A stretch of DNA of 64,000 nucleotides from Halichondria panicea (Eukaryota; Porifera; Demospongiae; Suberitida; Halichondriidae): positions 1,890,979 through 1,954,978 of the forward strand of contig NC_087383.1 in the NCBI RefSeq assembly GCF_963675165.1. Direction: 5' to 3'. Position 1 is the first letter of the stretch; the number at the start of each line of letters is the position of its first letter. A model generated the notes under the pieces. That model saw nothing but the letters and a program-made list of their open reading frames with translations, did not search any database and was not told where the DNA came from. This document shows, in pieces, positions 1-64,000 of this stretch. The position numbers and the translations under genes are program-made.

Positions 1-2142
1 GGAAAAATCGACGATGAATTTGTTAAACTAACAATCACAGGAAAAATTGACGATATTTTACTTAAAAAAACTCCGGTTAACTTGACGAACATTTTCTCTG
101 AGATTGGAGATAGAAGACACTTTGTGTTGATTGAAGGAGCTCCCGGCTCTGGCAAGAGCACCCTTGCTCTACACATTTGTCAGGAGTGGGCAAAGGGGAA
201 ACTGTTCCAAGAATTCGATATTGCAATCCTTGTCAGACTGAGAGATCCCCTCGTTAGAGAAGCCATTACAATTTCTGACTTACTTCCCTGCACAAACAAA
301 GCGATGGCTAATGAAATAGAGACTGCAATTATGTCATTGTACGGCAAAGGTGTACTGTGGGTGCTGGACGGATGGGACGAACTTTCTTCTGACCTCCCTA
401 GAGACTCAATCATCAACAAACTAATTCGACCAGGCACGTCACAAGAACGTCCGCTACACAAATCCACCATGATTATAACATCTCGACCATCATCTTCGGC
501 TGAGCTCCACCCACTAGTCTCGTCCAGGGTGGAAGTGTTGGGGTTCAATCCACATGAACTAGAACAGTATTTCACTGAGTGTCTGAAAGGTGACTCACAA
601 GCTGTGCAGACTCTACTGGAGAGAATTCGAGAGAACCCAGTGGTAGAAGGTAGCTGCTACCTCCCCCTCAATGCTTCCATTGTCGTTAATTGCTTCCTTT
701 CTGACAACCACTCCCTCCCAACATCCAACCACGGGATATTCACATCAGTGGTCCAGAGCTCTCTCAAGAGATACCTCAAGGAGAAGTTGAGGAAGACCAC
801 TCCAGTGGGAGACATCACATCCCCAGACTCACTGCCCTCGGAAATCAGAACACAGACCGTACAAATGTGTCAACTTGCATATCATGGGATCGAACAAAAT
901 AAAGTGACATTTACTGACAGTGATTTGGCCGCACTTCACATTACGAAGGAGATTTCAAACGTTGGATTATTACAAACTGTTCCCAGCATCATTAGCGATG
1001 GTGATCTGGTTTACTACTGCTTTCTCCACCTGTCTATTCAAGAGCTACTAGCAGCAATCCACATCTCTCTCATGCCTCCCAAGCAACAAATTTCTGTATT
1101 CCAGAAGCTCTTCGGGAATCCTCGATTCAGTGCAGTCTTCCAGTTTTATGCTGGTATCACCAAACTGAGTACTAGTAGACCAATCCTCAGCTTGCTACCT
1201 CGATTCTTGTGTCCAGTTCCAGCCACTGTTTTTGATCTGGTCAGAAAGGTTGTCAAAAATGAGAAAGAGAAAAAGTATGGTGAGCCGAAGTCCCTTTTGT
1301 TGTCCCTCATCAATTGTTTGTACGAAGCTGAAGACTCGCAACTGTGTTTGTTTGTGGCTAATCTTCTTAATCACAATCTACATCTTTATCGCACTACAAT
1401 GAATCCTATCGACTGCCTCTCTGTTGGATATTTTGCATCAGTTTGTTCCAATAGCAGTAATGGATTCACACTTAGCCTCAGAAATTGCTCTATTGGTGAC
1501 CAAGGCTGCAAATTTCTGGCCCGAGGACTCTCCAAGTGTCCGAACTCTAATAATGATATTCCTACAGAAGGGATACACATCGCTGAGATTATCGAGAACA
1601 CTATTTCAATATCTGAATTGAATTTGTGTAATAATGCCATTGGCAACAGTGGACTTAGCACACTCTGTGAGGCCTTGTCAACTAACACATCATTAAAGAC
1701 ACTGAACCTGGCTAATTGCTCACTAACAATATCAGACGACAATGGAGCTGCCCTCTATCAACTTCTGAATACAAACAATTCCCTCGAATATCTTAGTTTG
1801 TCTCATAACACAGTGACTAGCTGTCGTCACATTGCTGCTGGACTTGCAGTTAATAAGACTCTGAGAACATTGAACTTGGGTAACTGTGAACTGACTGATC
1901 AGAGTATCGAGGAGCTATCAACTGGACTCATAAACAAGATTAAAGAACTGTTCATATGGGATAATGACTCAATAACAGAAGATGGAATGAAGACGCTTGC
2001 CAGACATCTAACCACCCACTGCTCTGAACTGACACGATTGTGGATACCCTCCCGCCTAAGATCCTGTATCAAGACAGTATTCATGGACGCTAACAAAGAG
2101 AGGAAGAGAAATGGACTACCCGAGATTGATGTTTGGTGTTAA
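1..2142 (+). CDS. NLR-1: NACHT-LRR receptor, 3' part (5' end outside window)
   Basis: Seen: the frame is open from base 1 to the stop at 2140-2142 and corresponds to the large last exon of NLR-3 and NLR-4. Walker A (GAPGSGKST) is at 136-162, Walker B (VLDGWDE) near 361-381, and a sensor-like TSRP follows near 480. LRRs of the LxxLxLxxN type occupy roughly 1460-2080. The protein ends PEIDVWC. The Death-domain exons expected upstream are outside the window, and no ATG needs to be chosen because the exon continues leftwards. Family knowledge: NACHT proteins are STAND ATPases that oligomerise when the LRRs sense a ligand. Odd: the segment after the NACHT aspartates (RPGTSQERPLHKST) differs from the other copies (RPDMSQKGALHESA), suggesting mosaic origin. 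Likely functional as far as seen. Confidence 0.93.
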   Translation, partial: GKIDDEFVKLTITGKIDDILLKKTPVNLTNIFSEIGDRRHFVLIEGAPGSGKSTLALHICQEWAKGKLFQEFDIAILVRLRDPLVREAITISDLLPCTNKAMANEIETAIMSLYGKGVLWVLDGWDELSSDLPRDSIINKLIRPGTSQERPLHKSTMIITSRPSSSAELHPLVSSRVEVLGFNPHELEQYFTECLKGDSQAVQTLLERIRENPVVEGSCYLPLNASIVVNCFLSDNHSLPTSNHGIFTSVVQSSLKRYLKEKLRKTTPVGDITSPDSLPSEIRTQTVQMCQLAYHGIEQNKVTFTDSDLAALHITKEISNVGLLQTVPSIISDGDLVYYCFLHLSIQELLAAIHISLMPPKQQISVFQKLFGNPRFSAVFQFYAGITKLSTSRPILSLLPRFLCPVPATVFDLVRKVVKNEKEKKYGEPKSLLLSLINCLYEAEDSQLCLFVANLLNHNLHLYRTTMNPIDCLSVGYFASVCSNSSNGFTLSLRNCSIGDQGCKFLARGLSKCPNSNNDIPTEGIHIAEIIENTISISELNLCNNAIGNSGLSTLCEALSTNTSLKTLNLANCSLTISDDNGAALYQLLNTNNSLEYLSLSHNTVTSCRHIAAGLAVNKTLRTLNLGNCELTDQSIEELSTGLINKIKELFIWDNDSITEDGMKTLARHLTTHCSELTRLWIPSRLRSCIKTVFMDANKERKRNGLPEIDVWC

Positions 2143-2255
2143 TATGTGGTAATTGTTGTTTACCCGAGATTAATTATGTTTATTAATTGATTGATTATTA
2201 ATTGAGATTGATTGTTATTCATAATAATGAACAACACACAGACAATAGCATAGCA

Positions 2256-2380
2256 ATAACAAGGGCTTCTCCTTGGTAACAATAACAGACACACAGACAC
2301 ACGCACACGCACACAGTCAGCTTTACCGTATCCCTCGTGCGGCTACGCCTCGAGGCATAACAAGGGCTTCTCCTGGTAAT
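2256..2380. repeat. Short dispersed insert flanked by direct repeats
   Basis: A CA-rich stretch followed by CAGTCAGCTTTACCGTA and CTCGTGCGGCTACGCCTC lies between two near-identical copies of AACAAGGGCTTCTCC (about 2259 and 2358). The same core occurs at about 5143-5222 and 9583-9700, at 9.6 kb with the same flanking repeats. The long flanking repeat looks like a target duplication of a retroposed sequence, but the shared flanks at 2.3 and 9.6 kb may simply reflect duplication of the whole region. No internal promoter boxes were identified. Confidence 0.5.
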
Positions 2381-2477
2381 AATAATGATAAATGCTCACA
2401 TGCACAGTAAATTGTCAATGAACACATGCAAGCAATTTGCTAGTGAAAATCCAATTTAACGCTGTGATGCCTTTTGT

Positions 2478-3259
2478 TCATATAATTATGAGGAAGATGA
2501 GCAGATTAACATTCACTTTGGCCCTTCCAACAATCTTCATGATTGCCAGGCCCTCGTATTGCAGCTGAAGGAGGTCCTGTGTGGGGAGAAGAGAGGGCAG
2601 TAAAACACTTTAACTGGTATAAGACAAAGAATGCATGTATTCTACATAACACAAAATCATATTAGTACTCCCTTTATTGCTCCCCTCACTTGGAAGACCT
2701 TCTCTATCTGCCTGCCCAGGAAACGACCAGACACCTCAAACTTGCTCACATCCACTGAAAACACAACATTTCTGAACCTGGGGGAGTGTTAACATAGCGC
2801 TCAACGTTACACATAGAGGCATAAAATAAGTCAATAGCCTCACACTGAAATAGATTAGTAGTAGAATCTGGACAAAGTATGTACAAGAGCAATAATATTA
2901 AGAGCACATGTCGATGATTATCATGTTGTTTGATCATAGTAGAGGGATTCCCAGAATAGTACATCAATGACAAGAGACATACGAAGCTCTTAACATCAAT
3001 ACCGTGACACACCAATGTATGCAGGAATTGAAAGCATAATTATATTCTATTTAGTATATAGACAGCCCGTATTAAAGATCTAAGCACACAACACAAGTAT
3101 GTTAGTATCTGCTATGCACTCCAGTACGTAGGTGGAGACTCACATAGTGGGTGGGGCATATCTCCATGGACACTGATTGGTTTGATCACGTCAGAGTATG
3201 CGTCAATACCCAGCTATCTGTCCGGGGAGTCCACTGTCGATGCTCGCAGGAAGAACCCT
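2478..3259 (-). pseudogene. IQGAP-like C-terminal exons, copy a
   Basis: Read on the - strand. The exon at 3144-3259 resembles the end of the IQGAP GAP-related domain (WASTVD-like start, then YSDV). Exon 2690-2777 encodes KFEVSGRFLGRQIEKV, and exon 2478-2576 encodes DLLQLQYEGLAIMK followed by AKVNVNLLIFLI, the hallmark IQGAP C-terminus. Known: IQGAPs are cytosolic actin/Cdc42/calmodulin scaffolds. Lesions: a TAG replaces the arginine codon after the aspartate/proline turn of the 3144-3259 exon; exon 2690-2777 has lost two 9-nt stretches relative to copy b; the donor is CAA|GTGAG. Exon-like sequence at about 3530-3620 matches the preceding GAP segment (SFDVVD) but needs a frameshift. It lies tail-to-tail with NLR-1. 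Confidence 0.72.
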
Positions 3260-3649
3260 CTGTGGGGGGGGGGGGGGGGAACAGTGAGAGTCATATTATG
3301 ATTCAGTTCCGGGAATAAATGTCATAGAAAGTCACTAATTGACTCACATTTTTTCCAGCCGAGGTAAATATAGGTTACGTCTCTGTGGGGCATGGAAAAA
3401 TTGATTGACTGAAATTGTGTATCAGGTTTTAAGCAACTAATAAGGATTATCACTTATTGAGCGCACAATCCATTCTACCCCCCGCCCACACACACCTGGT
3501 CAGTAGACAGCTGATTGCCTATCCACAACATCGAAGGATTTTATCGCAGCTATGTACTTCATTGTACAGCTGCAAGGGGAGTGACGTGTGATACAGTGTG
3601 ATTCAATGAAAGTCAGTACAACACAGTTAGTGTATGTTCACCAAAGAGG

Positions 3650-5137
3650 TACATGAGATTGTTCTGACAAATCATTCTTGTACTCTCTAATACACTAACA
3701 GGGTTTCATCTAGGATAACAAGTTGGGGGGGGGGGGGGGGGAGATTTGGGAGTGCGTAAGCGCGTCACAAAATGTTTGGCTATATGCCCACTTTTGTTTA
3801 AATGATTACATCATGCTTAACTTAATGCTAATGTGATGACATGTAGTACTAATGTGATGATGTCATTAGTTATTAGATTCGCTAAATAATAACTTAGGTA
3901 CTTTACTGGATACCCAATTGAAACAAAACTAAAATTCCTCACAATTCACCACAACCACAGACAAGTACTATCTATGAATTAGATTATTTTTACACCACAA
4001 CTGTCAAAGATAAAAATCACAAATGTACATGTACCTAAGTCATTTTGAAACATACCTTGTAACTCCCCCCCCCCCTGTACGAGTTATATGTTTGTGTTAA
4101 GCACACTTAACAGTGTACTCTAAAAGCTACATTTTGATAGTAAAAACTTGGGTATGATGTAAACACTACTGACGTTTTGGCAGGATTAGTGGAACATATA
4201 TTTATGGTCCATTCCCCCCTTAAGCCGTGGATATTTTAAACCACCTCGCTATTCTGGCCAAGCTTCACTGTGCCGGATTAACAAGAGTCTAGTGTACATG
4301 TATTAACGAGTGCTGCAAGCTGCGCTGTGCTAATGCCTCTCGTCATGTTTCGCTTTCTCTCAAACTATGAGAGTGTTAGAGAGGTGAAGAGGTAATTACA
4401 TAATGTATTACTGTTGACAGAATTGAATTACAAATAGAATAGGAGAGGAGCTGAATGTAAACAGAAGCCTATCTGATGGCTTGATGAATAATCAATCTTC
4501 AAAGATAGAGCATGTTATTTATATGACCTGTAGCCAAACAGTGGGAGCAAACCTTTGTCAAAGGCACAATCTGTACAGAATAGTAATAGAGAATTTGGAT
4601 CATGAGGCTTATATTCAGTAGTATTTGCACAAAGTAGAAAAGACTGGTGTTACATGCATCTATTGTTACCAGACTTGTGTACTCTATTGTTATCTATTCT
4701 ATAATCATTGTCATGCTTGTGGCTTCTTACCAGAATCCCAAGAAAAAGTAGATCAGGATCTGGATTATCTCACATGTGGGGATGAGCGTGCATGCGTATT
4801 AAATCTACACAAGAATAATGGGTGTCTGCAAAGAGAACAAATGGCTACTATAGTCTATAGCTAATAACACCTCTTTTCTGGCTCTTAGCTAACAAAAAGC
4901 TAGCGCTTTAGTGCAAGGCTAACTTATAAGTTGAATAGAAATTTTGTGCGAACAGATGATTCTACGAAAGATTCTGAAGAGACTGCAACAGCCTTCAATG
5001 TGGGTCAAACTAGTCATAACTCGAGAAAGAAGCCTTAGTTTGCTAATCCACGAAACAAAATCCAAGAAAACGTGGCTAGAAGCCATAGAAGCTGTTAGTT
5101 TTTGTCGCATTGCAACCGTTGAGCAGTTACAGCTGGA

Positions 5138-5140
<3 letters not shown>
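3650..5140. other. No gene seen; poly-G tracts and repeat debris
   Basis: No supported coding sequence. The stretch contains a sequence starting CAGGGTTTCATCTAGGAT near 3700, a long poly-G run near 3725-3741 and a poly-C run near 4065. A similar poly-G run sits at about 3267-3279 within copy a. The 3.1-3.9 kb part is a diverged relative of 10.5-11.2 kb and 56.1-56.95 kb. The rest looks single-copy in this window. Confidence 0.5.

Positions 5141-5142
<2 letters not shown>

Positions 5143-5174
<32 letters not shown>
5143..5174. repeat. (CA)n microsatellite
   Basis: About sixteen uninterrupted CA dinucleotides, directly followed by the dispersed CAGTCAGCTTTACC core also present at 2.3 and 9.6 kb. 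Related short CA runs occur near 12787, 15240, 21118, 28260, 41050 and 59314. Confidence 0.9.
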
Positions 5175-5176
<2 letters not shown>

Positions 5177-5264
5177 CAGCTTTACCGTATCCCTCGTGCG
5201 GCTACGCCTCAAGGCATAATTATACAGTATTCACCGAGTGCATACATGTACATGCAAAACTCAC

Positions 5265-5409
5265 ATCTGAGTTGCTGTTAGCCAGTTCCAATTCTCAGCC
5301 ATGACACCCGGGTCCATGATTTGAGACCTCTCGAGCAGCTTCTCCTCCAACTCCCTCAGCAGGTCATCCTCTAGACATTGAATGGTCTCACTCTTCTCCT
5401 CAACCTGAC
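5265..5409 (-). pseudogene. Coiled-coil exon, unassigned
   Basis: On the - strand, an AG acceptor opens a frame reading VEEKSETIQCLEDDLL, then RELEEKLLERSQIMDPGVMAE. The charged, leucine-spaced composition suggests a coiled coil. A fuller copy is at 58031-58199, and a shorter version (EEKLLKRYQIMDPGVMAE) occurs at about 20140-20225, 48630-48735 and 58375-58455. Three of the copies lie just beyond EFR3-like exon 10 on the - strand, one beside the 5.8-kb tail exon, so the parent gene is uncertain (kinesin tail or EFR3 neighbour). This copy lacks a few codons near MAE relative to 58.1 kb. I do not recognise the protein. Confidence 0.45.
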
Positions 5410-5818
5410 AGGGGAACATCAATAAGTTGCTGCCAGGTGGAGAATACTCGACATACAACAGTGACGTGCATGTACACTCAACTACTGAAAATCTGGCAAT
5501 GAAATTTAATGGTATTCTCCCACTTTGAAATAAAGGTCAGCTTAAAGTTGGACTGTAGTTAGCAAATAGTAGATCGATTTTGATTAAAGTCCAGTGAATA
5601 TTCTAACCACTGCACATGTGTATCTCTCACCTCTGTGGGTGGTGTAGGAACGAGGGAGGCCCTCTGATACTGTCTAGAGGACTGGACTTCTTCTCACTGC
5701 CAATCTAGGAGGTATGAAAACAAACTAATGCATTTGGTAAAATCTACTCTCAAACAACATTGCACATTGACAGGTAAAGGGTTATTAAAGTAAAATATGA
5801 AAACATTCCTCCTCTCAC

Positions 5819-6040
5819 CTCCTGCTCATTCAGGAACTTCATGAACCTGGTAGGAGTGAAGTGCACTTTGAAGGACTCGTCACATGATCTTGGAGCAAAA
5901 GATACGGACTTGGTTGAGGATTTGAGTGATGATAAAGTGAGAGAGGAGGTTGTGGGGGGAGGGGCCTCAGACCAGGACTGGTGGGACGTAGTGTCACGTG
6001 AGAGAAGACTCGGACACATGGTCCTCCGTCTGGACAGCTG
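5819..6040 (-). CDS. Serine/threonine/proline-rich exon, possibly kinesin tail
   Basis: A 222-nt exon on the - strand, bounded by CACAG acceptor and GAG|GTGAGA donor. It starts QLSRRRTMCPSLLSRD, has a Ser/Thr/Pro-rich middle and ends TRFMKFLNEQE. A damaged relative lies at about 32450-32660. Both lie 3' (on the - strand) of kinesin-related exons, and the start resembles the short basic stretch that follows the kinesin-7 motor, but that match is weak and from memory. Treat as an exon of an unidentified protein, perhaps part of the kinesin-like gene. Confidence 0.4.
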
Positions 6041-6354
6041 CTGTGAGGAGAATGAGAATTGTAAGGCACTGGAATTGAACTGTGCACAAGCACGAAATAC
6101 ATGCACTATTTTATTCGTACCACATAACTAACTAAAAATGCTCACCAATAAAACACCACACACCACTTGGTGTACAACATTTTAACGAATCTAAAAGTAT
6201 ACAAATGAACATCTGCTCCTCTGCTCCTCTAGATAACCTGCCCAACCCTCCACATACACACTGGCTGGATCATGCATAAAGAAAATGGCATCTATTTTCA
6301 CAGCGTTTGACCATCAAACGTATCAGAGAATAATCTCACACCCATATTGCTGAT

Positions 6355-6546
6355 TTGCTTGAAATGCCCACCACTACCTTAGCAATGTACCAGCAAGGGG
6401 CTTTTGTTGTGAGCATCAATGGTAGGCCATGGCATTCAGTTGCTATTGATGAGTCACATGAAATGCAGGTACTCTCTGATAAGAAGATCTTAATTGGACT
6501 GTTTGTGTCTGAAATGGGAGGCTCACTACAACTTCATATCAGCTAA
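6355..6546 (+). CDS. Short ORF, possible mobile-element protein fragment
   Basis: A 63-codon ORF containing GAFVVSINGRPWHSVAIDES and ending QLHIS. The sequence reads like a conserved protein fragment rather than random translation, and the second half (from 6453) is repeated at 60.72 kb as part of the large duplication, where it lacks its start. No domain could be named with confidence; a transposon-derived protein is one possibility. Confidence 0.3.
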   Translation: MLEMPTTTLAMYQQGAFVVSINGRPWHSVAIDESHEMQVLSDKKILIGLFVSEMGGSLQLHIS

Positions 6547-6711
6547 AGCCTACAAGGTGTTAGGGCCTTCTGAAAATATGATTTCTTCTACCAACTCGAT
6601 CAAAACTATATAAGAAACAATTTTACTTTTCCCTAGTGAGATCTCAGCTCTCTCAACTCTGGCGACCAATTACTGCTCAAAGACATTTATTCTTAAAGTG
6701 ATTGAGCTCAC

Positions 6712-6783
6712 CTTTGGTAGCGCTGACTTATCACAGCTGTTGGTCCAATTCTCCAGAACTCTGAGCTTCCCCTCGAGGTGCAA
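6712..6783 (-). CDS. Short coiled-coil exon, possibly kinesin-like gene
   Basis: A 72-nt exon on the - strand with TTGCAG acceptor and AAAG|GTGAGC donor, encoding LHLEGKLRVLENWTNSCDK then SALPK. Identical in the duplicated copy at 60976-61047; a degraded relative is at about 32781-32862, downstream (- strand) of kinesin motor exons. The order motor, this exon, Ser/Thr/Pro exon is the same in both regions, which is the reason for the tentative link to a kinesin. Confidence 0.45.
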
Positions 6784-7390
6784 CTGCAAGTGACAGAAGA
6801 TTTAAGTTGAGGTTGAGAAAAGAGTTTCATGCAATAAAGTTAGAAGACACTGAATAAGCAGATTACCAGATAAAGTACAGCATAATTATGTTCTGGACAG
6901 GAAATTGTCCGGGTATAATTGGAACAGATTTTTATAGCGCATGCGAAGTGTCCGGGAATAATTAGCATGCAGCTGCATACGAGTGAGCTAAGTTTAATAG
7001 AACAGGGTACGACTGAATAGTTGCACTATTATAGCTATCTAAAACTAGATACTCAAAGCTATCTAACTGCAGCACTCTAAGTATTACTGGCTGGTTATGA
7101 CTGTAACTCAACTTTTCAAGGTATTGTCCGGACAAATGTAATATTAAAGCACAAGAGTGTCCGTTGTATTAGAACAACGAAAATTGGCAGGCAAGAGTGT
7201 CAGGGATAATTAGAAGTTTCTGAGGCGATAAATTAGAAGATATACGGTACCTCAGAAACAGACATGCAAGTTCGTTGTCTAAGGACATAATTATTGCAGT
7301 GCTTATAACTATGGCTAATACAAGGGTGCTCAGTTAAAGTCGACCATACATACTTGATCCATATTATACATGTACCCTGGGAGCAGTACA

Positions 7391-7605
7391 ATAAGTCAAG
7401 AGCTCATAGTAAAAAAGAGAGAGTATCGAACGCATCGCTATCTTGCATCAGATATATTCCGAAAGTAACGTGACACCCTGTCTGAAACACGTCATCAATT
7501 AAATTGATCAGTTACAAAGCAGGAAGTTACGCTACTTTCCAAATACATCTTATGCTACGTTGGATACTCTCTCTCTCTTATTATGGGACTCTTGTTATTA
7601 GCGGC
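7391..7605. mobile_element. Old foldback element, 7-bp-TSD family (diverged)
   Basis: Inverted ends carrying GAGAGAGTATCGAACG on the left and CGTTGGATACTCTCTCTC on the right, with GTAACGTGACACCCTG against CAGGAAGTTACG inside. This is a diverged member of the 19574-19892 family. Further copies are at about 33705-33945 and, by duplication, 61655-61870. No coding capacity. Confidence 0.65.
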
Positions 7606-8291
7606 CTCTCAAAAAATTGGCTAAGAATAATTACATGTACACAGCTGTAGGTACACACTTGCCCAACCCACTCACCAGAGAGGACACCTTCGAGGTTAGG
7701 TAAATTTATGACCTCTAAAAGTAGCGACAGCTGCGTTGACAATTAATTTTTAATGCCGCGTCCTAAATGGAGGTAAATGTAGGCACACCCTAGTAAAGTA
7801 GTAAAGATTCTAACTCACTGGAAAATACGTTTTTAAGTGGCTATAGAAATCGAGGCAAGTAGACTGAGTAGAGTTACATATACCTCCAATTAGATGAGAC
7901 CCTCTAAATAATGGACACCAGGTCTTCAACATGATTTTCAACCTCCAAAAGAAGCGATCTCTGGCTTCAATAAGTTTTAAAAAGTGTTGCTTTAATTAAA
8001 GGTCTTACGGTAATCACATTTCTTACTTGAATACGTCGGGTTCATTACTGACAGGCAGCATTCTCAGCCTCAAACTGTGCAAAGGAACAGAAAACATGAT
8101 CCACGACGTACCTTACAAGGTAACATAAACCAAGAGATGAACCAGACAATCATCTATGGCTAATAAATTGACTCACCATCTTTCCATTGGGAGAATGCTG
8201 TAATACTTTAGCAATGGAGCCAGGTTTTGTCTCTAGCTCTAGCTAGCTCTGTGGGTGAAAACAATATGTCTTTGGTGGGTGTGGTGAATGT

Positions 8292-8341
8292 AAAAAGTGG
8301 GTGTATCTCAATCTTAGATATCTGAGATACACCCACTTTTT
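8292..8341. promoter_or_regulatory. Perfect hairpin upstream of NLR-2 first exon
   Basis: Arms of 19 bp (8292-8310 and 8323-8341, GTGGGTGTATCTCA core) pair perfectly around a 12-nt loop that contains AGATATC. It ends 91 bp before the NLR-2 start codon. The same hairpin precedes NLR-4 (35720-35766) and NLR-6 (62556-62605) but is missing before NLR-3 and NLR-5. It may be a small inverted-repeat element, a cruciform-prone regulatory site or a transcribed hairpin; the sequence does not decide. Confidence 0.6.
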
Positions 8342-8432
8342 TTGCAAGTCATGCAAAAACAACAACACTCAATAATATATTTCAGAGAAATCTAGAGCTA
8401 GCTAGCTGCAAGGCACAGATTTATTAACTGGA

Positions 8433-9383
8433 ATGGCCACTAAAGAGCAGAACCAAGGTATAAAGACTGTCATGTTTCCTATAAAGGATAAACCCAATGA
8501 TTGCTAAAGCATAAAACCCTCATTGGTGATTGCTAACCTTGTGTGCTTGCTATCTATTTTCAGAGCTCACAATTGACGATCTGAAGACAGAAATGAAACT
8601 GACTGATGAGCAGCTCAATACAGTAATAAAGGAACCAGATCTACCCGAGTTAGCAGCATGTTTCGACAATGTTCACAAAGGCTATCTTGAAAAATTGGAG
8701 CTCTCACCTGGAGAGCAAACTGACGTGAGGACTAGAGCATATGTAGATGGCACTCTGGCAGGAATGTTGCTGTCTACTTAATTGCTATTGTTACACATAC
8801 AATTCTCTATTAACTATCACCAGGAATGGTACTCACCTATTGTTTTGTTTCCCCAGACTCCACCACCTCGTGTCCTCCCTCCCGAGAGAGGGTCCTGCTG
8901 AACCACAAGCTGTCCTCGTACAGGGACTACCTACAAAGTCGCTACAGAATGCAAGTATCCACATCAGCCACACAATGGCCTCCCGTCCCAACAAAGACAA
9001 TTTTCAAACTAGCCATGATTCAGAAGGAGGAAATACAGAGAGGAAGAATCGACGATGAATTTGTTAGGCTAACAATTACGGGGAAAATTGACGATATTTT
9101 ACTTCAAAAAACTCCGTTTAACTTAACTAACATTTTCCCTGAGATTGAGGATACACGAAACTTTGTGTTGATTGAAGGAGCTCCCGGCTCTGGCAAGAGC
9201 ACCCTTGCTCTACACATCTGTCAGGAGTGGGCAAAGGGGAAACTGTTCCAACAGTTCGATATTGCAATCCTGGTGAGACTGAGAGATCCCCTCGTTAGAG
9301 AAGCAAAAACAATAGAAGATCTTCTCCCTTGTAGGAATTCAACACTGGCATGCCAAATAGGGGCAACAATTATAATTAATTGA
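8433..9383 (+). pseudogene. NLR-2: doubly deleted Death-NACHT-LRR pseudogene
   Basis: Exon 1 (8433-8457, MATKEQNQ, donor GTATAA) and the exon 2 acceptor at 8563 are intact. Exon 2 starts ELTIDDLKTEMK but jumps after GMLL (8772) into sequence of intron 2, losing the last third of the Death domain and the splice donor; a stop follows at 8779-8781. Exon 3 starts after TTTCCCCAG near 8858 and is open through Walker A (GAPGSGKST), then breaks near 9370 into the AT-rich 3' flank also found after NLR-1 (2180-2220). Walker B, the rest of NACHT and all LRRs are gone. The 5' join shares CTG with both sides, pointing to microhomology-mediated loss. A truncated Death/ATPase decoy is conceivable but the missing donor makes it unlikely. 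Confidence 0.9.
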
Positions 9384-9582
9384 TTGATTATTAATTGAGA
9401 TTGATTGTTATTCATACAGTTTTGACAATTGATTTTAATTCTGCCATAATGCATTCAATGACAATTTAAATGCATAGAGAAAAGTAGTGAAGTATTATAT
9501 ACTAGTATATATAATTATGTTAGACACTATAAAAACAAATGTTGTTAATTAATTACAACTTGTTAATAGCACAGCAATAACA

Positions 9583-9700
9583 AAGGCTTCTCCTTGGTAA
9601 CAATAACAGACACACAGACACACGCACACGCACACAGTCAGCTTTACCGTAGCCCTCGTGCGGCTACGCCTCGAGGCATAACAAGGGCTTCTCCTGGTAA
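9583..9700. repeat. Short dispersed insert, second copy with flanking repeats
   Basis: Same CA-rich and CTCGTGCGGCTACGCC core as at 2.28-2.36 kb, again flanked by AAGGCTTCTCCTTGG / AAGGGCTTCTCCTGG. Its position relative to the IQGAP-like tail downstream is the same as in the first copy, so both probably descend from one insertion before the region duplicated. Confidence 0.5.
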
Positions 9701-9797
9701 TAATGATAAATGCTCACATGCACAGTAAATTGTCAATGAACACAAAGCAATTTGCTAGTGAAAATCCAATTTAACGCTCTGATGCCTTTTGTTCATA

Positions 9798-10614
9798 TAA
9801 TTATGAGGAAGATGAGCAAATTAACCTTCACTTTAGCCCTCCCAAACATCTTCTAAACATCTTCATGATTGCCAGGCCCTCGTATTGCAGCTGAAGGAGG
9901 TCCTGTGTGGGGAGAAGAGAGGGCAGTGAAACACTTCAACTGGTATAAGACAAAGAATGCATGTATTCTACATAACACAAAATCATATTAGTACTCCCTT
10001 TATTGCTCCCCTCACCTGGAAGATCAGCTCCACCTTCTCTATCTGCCTGCCCAGGAAACGACCAGACACCTCAAACTTGCTCACATCCACTGACGTCATC
10101 TTAAACACAACATTTCTGAACCTGGGGGAGTGTTAACATAGCGCTCAACGTTACACATAGAGGCATAAAATAAGTCAATAGCCTCACACTGAAATAGATT
10201 AGTAGTAGAATCTGGACAAAGTACGTACAAGAGCAATAATATTAAGAGCAGATGTCGATGATTATCATGTTGTTTGATCATAGTAGAGGGATTCCCAGAA
10301 TAGTACATCAATGACAAGAGACATACGAAGCTCTTAACATCAATACCGTGACACACCAATGTACGCAGGAATTGAAAGCATAATTATATTCTATTTAGTA
10401 TATAGACAGCCCGTATTAAAGATCTAAGCACACAACACAAGTATGTTAGTATCTGCTATGCACTCTCCAGTACGTAGGTGGAGACTTACAGAATGGGTGG
10501 GGCATATCTCCATGGACACTGATGCAGATGATTTGTTTGATCACGTCAGAGTACGCGTCAATACCCAGCTATCTCTCCGGGGAGTCCACTGTCGATGCCC
10601 ACAGGAAGAACCCT
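9798..10614 (-). pseudogene. IQGAP-like C-terminal exons, copy b
   Basis: Best-preserved penultimate exon of the set: 10016-10121 encodes FRNVVFKMTSVDVSKFEVSG then RFLGRQIEKVELIFQ with good AG and GTGAGG sites, matching the RasGAP C-terminal region of IQGAP. The last exon (about 9798-9902) has an 11-nt tandem duplication of AAACATCTTCT sequence that shifts the frame after IMKMF. The GAP-related exon 10490-10614 carries an in-frame TAG in SPER*LGIDAYSD. It therefore cannot encode a normal IQGAP tail. It lies downstream of and convergent with the NLR-2 remnant. Confidence 0.8.
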
Positions 10615-11046
10615 CTGTGGGGAGGGAACAGTGAGAGTCATATTATGATTCAGTTCCGGGAATAAATGTCATAGAAAGTCACTAATTGACTCACATTTTT
10701 TCCAGCCGAGGCAAATGGAGCACAGCTATAGGTTACGTCTCTGTGGGGCATGGAAAAATTGATTGACTGAAATTGTGTATCAGGTTTTAAGCAACTAATA
10801 AGGATTATCACTTATTGAGCGCACAATTCCCCGCCCACACACACCTGGTCAGTAGACAGCTGATTGCCTATCCACAACATTGAAGGATTTTATCGCAGCT
10901 ATGTACTTCATTGTACAGCTGCAAGGGGAGTGACGTGTGATACAGTGTGATTCAATGAAAGTCAGTACAACACAGTTAGTGTATGTTTACCAAAGAGGTA
11001 CATGAGATTGTTCTGACAAATCATTCTTGTACTCTCTAATACACTA

Positions 11047-11222
11047 ACAGGGTTTCATCTAGGATAACAAGTTGGGGGGGGGATTTGGGAGTGCGTAAGC
11101 GCAAGTGTTTGGCTATGCCCACTTAAAAAAAGTTGATTTAATACTAATGTGATGATGTCATTATTCTACAAGATTTGGGGGGGGGAAGAACCACCCCCCC
11201 CCTACTAGATGAAACCCTGACT
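11047..11222. mobile_element. Foldback element with CAGGGTTTCATCTAG ends
   Basis: Left end CAGGGTTTCATCTAGGAT and right end CTAGATGAAACCCTG are inverted repeats; inside are poly-G and poly-C runs that could also pair. A second copy spans about 56697-56937. Single ends with CAGGGTTTCAT occur near 3700, 30002, 30209, 43036 and 43245. The end sequence resembles hAT-type termini, but the target duplication was not resolved. Confidence 0.6.
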
Positions 11223-11399
11223 AACTGATACAGTACCAAAGATGCAACCTTTTACATGGCAAAATTAAAAACGGCCATTGTCAAAGTAATGTAGACGCAA
11301 TCGGCATCATGTATAAATTGTGTATTTGGCCTGGCCTAAGCCATATTCAGTACATACTATATAGCAGGTCATTTTCGTAGGTTATAACATTCGAAACAA

Positions 11400-11760
11400 A
11401 CAACGTCTACACACAGTAAGTGCAGTAGTAGTAGATCTAAGAGGTAGTCTAATGCTCAAGAATGATGGAACATCTTATATACATATAGTAGTCATCTGCA
11501 GAATTGTGTAGAGGAGATGTTTCACCATCTTTGAGCATTAGTTTACCTCTTAGATCTACTACTACTGCACTGCACTATACTGCACTTACTGTGTATATAG
11601 CTAGTAGGTATCTTCAAGACCAGCTAGCTCACTGACAGTTGACAAACTAATGCTCAAAGATGGTGGAACATCTCTACACAATTCTACTACTACTGCATGC
11701 ACTTACTGTGTATATAGTAGGTATCTTCAAGACCAGCTAGCTCACTGATAGTTGACAAAC
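11400..11760. repeat. Inverted-repeat cluster
   Basis: AGTAGTAGTAGATCTAAGAG (about 11424) recurs inverted as CTCTTAGATCTACTACTACT (about 11549), with AATGCTCAAGAATGATGGAA against CACCATCTTTGAGCATT between them; a third partial copy in direct order follows at about 11650-11720. Looks like a foldback element plus a partial second copy. No gene. Confidence 0.6.
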
Positions 11761-11871
11761 ACTAGCACTCTCTGGGACAAAAACCATTGTGTAGCTCTTA
11801 CTTCAATATTTTACAAACTTCCTTTATTTAGAATAATAGCGCATGCATTGCAGAATGCAGAGGCTGCAAAA

Positions 11872-13353
11872 TATGGTGGGCCGTTTGTTTCAAAATTCAA
11901 ATGTTACATTTTCATTCAAATCACAATACATTCATTCAAGATGTGCAATTTTCATTCAAGAGTATTCAAGATTATTCATTCAAGATTCAAGATTTTGATG
12001 GATGCATAAACATGCATAATTTCAGATGACTTTAGCCACACTTTGTGGTTTTATTGCATGGTGTAGTTGTTTTAATTAACAGGAAATGGGGTTCACAATA
12101 ATCAACTCCCTCCCTCAGTAGTGGTAAGGTGATTCCCAAACCAGAAACATGACATTGATTGACGAAAATTAACAAGAGGTCAGGGGTTCGTTGCCGACCT
12201 TCGAGTTTTGAGCATTAAGCAAAGGACATCTTATAAATGTTGTGTTTTAATGACTGTATATGCATGCATGGCATGCATATCTTGAATAATTATTGTCGAC
12301 TTGAATGCATTAAAATCTTGAATGACAATTGCATGTCTTGAATGGTCAGTGGATCTTTGGATCAATTTAAATTTGTTTTGGGCAGAATTTCAAATCGATA
12401 GAAATTTATATATTTTTTGATTTTGAATATTTTGAAACTGCAAGAGTACATGCAAATGAGTGCATTCTATTTTCAATTCTTGAGGAAGAACTGGTCCTGA
12501 GTTTCGTGCAGAAAAAAGCAGTTTCATATTTTGCACCCACAGGGGTTAGCTTATAATGACCTTTGTACTCTAAGAAGCTGTGCACTTTATAGTCTGTTAT
12601 AAAATCAGTATTATGTGCACCTAGCTTGTATGCGTACAGGTTATGTTAACAGTTGTATCCCACCCTGATTGACAATGACAATTACACCCCTGTCTGTATA
12701 GGTGTTCCAAGTACCATGGCCAATAGATGAGTGTTCCCAGCATACAGACGGTACTATACATATAATCATACAGTTGTTCGATTGCACACACACACACACA
12801 ATAATATCATAATTTAATTGATCCTTCAACATTGAAATGTTTAATAATATTAATTATGTACAGTTAAGGAAGTACATTATTATATTATACATAGCAGAGT
12901 CGTGCAGTTGGCTAGCCTCGAGGAAGTGATTGGGATATCAAGGCTAGCAGTTGGCAAGGTTATAATTATTCTGGCTATATTTAGCATTGCATTGGAGCAT
13001 GGCTTCTCAAGAGTACAAAGGTCATTTTAAGCAAACCCTGTGGATGCTATAAGCGCTAGTGATGGTCAAAAATTGAAAATGCTTTTTCTGCACGAAACTC
13101 AGGACCAATTCTTCCTCAAGAAATTAAAAGTAGAATGCACTCATTTGCATGTACTCTTGCAGTTTCAAAATATTCAAAATCAAAAAATATATAAATTTCT
13201 ATCGATTTGAAATTCTGCCCAAAACAAATTTAAATTGATCCAAAGATCCACTAACCTTGAATGAATACTGTATATGCATCTTGAATGAATGTATTGTAAT
13301 CTGAATGAAAATATAACATTAATTTTGAATTTTGAAACAAACGGCCCACCATA
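11872..13353. mobile_element. 1.48-kb foldback DNA element, probable TA target
   Basis: Termini read TATGGTGGGCCGTTTG on the left and CAAACGGCCCACCATA on the right. Internally, about 170 bp at 12352-12522 returns inverted at about 13078-13260 (for example GAAGAACTGGTCCTGAG versus CTCAGGACCAATTCTTC), so most of each arm can pair. The outermost TA on both sides is compatible with a TA target-site duplication. Subterminal ATTCATTCAAG repeats occur at both ends. No transposase was seen; the unpaired centre (about 12550-13070) has no convincing ORF. Non-autonomous. Confidence 0.8.
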
Positions 13354-13651
13354 CACCATAGAAAAAACACATTGATTTTACAATGTAAAAGGGTGGGCCA
13401 GCTCAGCACAATTCAAATAGCAATCAAAATTCCAGGCTCTTAAACGAATAGGACTATTATATCATTCAATGACAATTTAGAGAAAAGTAGCGAAGTACAT
13501 AGTATGTTAGAACATTAGGTCGTTAATTAATCAATTGCAACGTGTCAATAGTACATGCAGATGATATAAATAATTGAAGAATGCTCACATGCAATTGTCA
13601 ATGAATACATGCAATTTGTTAATGGCAATCCAATTTAACACTCTGAGGATT

Positions 13652-14632
13652 TTAAAAGTTCATGAGGAAGATGAGCAGATTAACATTCACTTTGGCCCTC
13701 CCAAACATCTTCATGATTGCCAGGTCCTCGTATTGCAGCTGAAGGAGGTCCTGTGTGGGGAGAAGAGAGGGCAGTGAAACACTTCAACTGGTGTATAAGA
13801 CAAAGAATGCATTTATTTGTAAGACAAATGAATACATGTACTTACATACACCGTACAAGCATACCAACACTATACCTGACACGAGGCAGTAAACTTCTTG
13901 AACACTTTACGTACCTACCATCTACCTGTACACACACCCTCACCTGGAGGACCAGCTCCACCTTCTCTATCTGCCTGACGTGATCTCAAACACAACACTT
14001 CCGAACCTGAACCTGGGCGAGTAAGAAATAATGTTCACATAATTATAGCATAACGTTGCATCAAGGTCGTAGCAAGCGGTCAGGCTGGTCAGGTTTTGGC
14101 CTAACCACTTTAGCAGCTGGGTAGGTAATGGTCGTAAATATTGTAAGTGAAATGCGCATGCTGTTTTGGTGAGGAAAAGTGATGACCTTTTCCTAGGTAA
14201 AAAATTCACCACTGTATGCAAAGTTCCAATAGTAGAAAAACAGTTGACCTTTAATTGTTAGTTGGCCTGACCACTTTAAAGTTGCTTGCTATGCCCCTGC
14301 ATGAAGATTGGGGCATAAAAATAAGTTAATAGCCTCACACTGGAGGAATTGTTAAAGTCTAGATTAGTAGTAGAGTCTGAGCTTCAGTCAAACAGTGGAC
14401 AAAGTACGTACCAGAGCAATTAATGGCACATGTGATGATTATCATGTTGTTTAATAGAAGTATGCTAGTATAACGGCTATACTCTCACTCAAGTATACGG
14501 AGACTCACAGAGTGGGTGGAGCATATCTCCATGGACGCTGATGTATGGATGATTGGCTTGGTCACGTCAGAGTACTTGTTGATACCCAGCCTTCTGTCCA
14601 GGGGGTCCACTGTCGATGCTCGCAAGAACTCT
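13652..14632 (-). pseudogene. IQGAP-like C-terminal exons, copy c
   Basis: The GAP-related exon 14509-14632 is open: FLRASTVDPLDRRLGINKYS then DVTKPIIHTSASMEICSTHS, aligning with the IQGAP segment that carries EYSDL...TKP. The last exon 13652-13750 reads DLLQLQYEGLAIMKMFGRAK and VNVNLLIFLMNF, then stop. The penultimate exon (13944-14012) has lost 43 nt relative to copy b, removing the VDVSKFEVSGRF part and breaking the frame. The same deletion is in copies d, e and f, so they share an ancestor already damaged. A 0.25-kb insertion (about 14058-14312) sits in the intron. Confidence 0.78.
14058..14312. mobile_element. MITE-like insertion in IQGAP intron
   Basis: Inverted ends GTAGCAAGCGGTCAGGC and, inverted, GTAGCAAGCAACTTTAAAGT frame about 0.25 kb. 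Copies a and b lack it: there the flanks join directly (ACACATAGAGGCATAAAA near 2811 and 10156), giving an empty site. Also present at about 39857-40115 and 55670-55930; the 27.6-kb copy is truncated. Confidence 0.6.
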
Positions 14633-15320
14633 CTGTGGGGGGTACAATGAGTGTATGTATATTCATACCCTCTGCATGGCAACCAAATAGTTAATGTGCA
14701 ATTTAGATCATACGATACTTTAGTAGAAGGTAGAAACACACATGGCATCATCACATGACCATCATTCGTATATACACACTTTCAACTATTTGACTACAAA
14801 TTCAGTTTTGGTTATCATATTTCTTATACCTAAACTTCTTGAAGGCGTCCGAGTGTACGGGTTCATTACTGACAGGGCAGCACTCTCAGCCTCAAACTGT
14901 GCAAAGGAACAGGAAAAACACGATAAACTCTTAAATCAACAGATATAACCAGACAATAATCATGGAAAGTTAACGATGCTGATTTGGCGTTTTTCACCAA
15001 CAAATAATATCTAGTCCAGTACTAATTTAATGTACATAGATGCAGTGCATAATGTAGGCCATAATCTGTACAGGTATACTGTACCACTTTTATTACCTGT
15101 TGTTTGTAGCACTCGAGTATACACCATCGGCACACTGCTCTGCTCCAACTCCTCACAGCGATCCAGTGCCTTCTTGACCTCTTCCTTCATCACAAGTCTC
15201 TCAGACTGGGTAATAGATTGAATGGTGGTCATGTACACACACACAGGTATACAGATACAACCATCACAACATCGTGGTAGTGGTACAGTAGTTATATAAT
15301 TGCAGGTACATGTAAGCACC
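14485..15320 (-). other. Unassigned exon-like segments (about 14847-14915, 15115-15210)
   Basis: Two short - strand segments recur across the window. One reads FEAESAALSVMNPYTRTPS (about 14847-14915; variants at 8047-8085, 19290-19330, 35450-35485, 40660-40710, 48112-48145, 62311-62349). The other reads ERLVMKEEVKKALDRCEELE (about 15115-15210; fuller copies at about 28135-28240, 40920-41035 and 57290-57443). The second looks coiled-coil. Both recur with typical acceptor sites, which supports real exons of an unrecognised gene or genes. Confidence 0.4.
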
Positions 15321-15889
15321 GCGGGTGCTGATGCCTCGGTGGAGGTGCAAAGCTACATAACATAAAGCTACACACATTATCATGATGAATATTTTTGCAT
15401 TTTTGCTGCATGCAAACTCAAATTGCATGGTGGTCGATCATGTACACACACACACACAGGTAATACAACCACCATGTGGTAGTGGTACAGCTGTTTGCTG
15501 ACTGCATTACCACAAAACAACAAAATACCATACAATGTTGCTATGCAAACAACATGTGGTCCTAAGCAATGATGGCTTCTAGCACTTGTATGTTAAATGG
15601 GTACTTTTTGAGGTTTACAAAAATGGCTAATCTGCGAGACCCTTAAAAATTACCCGCTATAATGTGGCATCAATATTATAGTAAATGCTCTCACGATCTA
15701 CTCTTGGTGGTATATATGGAAACTCACATACAAATTATGGTGAGGATCTGAAATGGAGAATGGGCGGGGACTAGCTTGCATATACCAGCAGATATGATAT
15801 ACATGTAGCTACTAACCGTTCACTGAATGTATGGAAAGCAGTGTGAAGGCTAAAGAAACTGTTAGTACGAAGTACTGCAAAGGACATCA

Positions 15890-17231
15890 AACAGTGCATG
15901 TACATAGTGGGACCATAAGCAGTGCGTGTACATAGTGGGACCATAAGCAGTGCATGTACATAGTGGGACCATAGGCAGTGCATGTACATAGTGGGACCAT
16001 AAGCAGTGCATGTATATAGTGGGACCATAGGCAGTGAATGTACATAGTGGGACCATAAGCAGTGCATGTACATAGTGGGACCATAGGCAGTGCATGTACA
16101 TAGTGGGACCATAGGCAGTGCATGTACATAGTGGGACCATAAGCAGTGCATGTACATAGTGGGACCATAGGCAGTGCATGTACACAGTGGGACCATAGGC
16201 AGTGCATGTACATAGTGGGACCATAGGCAGTGCATGTACATAGTGGGACCATAGGCAGTGCATGTACATAGTGGGACCATAAGCAGTGCATGTACATAGT
16301 GGGACCATAGGCAGTGCATGTACATAGTGGGACCATAGGCAGTGCATGTACATAGTGGGACCATAAGCAGTGCATGTACATAGTGGGACCATAGGCAGTG
16401 CATGTACACAGTGGGACCATAGGCAGTGCATGTACATAGTGGGACCATAGGCAGTGCATGTATATAGTGGGACCATAAGCAGTGCATGTACATAGTGGGA
16501 CCATAAGCAGTGCATGTACATAGTGGGACCATAGGCAGTGCATGTACATAGTGGGACCATAAGCAGTGCATGTATATAGTGGGACCATAGGCAGTGAATG
16601 TACATAGTGGGACCATAAGCAGTGCATGTACATAGTGGGACCATAGGCAGTGCACGTACATAGTGGGACCATAGGCAGTGAATGTATATAGTGGGACCAT
16701 AGGCAGTGCATGTACATAGTGGGACCATAGGCAGTGCATGTACATAGTGGGACCATAGGCAGTGCATGTACATAGTGGGACCATAGGCAGTGCATGTACA
16801 TAGTGGGACCATAGGCAGTGCATGTACATAGTGGGACCATAGGCAGTGCATGTACATAGTGGGACCATAGGCAGTGCATGTACATAGTGGGACCATAAGC
16901 AGTGCATGTACATAGTGGGACCATAGGCAGTGCATGTACATAGTGGGACCATAGGCAGTGCATGTACATAGTGGGACCATAGGCAGTGCATGTACATAGT
17001 GGGACCATAGGCAGTGCATGTACATAGTGGGACCATAAGCAGTGCGTGTACATAGTGGGACCATAGGCAGTGCATGTACATAGTGGGACCATAGGCAGTG
17101 CATGTACATAGTGGGACCATAAGCAGTGCATGTACATAGTGGGACCATAAGCAGTGCATGTACATAGTGGGACCATAAGCAGTGCATGTACATAGTGGGA
17201 CCATAGGCAGTGCATGTACATAGTGGGACCT
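15890..17231. repeat. 28-bp satellite array 1 (about 48 units)
   Basis: Tandem units with core GCAGTGCATGTACATAGTGG, period 28 bp, differing mostly at three sites (ATAGGC/ATAAGC, GCATG/GCGTG, GTACATA/GTATATA). On the - strand all three frames stay open through the array because the unit lacks stops in all three; 28 is not a multiple of 3, so each frame passes through the others every 84 bp. The 440-490-codon ORFs here are therefore not evidence of a gene. The left edge interrupts sequence that continues without satellite at 28.93 and 41.72 kb. Confidence 0.97.
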
Positions 17232-17265
17232 TTACAGGTCAAATTGTTGTAAATATTACAACAAA

Positions 17266-17818
17266 GGAGCATGCTATCATAGATAGAGTAGAGAGGGATT
17301 GGAAATGGAAGTGATTCACGTGATGTTTTACAATGAAGTCTATGTAGTGGCTCTGGGACCATCCGTGTATCTCCTCATAACTCCCACAAAAGCCCGGGAA
17401 ACTTATTGTGTCCAAAGCATACATCTCAGAGCTACCCCCATTACTGAATCACATGCCCCCTGATAGTAGGTATCAATTGGAAACAAAGAAAATATAATCT
17501 CGATTGTCGTGAAGTAGCTAGAGGTACACAGAGCGCTTTTTCATGCTTGTGTTCCTATAGTACCTTTGATATAGCTAAGGCTTTGTAACTAAATAGTGTC
17601 CTGTGTCCCAAATGGCCTCAAGTATTAGAGAAAGTTGATGTTTAGCAGAAGAACTGCTCGTGGACTTCTTACAGAGAGCAAAACAATTCTCATGAATTAT
17701 TCATGTTTAGCCCTCGTGTTAAAAAAGTAAGCCTCGATTAAAACCGCGGAGATACACGGATGGTACTTCGAGGGTACTTCCGTTTCCAATCCCTCTTCTA
17801 CTCTATCTATGATGCTAT
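17266..17818. mobile_element. Foldback element of about 0.55 kb
   Basis: Left arm CTATCATAGATAGAGTAGAG then GGATTGGAAATGGAAGT pairs with the right arm ACTTCCGTTTCCAATCCC then TACTCTATCTATGATGCTAT. An inner pair, GACCATCCGTGTATCTCC (about 17358) and GGAGATACACGGATGGTAC (about 17747), is also present. No ORF of note. Sits directly after satellite array 1. Confidence 0.65.
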
Positions 17819-17819
17819 T

Positions 17820-18400
17820 AACTTGTCAATAATTATATTGATCAATGTTGATATTGGATTGTGTGGTAGATTGTGAGAGCTTTGAAGTACTGGTTTTGCT
17901 GAGCTGCTTGACACTTGAAACTGGATTGGCTCTGGAAGCACTGTGACTTTGTACTCTTTTTTTTTTTTTACAGGTGATCTTAACTGCTTATGTTCAGCCA
18001 TTGTCTGTTGGCTACTGCTTCCATCTACACCACCTTTAAAGATGCTAAGTTTAATATTACTTTCTCCAGACACAACTCATCTTTTGTGTGTCCTACTGTG
18101 TCCCTTTACCAGTCAAATTGAAGGTATAGACCAGCTACAACTTTTAAAGGCCACACATACTTCCATCGAGGCAAGCAGCAGGGCTGGCTAGTGTGTGTGT
18201 GTGACGTGGGTGTGCACAATCATTGTCCCACGCCCATCTTCTAAGCTAGTCTGGCCACGCCCTCCGTGGCCCTCCCCAAAGAAGTCTTCATTGGGGGGCG
18301 GCGATCAAATCAAGCTAAGTTGGTGGGTTGGGCTGACCACAAATTCAAATTCAAACTAAAGTGATGACCCTTTTCCCGATTGAACGATTGACCGGTAAAG
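17820..18400. other. No gene supported
   Basis: Contains a T-run with acceptor-like TTTTTTTTTACAG at about 17960 and short ORFs without recognisable domains. Nothing here recurs elsewhere in the window as far as I can see. Confidence 0.4.
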
Positions 18401-18408
18401 GGATAAGC

Positions 18409-18760
18409 AATGCATGTACATAGTGGGACCATAGGCAGTGCATGTACATAGTGGGACCATAGGCAGTGCAAAGGCAGTGCATGTACATAGTGCAGTGGGA
18501 CCATAAGCAGTGCATGTACATAGTGGGACCATAAGCAGTGCATGTACATAGTGGGACCATAGGCAGTGCATGTACATAGTGGGACCATAAGCAGTGCATG
18601 TACATAGTGGGACCATACGCAGTGCATGTACATAGTGGGACCATAAGCAGTGCATGTACATAGTGGGACCATAGGCAGTGCATGTACATAGTGGGACCAT
18701 AAGCAGTGCATGTACATAGTGGGACCATAGGCAGTGCATGTACATAGTGGGGCCATAAGC
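18409..18760. repeat. 28-bp satellite array 2 (about 12 units)
   Basis: Same unit as array 1, with two irregular units near 18466-18500 where the repeat is shortened (GGCAGTGCAAAGGCAGTGC) or carries an extra GTGCA. The flanks are not shared with the other arrays. Confidence 0.95.
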
Positions 18761-19573
18761 TCTGTAAACACACTAGAGGTCAATTTGAGTACCTTTTCTA
18801 TTTTGCTTAAAAAAATGTTTTTTCAGGTGAGTTGAAGGTGTACAATGCAGTAAGGAACTAGACTGAATAGTTTTAAGCACAAAACCTCCAAATTGCACGT
18901 TAGACAATCATTCCGCCAAATTTTTCCGGTGGCTGCCCCCTGAACTCCCCCAAATGTTCAACAGCGTACGGCCGTCGTCATTTCCCCCCTTAGCTAAAAA
19001 TCCTGCTTGAAACCCTGACAATAGTGAGTATTTGTGACATACCGTATAAGTAGAGGTTGTATGGTGAAAATGTTTGTATATTTCGTACTGTAGAGCATCA
19101 TACACTGTACGAAAAATAAAACTACAAAACTACAAAACTATTCTACAGCAATAGGCTCAACGTGGCTGTATGAATATTTAAAATACGAAATATTTCCAGT
19201 CCTACAGTATTATAAACTCTTTAACCATAACTTTGGTAAACATAATATTATTTCTTACCTAAACTTCTTGAAGGCATGAGTGAGTGTTCGGGTTCATTAC
19301 TGACAGGGCATCATTCTCAGTCTCAACTCACATCAACCTCCAGCATGGGGTGGGTCGATCACAGTGACATAACACACACAAACTGTGCAAAGGAACAGGA
19401 AAACATGATAAACCGGCATTACGGTAACTTAAACCAACAGATGATAAATGGACTAAAATCATGAAAACTCTCTAATAATAACGAGTGTTGCAAACTGCGA
19501 TGTGCTAATGCATGCCTCTCACTTATAGTTTCGATTAGGAGGGGGAGGGGCTAAATGAGGCTCTTTATACTGC

Positions 19574-19892
19574 CAAGAGTTTATGATAGAGAGAGAGTAT
19601 CGAACGTAGGCATACTGTACATGAGATGTATGCGGAGAGTAACGTGACTTCCTGTATCTGTCACAAGCTTGGAATTTGCACACTGACCAATCCAGTGTGG
19701 GTGATGTAATCTATCAAGAAAGTAGATTACATCACCCACACTTGGATGGGTTGATAGATTACACCCACGCTTGGATTGGTCAGTGTGCAAATTCCAAGCT
19801 TGTGACAGATACAGGAAGTCACGTTACTCTCTGCATACATCTCATGTACAGTATGCCTACGTTCGATACTCTCTCTCTATCATAAACTCTTG
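19574..19892. mobile_element. 319-bp foldback transposon with 7-bp target duplication
   Basis: Ends CAAGAGTTTATGATAG and CTATCATAAACTCTTG; the arms pair for most of their length (for example ACAAGCTTGGAATTTGC against GCAAATTCCAAGCTTGT). It is flanked by ATACTGC at 19567-19573 and 19893-19899. The related segment near 48388-48400 reads CTCTTTATACTGCTAATCAC without the element, which is the pre-insertion site. Non-autonomous; the 7-bp duplication suggests a cut-and-paste family with 7-8 bp targets. Confidence 0.92.
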
Positions 19893-20129
19893 ATACTGCT
19901 AATCACAGGGGCCCCTCTTTCCGTATTCCCCCAAAACCTAATCGCAGTCACGTGACCCCTAACCTCTAGCGTGAGAGATATGAATGGGCACGTACATGTA
20001 ACATCTGCTTAACCGGTACCTCGCGGATATGACACAACAAATCTACTGCAACCTGTAAGATTAGTCTGATATACATGTACCACAGAAACAGTGTGCTTGC
20101 TTGCATACATGCTAATTTAAAACCACTCA

Positions 20130-22441
20130 CATCTGCATAGTTCCAATTTTCACTCCAGCTCAGCCATGACACCCGGGTCCATGATTTGATATCTCTTGAG
20201 CAGCTTCTCCTCCATGTCTAGATGACTGCACTTCTAGAAGGTAAAAGAAAAACAAAATAATGCATTTGATAAAGATCTACTCTTATGCAAACAACATTGT
20301 AATTAGTATTGAGAGCAAATACATGTGATGATCATTACCAAATTTACTGGTAAAGGGTCAAACTGTTAGCAAGAGAGTTCATAATAGATGAACTCTTGCT
20401 GTTAGTATGTAAAATTGCCAGCTATGGACCCCAACTAGTACCTACATGCAAATTTTAGGGGGGGGGGAATTGGAGCTAGGGGGAATATCCCCCTTCCCCC
20501 CTGTAGGACACACTGCTCACCCTTTAGAAGACTGCCCCCCCCCCCCCCTATACACACACACTCACCCTTCTAGAAGAATGTCCCACAATAGCCTTCGGAG
20601 CTGTCTCCTTCCTCTTAGCAATCACTCCATCGATGTGCGTCTTGAGTACCTCGTTTCGACTAATCTTGGACGCTAGATACAGCACACCTGCCACTGTAGC
20701 ATGTAGCACCACTCTGTGATGTGCCTCAAGACCTTTCTCCTTCACAGCAAGCTCTTGCAGCTGGTGTAGGAAGACCAGTATATCTGAGAGCCTTTGATAA
20801 GAGAATTCCAGTGTCAGGAGAAATACGAGTTGGTAGAAAGCGAGTGTGTTAGCAGGGCTAGTGCAGAGAGTTTTGGCCAGTTCCAGGAGATTGGTGAAGA
20901 GAGAGTTGACTGTTTTAGAGAGGAATCCTTTCTAAACCACACCCTCCAGACTCACCCAATCACTGCACAATGGGAGGGTATAAATACACGTACATGTAGC
21001 TGTATGCACTGCACATGACATACATGTAGTGAAAGCTAAGACAAAAGCTCATATGGACCTGTGTAACTAACAAATAAAATATAGTGTGCCTCAAATGCAC
21101 ACTGAACATAGCAAGGTACACACACACACACATCCACATACGTGTTGAGAGGAATCTTGTCCTTGTTGGCATGGTATTGTACGAGACGATGCCAGAGTAG
21201 GGCCACATCCAGCTGTGTGTTGGGCTCTCGTATGAGGAGCAATTGAACGAGGGATGCAAACAGTTGCCCTGGGAACGCCGGCTCTAGCACTGATGCGTGA
21301 CAGGTGTCAGCCACCGCCCTCAAACACTTGACCAGGGAGGTAGTCAACATGGGGCTGCATAATAAAGGAGAGAATACAATTATGGAAGCTTAAACACTTA
21401 GTAATGCACGCAGTCTATTGTGCATGGTCACATAATTATAAGCAGGTCATTCTCTATAATATAGTCTACTAAAGGTTACTGCTATAAACAGGATTCACGA
21501 AGGCACCAGAATCAGAGAACACGAACAGTGTTTATGACAGGAAACTAAACACATACTTGTACACAAATAGCTAAATGAAGCAACAGCTTCATAATTACAA
21601 TTCTCACCTGTTTTGAGTGTCTTGAGGTGCCAGAGGATGTACAGACAGTCCAGTACTAGTGGTGGCTCCACTATCAAGACCCCCTGAGGCCACGGGTACA
21701 TAAGAGTTGATGAGCCCCAGTATATCTGGCTTGTGATAGTCGGGAAGGACTCCTGCAAACTCCCCCACAGTGATAGTGATGGATTGCTGAAAGGTCAGAG
21801 AGGACGTGAGGTCGGAGGGGCCTTCTGAAACGGTTTCTATGGAGATACGAAGGTGGCGGACCAGTACAGACGGACCTGCATGAGTGGACACGAGCTAAGT
21901 AATGTAAATACATGTATGCAGATTAAAGCGTGGAATTAAACCATACTATCATATTACTAGAATGTTTTGCGAGCATCAAACATTTGCGAATTTTGCGAGG
22001 GTTGATCAATTCGCAACAATAATATCCGCAAAACCTAAATCATTTCTAGTAAATACACACGATCCTTGCCAGAACGCAATAGTTAGATCGCAAAAGGTCA
22101 AATTTTCTGCTGATTTGGCTCATTCGAAAAGGTTTTTCACCCGCAAAATTATTCTAGTAATACGGTACGTATAATTATAAAGATTAAGCCAGTGTCAAAA
22201 CATACAATGTCATGTACAAACTTTAATAACAGCTATGAAAGTATCTACGTACGAAGAATAAATGCGTATAGCCTTCTTTAGAAAATGGCCCAAAAATAAT
22301 ATGTGCAACCATACAAGTACTTTACCATGGAGACTCACCTAGAGAGCTGTCTGCTGCCACGGCAACACACTTAGAGAGTGTGCCGAGGATCCCTTGTTTG
22401 GTCTCCCAGGACTCCTTCACCTTGGTATCCAGGTGGTCCAC
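20130..22441 (-). pseudogene. EFR3-like partial gene, exons 7 (part) to 10
   Basis: Exons on the - strand: 7 (22339 to about 22441, SKCVAVAADSSL), 8 (21608-21875, VLPDYHKPDILGLINSYVPV), 9 (21142-21354, MLTTSLVKCLRAVADTCHAS) and 10 (20566-20931, GLEAHHRVVLHATVAGVLYL). These match successive stretches of EFR3, the palmitoylated scaffold that recruits PI4-kinase III alpha to the plasma membrane. Exon 8 lacks 18 nt (DIFRTL) present in the other copies, and exon 7 lost its first part at a join with the G-rich minisatellite. Exon 10 keeps FTNLLELAKTL, absent from the 49-kb copy. Exons 1-6 are missing, so this is a stranded 3' fragment. A coiled-coil exon lies beyond at about 20140-20225. Confidence 0.8.
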
Positions 22442-22565
22442 TGGGGGGCTGTGGGGGGTACATGATAGATACTGTACACTGGGGGGCTGTGGGGGTACAT
22501 GATACATACTGTACACTGAGGGAGTTCATGTGAGTGGAAAGGTACAATACACATGTACATGTAGG

Positions 22566-22742
22566 TACCGTATAGCGGGCAGTTTTCGTGGAGTAAAAAA
22601 TTCGTTCAACTCGAAAAACGGTGGTTTTTGTGAGTAAAAATTTGTTTAGTCTCGTTGCCTGCACTGCATTCCGGTAAACCACGCCTACGTTAAAATTTCG
22701 TGGAGGTCAGCTTGCCCACGAAAATTACCTGCTATAATTACT
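22566..22742. mobile_element. MITE-like inverted repeat (CCGTATAGCGGG family)
   Basis: Left ACCGTATAGCGGGCAGTTTT CG and right CGAAAATTACCTGCTATAATT form imperfect inverted ends. Similar ends occur at 30371-30522 and 43412-43605, and partly at 11350 and 57058-57265. Non-coding. Confidence 0.5.
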
Positions 22743-22890
22743 TGCTGTCTTCGTGGGGATACATGTCTACACTGGAGGGAACAATTGATCAAGAATAAAT
22801 AAAGAGTATGTTGGACCTGAAAGCTATCAATGTTACACAACAAAACAAAGCAAAAAGCAACGAAATACTGTGGACAGTCCGTTATGGATA

Positions 22891-23484
22891 TTATTTACAG
22901 TCGATCGTATGACCACAAGTATTTTTATCAAGTATAATGCACCATACACTATGGCCTATATGGTGAGAACACTTGGCCACCAGTGCATGTATATACCGTG
23001 TAGCTGCATGGCTTGGTCGAAGTAACGGAATAATGCTTGGTATCGTCGATAATGTGGGGAGGCTCATGCGGGTTTGAGTACGGGGGGCACTAGTGGATAC
23101 GAGGGGAACATGTGCTAGTGAGGTACTTGACATACCTGCCGTTCCGGTGCTGACAACAGGGGGACTCCGTGGGGTACCCGAGCCGGAAGCAGAGATGGTT
23201 GGGATCGATGAGGGGACTGATGGTGGGACTGATGGTGAGACTGATGAGGGGACGGCTGTGGGGCGGTGTTGTTGGACTGCTGCCTGAATCCGCTGGTCCA
23301 ATGCGATGATGATCGTTGGTAACACCGCGCCGAGGGCTGCCTGGACAGAATTGGCAATCATGGTGTTGAGAGTTTTCGTAGTTGTCGTCTGGTTGGTAGA
23401 ACTGATCGGCGGTGTTCCAGTTGGGGATGTGCTCGAGGAGGTAGTGGTCATCTTTGTATAGAGAATTACAGGATAGATCAGCAA
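22891..23484 (-). CDS. Ser/Thr/Pro-rich ORF of unknown function, head-to-head with NLR-3
   Basis: The likely start is the ATG at 23452-23454 (MTTTSSSTSPTGTPPISST). A hydrophobic-amphipathic stretch follows (TLNTMIANSVQAALGAVLP, then TIIIALDQRIQAAVQQ), then long Ser/Thr/Pro repeats. No domain recognised; it resembles the N-terminal part of a mobile-element ORF as much as a host protein. Its start is about 215 bp from the NLR-3 start on the other strand. The related copy at 53525-53926 has ATA in place of the start codon and an internal frameshift, so selection to keep it is doubtful. Confidence 0.4.
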   Translation of the reverse strand: MLIYPVILYTKMTTTSSSTSPTGTPPISSTNQTTTTKTLNTMIANSVQAALGAVLPTIIIALDQRIQAAVQQHRPTAVPSSVSPSVPPSVPSSIPTISASGSGTPRSPPVVSTGTAGMSSTSLAHVPLVSTSAPRTQTRMSLPTLSTIPSIIPLLRPSHAATRYIHALVAKCSHHIGHSVWCIILDKNTCGHTIDCK

Positions 23485-23667
23485 GGGAAATCTTGAGAAT
23501 TATAGGATAGACCCAGAAGAGAAGTTTTCTTGTTCTTTCACTGACTGCCTGACCACGTGTTCCTTGCGCATGCCGTGTTGGTTGCAATTGGTATCTGTAT
23601 GTCACTTGTTAACCACATTTGATTTATATTTCTGAGAGAGCTACAAGGCACAGATTTATTTGCTGGA

Positions 23668-26627
23668 ATGGCCACTAAAGAGCAGAACCAAGGTATAAAG
23701 ACTGTCATGTTTCCTATAAAGGATAAACCCAATGATTGCTAAAGCATAAAATCCTCATTGGTGATTGCTAACCTTGTGTACGTGTGCTTGCTATCTATTT
23801 TCAGAGCTCACAATTGACGATCTGAAGACAGAATTGAAACTAACTGATGAGCAGCTCAATACAACAATAAAAGAACCAGATCTACCCGAGTTAGCAGCAT
23901 GTTTCGACAATGTTCACAAAGGCTACCTTGAAAAATTGGAGCTCTCACCTGGAGAACAAACTGACGTGAGGACTAGAGCATATGTAGATGGCACTCTGGC
24001 AGGAATGTTGCTGGCTTTGAAATTCTGGATTCTGACCAACGGACTAGACGCCACTTTCCAAGCTCTGCTACTCGTCATACTCTCCCTGCTCAAAGAAGAC
24101 ATTGCTGTTCGAGTGTGCAAGTACTTGTCTGACAAATGTGAGTCGGTCATGTGAGAATGTGGTCATTGTGGTACCATACGTTGTGGGAGTGATTGTAACC
24201 AAATAAGGGACTGTCACCTTAATTGCTATTGTTACACATACAATTCTCTATTAACTATCACTAGGAATGGTACTCACCTATTGTTTTGTTTCCCCAGACT
24301 CCACCACCTCGTGTCCCCCCTCCCGAGAGAGGGTCCTGCTGAACCACAAGCTGTCCTTGTACAGAGACTACCTACAAAGTCGCTACAGAGCACGAGTATC
24401 CACATCAGCCACACAATGGCCTCCTGTCCCAACAAACAAAGTCTTCAAACTGGCCATGATTCAGAAGGAGAAAATACAGAGAGGAAGAATCGACGATGAA
24501 TTTGTTAAACTAACAATCACAGGAAAAATTGACGATATTTTGCTTCAAAAAACTCCAATTGACTTAATGAATATTTTCTCTGAGATTGGAAATAGACAGA
24601 ACTTTGTGTTGATTGAAGGAGCTCCCGGCTCTGGCAAGAGCACCCTTGCTCTACACATCTGTCAGGAGTGGGCAAAGGGGAAACTGTTCCAAGAGTTTGA
24701 TATTGCAATCCTCGTGAGACTGAGAGATCCCCTTGTTAAAGAAGCAAAAACAATAGAAGATCTTCTCCCTTGTAGGAATTCAACACTGGCGTGCCAAATA
24801 GGGGCAATAATTTCAGGGACTGATGGCAAAGGTGTACTGTGGGTGCTGGACGGATGGGACGAACTTCCTTCTGACCTCCCTAGAGACTCAATCATTAACA
24901 AACTAATTCGACCAGACATGTCACAAAAAGGAGCCCTACACGAATCAGCTGTGATTGTAACATCTCGACCGTCATCTTCGGCTGAGCTCCACCCACTAGT
25001 CTCGTCCAGGGTGGAGGTGTTGGGGTTCACTCCACATCAACTAGAACAGTATTTTACCGAGTGTCTGGAAGGTGACTCACAAGCTGTGCAGACTCTACTG
25101 GAGAGAATTCGAGAGAACCCAGTGGTAGAAGGTAGCTGCTACCTCCCCCTCAATGCTTCCATTGTCGTTAATTGCTTCCTTTCTGACAACCACTCCCTCC
25201 CCACATCCAACCACGGGATATTCACATCGGTTGTCCAAAGCTCTCTCAAGAGATACCTCCAGGAGAAGTTGGGGAAGACCATTCCAGTGGGAGACATCAC
25301 ATCCCCAGACTCACTGCCCTCGGAAATCAGAACAGAGACCGTACAAATGTGTCAACTTGCATATCATGGGATTGAAGCCAACAAAGCAACATTTACTGAC
25401 GGTGATTTGGCTGCTCTTCGCATTACGAAGGACATTTCAAACGTTGGATTATTACAAACTGTTCCCAGCATCATTAGCGATGGTGATCTGGTTTACTACT
25501 GCTTTCTCCATCTGTCTATTCAAGAGCTACTAGCAGCAATCCACATCTCTCTCATGTCTCCCAAGCAACAAATTTCTGTATTCCAGAAGCTATTTGGTAG
25601 TCCTCGATTCAGTGCAGTCTTCCAATTTTATGCTGGTATCACCAAACTGAGAACTAGTAGACCAATCCTCAGCTTGCTACCTCGATTCTTGTGTCCAGTT
25701 CCAGCCACTGTTTTTGATCTGGTCAGAAAGGTTGTCAAAACTGAGAAAGAGAAGAAGTATTATGAGCCGAAGCCCCTTTTGTTGTCCCTCATCAATTGTT
25801 TGTACGAAGCTGAAGACTCGCGACTGTGTGTGTTTGTGGCTAATCTTCTTAATCACAATCTAGATCTTGATTACACTACAATGAATCCCATTGACTGCCT
25901 CTCTGTTGGATATTTCGTATCAGCTTGTTCCAACACCAGTAATGGATTCACACTTAGCCTCCGAGATTGCTCTATTGGTGACCAAGGCTGCAAATTTCTG
26001 GCCCGAGGACTCTCCAAGTGTCCTAACTCTAATAATGATATTCCTACAGAAGGGATACACATCGCTGAGATTATCGAGAACACTAGTTCAATATCTGAAT
26101 TGGATTTGTCTAATAATGCCATTGGTAACAGTGGACTTTGCGAACTCTGTGCGGCCTTGTCCACTAACACATCATTAAAGAGCCTGTCCCTGAGCAATTG
26201 CTCACTAACAATATCAGACGACAATGGAGCTGCCCTCTATCAACTTCTGAATACAAACGATTCCCTCGAATATCTTGATTTGTCTCATAACACAGTGACT
26301 AGCTGTCGTCACATTGCTGCTGGACTTGCAGTTAATAAGACTCTGAGAACATTGAACTTGGATGACTGTGAACTGACTGATCAGAGTATCGAGGAGCTAT
26401 CAACTGGACTGATCAACAAGATTGAAACACTGTTCATTAATGGTAATGCCTCAATAACAGAAGATGGAATGAAGACGCTTGCCAGACATCTAACCACCCA
26501 CTGCTCTGAACTGACATGGTTGGGGATACCCGACCACCTAATATCCTGTATCGAGACAGTATTCAGGGACACTAACAAAGAGAGGAAGAGAAATGGACTA
26601 CCCGAGATTAATGTGTTAGATTATTAA
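23668..26627 (+). CDS. NLR-3: intact Death-NACHT-LRR receptor, three exons
   Basis: Exons 23668-23692, 23805-24137 and 24298-26627; phases fit exactly and give 895 residues. Start chosen because MATKEQNQ plus donor GTATAA is identical at five loci. Death-like domain about residues 9-118 (ELTIDDLKTELK ... VRVCKYLSDK). A helical region (residues 120-215) leads into NACHT: Walker A GAPGSGKS at 227-234, Walker B LWVLDGWDEL at 300-309, TSRP at 341-344. LRRs about 665-850, C-terminus NVLDY. Known: such NLRs are cytosolic sensors that oligomerise through NACHT and signal by homotypic Death-domain contacts. No signal peptide or membrane segment. The variable stretch before Walker B (RNSTLACQIGA) is shared with NLR-2 rather than NLR-1, -4 and -6. 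The hairpin seen before other copies is absent. Confidence 0.95.
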
Positions 26628-27170
26628 TTTATAATTAATTGATTATTATTAATAATTAATGTTTAGTTATAATTATATTATGATTATTGTTGTTATTAAT
26701 TAATTAATAAATGTTAATTAATTTGTTGTGTTATGCATCTAATCTCTATCATTGGTCAATATAATTATAGCACATGTACAGATGGTGACGAGTGAATTCA
26801 ATGCTTCCTACTGACACGGAGAGCATGTCATGCACTAGCTGTATGTATGTAACTGAATACACTATTGTAATAATGCTATAATCTCCACCTAGCTAGCCTC
26901 CTTCACAGGCTTTCAAGAGAAGTGCGGCATGGGCCGGGATCGAGGCTAATCTCGACATGATTTACTTTGACAACAATTATATTATTACTAGGACAATTTA
27001 CAAAACAGTTAGTGCACAGAAGACTAGAAATATGTCGGCACATTACATAACAATTACCTAAAAACAAATCAGTTGGAATTGGTCAATATATAGCACAGTA
27101 ATAATGATGGTTTAAATTCAATGCTCCCTACAGTGTCACAGAGAGCACATGCACTGTACGTATAAAACTG
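26628..27170. other. NLR 3' flank, no gene; shared with NLR-4
   Basis: AT-rich sequence followed by CACGGAGAGCATGTCATGC and GCCTCCTTCACAGGCTTTC. Near-identical sequence follows NLR-4 (about 38845-39410), so the 3' flank duplicated together with the gene and the adjoining IQGAP tail. Confidence 0.6.
26706..26711 (+). terminator. Candidate polyadenylation signal of NLR-3
   Basis: AATAAA 79 bp after the stop codon, in a very AT-rich 3' flank. The corresponding AATAAA after NLR-4 is at 38940-38945. Position fits, but AT-rich sequence makes chance occurrence easy. Confidence 0.35.
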
Positions 27171-27610
27171 TCAATGAATGTAGTGGAAATCCAATTTAAC
27201 GCTCTGTCGATTTTTGTTTATGAGGAAGATGAGCAGATTAATGTTCACTTTGGCCCTTCCAAACATCTTCATGATTGCTAGGCCCTCGTATTGCAGCTGA
27301 AGGAGGTCCTGTGTGGGGAGAAGAGAGGGCAGTGAAACACTTCAACTAGTATAAGACAAAGAATGCATGTATTTGTAAGACAAATGAATACATGTACTTA
27401 CATACACCGTACAAGCATACCAACACTATACCTGACACAAGGCAGTAAACTTCTTAAACACTTTACGTACCTACCAAATTAATTCTACCTGTACACACAC
27501 CCTCACCTGGAGGACCAGCTCCACCTTCTCTATCTGCTTGACGTGATCTCAAACACAATACTTTCGAACCTGAACCTGGGCGAGTAAGAAATAATGTTCA
27601 CATAATTATA
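27171..27610 (-). pseudogene. IQGAP-like C-terminal exons, copy d
   Basis: Last exon 27171-27308 is intact: DLLQLQYEGLAIMKMFGRAK, then VNINLLIFLINKNRQS and stop after FHYIH. The penultimate exon (about 27507-27575) carries the shared 43-nt deletion (VFEIT joined directly to KQIEKVELVLQ out of frame). The GAP-related exon present in copies c and e is missing because the block breaks off near 27795. Convergent with NLR-3. Confidence 0.78.
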
Positions 27611-29213
27611 GCATAACGTTGCACATAAGATCAAGGTCGTAGCAAGAGGTCAGGCTGGTCAGGTTTTGGCCTAACCACTTTAGCAGCTGGGTAGGTAATG
27701 GTCGTAAATATTGTAAGTGATAATGCGCATGCTGTTTTGGTGAGGAAAAGTGATGACCTTTTTCTTAGGTAAAAAATTCACCACTGTATGCAAAAGTTGC
27801 AGAAAAAGACAAAGAATGCATGTATTTGTAAGACAAATGAATACATGTACTTACATACACAGTACAAGCATACCAACACTATACCTGACACAAGACAGTA
27901 AGCTTCACAGCTTACTGTCAACAGTAACAGGAAAAACACGATAAACTCTTAAACCAACAGACAATAATCATGGAAAGTTAATAATTTTCTGCTGATTTGG
28001 CGTTTTTTACCAACAAATAATATCTAGTCCAGTACTAATTTAATGTACAAAGATGCAGTGCATAATGTAGGCCATAATCTGTACAGGTATACTGTACCAC
28101 TTTTATTACCTGTTGTTTGTAGCACTCAAATATCTACCCCATCGGCACACTGCTCTACTCCAACTCCTCACAGCAATCCAGTGCCTTCTTGAGCTCTTCC
28201 TCCATCACAAGTCTCTCTTGAACAGCAGACTGGGTAATAGATTGCATGGTGGTCATGTACACACACACAGGTATACAGATACAACCATCACAACATCGTG
28301 GTAGTGGTACAGTAGTTATATAATTGCAGGTACATGTATTAATGAAAGCACCGCGGGTGCTGATGCCTCGGTGGAGGTGCAAAGCTACATAACATAAAGT
28401 TACACACATTATCATGATGAACATTTTTGCATTTTTGCTGCATGCAAACTCAAATTGCATGGTGGTCGATCATGTACACACACACACACACAGGTAATAC
28501 AACCACCATGTGGTAGTGGTACAGCTGTTTGCTCACTGCATTACCACAAAACAACAAAATACCATACAATGTTGCTATGCAAACAACATGTGGTCCTAAG
28601 CAATGATGGCTTCTAGCACTTGTATGTTAAATGGGGTACTTTTTGAGGGTTACAAAAATGGCTAATCTGCGAGACCCTCAAAAATTACCCGCTATAAGGT
28701 GGCATCAATATTATAGTAAAATAATGCTCTCACGATCTACTCTTGGTGGTATGAAAACTCACATACAAATTATGGTGAGGATCTGAAATGGAGAATGGGC
28801 GGGGACTAGCTTGCATATACCAGCAGATATGATATACATGTAGCTACTAACCGTCCACTGAATGTATGGAAAGCAGTGTGAAGGCTGAAGAAACTGTTAG
28901 TACGAAGTACTGCAAAGGACATCAAACACTGACAGATCACAAAAGATAGTTTAAGCCTGCTGCTTATACAAATGTATGAGAAATGTGAAATATGTTCGGA
29001 ATTATTGGTCAAACCGATATACCACAGTGAGCGAATCAGCCATCTGCAGGTTCCTTAGCGTAACAATTTTTCGTTCAGCATGCAAGTCTCAGCACAAGGT
29101 GTTGATAGACCATTCTCCATATCAAATCCTCCCCGGTTCTATTAGTTTCCATAGTCTAGTTCTAGGGTATAATCAGTATCTTGGTTGGCTTCTGTTATGA
29201 TTGTCAGTATTAA

Positions 29214-29469
29214 CAGGAGCCCATAAATAAGAGAAGGAGCAGCTGACTACGGGGATCACGTTTCGTAAGTGGTTATGACCGCATTTCCATATATGCAGAG
29301 TCACTTAAGTGGTTGAATCCCTACACGTGTTATACACAATACAGGGCTGCGGTTTGCAAGCACTTAGTCGCTTCCAAACAAGGAAGTGCGGTTTCACCGG
29401 CAATTACGAGACGTGATCCCCGAGTATACGTTGAAGTTAGCCGCTCCTTCTCTTATTTATGGGCTCCTG
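29214..29469. mobile_element. 256-bp foldback element with 7-bp target duplication
   Basis: Ends CAGGAGCCCATAAATAAGAG and CTCTTATTTATGGGCTCCTG, flanked by GTATTAA at 29207-29213 and 29470-29476. Inner arms ATCACGTTTCGTAA and GAGACGTGAT also pair. Duplicated with its block at 42007-42265. End sequence and 7-bp target size suggest kinship with the 19574 family. Confidence 0.88.
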
Positions 29470-30370
29470 GTATTAACAAGGCAACAAAAGCAATCTGAAT
29501 CATAACTTGGAATTGCCTGTAAAATGTAAACCTCTTATAATAAGGAAATTTTAGGGAGCTGACTGTATTTACTATCTTTTACTATCTATGCATTTTATCC
29601 GGGTCTAACTACCACTGCATATGTAGTGAATCAAATCTGAAAGGAACTTGTGTTGCTCAAAATTGGATTTTCCCAGAAGCAGCTTGTTGACCTCGAGCAT
29701 CAAGCATAAATGAGTAGGAGGAATGATAATGCTGTGCAAGTAGAGTACATACTCTTTAAGTTGTGTGAAAGTCTGCAGTATAGATAGTCTGTAAGATGCA
29801 TCACTTTACTGTGATTTTGTGATGTGTGGGTGGTGCATGTGGGTGGATTAAAATAACACAGACAGAGGTAATCACTACATTGTGGTTGCAGTGCTCTTGC
29901 AAAGGAAAACCACAGTACTAGCAACTTCATTAGGAAGAGTATGCAACTCCACATACTTAAAACCGTAGTAGGCGTTCTGTTCAACCGTCGTCACATGCTG
30001 TCAGGGTTTCATAGGATAAAAACTTGGGGGGAGGGGAAGGTGTACGTGCACCGAAAAATGTTGACCACACCTCCTATTACATCACTATACATAAAGGTTC
30101 ACCCAAACCCTGGCTGTCGTGAAATCTTAAATTAGGATGTTTGCAATGAATTATCAAGTACCTTTACAAGGGCTAGCACATTGTATCTCAAGTGTCTGTG
30201 GTTACAATCAGGGTTTCATGAAGAGGGGTGGGAGCACTCAGATTTCCCAAAATTCCCCCCTGGAAACATGAACAATTAATGATGTACCAAATTGTACAGT
30301 GAGATCTAGTACATGTAGCTATAATGATTATTCTACATGTATCAGTCAGATCAGTTGAGAAAAAGCCTCT

Positions 30371-30522
30371 TACGTCCGTATAGCGGGTATATTTCGAGGG
30401 TATAAATTTTCGTGCTATAGCGCCCTTTTTGCAGCATGCATGCAATATTAAATTCGCGGTTTATGCCTAATCCGCGAAAACACGAACATTTATACCCTCG
30501 AAATATACTCGCTATACGGTAC
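30371..30522. mobile_element. MITE-like inverted repeat (CCGTATAGCGGG family)
   Basis: CCGTATAGCGGGTATATTTC on the left and GAAATATACTCGCTATACGG on the right, with CGAGGGTATAAATTTTCG against CGAACATTTATACCCTCG inside. A longer version with an extra internal piece is at about 43412-43605. Confidence 0.75.
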
Positions 30523-30646
30523 ATCATGTCCATTTTGATCTAGCACATGGTACAGTTCAAAAGTTCAGACAGGAGATGTACATACACAAAATGGATGTGT
30601 ACAATTATTATATGATACCCTTTGAAATTTAAACCTTACAACATAA

Positions 30647-31283
30647 GCAGTGCACGTACATAGTGGGACCATAAGCAGTGCATGTACATAGTGGGACCAT
30701 AGGCAGTGCGTGTACATAGTGGGGCCATAGGCAGTGCGTGTACATAGTGGGACCATAGGCAGTGCGTGTACATAGTGGGGCCATAAGCAGTGCATGTACA
30801 TAGTGGGACCATAAGCAGTGCATGTACATAGTGGGACCATAGGCAGTGCACGTACATAGTGGGACCATAGGCAGTGCGTGTACATAGTGGGGCCATAGGC
30901 AGTGCGTGTACATAGTGGGGCCATAGGCAGTGCATGTACATAGTGTGGCCATAGGCAGTGCGTGTACATAGTGGGGCCATAGGCAGTGCGTGTACATAGT
31001 GGGGCCATAGGCAGTGCGTGTACATAGTGGGGCCATAGGCAGTGCGTGTACATAATGGGGCCATAGGCAGTGCGTGTACATAGTGGGACCATAGGCAGTG
31101 CGTGTACATAGTGGGGCCATAGGCAGTGCGTGTACATAGTGGGGCCATAGGCAGTGCGTGTACATAGTGGGCAGTGCGTGTACATAGTGGGGCCATAGGC
31201 AGTGCGTGTACATAGTGGGGCCATAGGCAGTGCGTGTACATAGTGGGACCATAGGCAGTGCATGTACATAGTGGGACCATAGG
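30647..31283. repeat. 28-bp satellite array 3 (about 23 units)
   Basis: Same unit as array 1 but with different dominant variants (GCGTGTACATAGTGGGGCCA). The left flank (CCTTTGAAATTTAAACC) is shared with array 4; the right flank jumps into the sequence beyond EFR3-like exon 10 (TATCCCCCTTCCCCCCTGTA), otherwise found near 20490, 48985 and 58690. The array marks a join between two duplicated blocks. Confidence 0.97.
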
Positions 31284-31358
31284 ATATCCCCCTTCCCCCC
31301 TGTATGACACCCTGCTCACCCTTTAGAAGACTGCCCCCCCCCATACACACACACTCAC

Positions 31359-32176
31359 CCCTCTAGAAGAATGTCCAACCATAGCCTTAGGAGCTGTCTC
31401 CCTCCTCTTAGCAATCACTCCATCGATGTGCGTCATCTTGAGTACCTCATTTCGACTAATCTTGGACGCTAGATGCAGCACACCCGCCACTGTAGCATGT
31501 AGCACCACTCTGTGATGTGCTTCAAGGCCTTTCTCCTTCACAGCAAGCTCTTGCAGCTGGTGTAGGAAAGACCAGTATATCTGAGAGCCCTTGATAAAAG
31601 AATTCCAGTGTCAGGAGAAATACGAGTTGGTAGAAAGCGAGTGTGTTAGCAGGGCTAGTGCAGAGAGCTTTGGCCAGTTCCAGGAGATTGGTGAAGAGGA
31701 GTTGACTGTTTTAGAGAGGAATTCTTTCGAAACCACACCCAGTGAGAGCCCGACAGCCTCCAGACTCACCCAATCACTGCACAAGGGGAGGGAGGAGTTA
31801 ACGGTGCAGTACTCTATAAATACGTGTACATGTAGCTGTAAGCACTGTACACCATAATTATACACAACCACACTATCATTGATTGTGTACACAGGGAAAA
31901 TTAAGACAAAGCTCCAAACATGCACACACATGTACTTACATGTATAACTGACAAGTATGCCTCAAATGCACACTGAACATACCAAGGTACACACACACAT
32001 GCACCACGTACGTGTCGAGAGGAATCTTGTCTTTGTTGGCATGGTGATCTACGAGACAATGCCAGAGTAGGGCGATATCCAGCTGTTGCCCTGGGAACGC
32101 CGTCTCTAGCACTGATGCGTGACAGGTGTCAGCCACCACCCTCAAACACTTGACCAGGGAGGTAGTCAACATGGGG
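31359..32176 (-). pseudogene. EFR3-like fragment, exons 9 and 10, degraded
   Basis: Exon 9 (32012-32176) lacks the segment FASLVQLLLIREPNTQ found elsewhere. Exon 10 (31359 to about 31727) has a 2-nt deletion near 31700 that shifts the frame, and its acceptor reads TTTCG instead of TTTAG. Remaining sequence (GLEAHHRVVLHATVAGVLHL) is clearly EFR3-like. No exons 1-8 are attached; upstream (- strand) is kinesin-related sequence. Not expected to be functional. Confidence 0.8.
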
Positions 32177-32439
32177 CTGCATAATAAAGGGGAAGTATAT
32201 GGAAGCTTAAACACTAGTAATGCAGTGAAACCGTGCAGTCTATTGTGGTCACGCAGGTCATCCTCTATAATACAGCCACTATTAGTCTACTCAAAGACTA
32301 CAATAATTAAGTTTTACAAAGGCGCCAGAATCACACTAAGTACTTTTACATAGAACACGTACATGTACAAACAGTGTTTATGACAGGAAACTAAACACAT
32401 GCATGTACACAAATAGCTAAATGAAGCAACAGCTAAACA

Positions 32440-34564
32440 TTCCCTCTCACCTCCTGATCATGCAGGAACTTCATAAACCTGGTGTACTTAGGACTCGTCA
32501 CATGATCTTAGAGCAAAAAATACGGACGTGGTCGAGGATTTGAGTGGGGCTAAAGTGAGAAAGGAGGTTGTGGGGGGAGGGACCTCAGACCAGGGCTGGT
32601 GGGACGCAGTGTCATGTGAGAGAAGACTCGGACACATGGTCCTCCGTCTGGACAGCTGCTGTGAGGAGAATGAGAACTGTAAAGCACTGGATTTGAAACG
32701 TACTCTTTTGTACCACATAACTAATGACCTCACAAACACACCACTTGGTGTGCAACCATTAATTGTACTCTTAAAGTGAGTGAGCTCACCTTTGGTAGTG
32801 CTGACTTATCACAGTTGTTTGTCCAATTCTCCAGAATTCTGAGCTTCCCCTAGAGGTACGTGACAGAATATCTAATTATATATAAGACTTTAAGTTGTGA
32901 GGTTGAGAAAAGAGCTCCAATAATTATACATTAATTAGTAGACACTGAATAAGCAGATGACCAGATACTAATTCAGAAACAGACATACATGTTGGTAGTC
33001 CTAGGACATATTGCAGTGCTTATAATTATAGCTATTCGAGGGTGCTCTGTCAAAGTCAGCCATAAAGTTATTGTTAATTTAATACATGTACATGTACCCG
33101 GGTATATAGGGAGCGAGTGCAGACAACTACACGTGTACATATATTATCGAGGGTGCAAAGAACCCGGTATCTGGCACTCTTATATGCACATGATCAGTCT
33201 ACTTGCTATTAGCGGCCTCTCAAAATTGCATGGCTAAGAAACTTGCAGCAATAATTATACCGAAACCATTTTATTAAGGAGCATGTTAATGCGTACTACT
33301 ATATCTATTCAACAGAACAACCAACCTGTATATTAAAATACATACATGTACCCTGGGAGCAATGCAGACGTCAATCAGTCAAGTATTTATTAACAGCTGT
33401 AGGCACACACTTGCCCAACCCACTCACCAGAGAGGACACCCTGATAGTGCCGTCACTGTGTTCCTCATCTCTAACCTTGCTTTTAATGGTCAGCTTGTAA
33501 ATCGAGGTATGGGAAAAACGCTCCAATGTAAACACTGAAAGTGTAGTACTTCAGAAACAGACATGCAGGTTGGTTGTCCTATATTGCAGTGCTTGTAATT
33601 ATAGCTAGTACAAGGGTGTTCAGTCATGCAAAGTAGACTACGTTACCATAACAACATGATCCATTAATCTAAACATCTTCATACATGCAAAATTCAGTCC
33701 ATAATAAAAGAGAGAGAGTATCGAGCATATCGTTACCTTGCATCAGATGTATTCGGAGTGTAACATTACACCCTGTCTGAACAACTTGTGGCATAAAATG
33801 TTTCTACCTCGAGGTAAGTAGCGGCTTCGGGTACTCGGATTGTTTGGTTAAAAAGCAGGAAGTTACGTCACTTTCCGAATACATTTGACCCAAGGTAATG
33901 CTACGTTGGATACTCCCTCTCTTTTATTATGGACTCTTGCTATTAGCGGCCTCTCAAAACTGGTAAGAAACTTAAGCAACTGTAATCACATGACGTACGT
34001 ACATGTACCGACACCATTTTATGAAGGAGAGAGTATAATTATACAAAGCAGTACATTCAACGTGGGATTAATATAAGGACTGCACATTTCCATGCAGTGC
34101 ATACTGTACAATGTAACTATAGTAACTCACACGGTTCACTCTGATAACTTAATTTGATATGATCTTCATCAAAAAAGCAACGGGAAGTTTTACTTGATTG
34201 GCTACTGTATCAGCTTGTCCCAAAACTGCTCACCCGTGGCACCTGTTGCACTTACACGCTCTGACCAGCCAGGTCAACCAGGCTCTGAACACAGAGAAGG
34301 AGGTAAAATCATCATAATAACAATAACTTATATGTACATTTACACATACATAGTCTGTACGTGTAGATCAAATTAAAGCAAAATAGTCGACCTAGTGTAT
34401 GTTCACAGCTGTAGGCACACACTTGCCCAACCCACTCACCAGAGAGGACACCCTGATAGTAGTGCCATCACTGTGTTCCTCATCTCTAACCCTGCTTTCA
34501 ATGGTCAGTTTGAATATTGTGTGTGATCTGGAGTTGTGCTCGGTAGATCCAAATGTCCGGTTCT
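32440..34564 (-). pseudogene. Kinesin motor fragment (kinesin-7/CENP-E-like?) with tail exons
   Basis: Exon 34440-34564 reads NRTFGSTEHNSRSHTIFKLT, IESRVRDEEHSDGTTIRVSS: the NxxSSRSH-type switch I region of a kinesin motor. The next exon (about 34241-34274) encodes LVDLAG, the switch II motif, but one base is missing before SER, so the frame shifts. A second, shorter copy of the switch I exon is at 33430-33500, where the HNSRSHTIF part is gone. Downstream on the - strand are a degraded LENWTN exon (about 32781-32862) and a damaged Ser/Thr/Pro exon (about 32450-32660). The P-loop exon is not present. Known: kinesins are microtubule motors. Subfamily assignment rests only on the short motif context and is tentative. 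Confidence 0.7.
33705..33945. mobile_element. Diverged foldback element
   Basis: AAAAGAGAGAGTATCGAGC on the left and GTTGGATACTCCCTCTCTTT on the right, with GCAGGAAGTTACGTCAC inside. Same family as 7391-7605 and 19574-19892, more decayed. Confidence 0.55.
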
Positions 34565-34599
34565 CTGAGCAGAAGAGATTATACACATTACCAGCACAT

Positions 34600-35700
34600 C
34601 AGGTGCACAGGCAGCATGCATGTACATGTACACACAAGGCTAAGTCTGAGAGGACACACTAGGGCAGACCAACAGTGGCTGTAATAAAGAGGTGACATGC
34701 TAACACAGGTTGCATGAAACCAACCCTATGGAGACTGGGCCATTAACCTGGCTACAGGGTGATCACATTAGACAGACAGGTTCACAAAGGTGCACAAGTG
34801 ATATAGTGACTTACTCGACTAGTAAATATCTTGGGGAGGGAAATCGGCTCCTCAGACAACCCAACCAACTTATGAGTTAGCCTAGCTTGCACTAATTTAA
34901 AGCCCTATTGATTTATTAGTCATAAAAGTGCAACAATAGCAGCAGCCATTGTGAACTTTGACCGCTTTGGAGATACATAATTATGGCAGGAAATGCAACT
35001 TCTGTTTCCTATAATTATTGGACAGCTAATTCTCTAGAGGTGCACACTTAATACACGGCAATTGGAGAGTACCAAAACTCAACTCTGCAGTTCTGGTACT
35101 GTAAGACCTCTAATTAAGGCAACCCTCCAAATATGCGACACTCTCGAGCTTAGGTAATTTTCTGACTTCTACGACAGCTACGTTGACAATTATGTTTTAA
35201 TGTCGCGTCCTAAATGAGGTAAATATAGCCACACCCTAGCATCGGTTTTGGAAAACACGTTCTAGAAATTGAGGCAAGTATAGACTGAGTAGAGCTATCC
35301 ATAATCAGATACGACATCAGGTTTTTATCAACCTCCAAAAGAAGCGACATCTGGCTTCGTAATTATTTAAAAAAAGTGTTGCTTTAATTAAAGGTCTTAC
35401 GGTATTAAATCATATTCTTACTTGAAAACTTGAATACGTCGGGTTCATTACTGACAGGACAGGATTCTCAGCCTCAAACTGTGCAAATTAAAGAACAGAA
35501 AACATGATCCACGACCTTACAACATAACTTAAACCTGTAGATTTAATAACCAGACAATTTATTATTATTGATGAACCAGACAATAATCTATGGCTGATCA
35601 ATTGACTCACCCTCTTTCCATTCGGAGAATGCTGTAATATTTTAGCAATGCGATGGAGCTAAAAGCTAGATAAACTATGGTTTCACTCAAATGTCTTTGG
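34600..35700. other. No gene seen apart from one recurring segment
   Basis: Only the FEAEN-type segment near 35450-35485 recurs elsewhere. About 35100-35400 is a diverged version of 7680-8010 (AAGTGTTGCTTTAATTAAAG). Confidence 0.4.
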
Positions 35701-35719
35701 TGGGTGTGGTATTAAATGC

Positions 35720-35766
35720 AAAAGTGGGTGTATCTCATTCTTAGATATCTGAGATACACCCACTTT
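35720..35766. promoter_or_regulatory. Hairpin upstream of NLR-4 first exon
   Basis: Left arm 35720-35736 and right arm 35750-35766 pair (AAGTGGGTGTATCTCA), with the same AGATATC loop as before NLR-2 and NLR-6. It ends 80 bp before the start codon at 35847. The loop is one base different but the arms are preserved. Confidence 0.6.
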
Positions 35767-35846
35767 TTTTGCAAGTCATGCAAAAACAACCAATATATTT
35801 CAAAGAGATCTAGAGCTAGCTGCAAGGCACAGATTTATTTGCTGGA

Positions 35847-38783
35847 ATGGCCACTAAAGAGCAGAACCAAGGTATAAAGACTGTCATGTTTCCTTTAAAG
35901 GATAAACCTAATGATTGCTAAAGCATAAAACCCTCATTGGTGATTGCTAACCTTGTGTGCTTGGCATCTATTTTCAGAGCTCACAATTGACGATCTGAAG
36001 ACAGAAATGAAACTGACTGATGAGCAGCTCAATACAGCAATACAGGAACCAGATCTACCCGAGTTAGCAGCATGTTTCGATAACACTGATGACTATCTTG
36101 AAAAGCTGGAGCTGTCGCCTGGACAGAAAACTGACGTCAGCGAAGTGAAGGCTAAAACACGTCTAAACCGCACTCAAGCCGGAATGAAACTTGCCCTAGA
36201 ATACTGGCAGAACAAGAACCAACTACAAGCCACCTTCCAAGCTCTGCTACTCATCATACTCTCCCTGCTCAAAGGAGCCGTTGCTGTTCAAGTGTGCAAG
36301 TACTTGTCTGACAAATGTGAGTCTGTCATGTGAGAGTGTGGTCATTGTGGTACCATACGTTGTGGGAGTGATTGCAACCAAATAAGGGACTGTCCACTTA
36401 ATTGCTATTGTTACACATACAATTCTCTATTAACTATCACCAGGAATGGTATATACTCACCTATTGTTTTGTTTCCCCAGACTCCACCACCTCGTGTCCT
36501 CCCTCCCGAGAGAGGGTCCTGCTGAACCACAAGCTGTCCTCGTACAGGGACTACCTACAAAGTCGCTACAGAATGCAAGTATCCACATCAGCCACACAAT
36601 GGCCTCCCGTCCCAACAAAGACAATTTTCAAACTAGCCATGATTCAGAAGGAGGAAATACAGAGAGGAAGAATCGACGATGAATTTGTTAGGCTAACAAT
36701 TACGGGGAAAATCGACGATATTTTACTTCAAAAAACTCCGGTTAACTTGACAAACATTTTTTCTGAGATTGGGGATAGGCGAAACTTTGTGTTGATTGAA
36801 GGAGCTCCCGGCTCTGGCAAGAGCACCCTTGCTCTACACATCTGTCAGGAGTGGGCAAAGGGGAAACTGTTCCAAAAGTTCGATATTGCAATCCTCGTGA
36901 AACTGAGAGATCCACTTGTTAGAGAAGCGAAGACAATTGCTGACGTACTTCCCTGCATTGATACGGCCGTGGCTAACAAGACAGAGGCAGTTATAAAATC
37001 ACTGTATGGCAAAGGTGTACTGTGGGTGCTAGACGGATGGGACGAGCTTCCTTCTGACCTCCCTACAGACTCAATCATCAACAAACTAATCCGACCAGAC
37101 ATGTCACAAAAAGGAGCCCTACACGAATCAGCTGTGATTGTAACATCTCGACCATCATCTTCGGCTGAGCTCCACCCACTAGTGTCGTCCAGGGTGGAGG
37201 TGTTGGGGTTCACTCCACATCAACTAGAACAGTATTTTACCAAGTGTCTGAATGGTGACTCACAAGCTGTGCAGACTCTACTGGAGAGAATTCGAGAGAA
37301 CCCAGCGGTAGAAGGTAGCTGCTACCTCCCCCTCAATGCTTCCATTGTCGTTAATTGCTTCCTTTCTGATAACCACTCACTCCCCACATCCAACCACGGG
37401 ATATTCACATCAGTAGTCCAAAGCTCTCTCAAGAGATACCTCCAGGATAGGTTGGGGAAGACCACTCCTGTGGGAGACATCACATCCCCAGACTCACTGC
37501 CCTCGGAAATCAGAACAGAGACCGTACAAATGTGTCAACTTGCATATCATGGGATCAAAAACAACAAAGCAACATTTACTGACAATGATTTGGCCACTCT
37601 TCGCATTACGAAGGAAATTTCAAACGTTGGACTATTACAAACTGTTCCCAGTATCATTAGCGATGGTCATCTGGTTTACTACTGCTTTCTCCACCTGTCT
37701 ATTCAAGAGCTACTAGCAGCAATCCACATCTCTCTCATGTCTCCCAAGCAACAAATTTCTATATTCCAGATACTGTTTGGTAATCCTCGATTCAGTGCAG
37801 TCTTCCAGTTTTACGCTGGTATCACCAAACTGAGAACTAGTAGACCAATCCTCAGTTTGCTACCTCGATTCTTGTGTCCAGTTCCAGCCACTGTTTTTGA
37901 TCTGGTCAGAAAGGTTGTCAAAAATAAGCCGGCGATCTTTTTGTTGTCCCTCATCAATTGTTTGTACGAAGCTGAAGACTCGCGACTGTGTGTGTTTGTG
38001 GCTAATCTTCTTAATCACAATCTAGATCTTAATCACATTACAATGAATCCTATTGACTGCCTCTCTGTTGGATATTTCGTATCAGCTTGTTCCAACACCA
38101 GTAATGGATTCACACTTAGCCTCAGAAGTTGCTCTATTGGTGACCAAGGCTGCAAATTTCTGGCCCGAGGACTCTCCAAGTGTCCCAACTCTAATAATGA
38201 TATTCGTACAGAAGGGATACACATCGCTGAGATTATCGAGAACACTAGTTCAATATCTAAATTGGATTTGTCTTATAATGCCATTGGTAACAGTGGACTT
38301 AGCACACTCTGTGAGGCCTTGTCCACTAACACATCATTAAAGATCCTGGACCTGGACTCTTGCTCACTAACAATATCAGACGACAATGGAGCTGCCCTCT
38401 ATCAACTTCTGAATACAAACAATTCCCTCGAACATCTTAATTTGTCTCATAACACAGTGACTAGCTGTCGTCACATTGCTGCTGGACTTGCAGTCAATAA
38501 GACTCTGAGAACATTGAACTTGGGTAACTGTAAACTGACTGATCATAGTATCGAGGAGCTATCAACTGGACTGATCAACAAGATTGAAACACTGTACATT
38601 TGGTACAATGCCTCAATAACAGAAGATGGAATGAAGACGCTTGCCAGACATCTAACCACCCACTGCTCTGAACTGACACGATTGTACATACCTAGACACC
38701 TAATATCCTGTATCATGACAGTATTCAGGGACACTAACAAAGAAAGGAAGAGAAATGGACTACCCAAGATTTATGTGTGGTAA
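35847..38783 (+). CDS. NLR-4: intact Death-NACHT-LRR receptor, three exons
   Basis: Exons 35847-35871, 35978-36316 and 36481-38783 join in phase to 888 residues. The Death-like domain is of a second type: after LAACFDN it reads TDDYLEKLELSPGQKTD and LNRTQAGMKLALEYWQNKNQ, clearly different from NLR-3 and NLR-6. Walker A is at residues 229-236 (GAPGSGKS), Walker B (VLDGWDEL) near 302-311, TSRP follows. After the NACHT-associated helices the charged KNEKEKKY loop is replaced by the shorter KNKPAIF. LRRs read LDLSYN, LDLDSC, LNLSHN, LNLGNC, LYIWYN. Ends IYVW. The hairpin lies upstream; an IQGAP-like tail is convergent downstream. Expected role as for NLR-3: cytosolic ligand sensor signalling through the Death domain. 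Confidence 0.95.
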
Positions 38784-39403
38784 TTGTTGTTTACCCGAGA
38801 TTAATTATGTTTATTAATTGATTGATTATTAATTGTGTATGCATTAGATTATTAATTTATAATTAATTGATTATTATTAATAATTAATGTTTAGTTATAA
38901 TTATAATTTTATTATGATTATTGTTGTTATTAATTAATTAATAAATGTTAATTAATTTGTTGTGTTATGCATCTAATCTCTATCATTGGTCAATATAATT
39001 ATAGCACATGTACAGATGGTGACGAGTGAATTCAATGCTTCCTACTGACACGGAGAGCATGTCATGCACTAGCTGTATGTATGTAACTGAATACACTATT
39101 GTAATAATGCTATAATCTCCACCTAGCTAGCCTCCTTCACAGGCTTTCAAGAGAAGTGCGGCCTGGGCCGGGATCGAGGCTAATCTCGACATGATTTACT
39201 TTTGACAACAATTATATTATTACTAGGGCAATTTACAAAACAGTTAGTGTACAGAAGACTAGAAATATGTCGGCACATTACATAACAATTACCTAAAAAC
39301 AAATCAGTTGGAATTGGTCAATATAGCACAGTAATAATGATGGTTTAAATTCAATGCTCCCTACAGTGTCACAGAGAGCACATGCACTGTACGTATAAAA
39401 CTG

Positions 39404-40433
39404 TCAATGAATGTAGTGGAAATCCAATTTAACGCTCTGTCGATTTTTGTTTATGAGGAAGATGAGCAGATTAACGTTCACTTTGGCCCTCCCAAACATC
39501 TTCATGATTGCCAGGCCCTCGTATTGCAGCTGAAGGAGGTCCTGTGTGGGGAGAAGAGAGGGCAGTGAACACTTCAACTGGTGTAAGACAAACAATGCAT
39601 GTATTTGCAAGACAAATGAATACATGTACTTACATACACCGTACAAGCACACCAACACTATACCTGACACAAGGCAGTAAACTTCTTAAACACTTTACGT
39701 ACCTACCAAATTAATTCTACCTGTACACACACCCTCACCTGGAGGACCAGCTCCACCTTTTCTATCTGCTTGACGTGATCTCAAACACAATACTTTCGAA
39801 CCTGAACCTGGGCGAGTAAGAAATAATGTTCACATAATTATAGCATAACGTTGCACATAAGATCAAGGTCGTAGCAAGCGGTCAGGCTGGTCAGGTTTTG
39901 GCCTAACCACTTTAGCAGCTGGGTAGGTAATGGTCGTAAATATTGTAAGTGATAATGCGCATGCTGTTTTGGTGAGGAAAAGTGATGACCTTTTTCTTAG
40001 GTAAAAAATTCACCACTGTATGCAAAAGTTCCAATAGTAGAAAAGCAGCTGACCTTTAATCAAGTTGGCCTGACCACTTTAAAGTTGCTTGCTACGCCCC
40101 TGCATGAAGATTGGGGCATAAAAATAAGTTAATAGCCTCACACTGGAGGAATTGTTAAAGTCTAGATTAGTAGTAGAGTCTGAGCTTCAGTCAAACAGTG
40201 GACAAAGTACGTACCAGAGCAATTAATGGCACATGTGATGATTATCATGTTGTTTAATAGAAGTATGCTAGTATAACGGCTACTCTCACTCAAGTATACG
40301 GAGACTCACAGAGTGGGTGGAGCATATCTCCATGGACGCTGATGTATGGATGATTGGCTTGGTCACGTCAGAGTACTTGTTGATACCCAGCCTTCTGTCC
40401 AGGGGGTCCACTGTCGATGCTCGCAAGAACTCT
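39404..40433 (-). pseudogene. IQGAP-like C-terminal exons, copy e
   Basis: Last exon 39404-39541 intact (VNVNLLIFLINKNRQSVK, stop after FHYIH). Penultimate exon 39739-39807 has the shared 43-nt frame-breaking deletion. GAP-related exon 40310-40433 is open (FLRASTVDPLDRRLGINKYS). The MITE-like insertion lies in the intron (about 39857-40115). Nearly identical to copy c over the region and convergent with NLR-4. Confidence 0.8.
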
Positions 40434-40724
40434 CTGTGGGGGGTACAATGAGTGTATGTATATTCATACCCTCGATCTGCATGGCAACAAAAATAGCTAA
40501 TGTGCAATTTAGATCATACGATACTTTAGTAGAAGGTAGAAACACACATGGCATCATCACATGACCATCATTCGTATATACACACTTTCAACTATTTGAC
40601 TACAAATTCAGTTTTGGTTATCACATTTCTTATACCTAAACTTCTTGAAGGCGTCCGAGTGTACGGGTTCATTACTGACAGGGCAGCACTCTCAGCCTCA
40701 AACTGTGCAAAGGAACAGGAAAAA

Positions 40725-43720
40725 CACGATAAACCCTGAAACCAACAGATATAATCAGACAATAATCATGGAAAGTTAATAATTTTCTGCTGATTTGGCG
40801 TTTTTTACCAACAAATAATTATCTAGTCTAGTACTAATTTAATGAACATAGATGCAGTGCATAATGTAGGCCATAATCTGTACAGGTATACTGTACCACT
40901 TTTATTACCTGTAGCACTCAAATACCTACCCAATCGGCACACTGCTCTGCTCCAACTCCTCACAGCGATCCAGTGCCTTCTTGAGCTCTTCCTCCATCAC
41001 AAGTCTCTCTTGCACAGCAGACTGGGTAATAGATTGCATGGTGGTCATGTACACACACACAGGTATACAGATACAACCATCACAACATCGTGGTAGTGGT
41101 ACAGTAGTTATATAATTGCAGGTACATGTATTAATGAAAGCACCGCGGGTGCTGATGCCTCGGTGGAGGTGCAAAGCCACATAACATAAAGCTACACACA
41201 TTATCATGATGAATATTTTTGCATTTTTGCTGCATGCAAACTCAAATTGCATGGTGGTCGATCATGTACACACACACACACAGGTAATACAACCACCATG
41301 TGGTAGTGGTACAGCTGTTTGCTCACTGCATTACCACAAAACAACAAAATACCATACAATGTTGCTATGCAAACAACATGTGGTCCTAAGCAATGATGGC
41401 TTCTAGCACTTGTATGTTAAATGGGTACTTTTCGAGGGTTACAAAAATGGCTAATCTGCGAGACCCTCAAAAAATTACCCGCTATAAGGTGGCATCAATA
41501 TTATAGTAAATGCTCTCACGATCTACTCTTGGTGGTATATATGGAAACTCACATACAAATTATGGTGAGGATCTGAAATGGAGAATGGGCAGGGACTAGC
41601 TTGCATACACCAGCAGATATGATATACATGTAGCTACTAACCGTCCACTGAATGTATGGAAAGCAGTGTGAAGGCTGAACAAACTGTTAGTACGAAGTAC
41701 TGCAAAGGACATCAAACACTGCTGACAGATCACAAAAGATAGTTTAAGCCTGCTGTTTATACAAATGTATGAGAAATGTGAAATATGTTCGGAATTGTTG
41801 GTCAAACCGATATACCACAGTGAGCGAGTCAGCCATCTGCAGGTTCCTTAGCGTAACAATTTTTCGTTCAGCATGCAAGTCTCAGCACAAGGTGTTGATA
41901 GACCATTCTCCATATCAAATCCTCCCCGGTTCTATTAGTTTCCATAGTCTAGTTCTAGGGTATAATCAGTATTTTGGTTGGCTTCTGTTATGATTGTCAG
42001 TATTAACAGGAGCCTATAAATAAGAGAAGGAGCGGCTGGCTACGGGGATCACGTTTCGTAAGTAGTTATGACCGCATTTCCATATATTATGCAGAGTCAC
42101 TTAAGTGGTTAAATCACTACACGTGTTATACGCAATGCAGGGCTGCGGTTTGCAAGCACTTAGTCACTTCCAAACAAGGAAGTGCGGTTTCACCGGCAAT
42201 TACGAGACGTGATCCCCGAGTATACGTTGAAGTTAGCCGCTCCTTCTCTTATTTATGGGCTCCTGGTATTAACAAGCCAACAAAAGCAATCTGAATCATA
42301 ACTTGGAATTGCCTGTAAAATGCACACCCCTTATAATAAGGAAATTTGATGGGTGTTTTAATTTGGACAAATTCCCAAATTCCAATGTTCTGGTGGACAC
42401 AACGTCACTGTATATAGTATTGCATTGCATTCGCCAAATAATTACCAAATTTTCCAGCTGTACAGTACGTCAACTCTCCTCATATTTCGTCTAACTGAAG
42501 TGATTGCGATGGTACGTAGCTCAGCTAACTTGTTGCTTGATTCATTGTGGCAAAATAATATGAACTCAAACTTGTATGTATAGGGAGCTGAGGGCCTGTA
42601 TTTACTATCTTTACTATCTATGCATTTTATCCGGGTCTAACTACCGCTACGTATGTAGTGAATCAAATCTGAAAGGAACTTGTGTTGCTCAAAATTGGAT
42701 TTTCCCAGAAGCAGCTTGTTGACCTCGAGCATCAAGCATAAATGAGTAGGAGGAATGATAATGCTGTGCAAGTAGAGTACATACTCTTTAAGTTGTGTGA
42801 AAGTCTGCAGTATAGATAGTCTGTAAGATGCATCACTTTACTGTGATTTTGTGATGTGTGGGTGGTGCATGTGGGTGGATTAAAATAACACACAGACAGA
42901 GGTAATCACTACATTGTGGTTGCAGTGCTCTTGCAAAGGAAAACCACTGTACTAGCAACTTCATTAGGAAGAGTATGCAACTCCACATACTTAAAACCGT
43001 AGTAGGCATTCTGTTCAACCTTCGTCACATGCTGTCAGGGTTTCATAGGATAAAAACTTGGGGAGGGGGGGAAGGTGTACGTGCACCGAAAAATGTTGAC
43101 CACACCTCCTATTACATCACTATACATAAAGGTTCACCTAAACCTTGGCTGTCATGAAATCTTAAAATAGGATGTTTGCAATGAATTATCAAGTACCTTT
43201 ATAAGGGGCTAGCACATTGTATCTCGAGTGGCTGTGGTTACAATCAAGGTTTCATGAAGAGGGGTGGGAGCACTCAGATTTCCCAAAATTCCCCCCTGGA
43301 AACATGAAAAATTAATGATGTACCAAATTGTACAGTGAGATCTAGTACATGTAGCTATAATGATAATTCTACATGTATCAGTCAGATAAGTTGAGAAAAA
43401 GCCTCTTACGTACGTATAGCGGGTATATTTCGAGGGTATAAATTTTCGTGGAAATGCCTTTAGAAAGGTTTTCGCGAATTTAATTTTCGTGGTATAGCGC
43501 CCTTTTTGCAGCATGCATGCAATATTAAATTCGCGGTTCATGCCTAATCCGCGAAAACTAGGAACATTTATACCCTCGAAATATACTCGCTATACGGTAC
43601 ATCATATCCATTTTTATCTAGCACATGGTACAGTTCAAAAGTTCAGACAGGAGATTACATACACAAAATGGATGTGTACAATTATTATATGGTACCCTTT
43701 GAAATTTAAACCTTACAGCA
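40725..43720. repeat. Segmental duplication block B, copy 2
   Basis: Counterpart of 27950-30640. Holds a coiled-coil segment near 40920-41035 on the - strand, the foldback element at 42007-42265 (TSD GTATTAA), an extra stretch at about 42345-42580 with no recognisable gene, and the MITE at 43412-43605. Otherwise no gene supported. Confidence 0.8.
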
Positions 43721-43721
43721 T

Positions 43722-44763
43722 AAGCAGTGCATGTACATAGTGGGACCATAGGCAGTGCATGTACATAGTGGGACCATAGGCAGTGCATGTACATAGTGGG
43801 ACCATAGGCAGTGCATGTACATAGTGGGGCCATAGGCAGTGCATGTACATAGTGGGACCATAGGCAGTGCGTGTAAATAGTGGGACCATAGGCAGTGCAT
43901 GTACATAGTGGGACCATAGGCAGTGCATGTACATAGTGGGACCATAGGCAGTGCATGTACATAGTGGGACCATAGGCAGTGCATGTACATAGTGGGGCCA
44001 TAGGCAGTGCATGTACATAGTGGGACCATAGGCAGTGCGTGTACATAGTGGGACCATAGGCAGTGCGTGTACATAGTGGGACCATAGGCAGTGCGTGTAC
44101 ATAGTGGGGCCATAGGCAGTGCATGTACATAGTGGGACCATAAGCAGTGCATGTACATAGTGGGACCATAGGCAGTGCATGTACATAGTGGGACCATAGG
44201 CAGTGCATGTACATAGTGGGACCATAAGCAGTGCATGTACATAGTGGGACCATAGGCAGTGCATGTACATAGTGGGACCATAGGCAGTGCGTGTACATAG
44301 TGGGGCCATAGGCAGTGCATGTACATAGTGGGACCATAAGCAGTGCGCATGTACATAGTTGGACCATAGGCAGTGCATGTACATAGTGGGACCATAGGCA
44401 GTGCATGTACATAGAGGGACCATAAGCAGTGCATGTACATAGTGGGACCATAGGTAGTGCATGCATGTACATAGTGGGACCATAGGCAGTGCATGTACAT
44501 AGTGGGGCCATAGGCAGTGCACGTACATAGTGGAGCCATAGGCAGTGCATGTACATAGTGGGACCATAAGCAGTGCATGTACATAGTGGGACCATAAGCA
44601 ATGCATGTACATAGTGGGACCATAGGCAGTGCATGTACATAGTGGGACCATAAGCAGTGCATGTACATAGTGGGACCATAGGCAGTGCATGTACATAGTG
44701 GGACCATAGGCAGTGCATGTACATAGTGGGGCCATAGGCAGTGCATGTACATAGTGGGACCAT
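43722..44763. repeat. 28-bp satellite array 4 (about 37 units)
   Basis: Same unit as arrays 1-3, with a few irregular units (GCGCATG near 44344, GCATGCATG near 44458). The left flank is shared with array 3; the right flank (TTAGCTAAAAATCCTGCTTG) matches 18987, which is not next to an array there. The ORFs of 340-393 codons on the - strand are products of the repeat. Confidence 0.97.
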
Positions 44764-45442
44764 TAGCTAAAAATCCTGCTTGAAACCCTGACAGTATTTG
44801 TGACATACCGTATAAGCAAGAGTTTATGATAGAGGAGAGAGTATCGAACGTACACTGCAAAAACACTTTTGTTAATTTAACAAACAAAAGTTTGTCCCGG
44901 TGATGAATCTCACATGACAGAATAATATTTGTTAGAATGACAAAGGTAAAACAACCTACAATGTTTTGTCATTCAAGCAAAGAAATTATGTCAAAACAAC
45001 AAAGTATTATGTCATCTGAATTTCACCAATTTATTGTACTTCTATGTCAAAATAGCAAAGTGAATGCTGAATTAACACTGCTATAAAGTGAATTTCTTTG
45101 TTAAATTAACACTATACCTTTGTCATTTAATTAGTTGTTTTCTCGCGCACGTACGCACATGCAGAAGGTCAAACGGTATTAGAACAATGAGTTTATGATA
45201 GAATAAGATCACTGGATCACATGACATGCAGCACAATACATTTCTTCTGTCAGTAAATTGTTTTTAGTGTTCATCACTTAGCGTTTCTTGAAATTCCAGT
45301 ACAGTGAACTGCAGGCGTTTCATTTGGTTTCATGAACGCTACATCCCTCAGATCATTTTCGTCACAATAAGCCCCTACAGAACAAAAGATTGAAGTCACT
45401 ATAGTTACCAACACATATGTAGTGCAAAATGTAAATAGTATA

Positions 45443-46240
45443 AGCTATCACCCCCATGGACGAAGTTGACCAGTGTAACTGACACGTGAGGACACATATA
45501 CACACAAACTCGTAAATCAGTATGCTATAGCTATCACCCCATGGACGAAGTTGACCAGTCGAAACCAGTGTAACTGACACATGAGGACACATACACACAA
45601 ACTCGTAAATCAGTATGCTAGCTATCACCCCATGGACGAAGTTGACCAGTCGAAACCAGTGTAACTGACACATGAGGACACATACACACAAACTCGTAAA
45701 TCAGTATGCTAGCTATCACCCCATGGACAAAGTTGACCAGTCGACCAGTGTAACTGACACGTGAGGACACATACACACAAACTGGTAAATTACAATGCTA
45801 GCTATCACCCCATGGACGAAGTTGACCAGTCGAAACCAGTGTAACTGACGCATGAGGACACATACACACAAACTCGTAAATCAGTATGCTAGCTATCACC
45901 CCATGGACGAAGTTGACCAGTCGAAACCAGTGTAACTGACGCATGAGGACACATACACACAAACTGGTAAATTACAATGCTAGCTATCACCCCATGGACG
46001 AAGTTGACCAGTCGAAACCAGTGTAACTGACGTATGAGGACACATACACACAAACTGGTAAATTACAATGCTAGCTATCACCCCATGGACGAAGTTGACC
46101 AGTCAAAACCAGTGTAACTGACGTATGAGGACACATACACACAAACTGGTAAATTACAATGCTAGCTATCACCCCATGGACGAAGTTGACCAGTCGAAAC
46201 CAGTGCATGAAGACACAAACTCGTAAATCAGTATGCTACA
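45443..46240. repeat. About nine tandem copies of a 91-bp unit
   Basis: Unit core TATCACCCCATGGACGAAG then GACACATACACACAAACT, starting near 45445, 45530, 45622, 45712, 45800, 45892, 45982, 46073 and 46164. Units alternate between CTCGTAAATCAGTATGCTAG and CTGGTAAATTACAATGCTAG endings, giving subfamilies within the array. Lies inside the TA transposon. Confidence 0.93.
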
Positions 46241-47550
46241 GATGAAGGTCGAAACTAGGGACAGTTGCCCTCTAGCTAGCTATATAGTTTTATGGAATCT
46301 GACATAACTTGCAAGTCGTTTTTTTGAAGTCGATGAAGGTGGTTAAGTAGACTCCTAGCTGGTACACATTGTGGGGCCGAGGTACGGTAAAATCTGCAGC
46401 TGGAAGAAACACGTAAACACATTTATTTAGCAATGAGCAACATAACTTAAATCCTTTTTCTTTGAAGCTGGTACATGGTGGAGTTATACGCCGATACGGT
46501 ATAGCAGTGATTTGTAAACTGTGAATTCAGAGAGTTTTGGGATCATGTACATGCCATGCGCCAACAGCATGCAATGGAACTTAACTTTTTTCTTTGAGAT
46601 GGTGGTACTATCTACTCTTAAGAAAATCTGAAAGAGAGTATTGGGCAATAAGTTGAGTAATGAGCACTGACTAACTTGCAATTGTCTTTTCTTTCAAGCT
46701 GAAGATGCAGGTGACTCTTGACTCCTAGATCCTAGCTGGTGTACATGGAACATGGTAGCCCAGGGCCAGGGGTACAGGCATGCAGTCAGTGATATGATAG
46801 TATAAAGCTGCATGAGCAGCTGCAGTCTGGTGCAGCTGCAAGCACCATGTGCTAAGTATGTTTGAGGCCTCGCCCTGTTATTCCTGAACGCCCCCTCATG
46901 CCACACCTATAGTTCCAGCTTATAATTATAGTCTCGAGGCCAAACTCTCCTGGCCTCGAGACTAGCTAGAGCTAGAGAGCCCCAGGCCGCTCTTCAGGCC
47001 AGGCCTTGTGAAGGAGGCTATAGAGAGAAGGCTGCCTGCACTGCACTGCACTGAAGGACTCTGGAGGCTCCTGACTTCTTCACTGCCACTGTAGCTTACC
47101 ATGCCCAGTCACAAGTCTCCAATTGCTACATACACAATTGAACATGAGCATGCAAAGATATAAGCATCAGGGCAACTGAGATGTTTCAGTGTAGACAATT
47201 TATTACGAGCTAGGGTAATCGAGTATAGGTTGAGTAGGTTGAAATCAGTGATGCAAACTTGCACGTATCTTTTAGTAGAGTTCTAGCTGTAACTTTATAA
47301 TTTGTTATTGTCACACATTAATGTTAATTTGACAATGAACGGTAACTTCCACTAAATGTGAGATCAACAACGCTTCGACAAAATGACAACACATGTGTTC
47401 AAATAACAATCTACCATTATAATAACAAATATTAATAGTTAGATAAACTATATTAATAGTTAAATAAACTATGATTTGTCGTTATAACAATAATTGCAGG
47501 AAATTGACAAACGTTTTGTCAAGATAACATTTTGTGCTGGTAGCAAACTG
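46241..47550. other. Transposon interior without gene
   Basis: Between the 91-bp array and the right subterminal repeats. Contains short inverted pairs such as GTCTCGAGGCCAAACTCTCC / TGGCCTCGAGACTAG near 46931-46965. No supported coding sequence. Confidence 0.5.
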
Positions 47551-47879
47551 TGTCACAATAACAAAAGTGTTTTTGCAGTGTAGGCATACTGTACATCAGA
47601 TGTATGCGGAGAGTAACGTGACTTCCTGTATCTGTCACAAGCTTGGAATTTGCACACTGACCAATCCAGTGTGGGTGATGTAATCTATCAAGAAAGTAGA
47701 TTACATCACCCACACTTGGATGGGTTGATAGATTACATCACCCACGCTTGGATTGGTCAGTGTGCAAATTCCAAGCTTGTGACAGATACAGGAAGTCACG
47801 TTACTCTCCGCATACATCTGATGTACAGTATGCCTACGTTCGATACTCTCTCCTCTATCATAAACTCTTGGTATAAGTA

Positions 47880-48620
47880 GAGGTTGCATGGTGAAAATGT
47901 TCGTATATTTCGTACTGTAGAGCATCATACACTGTACGAAAAATAAAACTACAAAACTATTCTACAGCAAGCAATAGGCTCAACGTGGCTGTATGAATAT
48001 TTAAAATACGAAATATTTCCAGTCCTACAGTATTATAAACTCTTTAACCACAACTTTGGTAAACATAATATTATTTCTTACCTAAACTTCTTGAAGGTAT
48101 GAGTGAGTGTTCGGGTTCATTACTGACAGGGCATCATTCTCAGTCTCAACTCACATCAGCCTCCAGCATGGGGTGGGTCGATTACAGTGACATAACACAC
48201 ACAAACTGTGCAAAGGAACAGGAAAACATGATAAACCGGCATTACGGTAACTTAAACCAACAGATGATAAATGGACTAAAATCATGAAAACTCACTAATA
48301 ATAACGAGTGTTGCAAACTGCGATGTGCTAATGCATGCCTCTCACTTATAGTTTCGATTAGGGGGGGGGGGTAAATGAGGCTCTTTATACTGCTAATCAC
48401 AGGGGCCCCTCTTTCCGTACTCCCCCAAAACCTAATCGCAGTCACGTGACCCCAAACCTCTAGTGTGAGAGATATGAATGGGCACGTACATGTAACATCT
48501 GCTTAGACCGGTACCTCGCGGATATGACACAACAAATCTACTGCAACCTGTAAGACTAGTCTGATATACATGTACCACAGAAACAGTGTGCTTGTGTACA
48601 TGCTAATTTAAAAGTACTCA
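47880..48620. other. Region related to 19.04-20.1 kb, no gene
   Basis: Follows the order of 19.04-19.57 and 19.9-20.1 kb but lacks the 319-bp foldback element (empty site near 48388). A FEAEN-type segment occurs at about 48112-48145. Nothing else coding. Confidence 0.5.
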
Positions 48621-49061
48621 CATCTGCCTTGCTGTTGGCCAGTTCCAATTCTGACTCCAGCTCAGCCATGACACCCGGGTCCATGATTTGATATCTCTTG
48701 AGCAGCTTCTCCTCCATGTCTAGATGACTGCACTTCTAGAAGGTAAAAGGAAAACAAAATAATGCATTTGGTAAAGATCTACTCTCATGCAAACAACATT
48801 GTAATTAGTATTGAGAGCAAATACATGTGATGATCATTACCAAATTTACTGGTAAAGGGTCAAACTGTTAGCAAGAGAGTTCATAATAGACGAACTCTTG
48901 CTGTTAGTATGTAAAATTGCCAGCTATGGACCCCAACTAGTACCTACATGCAAATTTTAGGGGGGGAATTGGAGCTAGGGGGAATATCCCCCTTCCCCCT
49001 GTATGACACACTGCTCACCTTTTAGAAGACTGCCCCCCCCCCCCCATACACACACACTCAC

Positions 49062-52000
49062 CCTTCTAGAAGAATGTCCCACAATAGCCTTCGGAGCTGT
49101 CTCCTTCCTCTTAGCAATCACTCCATCGATGTGCGTCTTGAGTACCTCGTTTCGACTAATCTTGGACGCTAGATACAGCACACCTGCCACTGTAGCATGT
49201 AGCACCACTCTGTGATGTGCCTCAAGACCTTTCTCCTTCACAGCAAGCTCTTGCAGCTGGTGTAGGAAGACCAGTATATCTGAGAGCCTTTGATAAGAGA
49301 ATTCCAGTGTCAGGAGAAATACGAGTTGGTAGAAAGCGAGTGTGTTAGCAGGGCTAGTGCAGGAGATTGGTGAAGAGAGAGTTGACTGTTTTAGAGAGGA
49401 ATCCTTTCTAAACCACACCCTCCAGACTCACCCAATCACTGCACAAGGGGAGGGTATAAATACACGTACATGTAGCTGTATGCACTGCACACGACATACA
49501 TGTAGTGAAAGCTAAGACAAAAGCTCATATGGACCTGTGTAACTAACAAATAAAATATAGTGTGCCTCAAATGCACACTGAACATAGCAAGGTACACACA
49601 CACACACACATCCACATACGTGTTGAGAGGAATCTTGTCCTTGTTGGCATGGTATTGTACGAGACGATGCCAGAGTAGGGCCACATCCAGCTGTGTGTTG
49701 GGCTCTCGTATGAGGAGCAATTGAACGAGGGAGGCAAACAGTTGCCCTGGGAATGCCGGCTCTAGCACTGATGCGTGACAGGTGTCAGCCACCGCCCTCA
49801 AACACTTGACCAGGGAGGTAGTCAACATGGGGCTGCATAATAAAGGAGAGAATACAATTATGGAAGCTTAAACACTTAGTAATGCATGCAGTCTATTGTG
49901 CATGGTCACATAATTATACGCAGGTCATCCTTTATAATATAATCAAAGGTTACTGCTATAAACAGGATTCACGAAGGCACCAGCATCAGAGAAAACGTCA
50001 TGTACAAACAGTGTTTATGACAGGAAACTAAACATGTACACAAATAGCTAAATGAAGCAACAGCTTTACAATTACCATTCTCACCTGTTTTGAGTGTCAT
50101 GAGGTGCCAGAGGATGTACAGACAGTCCAGTGGTGGCTCCGCTATCAAGACCCCCTGAGGCCACGGGTACATAAGAGTTGATGAGCCCCAGTATATCTGG
50201 CTTGTGATAGTCGGGAAGGACTCCTGCAAACTCCCCCACAGTGATAGTGATGGATTGCTGAAAGGTCAGAGAGGACGTGAGGTCGGAGGGGCCTTCTGAA
50301 ACAGTTTCTATGGAGATACGGAGGTGGTGGACCAGTGTACGGAATATATCCAGTACAGACGGACCTGCATGAGTGGACACAAGCTAAGTAATGTAAATAC
50401 ATGTATGCAGATTTAAAGTGTGAAATTAAACCGCGTCAAAACATACATGTACAGTCATGCAGAAACTTTAATAACAGCTATGAAAGAATCTGCGTATGAA
50501 GAATAAATGCGTATAGCCTTCTTTAGAAAATGGCCCAAAAATAGTGTGTGCAACCATACAAGTACTTTACCATGGAGACTCACCTAGAGAGCTGTCTACT
50601 GCCACGGCAACACACTTAGAGAGTGTGCCGAGGATCCCTTGTTTGGTCTCCTTCACCTTGGCATCCAGGTGGTCCACCAGCGACTGGACGGCCTTGTACC
50701 GATCCTGTCTCTGTGGGGGTACGTGTATAGTGGATAATGTACACTGGGGGGCTGTGGGGGTACGTGTTAGATACTGTACACTGGGGGGCTGTGGGGGATA
50801 AGATAATATACACTGGGGGCTGTGGGGGGATAAGATAATGTACACTGGGGGGCTGTGTGTTAGATACTGTACACTGGGGGGCTGTGGGGGATAAGATAAT
50901 GTACACTGGGGGGCTGTGGGGGGATAAGATAATGTACACTGGGGGGCTGTGGGGGGATAAGATAATGTACACTGGGGGGCTGTGGGGGGATAAGATAATG
51001 TACACTGGGGGGTACATGTCTACACTGTAAGTAGACACTGGAGGGAACAATTGAAATGCTTGAATAAACAATCCTGTTCAGAAAGTGACGTAGTATGTTG
51101 GACCTGAAAGCTATCAATGTTACACAACAGAATAAAGCAGAGAGCAACGAAATACTGTTGATCACAGTCCGTTATATGGACAGTCAAGTCAGAATTTACA
51201 GTCGATCGTATGACCACAAGTATTTTTATCAAGCTATGATGCACTATACACTATGGTGAGAACACTTGGCCACCAGTGCATGTATATACGTGTACCTGCA
51301 TGGCTTCCACGACGATGACGTACACACCAGCTGTGAATTCCTTGTCTGATATCCATAATTTGTTTAGGTCAAAGTGTCTACAAGGGGAGCAATGGAGTGT
51401 TACTATATACACAGGAAATGAGACAATGGTTGTCATGGTACTAGACCTGCTGAGACAACATTGCACAATAGGTCATAGCACTTTACTAACATCAGGAGTT
51501 CAATAAGAATCCTAATGCACTCCTGCTGAATGCGGTTCGATTTAAGTTACACCTATTAGGGAAACCACCTTGCCTACAAATACAGTGTTGTAACACATAC
51601 GTACGCACAATGTATACATATACATTAGGGAAACCACCTTGCCTACAAGTAGCACCTACGCACACGAGGCATTGACTGACTTACTGCAGTATTGGCTTGA
51701 GGACACTGTCGATGTGAGAGTCCGGCAAAAGTGATGAGCTCAGTGAGACTATCTTGAGAGTACCCTCCCAGACTGTCTCCCTCCTCCACAACAGGCTGGA
51801 TCTCACCAGACTCTCTGTCAGAGTGGGAGGGGGGTTACTATGGGCACACACGGCATACTCATACACATTGCCTAAGGCCACCAATGGGTAATGGTGCGTG
51901 TACGTCACTCATTGAAGCTACAGTATGTATGATTGTGTATTAGCCAGTGCTCCAGGAGCAGCAACTTGTAGATACTATTAATGTTATTACATAATTATAG

Positions 52001-53224
52001 TATACCTTGACTGGGCGACACTGTGACTGTGCATATTGAAGAGGAAGGGCGGCACTATCTTGTTCATGTGATCTAGGTCCCAAATGTTCATCTGGAGGTT
52101 GTCTTGCCGACCAATCTTCTTTATTACTCCCCTCAGCCGTTGCAACCCAGCCATCTGCGTCCTGTGTGAGGTGTAGTGGGGAGGGGTGAAGTTGGTGATA
52201 TAAGCAATGTGATCACAAGTAATGCATGTGGCAGAGCACCCTAAGCGCGGTACAGTTAAAATATGACACCTAACACTTCGAACTGTGGCCACTCAAACTC
52301 ATTTCATTTCAAAACAGTGAATGTGCTCATACTCGTGATATTTGTCGGCGTCGTCGACATTCTTGGTGAGGCTAAGAGAGGCAAAGCGGTGGATGAGGAA
52401 GTCGTACTGTCTGTGGTAGGGGGTGTTCCCTTCCTCTCGCTCGGCAAACTTCACAAACTGTGTGTGTGGAGGAAGGGTCGTCAATGTGTTGTATACACAA
52501 TACACTATTAACAAAATGAAAAGTATATGTACATGCAATCTAATCATGAAGATACACGTTCACTCTCTGCACTCACCCACCCACACACACACTCTACTCA
52601 CACACCCACTCCCACACCCACACACATCACACTCCCCCCTACTCACCGAATTGGTGGCCAATTCTGTGTTGCTAGTTTCCAGCATATTATGCAGTATATC
52701 CAGGTAGCTATCCACAATCAACTGGACAATCAACTGGAGCTTTCGTGAGTCACAGGCTGACAGCAGCTTCTCCGTCACTTGCAGAGCCACTCACATGCCT
52801 GGGGGGAGGGAGAGGCATGAAAATGGTATTTTGTACCACGTTTGTGAGAAAGCCATTGGATACTATAGTTGTATCATAGATATAACACTTAAAGTTCCCA
52901 GCCAAATAAGTTTCTGTTCCGGAGGTACGGGGAAGGTCGATAAATTTCCCTAGCTATACATGACATGTCGACATTGTATACTGTACAGGTATGTCTCTGA
53001 AATAGTCGTCTAACCCGTTTCTCTCTCTTTGCAGGCTCCGACGCAGTCTCAGAGCGAGGTACTCTCCAATATTGTCCAGATGGTCAGGGGAGGTTTGAGC
53101 AAAAAAGAGCAGCTTGTCTATAATTATTAGCAGACACAGGTGTGGGTGTTTGAGGGTCCTCTGGGAAGAGCCCATCAACCAGCCGTTTGTAGCGAGGTTT
53201 GGGGCAGCAGAAGCACGTCGCCAT
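49062..53224 (-). pseudogene. EFR3-like gene, exons 1-10, with lesions
   Basis: Exons (- strand): 1, 53015-53224 (MATCFCCPKPRYKRLVDG); 2, 52647-52789 (LQVTEKLLSACDS); 3, about 52355-52457 (NTPYHRQYDFLIHRF); 4, 52006-52161 (MNKIVPPFLFNM); 5, 51685-51837; 6, 51296-51377 (FDLNKLWISDKEF); 7, 50584-50710; 8, 50085-50364; 9, 49620-49832; 10, 49062-49407. The N-terminal cysteines and PRYKRLVD are the EFR3 signature: the cysteines are palmitoylated and hold EFR3 at the plasma membrane to anchor the PI4-kinase complex. Apparent lesions: a one-base frameshift in exon 1 near 53121, a stop or frame problem at the exon 1/2 join, and 20 nt missing in exon 10 relative to the other copies. The C-terminal part after exon 10 was not identified. 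Assembly error rather than decay is possible for the single-base events. Confidence 0.8.
50730..51015. repeat. G-rich minisatellite in EFR3-like intron
   Basis: About eight units of 30-34 bp with GTACACTGGGGGGCTGTGGG and GGATAAGATAAT. The G-runs meet the usual spacing for quadruplex formation on the + strand. A related array at 60466-60705 and two units at 22440-22518 occupy the same intron position in the other EFR3-like copies. Confidence 0.9.
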
Positions 53225-53524
53225 AGTTAGTCTGTGTCTTGACTGATTGCAGACCTAGCATTTATTTGTAAAACGTAGAGCAGAGGTTTTTATGTAATAT
53301 GTTGGCAACCCTGCGCTTTCTTCTGGGTTTCTCACCCGTATCGTTTGAGGTACCCCCGAACGAGTCGGGTAAGAACTCAGCTAGTTCGATAAATTCCCCT
53401 TTTTCCGATTTTTTAGATAGTTTGTCGGGAATGGGGATGGCATTCTGGCCTACATTGACCGTATATGAGACTTCTGGTCAAAGTAACAGAATAATGCTTG
53501 GTATGGTCGGTAATGTGGGGAGGC

Positions 53525-53926
53525 TCATGCGGGTTTTGAGTACGGGGGGGCACTAGTGGATACGAGGGGAACATGTGCTAGTGAGGTACTTGACATACCT
53601 GCCGTTCCGGTGCTGACAACAGGGCCTGAGGTGGGACGTACCCGAACCGGAAGCAGAGATGGTTGGGATCGAGGGTGGGACTGATGGTGAGACTGATGAG
53701 GGGCCGGCTGTGGGGTGGTGTTGTTGGACTGCTGCCTGAATCCGCTGGTCCATTGCGGTGGTAACACCGCGCCGAGGGCTGCCTGGACAGAATTGGCAAT
53801 CATGGTGTTGAGAGTTGTCGGAGTTGTCGTCGGGTTGGTGGAACTGATTGGCGGTGTTCCAGTTGAGGATGTGCTCGAGGAGGTAGTGGTTATCTTCTTA
53901 TAGAGAATTACAGGATAGATCAGCAA
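53525..53926 (-). pseudogene. Decayed copy of the Ser/Thr/Pro-rich ORF
   Basis: Corresponds to 23041-23484. The position of the start codon reads ATA (KKITTTSSS), and a deletion near 53757 shifts the frame after ALGAVLP. Lies between EFR3-like exon 1 and NLR-5, in the same orientation relative to the NLR as the 23-kb copy. Confidence 0.6.
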
Positions 53927-54091
53927 GAGAAATCTTGAGGATAGACCCAGAAGAGAAGTTTTTTTGTTCTTTCACTGACTGCCTGACCACGTGTATCTGT
54001 ATGTCACCTGTTAACCACATTTAATCCTTCTGATTAAATTCCGTTATATTTCTGAGAGAGCTAGCTGCAAGGCACAGATTTATTTGCTGGA

Positions 54092-54990
54092 ATGGCCACT
54101 AAAGAGCAGAACCAAGGTATAAAGACTGTCATGTTTCCTATAAAGGATAAACCCAATGATTGCTAAAGCATAAAACCCTCATTGGTGATTGCTAACCTTG
54201 TGTGCTTGCTATCTATTTCAGAGCTCACAATTGACGATCTGAAGACAGAAATGAAACTGACTGATGAGCAGCTCAATACAGCAATACAAGAACCAGATCT
54301 ACCCGAGTTAGCAGCATGTTTCGATAACACTGATGATTATCTTGAAAAGCTGGAGCTGTCAATGGAGCTGCCCTCTATCAACTTCTGAATACAAACAATT
54401 CCCTCGAATGTCTTAATTTGTCTGGTAAACACATTGACTAACTGTCGTCACATTGCTGCTGGACTTGCAGCCAATAAGACTCTGAGAAGATTGGACTTGA
54501 GTAACTGTAAACTGACTGATCAGAGTATCGAGGAGCTATCAACTGGACTGATCAACAAGATTGAAACACTGCACATTTATGATGGAACAGAAGATGGAAT
54601 GAAGACGCTTGCCAGACATCTACACAGGAAAAATATCTAAATTTCCTATACTTTCAGGATAGTACAAAATTTCCTGTAGACTTTCCTGTATGAATCTTAC
54701 ACATGTTCTGAACTTCTTCAGGAATAGTAAAGGAAACTATACAGGAAACGTTGCACTATCCTTTGTAAGTAGGTTGCAGGACACTTGCAGGACACCTGCC
54801 ATTTTTCAGGAAATGTGCAGATTTTATGGGCTGCACTGTAGCAGCACTGTAGCAGGAAATTTAAATATTTTCCCTGTGCTAACTGACACTATTGGTGATA
54901 CCCGACCACCTAATTAATATTCTGTATCGAGACAGTATTCAGGGACGCTAACAAAGAGAGGAAGAGAAATGGACTGCCTGAGATTTAATG
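54092..54990 (+). pseudogene. NLR-5: Death domain joined to LRRs, then interrupted
   Basis: Exon 1 (54092-54116) and exon 2 acceptor (54221) are normal. Exon 2 encodes the NLR-4 type Death domain up to YLEKLELS (about 54360), then jumps straight to the LRR coding sequence (NGAALYQLL), deleting all of NACHT; the join is out of frame and stops at 54386-54388. The LRR piece has a further one-base shift after LNLS, then reads HIAAGLAANKTLRRLDLSNC. About 270 bp of unrelated sequence is inserted at 54622-54893, after which the NLR tail resumes (IPDHLI-like) to about 54990. Clearly non-functional. Confidence 0.9.
54622..54893. mobile_element. Insertion in NLR-5 with repeated TTTCCTGTA/CAGGAAA motifs
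   Basis: Interrupts the LRR tail of NLR-5 between GCCAGACATCTA and ATACCCGACCACCTAAT. It contains several copies of TTTCCTGTA, ACAGGAAA and TTTCAGGA in both orientations (about 54625, 54643, 54668, 54680, 54737, 54805). The ends are not clean inverted repeats, and part of the NLR sequence at the insertion site is missing, so it may be a filler insertion at a break. Confidence 0.55.
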
Positions 54991-55209
54991 TGGTTGCATT
55001 CTTACCATGATTTTAATTACTTTTTGATAATCGATTTTATTTTCTGCCATAATTATATCACATTATAATAAATGACAATTTGAGAAAAGTAGCAAAGTAC
55101 GTACTATAATAATATATAGTATATTATGTTGGAACATTAGGTCGTTAATAACGTGTCAATAGTACATGCAGATGATATAAATAATTCATGCACTGCTGTG
55201 AATAGTCAA

Positions 55210-56255
55210 TGAATACATGCACTTTGCTAATGGCAAATCCAATTTAACGCTCTGTCGATTATTGTTCATGAGGAAGATGAGCAGACTAACGTTCACTTTG
55301 GCCCTCCCAAACATCTTCATGATTGCCAGGTCCTCGTATTGCAGCTGAAGGAGGTCCTGTGTGGGGAGAAGAGAGGGCAGTGAAACACTTCAACTGGTAT
55401 AAGACAAAGAATGCATGTATTTGTAAGACAAATGAATACATGTACATGCATACACCGTACAAGCATACCAACACTATACCTGACACAAGGCAGTAAACTT
55501 CTTGAACACTTTACGTACCTACCATCTACCTGTACACACACCCTCACCTGGAGGACCAGCTCCACCTTCTCTATCTGCCTGATGTGATCTCAAACACAAC
55601 ATTTCCGAACCTGAACCTGGACGAGTAAGAAATAATGTTTTCACATAATTATAGCATAACGTTGCACATAAGATCAAAGCTGTAGCAAGCAGTCAGGCTG
55701 GTCAGGTTTTGGCCTAACCACTTTTTGCAGCTGGGTAGGCAATGGTCGTAAATATTGTAAGTGATAATTAATGCGCATGCTATTTTGGTGAGGAAAAGGG
55801 ATGACCTTTTTCTTAGGTAAAAAATTCACCACTGTATAAAAGTTCCAATAGTAGAAAAGCAGCTGACCTTTAATTGTAAGTTGGCCTGACCACTTTAAAG
55901 TTGCTTGCTACGCCCCTCCATGAAGATTGGGGCATAAAAATAAGTCAATAGCCTCACACTGGAGGAATTGTTAAAGTCTAGATTAGTAGTAGAGTCTGAG
56001 CTTCAGTCAAACAGTGGACAAAGTACGTACCAGAGCAATTAATGGCACATGTGATGATGATCATGTTGTTTGATAGAAGTATGCTAGTATAACGGCTACT
56101 ACTCTCACTCAAGTATACGGAGACTTACAGAGTGGGTGGGGCATATCTCCATGGACGCTGATGTATGGATGATTGGCTTGGTCACGTCAGAGTACGCATC
56201 GATACCCAGCTATCTGTCCGGGGGGTCCACAGTCGATGCTCGCAGGAAGAACCCT
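55210..56255 (-). pseudogene. IQGAP-like C-terminal exons, copy f
   Basis: Last exon (to 55356) reads DLLQLQYEDLAIMKMFGRAK then VSLLIFLMNNNRQSV. The penultimate exon near 55549-55618 has the shared 43-nt deletion. The GAP-related exon 56129-56255 has the TAG also seen in copies a and b (DR*LGIDAYSD), unlike c and e. It therefore combines lesions of both groups, a sign of recombination between copies. The MITE-like insertion is in the intron. Confidence 0.75.
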
Positions 56256-56696
56256 CTGTGGGGGGTACAGTGAGAGTCATAATTATTATTATGATTCAGT
56301 TCTGGGAATAAATGTCATAGAAAGTCACTAATTGACTCACATTTTTTCCAGTCGAGGTAAATGGAACACAGCTATAGGTTACGTCTCTGTGGGGCATGTG
56401 AAATTGTGTATCATGTTTTAAGCAACTAATAAGGATTATCATCTATTAATCTTGTTGAGCGCACAATCCATTCCACCCCCCGCCCACACACACCTGGTCA
56501 GTAGACAGCTGATTGCCTATCCACAACATCGAAGGATTTTATCGCAGCTATGTACTTCATTGTACAGCTGCAAGGGGAGTGACGTGTGATACAGTGTGAT
56601 TCAATGAAAGTCAGTACAACACAGTTAGTGTATGTTTACCAAAGGGGTACATGAGATTGTTCTGACAAATCATTCTTGTACTCTCTAATACACTAA

Positions 56697-56937
56697 CAGG
56701 GTTTCATCTAGGATAACAAGTTGGGGGGGGGGGGAGATTTGGGAGTGCGTAAGCGAGTCGCAAAGTGTTTGGCTATGCCCACTTAAAAAAAGTTGATTAC
56801 ACTATGCTTAACCTAACGCATCACAGTATTTAGTTAATCGCATTAACTAATGTGGTGACATGTAGTACTAATGTGATGATGTCATTATTCTACAACATGG
56901 GGGGGAGAACCACCCCCCCCAATAGATGAAACCCTGA
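56697..56937. mobile_element. Foldback element with CAGGGTTTCATCTAG ends, copy 2
   Basis: Left CAGGGTTTCATCTAGGAT, right ATAGATGAAACCCTG; poly-G near 56725 and poly-C near 56912 could pair. Longer than the 11.05-kb copy by an internal stretch (GCTTAACCTAACGCATCAC). Confidence 0.6.
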
Positions 56938-57289
56938 CTACCAGAGATGCAACCTTTATATGACGAAAATGAAAACGGCCGATAGTCCAGTAATATAGAC
57001 GCAATCGGCATCATGTATTGTGTATTTTGCCTAAGCCATATTCAGTACATGTACATACTGTATAGCAGGTCATTTTCGTGGGATAAAAAGTCCGAGACAA
57101 AATCGTAGGCGTGGTGCAGCAGTGATTTCGTGTGTAAAAATCCCCTTTGCTTCACTGCATTGCATGCGTTCCGGTCAACCATGCCTACGTTTTTGAGAGT
57201 GATAAATATTCGTCAAGGTTTAGCTTGCCCACGGAAACTATACCCAGGACGCTATACGTACGGTACGGTATACTGTACCACTTTATCAC

Positions 57290-57443
57290 CTGTTTCAAGT
57301 ACTCTTCCTTCTCCCGTTACTTTGTAGCACTCGAATATGTCCACCCCATCCACTGCAGGCACACTGCTCTGCTCCAACTCCTTACAGCGATCCAGTGCCT
57401 TCTTGAGCTCTTCCTCCATCACAAGTCTCTCTTGAACAGCAGA
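57290..57443 (-). CDS. Coiled-coil exon, unassigned (fullest copy)
   Basis: A 154-nt exon with TACCCAG acceptor and ACAG|GTGATA donor, encoding SAVQERLVMEEELKKALDRC, KELEQSSVPAVDGVDIFECY and KVTGEGRVLET. Charged heptad-like start. Partial copies at 15.1, 28.2 and 41.0 kb lose the second half. Gene of origin not recognised. Confidence 0.45.
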
Positions 57444-58030
57444 CTGGGTAATAGATTGCATGGTGGTCATGTACACACACAGGTATACAGATACAACCAT
57501 CACAACATCGTGGTAGTGGTACAGTAGTTATAATAAAGGTACAGTAGACTCTCGCTATTCCGACTCTCTGAAGTACGGCCTGAAATGTGGCCAACTCGCT
57601 ATTCTGTATACTTGCTGCCCCAAACTAGTAATTTTATACGTATACATTTTGGGTGTGGTTTAGCAGAAAAACTGTGTGTGGGGGGAGTGGTTGGGGTGTA
57701 CAATGAAAGGTAGGAAGCGGGATGCTCATGAACACTACAATGAAAGTTATAAAAAAGGTAAACCGTTTTGTGAGCAAACACAGCTGTGGGATTACATTGT
57801 AATAGAGAGGAAATGATTTATTATCTTTATTTCTTATCCTCGAGACAAAACCGCAAAATTAGTCATTAATATTCGAGGTAGGTTGATTTTAAGCCGCGGC
57901 TATTTTCTGAAATGCAAACTACCGCGCTCTTCTGGCCAAGTTGCACTGTCCCAAGGGTGGCCGGATTAACGAGAGTCTACTGTAGATGTATTAATTATAC
58001 AGTATTCACCGAGTGTATACATGTACATGC

Positions 58031-58199
58031 TAAACTCACATCTGCCCTTGCTGTTGGCCAGTTCCAATTCTCTCACCAGCTCAGCCATGACACCTGGGTC
58101 CATGATTTGAGACCTCTCGAGCAGCTTCTCCTCCAACTCCCTCAGCAGGTCATCCTCTAGACATTGAATGGTCTCACTCTTCTCCTCAACCTGACAGGG
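58031..58199 (-). CDS. Coiled-coil exon, unassigned (fullest copy of the QIMDPG type)
   Basis: Reads VEEKSETIQCLEDDLLRELE, EKLLERSQIMDPGVMAEL, VRELELANSK after a CTGTCAG acceptor. A possible donor (CTG|GTGAGA) falls after MAEL, so the last stretch may be intron. A shorter version follows at about 58375-58455, so two types sit side by side here. Confidence 0.45.
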
Positions 58200-58771
58200 G
58201 AACATCAATAAGTTGCTGCCAGGTGGAGAATACTCGACATACAATAGTGACGTGCATGTACACTCAACTACAGAAAATCTGGCAATGAAATTTAACGGTA
58301 TTCTCCCACTTTGAGTTTGTGTGCTTGTGTACATGCTAATTTAAAATTACTCACATCTGCATAGTTCCAATTTTCACTCCAGCTCAGCCATGACACCCGG
58401 GTCCATGATTTGATATCTCTTGAGCAGCTTCTCCTCCATGTCTAGATGACTGCACTTCTAGAAGGTAAAAGGAAAACAAAATAATGCATTTGGTAAAGAT
58501 CTACTCTCATGCAAACAACATTGTAATTAGTATTGAGAGCAAATACATGTGATGATCATTACCAAATTTACTGGTAAAGGGTCAAACTGTTAGCAAGAGA
58601 GTTCATAATAGACGAACTCTTGCTGTTAGTACATGGACCCCAACTAGTACCTACATGCAAATTTTAGGGGGGGGAATTGGAGCTAGGGGGAATATCCCCC
58701 TTCCCCCCTGTATGACACACTGCTCACCCTTTAGAAGACTGCCCCCCCCCCCCCCATACACACACACTCAC

Positions 58772-60444
58772 CCTTCTAGAAGAATGTCCCACAATAGCCT
58801 TCGGAGCTGTCTCCTTCCTCTCGATGTGCGTCTTGAGTACCTCGTTTCGACTAATCTTGGACGCTAGATACAGCACACCCGCCACTGTAGCATGTAGCAG
58901 CACTCTGTGATGTGCCTCAAGACCTTTCTCCTTCACAGCAAGCTCTTGCAGCTGGTGTAGGAACACCAGTATATCTGAGAGCCTTTGATATAAGAATTCC
59001 AGTGTCAGGAGAAATACGAGTTGGTAGAAAGCGAGTGTGTTAGCAGGGCTAGTGCAGAGAGTTTTGGCCAGTTCCAGGAGATTGGTGAAGAGAGAGTTGA
59101 CTGTTTTAGAGAGGAATCCTTTCTAAACCACACCCTCCAGACTCACCCAATCACTGCACAAGGGGAGGGTATAAATACACGTACATGTAGCTGTATGCAC
59201 TGCACATGACATACATGTACATGTAGTGAAAGCTAAGACAAAAGCTCATATGGACCTGTGTAACTAACAAATAAAATATAGTGTGTCAAATGCACACTGA
59301 ACATAGCAAGGTACACACACACACACACATCCACATACGTGTTGAGAGGAATCTTGTCCTTGTTGGCATGGTGATGTACGAGACGATGCCAGAGTAGGGC
59401 CACATCCAACTGTGTGCTGGGCTCTCGTATGAGGAGCAATTGGACGAGGGAGGCAAACAGTTGCCCTGGGAACGCCGTCTCCAGCACTGATGCGTGACAA
59501 GTGTCAGCCACCGCCCTCAAACACTTGACCAGGGAGGTAGTCAACATGGGGCTGCATAATAAAGGAGAGAATACAATTATGGAAGCATAAACACTTAGTA
59601 ATGCACGCAGTCTATTGTGCATGGTCACATAATTATAAGCACGTCATCCTCTATAATCTACTCAAAGGTTACTGCTATAAACAGGATTCACGAAGGCACC
59701 AGAATCAGAGAACACGTACATGTACAAACAGTGTTTATGACAGGAAACTAAACACATGCATGTACACAAACAGCTACATAAAGCAACAGCTGTATAATAT
59801 CATTCTCACCTGTTTTGAGTGTCCTGAGCTGCCAGAGGATGTACAGACAGTCCAGTGGTGGCTCCGCTATCAAGACCCCCTGAGGCCACGGGTACATAAG
59901 AGTTGATGAGCCCCAGTATATCTGGCTTGTGATAGTCGGGAAGGACTCCTGCAAACTCCCCCACAGTGATAGTGATGGATTGCTGAAAGGTCAGAGAGGA
60001 CGTGAGGTCGGAGGGGCCTTCTGAAACAGTTTCTATGGAGATACGGAGGTGGCGGACCAGTGTACGGAATATATCCAGTACAGACGGACCTGCATGAGTG
60101 GACACAAGCTAAGTAATGTAAATACATGTATGCAGATTTAAAGTGTGGAATTAAACCGTGTCAAAACATACATGTACAGTCATGCAGAAACTTTAATAAC
60201 AGCTATGAAAGGATCTGCGTATGAAGAATAAATGCGTATACCCTTCTTTAGAAAATGGCCCAAAAATAGTGTGTGCAACCATACAAGTACTTTACCATGG
60301 AGACTCACCTAGAGAGCTGTCTGCTGCCACGGCAACACACTTAGAGAGTGTGCTGAGGATCCCTTGTTTGGTCTCCCAGGACTCCTTCACATTGGCATCC
60401 AGGTGGTCCACCAGCGACTGGACGGCCTTGTACCGATCCTGTCT
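58772..60444 (-). pseudogene. EFR3-like partial gene, exons 7-10
   Basis: Exons 7 (60309-60444, DRYKAVQSLVDHLDANVKES), 8 (59810-60089, VLDIFRTLVRHLRISIETVS), 9 (59339-59551) and 10 (58772-59122) are all open with consensus splice sites. Exon 10 lacks 15 nt (in frame) near KTHI, compared with KTHIDGVIAKRKE elsewhere. Exons 1-6 are absent: the upstream side breaks in the G-rich minisatellite and joins duplication block A at 60717. Best-preserved 3' half of the set but with no start. Confidence 0.8.
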
Positions 60445-60465
60445 CTGTGGGGGTACGTGTATAGT

Positions 60466-60705
60466 GGATAATGTACACTGGGGGGCTGTGGGGGTACGTG
60501 TTAGATACTGTACACTGGGGGGCTGTGGGGGATAAGATAATGGCTGTGGGGGGATAAGATAATGTACACTGGGGGGCTGTGTGTTAGATACTGTACACTG
60601 GGGGGCTGTGGGGGATAAGATAATGTACACTGGGGTGCTGTGGGGGGATAAGATAATGTACACTGGGGGGCTGTGGGGGATAAGATAATGTACACTGGGG
60701 GGTAC
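60466..60705. repeat. G-rich minisatellite, second array
   Basis: Same GTACACTGGGGGGCTGTGGG unit as 50730-51015, about seven units with internal deletions. It ends 12 bp before the join with duplication block A. Confidence 0.9.
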
Positions 60706-60716
60706 ATGTCTACACT

Positions 60717-63036
60717 GTCACATGAAATGCAGGTACTCTCTGATAAGAAGATCTTAATTGGACTGTTTGTGTCTGAAATGGGAGGCTTACTACAACTTCA
60801 TATCAGCTAAAGCCTACAAGGTGTTAGGGCCTTCTGAAAATATGATTTCCTCTACCAACTCGATCAAAACTATATAAGAAACAATTTTACTTTTCCCTAG
60901 TGAGATCTCAGCTCTCTCAACTCTGGCGACCAATTACTGCTCAAATACATTTATTCTTAAAGTGATTGAGCTCACCTTTGGTAGCGCTGACTTATCACAG
61001 CTGTTGGTCCAATTCTCCAGAACTCTGAGCTTCCCCTCGAGGTGCAACTGCAAGTGACAGAAGATTTAAGTTGAGGTTGAGAAAAGAGTTTCATGCAATA
61101 AAGTTAGAAGACACTGAATAAGCAGATTACCAGATAAAGTACAGCATAATTATGTTCTGGACAGGAAATTGTCCGGGTATAATTGGAACAGATTTTTATA
61201 GCGCATGCGAAGTGTCCGGGAATAATTAGCATGCAGCTGCATACGAGTGAGCTAAGTTTAATAGAACAGGGTACGACTGAATAGTTGCACTATTATAGCT
61301 ATCTAAAACTAGATACTCAAAGCTATCTAACTGCAGCACTCTAAGTATTACTGGCTGGTTATGACTGTAACTCAACTTTTCAAGGTATTGTCCGGACAAA
61401 TGTAATATTAAAGCACAAGAGTGTCCGTTGTATTAGAACAACGAAAATTGGCAGGCAAGAGTGTCAGGGATAATTAGAAGTTTCTGAGGCGATAAATTAG
61501 AAGATATACGGTACCTCAGAAACAGACATGCAAGTTCGTTGTCTAAGGACATAATTATTGCAGTGCTTATAACTATGGCTAATACAAGGGTGCTCAGTTA
61601 AAGTCGACCATACATACTTGATCCATATTATACATGTACCCTGGGAGCAGTACAATAAGTCAAGAGCTCATAGTAAAAAAGAGAGAGTATCGAACGCATC
61701 GCTATCTTGCATCAGATATATTCCGAAAGTAACGTGACACCCTGTCTGAAACACGTCATCAATTAAATTGATCAGTTACAAAGCAGGAAGTTACGCTACT
61801 TTCCAAATACATCTTATGCTACGTTGGATACTCTCTCTCTCTTATTATGGGACTCTTGTTATTAGCGGCCTCTCAAAAAATTGGCTAAGAATAATTACAT
61901 GTACACAGCTGTAGGTACACACTTGCCCAACCCACTCACCAGAGAGGACACCTTCGAGGTTAGGTAAATTTATGACCTCTAAAAGTAGCGACAGCTGCGT
62001 TGACAATTAATTTTTAATGCCGCGTCCTAAATGGAGGTAAATGTAGGCACACCCTAGTAAAGTAGTAAAGATTCTAACTCACTGGAAAATACGTTTTTAA
62101 GTGGCTATAGAAATCGAGGCAAGTAGACTGAGTAGAGTTACATGTACCTCCAATTAGATGAGACCCTCTAAATAATGGACACCAGGTCTTCAACATGATT
62201 TTCAACCTCCAAAAGAAGCGATCTCTGGCTTCAATAAGTTTTAAAAAGTGTTGCTTTAATTAAAGGTCTTACGGTAATCACATTTCTTACTTGAATACGT
62301 CGGGTTCATTACTGACAGGCAGCATTCTCAGCCTCAAACTGTGCAAAGGAACAGAAAACATGATCCACGACGTACCTTACAAGGTAACATAAACCAAGAG
62401 ATGAACCAGACAATCATCTATGGCTAATAAATTGACTCACCATCTTTCCATTGGGAGAATGCTGTAATACTTTAGCAATGGAGCCAGGTTTTGTCTCTAG
62501 CTCTAGCTAGCTCTGTGGGTGAAAACAATATGTCTTTGGTGGGTGTGGTGAATGTAAAAAGTGGGTGTATCTCAATCTTAGATATCTGAGATACACCCAC
62601 TTTTTTTGCAAGTCATGCAAAAACAACAACACTCAATAATATATTTCAGAGAAATCTAGAGCTAGCTAGCTGCAAGGCACAGATTTATTAACTGGAATGG
62701 CCACTAAAGAGCAGAACCAAGGTATAAAGACTGTCATGTTTACTATAAAGGATAAACCCAATGATTGCTAAAGCATAAAATCCTCATTGGTGATTGCTAA
62801 CCTTGTGTGCTTGCTATCTATTTTCAGAGCTCACAATTGACGATCTGAAGACAGAAATGAAACTGACTGATGAGCAGCTCAATACAGCAATAAAAGAACC
62901 AGATCTACCCGAGTTAGCAGCATGTTTCGACAATGTTCACAAAGGCTATCTTGAAAAATTGGAGCTCTCACCTGGAGAGCAAACTGACGTGAGGACTAGA
63001 GCATATGTAGATGGCACTCTGGCAGGAATGTTGCTG
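60717..63036. repeat. Segmental duplication block A, copy 2
   Basis: Near-identical to 6453-8772. The left join (TACACTGT / CACATGAAATGCAGG) shares only GT with both parental sequences (51020 and 6453). It includes the LENWTN exon (60976-61047, - strand), the old foldback element (about 61655-61870) and the hairpin. Apart from those, no gene. Confidence 0.9.
62556..62605. promoter_or_regulatory. Hairpin upstream of NLR-6 first exon
   Basis: Arms 62556-62574 and 62587-62605, identical to the 8292-8341 hairpin because both lie in duplication block A. Ends 91 bp before the NLR-6 start codon. Confidence 0.6.
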
Positions 63037-64000
63037 GCTTTAAAATTCTGGATACTGACCAACGGACAAGACGCCACTTTCCAAGCTCTGCTACTCATCA
63101 TACTCTCCCTGCTCAAAGAAGACGTTGCTGTTCGAGTGTGCAAGTACTTGTCTGACAAATGTGAGTCTGTCATGTGAGAGTGTGGTCATTGTGGTACCAT
63201 ACGTTGTGGGAGTGATTGCAACCAAATAAGGAACTGTCCACTTATAATTGCTATTGTTACACATACAATTCTGTATGGTACTCACCTATTGTTTTGTTTC
63301 CCCAGACTCCACCACCTCGTGTCTCCCCTCCCGAGAGAGGGTCCTGCTGAACCACAAGCTGTCCTCGTACAGGGACTACCTACAAAGTTGCTACAGAATA
63401 CAAGTATCCACGTCAGCCACACAATGGCCTCCCGTCTCAACAAAGAAAATTTTTAAACTGGCCATGATTCAGAAGGAGGAAATACAGAGAGGAAGAATCG
63501 ATGATGAATTTGTTAAACTAACAATTACGGGGAAAATTGATGACATTTTACTTTTAAAGACTCCTGTTAACTTAACTAACATTTTTTCTGAGATTGGGGA
63601 TAGACGAAACTTTGTGTTGATTGAAGGAGCTCCCGGCTCTGGCAAGAGCACCCTTGCTCTACACATTTGTCAGGAGTGGGCAAAGGGGAAACTGTTCCAA
63701 GAGTTCGAAATTGCAATCCTCGTGAAACTAAGAGATCCACTTGTTAGAGAAGCAAAGACAATTGCTGACATACTTCCCTGCATTGATACGGCCATGGCTA
63801 ACAAGACAGAGACAGTAATAAAATCACTGTATGGCAAAGGTGTACTGTGGGTGCTGGACGGATGGGACGAGCTTCCTTCTGACCTCCCTAGAGACTCAAT
63901 CATCAACAAACTAATCCGACCAGACATGTCACAAAAAGGAGCCCTACACGAATCAGCTGTGATTGTAACATCTCGACCGTCATCTTCGGCTGAGCTCCAC
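62697..64000 (+). CDS. NLR-6: Death-NACHT-LRR receptor, 5' part (continues past window)
   Basis: Exons 62697-62721, 62828-63160 and 63306 onwards are in phase and open to the window edge. Death domain of the NLR-3 type (NVHKGYLEKLELSPGEQTDV). Exon 3 contains Walker A (GAPGSGKST, about 63627-63653), Walker B (VLDGWDELP, about 63852-63878) and the start of the TSRPSSS sensor. Small unique changes: SCLPSRER, QSCYRIQ, LLLKTPV. The part before Walker B (CIDTAMANKTETVIKSLYG) groups with NLR-4, so the Death and NACHT parts have different nearest relatives. LRRs lie outside the window. Appears intact as far as visible. Confidence 0.94.

Follow-up and report, generated by a model that had tools for sequence, protein, structure and literature searches.

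Diversification of exposed LRR strand positions in a tandem NACHT-LRR family of the sponge Halichondria panicea

Receptors with variable residues on concave strands are known from lampreys, whose variable lymphocyte receptors are assembled somatically and are extracellular, whereas the diversity described here lies in an assembled genome and in NACHT receptors. In sponges, large lineage-specific expansions of NACHT-LRR genes, some of them bearing DEATH or CARD domains, were reportedly found in Amphimedon by Yuen in 2014. The closest further systems are summarized as they appear in the available parts of the papers cited. Expansions of the same kind, again with DEATH or CARD in some members, are described in the sponge Dysidea avara (PMC12909245), in a main text that uses the term “positive selection” 0 times and whose available part holds no residue-level analysis. 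Plant hvNLRs (RPP13, RPP1 and others; PMC8226289) resemble the present family in high-entropy residues that spike periodically along the LRR face predicted as concave, in the inclusion of exposed aromatic residues and in having at least 10 positions at 1.5 bits, and most of the high-entropy positions tested in RPP13 are positively selected. In Halichondria, 44 of 761 alignment columns reach at least 1.5 bits, counted on paralogues rather than alleles. Plant hvNLRs differ in carrying NB-ARC instead of NACHT and in being defined by within-species alleles, whereas paralogues of one genome are compared here. The fungal NWD genes het-d and het-e (PMC1805685, PMC4986451) share with this family the NACHT domain, the exchange of repeats among paralogues and positive selection on a few surface codons per repeat; both exchange of repeat segments and positive selection on surface codons were found in the sponge. 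The fungal genes, however, carry WD40 (or ANK, TPR) repeats and no LRR, their repeat units are near-identical within a gene, and RIP mutation has been proposed for them.

Animal NLRs have been described as sensors of relatively invariant patterns (PMC4986451). The zebrafish NLR-B30.2 genes (PMC4852459) are likewise an animal NACHT-LRR expansion, located mostly on one chromosome arm, with gene conversion unequal at the two ends and a positively selected recognition module; there, however, B30.2 is selected and the LRRs are “not particularly variable”, whereas the LRR is the variable module in Halichondria. Positive selection that includes LRR sites is also reported for bird NOD1, NLRC3, NLRC5 and NLRP3 (PMC8105094), but between species and among orthologues, and 5 of 39 selected LRR codons of NLRC5 lie in the LxxLxLxxN/CxL segment; in the sponge family paralogues are compared, and diversification centres on the strand segment. 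None of the literature matches listed, by title and beginning of abstract, concerned an animal NLR whose LRR diversification centres on the strands.

The gene family and its architecture

The window, that is, the whole stretch of 64,000 nucleotides analysed, lies within a tandem NACHT-LRR family, from which 60 NACHT-LRR exons were fetched, 59 of them from a single contig. All features given here are on the + strand. NLR-3 consists of an N-terminal helical exon with an open frame (23765–24154) and a NACHT-LRR exon (24255–26627; copy L001) with a frame of 790 amino acids, while the corresponding exons of NLR-4 lie at 35944–36333 and 36402–38783 (copy L037; frame of 793 amino acids). The preliminary description had placed the compared genes within 23668–38783, which holds for NLR-3 and NLR-4; the NACHT-LRR exon of NLR-1 (copy L038) is found instead at 1–2142, with its 5’ start outside the window and a frame open up to the stop. 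NLR-1 and NLR-3 are 87.7% identical over 709 amino acids, and the LRR strand motifs quoted for NLR-1, NLR-3 and NLR-4 were recovered as described. NLR-2 is a truncated NACHT exon (8814–9383) whose frame stops within NACHT. Further downstream, a frame-broken, internally deleted copy (54220–54985, start approximate) fuses an N-terminal exon to an LRR end, and NLR-5 comprises an N-terminal helical exon (62794–63177) and a NACHT-LRR exon (63335–64000; copy L046), given from the trimmed alignment start and continuing beyond the window.

The NACHT domain is recognized at 69.9 and 72.4 bits against a Pfam cut-off of 26.7, the former score being that of PF05729 at 24606–25067 in NLR-3, and the C-terminal LRR by LRR_6 at 40.7 bits (cut-off 23.4). 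NB-ARC is absent from the nine Pfam families listed, NACHT being the match, and no WD40 family is present among the matches at E<=0.001, the repeats being LRRs. NLRP3 is matched by phmmer at 3.6e-25, and the LRR model superposes on RNase inhibitor (4per_A; Z 23.5, rmsd 3.8 over 269) and on NLRP3 (8ej4_A; Z 23.3, rmsd 3.9 over 267). These NLRs are designated “animal-type” for their resemblance to NLRP3, NOD2 and RNase inhibitor. The model of the whole NACHT-LRR exon is poor outside the LRR (mean pLDDT 48.1). The N-terminal exon is modelled as mostly helical (pLDDT 57.6) and is not named a death domain here, with no Pfam or PDB-profile match at E<=10 and no Foldseek match at E<=0.001.

In the NLR-3 model, the predicted LRR strands coincide with eight LxL motifs. 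Strand 1 (25857–25874, columns 510–515), strand 2 (25950–25967), strand 3 (26097–26114), strand 4 (26181–26198) and strand 5 (26271–26288) and their hypervariable positions are given by the modelled strand, the alignment columns and the site model; at strand 6 (26349–26366), strand 7 (26427–26444) and strand 8 (26517–26534), 57 genes hold 51, 47 and 45 distinct sets of four residues, respectively. Since the strands fall on the LxL motifs of an LRR resembling those of RNase inhibitor and NLRP3, the variable sites are predicted to lie on or adjoining the concave sheet, in agreement with the face proposed in the preliminary description.

The 60 exons are those scored among 335 first-look candidates and are biased toward intact copies. 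Every one of the 60 sampled exons carries the LRR pattern, which occurs at 82 places. Of these places, 59 and a further 5 hold long open frames, a single stop is present in 1, internal deletions are present in 12, and the other 5 are interrupted inside the fetched stretch. Ten extra members (L072–L081) are outside all statistics. Removal of L016, identical to L015, from the alignment left 59 distinct members, and the near-duplicates L003 and L058 were also removed for the site models, the strand-sharing count, the simulations and the third-base test, leaving 57 genes. The alignment has 761 codon columns (40 strand x, 213 other LRR and 508 pre-LRR), and the 40 strand positions were set from the LxL motif only after it had been inspected. 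Of the 40, the 28 codons whose entropy is >1 are called hypervariable, a choice that in part builds in the divergence measured at them; permutation, shift and site-model tests were run on all 40. Gapped codons were skipped in pair counts, and diversity was measured among paralogues from one assembly. For comparison, 12 copies were fetched from another NLR cluster (contig C14), 10 of them with long frames; variability is lower there, and inspection by eye places 12 of the 25 columns that vary most at strand positions too.

Variation and selection at the strand positions

The paralogues differ mainly at exposed strand positions, as had been proposed, with 18 of the 20 most variable columns being strand x. 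Across the 59 members, mean piN over the 40 strand columns is 0.73, a value that none of 20,000 random samples of LRR columns reached, and it falls to at most 0.49 when the strand set is moved by 1–14 codons; an even spread of variable codons was tested for and not found. The variable x lie at offsets -1, +1, +3 and +4 from the first strand leucine, while offset -2 is not variable. The leucine scaffold, initially called fixed, is nearly so, with a piN of 0.016 per site over 16 strand scaffold columns. Of the columns at 1.5 bits or more, 28 are in the LRR (24 of them strand x) and 16 are pre-LRR, including 10 in the NACHT region, and variation thus extends beyond the LRR.

The ratio piN/piS is 2.18 at exposed strand positions, 0.60 in other LRR codons, 0.11 at strand leucines and 0.35 in the pre-LRR part. 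The three window genes alone give 1.42 (strand), 0.53 (other LRR) and 0.37 (pre-LRR), a visible but modest contrast. At the exposed strand positions, replacement change exceeds silent change by counting, with a one-tree model and with a tree for each 32-codon block, the site model being home-made code, not PAML or HyPhy. Because of recombination, the single-tree model is not trusted by itself: the single LRR tree (2dlnL 398) places 21 of 49 called sites outside the strand set, some strand sites hit the top of its rate grid, and a scaffold tree places 13 of 42 called sites outside. With block trees (2dlnL 206.5), P(beta>alpha) exceeds 0.95 at 28 of 40 strand x, 15 of 213 other LRR and 15 of 508 pre-LRR columns, the 30 columns outside the strand set passing as well, and at 1 of 170 NACHT columns. 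Simulations without selection, including neutral codons, gave 0 calls among 260 in each of 4 runs. When 10-codon blocks were reshuffled, again without selection, 5, 8 and 10 of 260 were called, a false-call rate close to that of the pre-LRR columns (15/508), the reshuffled sets being fitted to a single tree rather than to block trees; the simulations assume equal base frequencies and a fixed transition ratio.

At the hypervariable codons, heterozygosity is 0.48 at bases 1 and 2 versus 0.075 for always-silent C/T third bases, and the 12 listed non-duplicate pairs whose LRRs have 1–2 silent differences in about 161 silent sites diverge at 16–34 of 84 hypervariable nucleotides. Since replacement exceeds silent change at strand residues, new residues there are favoured by selection. 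The diversifying selection originally suggested is thus supported by counting and by the block-tree model, and simulations without selection fail to reproduce it; its target may, as also suggested, be specificity.

Recombination among copies

Through recombination, 5’ parts that are nearly identical come to precede different LRRs. Seventeen pairs have at most 3 pre-LRR differences; 2 are whole-gene duplicates, and the other 15 differ at 9–25 of the 28 hypervariable codons. Across strands 1–5, sharing one strand block predicts sharing of the next in only 4–29%, and single strands are common to genes without shared neighbouring strands. Flanks were compared in 15 pairs, the row L033/L045 being unused as its LRR start motif was not found. 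In 8 pairs from among those most alike at the 5’ end, the 643–646 nt upstream hold 0 differences, while the 3’ flanks differ at 13–94 of about 156 positions. Upstream DNA is not always common to close pairs, L001 and L004 having 183 upstream differences versus 6 in the exon ahead of the LRR. One pair shows a 2,476-nt identical island that ends just within the LRR, with divergence on either side. It resembles a gene-conversion tract terminating shortly after the LRR begins, although such an island appears only in comparisons with L036, one of 4 genes compared over the flanks; the other pairs fit crossover or duplication equally. In particular, L013, L015 and L031 are 98.8–99.3% identical across 3.5 kb upstream, and therefore a larger duplication or crossover fits those pairs. 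The preliminary description does not include this recombination, by which the 5’ parts stay similar while the LRRs are reassorted.

A proposed germline receptor repertoire and alternative readings

These genes very probably form an amplified animal-type NLR family in which a shared signalling body is combined with a strand face under diversifying selection and with recombination, a pattern shared with plant hvNLRs and fungal NWD genes, giving a germline repertoire for ligand-triggered signalling. A conserved signalling body (N-terminal helical exon, NACHT and winged-helix/helical part) bears a short LRR of the RNase-inhibitor type with hypervariable strand residues. Selection, as seen by counting and in the home-made site model, favours new residues at the exposed positions, and recombination between copies pairs near-identical 5’ parts with different LRRs. 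The outcome would be a repertoire of germline receptors with individual binding faces and one common output. By analogy with NLRP3/NOD2-type proteins, NACHT would be freed when the concave face binds a ligand of microbial or other non-self origin, and would then oligomerize and signal via the N-terminal domain.

The sequence does not name the ligand, and the same selection and recombination are compatible with diversification for allorecognition (self/non-self) or symbiont sorting rather than against pathogens. Fungal NWD genes of the same evolutionary pattern include, according to the part of the source available, allorecognition genes (PMC1805685), and a role of this kind is conceivable though rather unlikely for the sponge family. 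Cytosolic NLRs of animals and plants are mainly sensors of pathogens or danger, which counts against such a role.

A dedicated mutator, templated or of a targeted deaminase-like kind, might instead write mainly bases 1 and 2 of strand codons in active genes, selection only filtering the result. Indeed, 12 of the 24 strand codons that vary most have an almost constant third base (heterozygosity <0.1), with averages of 0.51 and 0.44 at bases 1 and 2, and hypervariable divergence is about 0.28 even in the lowest silent-divergence bin. The remaining 12 columns, however, vary at the third base too, and silent third-base diversity of the hypervariable codons is not above the pre-LRR level. In the targets of diversity-generating retroelements substitutions are restricted to template adenines; checked for this, the variable columns have no one-base pattern, and codon sets such as TGG/TAT/AGG/GAA match no single template base. 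A natural control is provided by the 12 internally deleted, frame-broken copies on the contig, whose last strands show hardly any variation at the strand codons. At 15 hypervariable codons divergence is 0.039 among these copies versus 0.339 in 161 intact pairs of similar LRR divergence, a comparison in which the broken copies stem from few lineages, change freely (so that intact pairs may be older at equal total divergence) and extend over 15 of the 28 hypervariable codons, and in which 0.039 is inflated by the misalignment of L063 beside its deletion. As broken copies are without hypervariability, sequence-driven hypermutation is disfavoured, the silent third positions pointing the same way, and a dedicated mutator is very improbable. 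Silent diversity is higher in strand codons than in the other LRR (leucines: strand 0.125, other LRR 0.079, pre-LRR 0.107), and there is room for older haplotypes or raised mutation as alternatives. Strand-codon change raised by a mechanism confined to intact genes (transcribed or meiotically paired), with gene conversion resetting the DNA 5’ of the LRR, would make the family a germline analogue of an antigen-receptor repertoire, a speculative reading with little probability.

It is still more doubtful that many apparent paralogues reflect assembly or haplotype mixing. Three copy pairs at separate locations, L002/L003, L015/L016 and L057/L058, show few or no differences and may be assembly duplicates, but the result persists in the 57 genes left after dropping one of each pair, and flanking DNA differs in most pairs compared. 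Least credible of all is relaxed constraint, with exposed residues outside the hydrophobic core drifting without selection for change: the variable strand positions hold mostly polar and small residues, with proline nearly absent (0.1%), but drift alone cannot raise replacement over silent change as at the 28 strand positions called with block trees, nor were neutral codons called in simulation.

The preferred reading, a selected and recombining germline repertoire, would thus present an animal-type NLR whose concave strands are the selected, reassorted module, an apparent parallel of plant resistance genes. The strand-focused diversification suggests direct and specific ligand binding. It renders testable the old question of whether specific, germline-encoded recognition repertoires exist in organisms without lymphocyte receptors, and the 40 strand positions provide exact sites for typing individuals and for binding assays.

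Gene content of the window and of the NLR family

All NACHT-LRR genes of the window lie on the forward strand. NLR-1 (1-2142) has lost its 5' part at the window start, NLR-2 (8814-9383) is truncated, NLR-3 comprises an N-terminal exon (23765-24154) and a NACHT-LRR exon (24255-26627), NLR-4 occupies 35944-36333 and 36402-38783, a broken copy lies at about 54220-54985, and NLR-5 (62794 onward) is represented by the gene start only. NACHT domains scored 69.9 and 72.4 bits (family cut-off 26.7), with an LRR_6 match beside NACHT and weak NOD2 winged-helix matches. Upon sequence search of solved structures, NLRP3 provided the top matches, with NLRP5 and RNase inhibitor lower in the list. Two of the three features of animal-type NACHT-LRR receptors, NACHT and LRR, were found; for the third, an N-terminal effector domain, the helical N-terminal exon drew no match from Pfam or a PDB profile search at E<=10, nor from Foldseek at E<=0.001.

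The scan covered one eukaryotic assembly (131 Mb, 39 contigs). With NLR-3 as query, 60 exons were scored among 335 candidates, a sample skewed toward intact copies, 59 of them on C7, the contig of the window, and one on C1. Full-length matches number 47 (NLR-3 itself and 46 others, identity 87-96%), while the remaining 13 exons match in two pieces, which indicates added LRR sequence. In 13 copies (L048-L060) the insertion sits between strands 3 and 4, and the added strands look variable too on visual inspection. The frame is open over 783-916 aa in 59/60 exons, with a single stop in L036, and three identical or near-identical copy pairs may be assembly duplicates. A 25-nt LRR pattern occurs in 82 places, namely the 60 exons, 12 internally deleted copies and 10 further members (five with long frames, five interrupted). 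The 12 are copies of one NLR pseudogene on C7 (the broken window copy and L061-L071), and four of them (the window copy, L061, L068 and L070) carry a shared insertion, about 250 bp long, close to where the LRR ends. Genome-wide, 102 NACHT places were scored among 265 candidates, all 102 above the family cut-off; dense NACHT clusters were also seen on contigs C13, C14 and C16. The second NLR cluster, on C14 (10 long-frame genes), displays milder variability, with 12 of its 25 top-variability columns at strand positions by eye.

Between the genes, a 28-bp minisatellite forms four arrays (15892-17230, 18474-18760, 30642-31283 and 43719-44763; 10 to 48 copies, 93-96% match). As 28 is not divisible by 3, the repeat stays open in three reading frames, and the long ORFs called in these arrays are unlikely to be genes. 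Two other tandem arrays lie at 45464-46205 (period 91 or 271) and 50733-51012 (period 33). Three very similar pieces of one coding sequence [20548-20931, 48975-49427, 58724-59122 (-)] are scattered among the NLR genes, so that the duplicated unit seems to include pieces of another gene; two of these fragments gave no confident Pfam family, and the one searched against the PDB gave no match.

Variation and selection at the exposed LRR strand residues

The predicted NLR-3 model is poor in NACHT. Over residues 571-748 its quality is fair to good, with pLDDT means per 10 residues of 71-87, and the blocks holding strands 1 and 2 reach 76 and 71. In this model, the eight LxL motifs all coincide with predicted strands (493-495, 523-526, 571-575, 601-603, 631-633, 657-659, 683-685 and 713-715), which are followed by a ninth short strand at 744-746. 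The LRR superposes over 269 residues on RNase inhibitor (4per_A; Z 23.5, rmsd 3.8) and over 267 on NLRP3 (8ej4_A; Z 23.3, rmsd 3.9). Offsets -1 and +1 from the first strand leucine flank the buried leucine within the strand, while +3 and +4 come after it, and with this fold the variable offsets would point to the concave side.

Variation was analysed in a codon alignment of 59 distinct rows (761 columns, each with at least 40 rows), taking as strand positions offsets -2, -1, +1, +3 and +4 in the eight strands (40 in total). The 15 most variable columns of the 761 all lie in LxL strands; the preliminary description had noted differences at exposed strand positions in three paralogues. The strand scaffold is nearly fixed, with a replacement-to-silent diversity ratio (piN/piS) of 0.11 as opposed to 2.18 at strand positions, 0.60 in the rest of the LRR and 0.35 both before the LRR and in NACHT. 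The mean piN of the 40 positions (0.73) was matched by none of 20,000 random sets and fell to at most 0.49 when the set was displaced by 1 to 14 codons. Mean entropy is highest at offsets +1 and +4, and offset -2 shows no variability in the 59 rows. Columns reaching 1.5 bits number 28 in the LRR, 24 of them strand positions, and 16 before it, including 10 within NACHT; plant hvNLRs were defined by 10 or more such positions (PMC8226289). The 32-residue strand sets are distinct in 56 of 57 genes and differ on average by 20.2 residues. Residues at the variable offsets are mainly N, D, Y, S, R, G, H, T and W (81% in total), proline being almost absent (0.1%). In a NACHT patch (alignment columns 143-163), silent and replacement diversity are both high (150-200 bin: piS 0.26, piN 0.13), perhaps reflecting a few old sequence types swapped between genes.

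Selection was assessed in 57 genes with our own FUBAR-like grid of MG94 codon rates (criterion P(beta>alpha)>0.95). With a separate tree per 32-codon block, 28/40 strand positions pass (2dlnL 206.5), together with 15/213 other LRR, 15/508 pre-LRR and 1/170 NACHT codons. Under a single LRR tree, strand positions make up 28 of the 49 sites called (2dlnL 398), and under a scaffold-codon tree 29 of 42 (2dlnL 873). Four selection-free simulations called 0/260 sites, and reshuffling 10-codon blocks among genes under one tree called 5, 8 and 10 of 260 (2dlnL up to 41). The pre-LRR pass rate is thus about what shuffling alone could yield, while that of strand positions exceeds it. Diversifying selection was rightly proposed, yet lay beyond proof from three genes, where the ratio is 1.42 (0.53 in the rest of the LRR, 0.37 before it) versus 2.18 in 59 rows.

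Mutation, recombination and selection

At the 28 hypervariable codons, mean heterozygosity is 0.48 at the first two bases and 0.075 (SE 0.026) at always-silent third-base C/T sites. The latter equals the pre-LRR level (0.075), does not clearly exceed the rest of the LRR (0.042), yet reaches threefold the level in non-variable columns at most 3 codons away (0.025). Silent diversity at the strands thus shows a modest increase at best, as opposed to the large one in replacements. In the 12 listed non-duplicate pairs that have 1-2 changes among about 161 silent sites, 16-34 of 84 hypervariable nucleotides differ. A mutator requiring an active gene is, in our judgement, a very improbable source of this hypervariability. 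One driven by the sequence itself is disfavoured, since it should strike broken and intact copies alike, whereas per-nucleotide divergence at 15 of the hypervariable codons is 0.039 among the 12 broken C7 copies (0.016 in the other LRR codons) and 0.339 in 161 intact pairs with comparable LRR divergence (0.018).

Recombination among copies is indicated by several observations. Seventeen pairs carry no more than 3 differences ahead of the LRR. Two of these are whole-gene duplicates, while in the remaining 15 the two genes are unlike at 9-25 of the 28 hypervariable codons. In eight such pairs compared with their flanks, 643-646 nt upstream are identical, whereas the 3' flank shows 13 to 94 differences over some 156 positions. 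L013 and L036 share an identical run of 2,476 nt with diverged DNA on either side; it begins some 910 nt ahead of the trimmed start of the NACHT exon and ends 40 nt inside the LRR, beyond the first strand. This run has the form of a gene-conversion tract copying the signalling half and halting at the sensor; a clear tract was found in this pair only. Further upstream, L013, L015 and L031 are 98.8-99.3% identical, so that for these copies duplication or crossover fits equally well. The proportion of informative site pairs showing four gametes rises from 31% at spacings under 30 nt to 53% at more than 800 nt, and r2 drops from 0.195 to 0.029 (285 sites, 229 before the LRR). Few gene pairs have a 30-nt strand block exactly in common (0 to 52 of 1,596 for each strand), and over strands 1-5 those that do share the next block in only 4-29% of cases. 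Given also the near-complete distinctness of the residue sets, segments are reassorted, yet fresh replacements at strand codons are needed as well.

A proposed germline repertoire of receptors

The sequences show a conserved signalling body that carries an RNase-inhibitor-type LRR with hypervariable exposed strand residues, at which the excess of replacements over silent changes indicates that selection favours new residues, and recombination between copies that couples like 5' parts to different LRRs. By analogy with NLRP3/NOD2-type proteins, ligand binding, oligomerisation and output may follow. In its working the family resembles plant hvNLRs (PMC8226289) and fungal NWD genes (PMC1805685, PMC4986451); unlike this family, the zebrafish NLR-B30.2 family has B30.2 rather than the LRR as its selected module (PMC4852459), and in bird NLRC5 the strand segment holds 5/39 selected LRR codons (PMC8105094). 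Our confidence is high, slightly lowered because a clear conversion tract is seen in one pair only: the family most probably provides one germline receptor per gene, whose NACHT platform is kept alike by recombination and whose binding face is kept different by selection.
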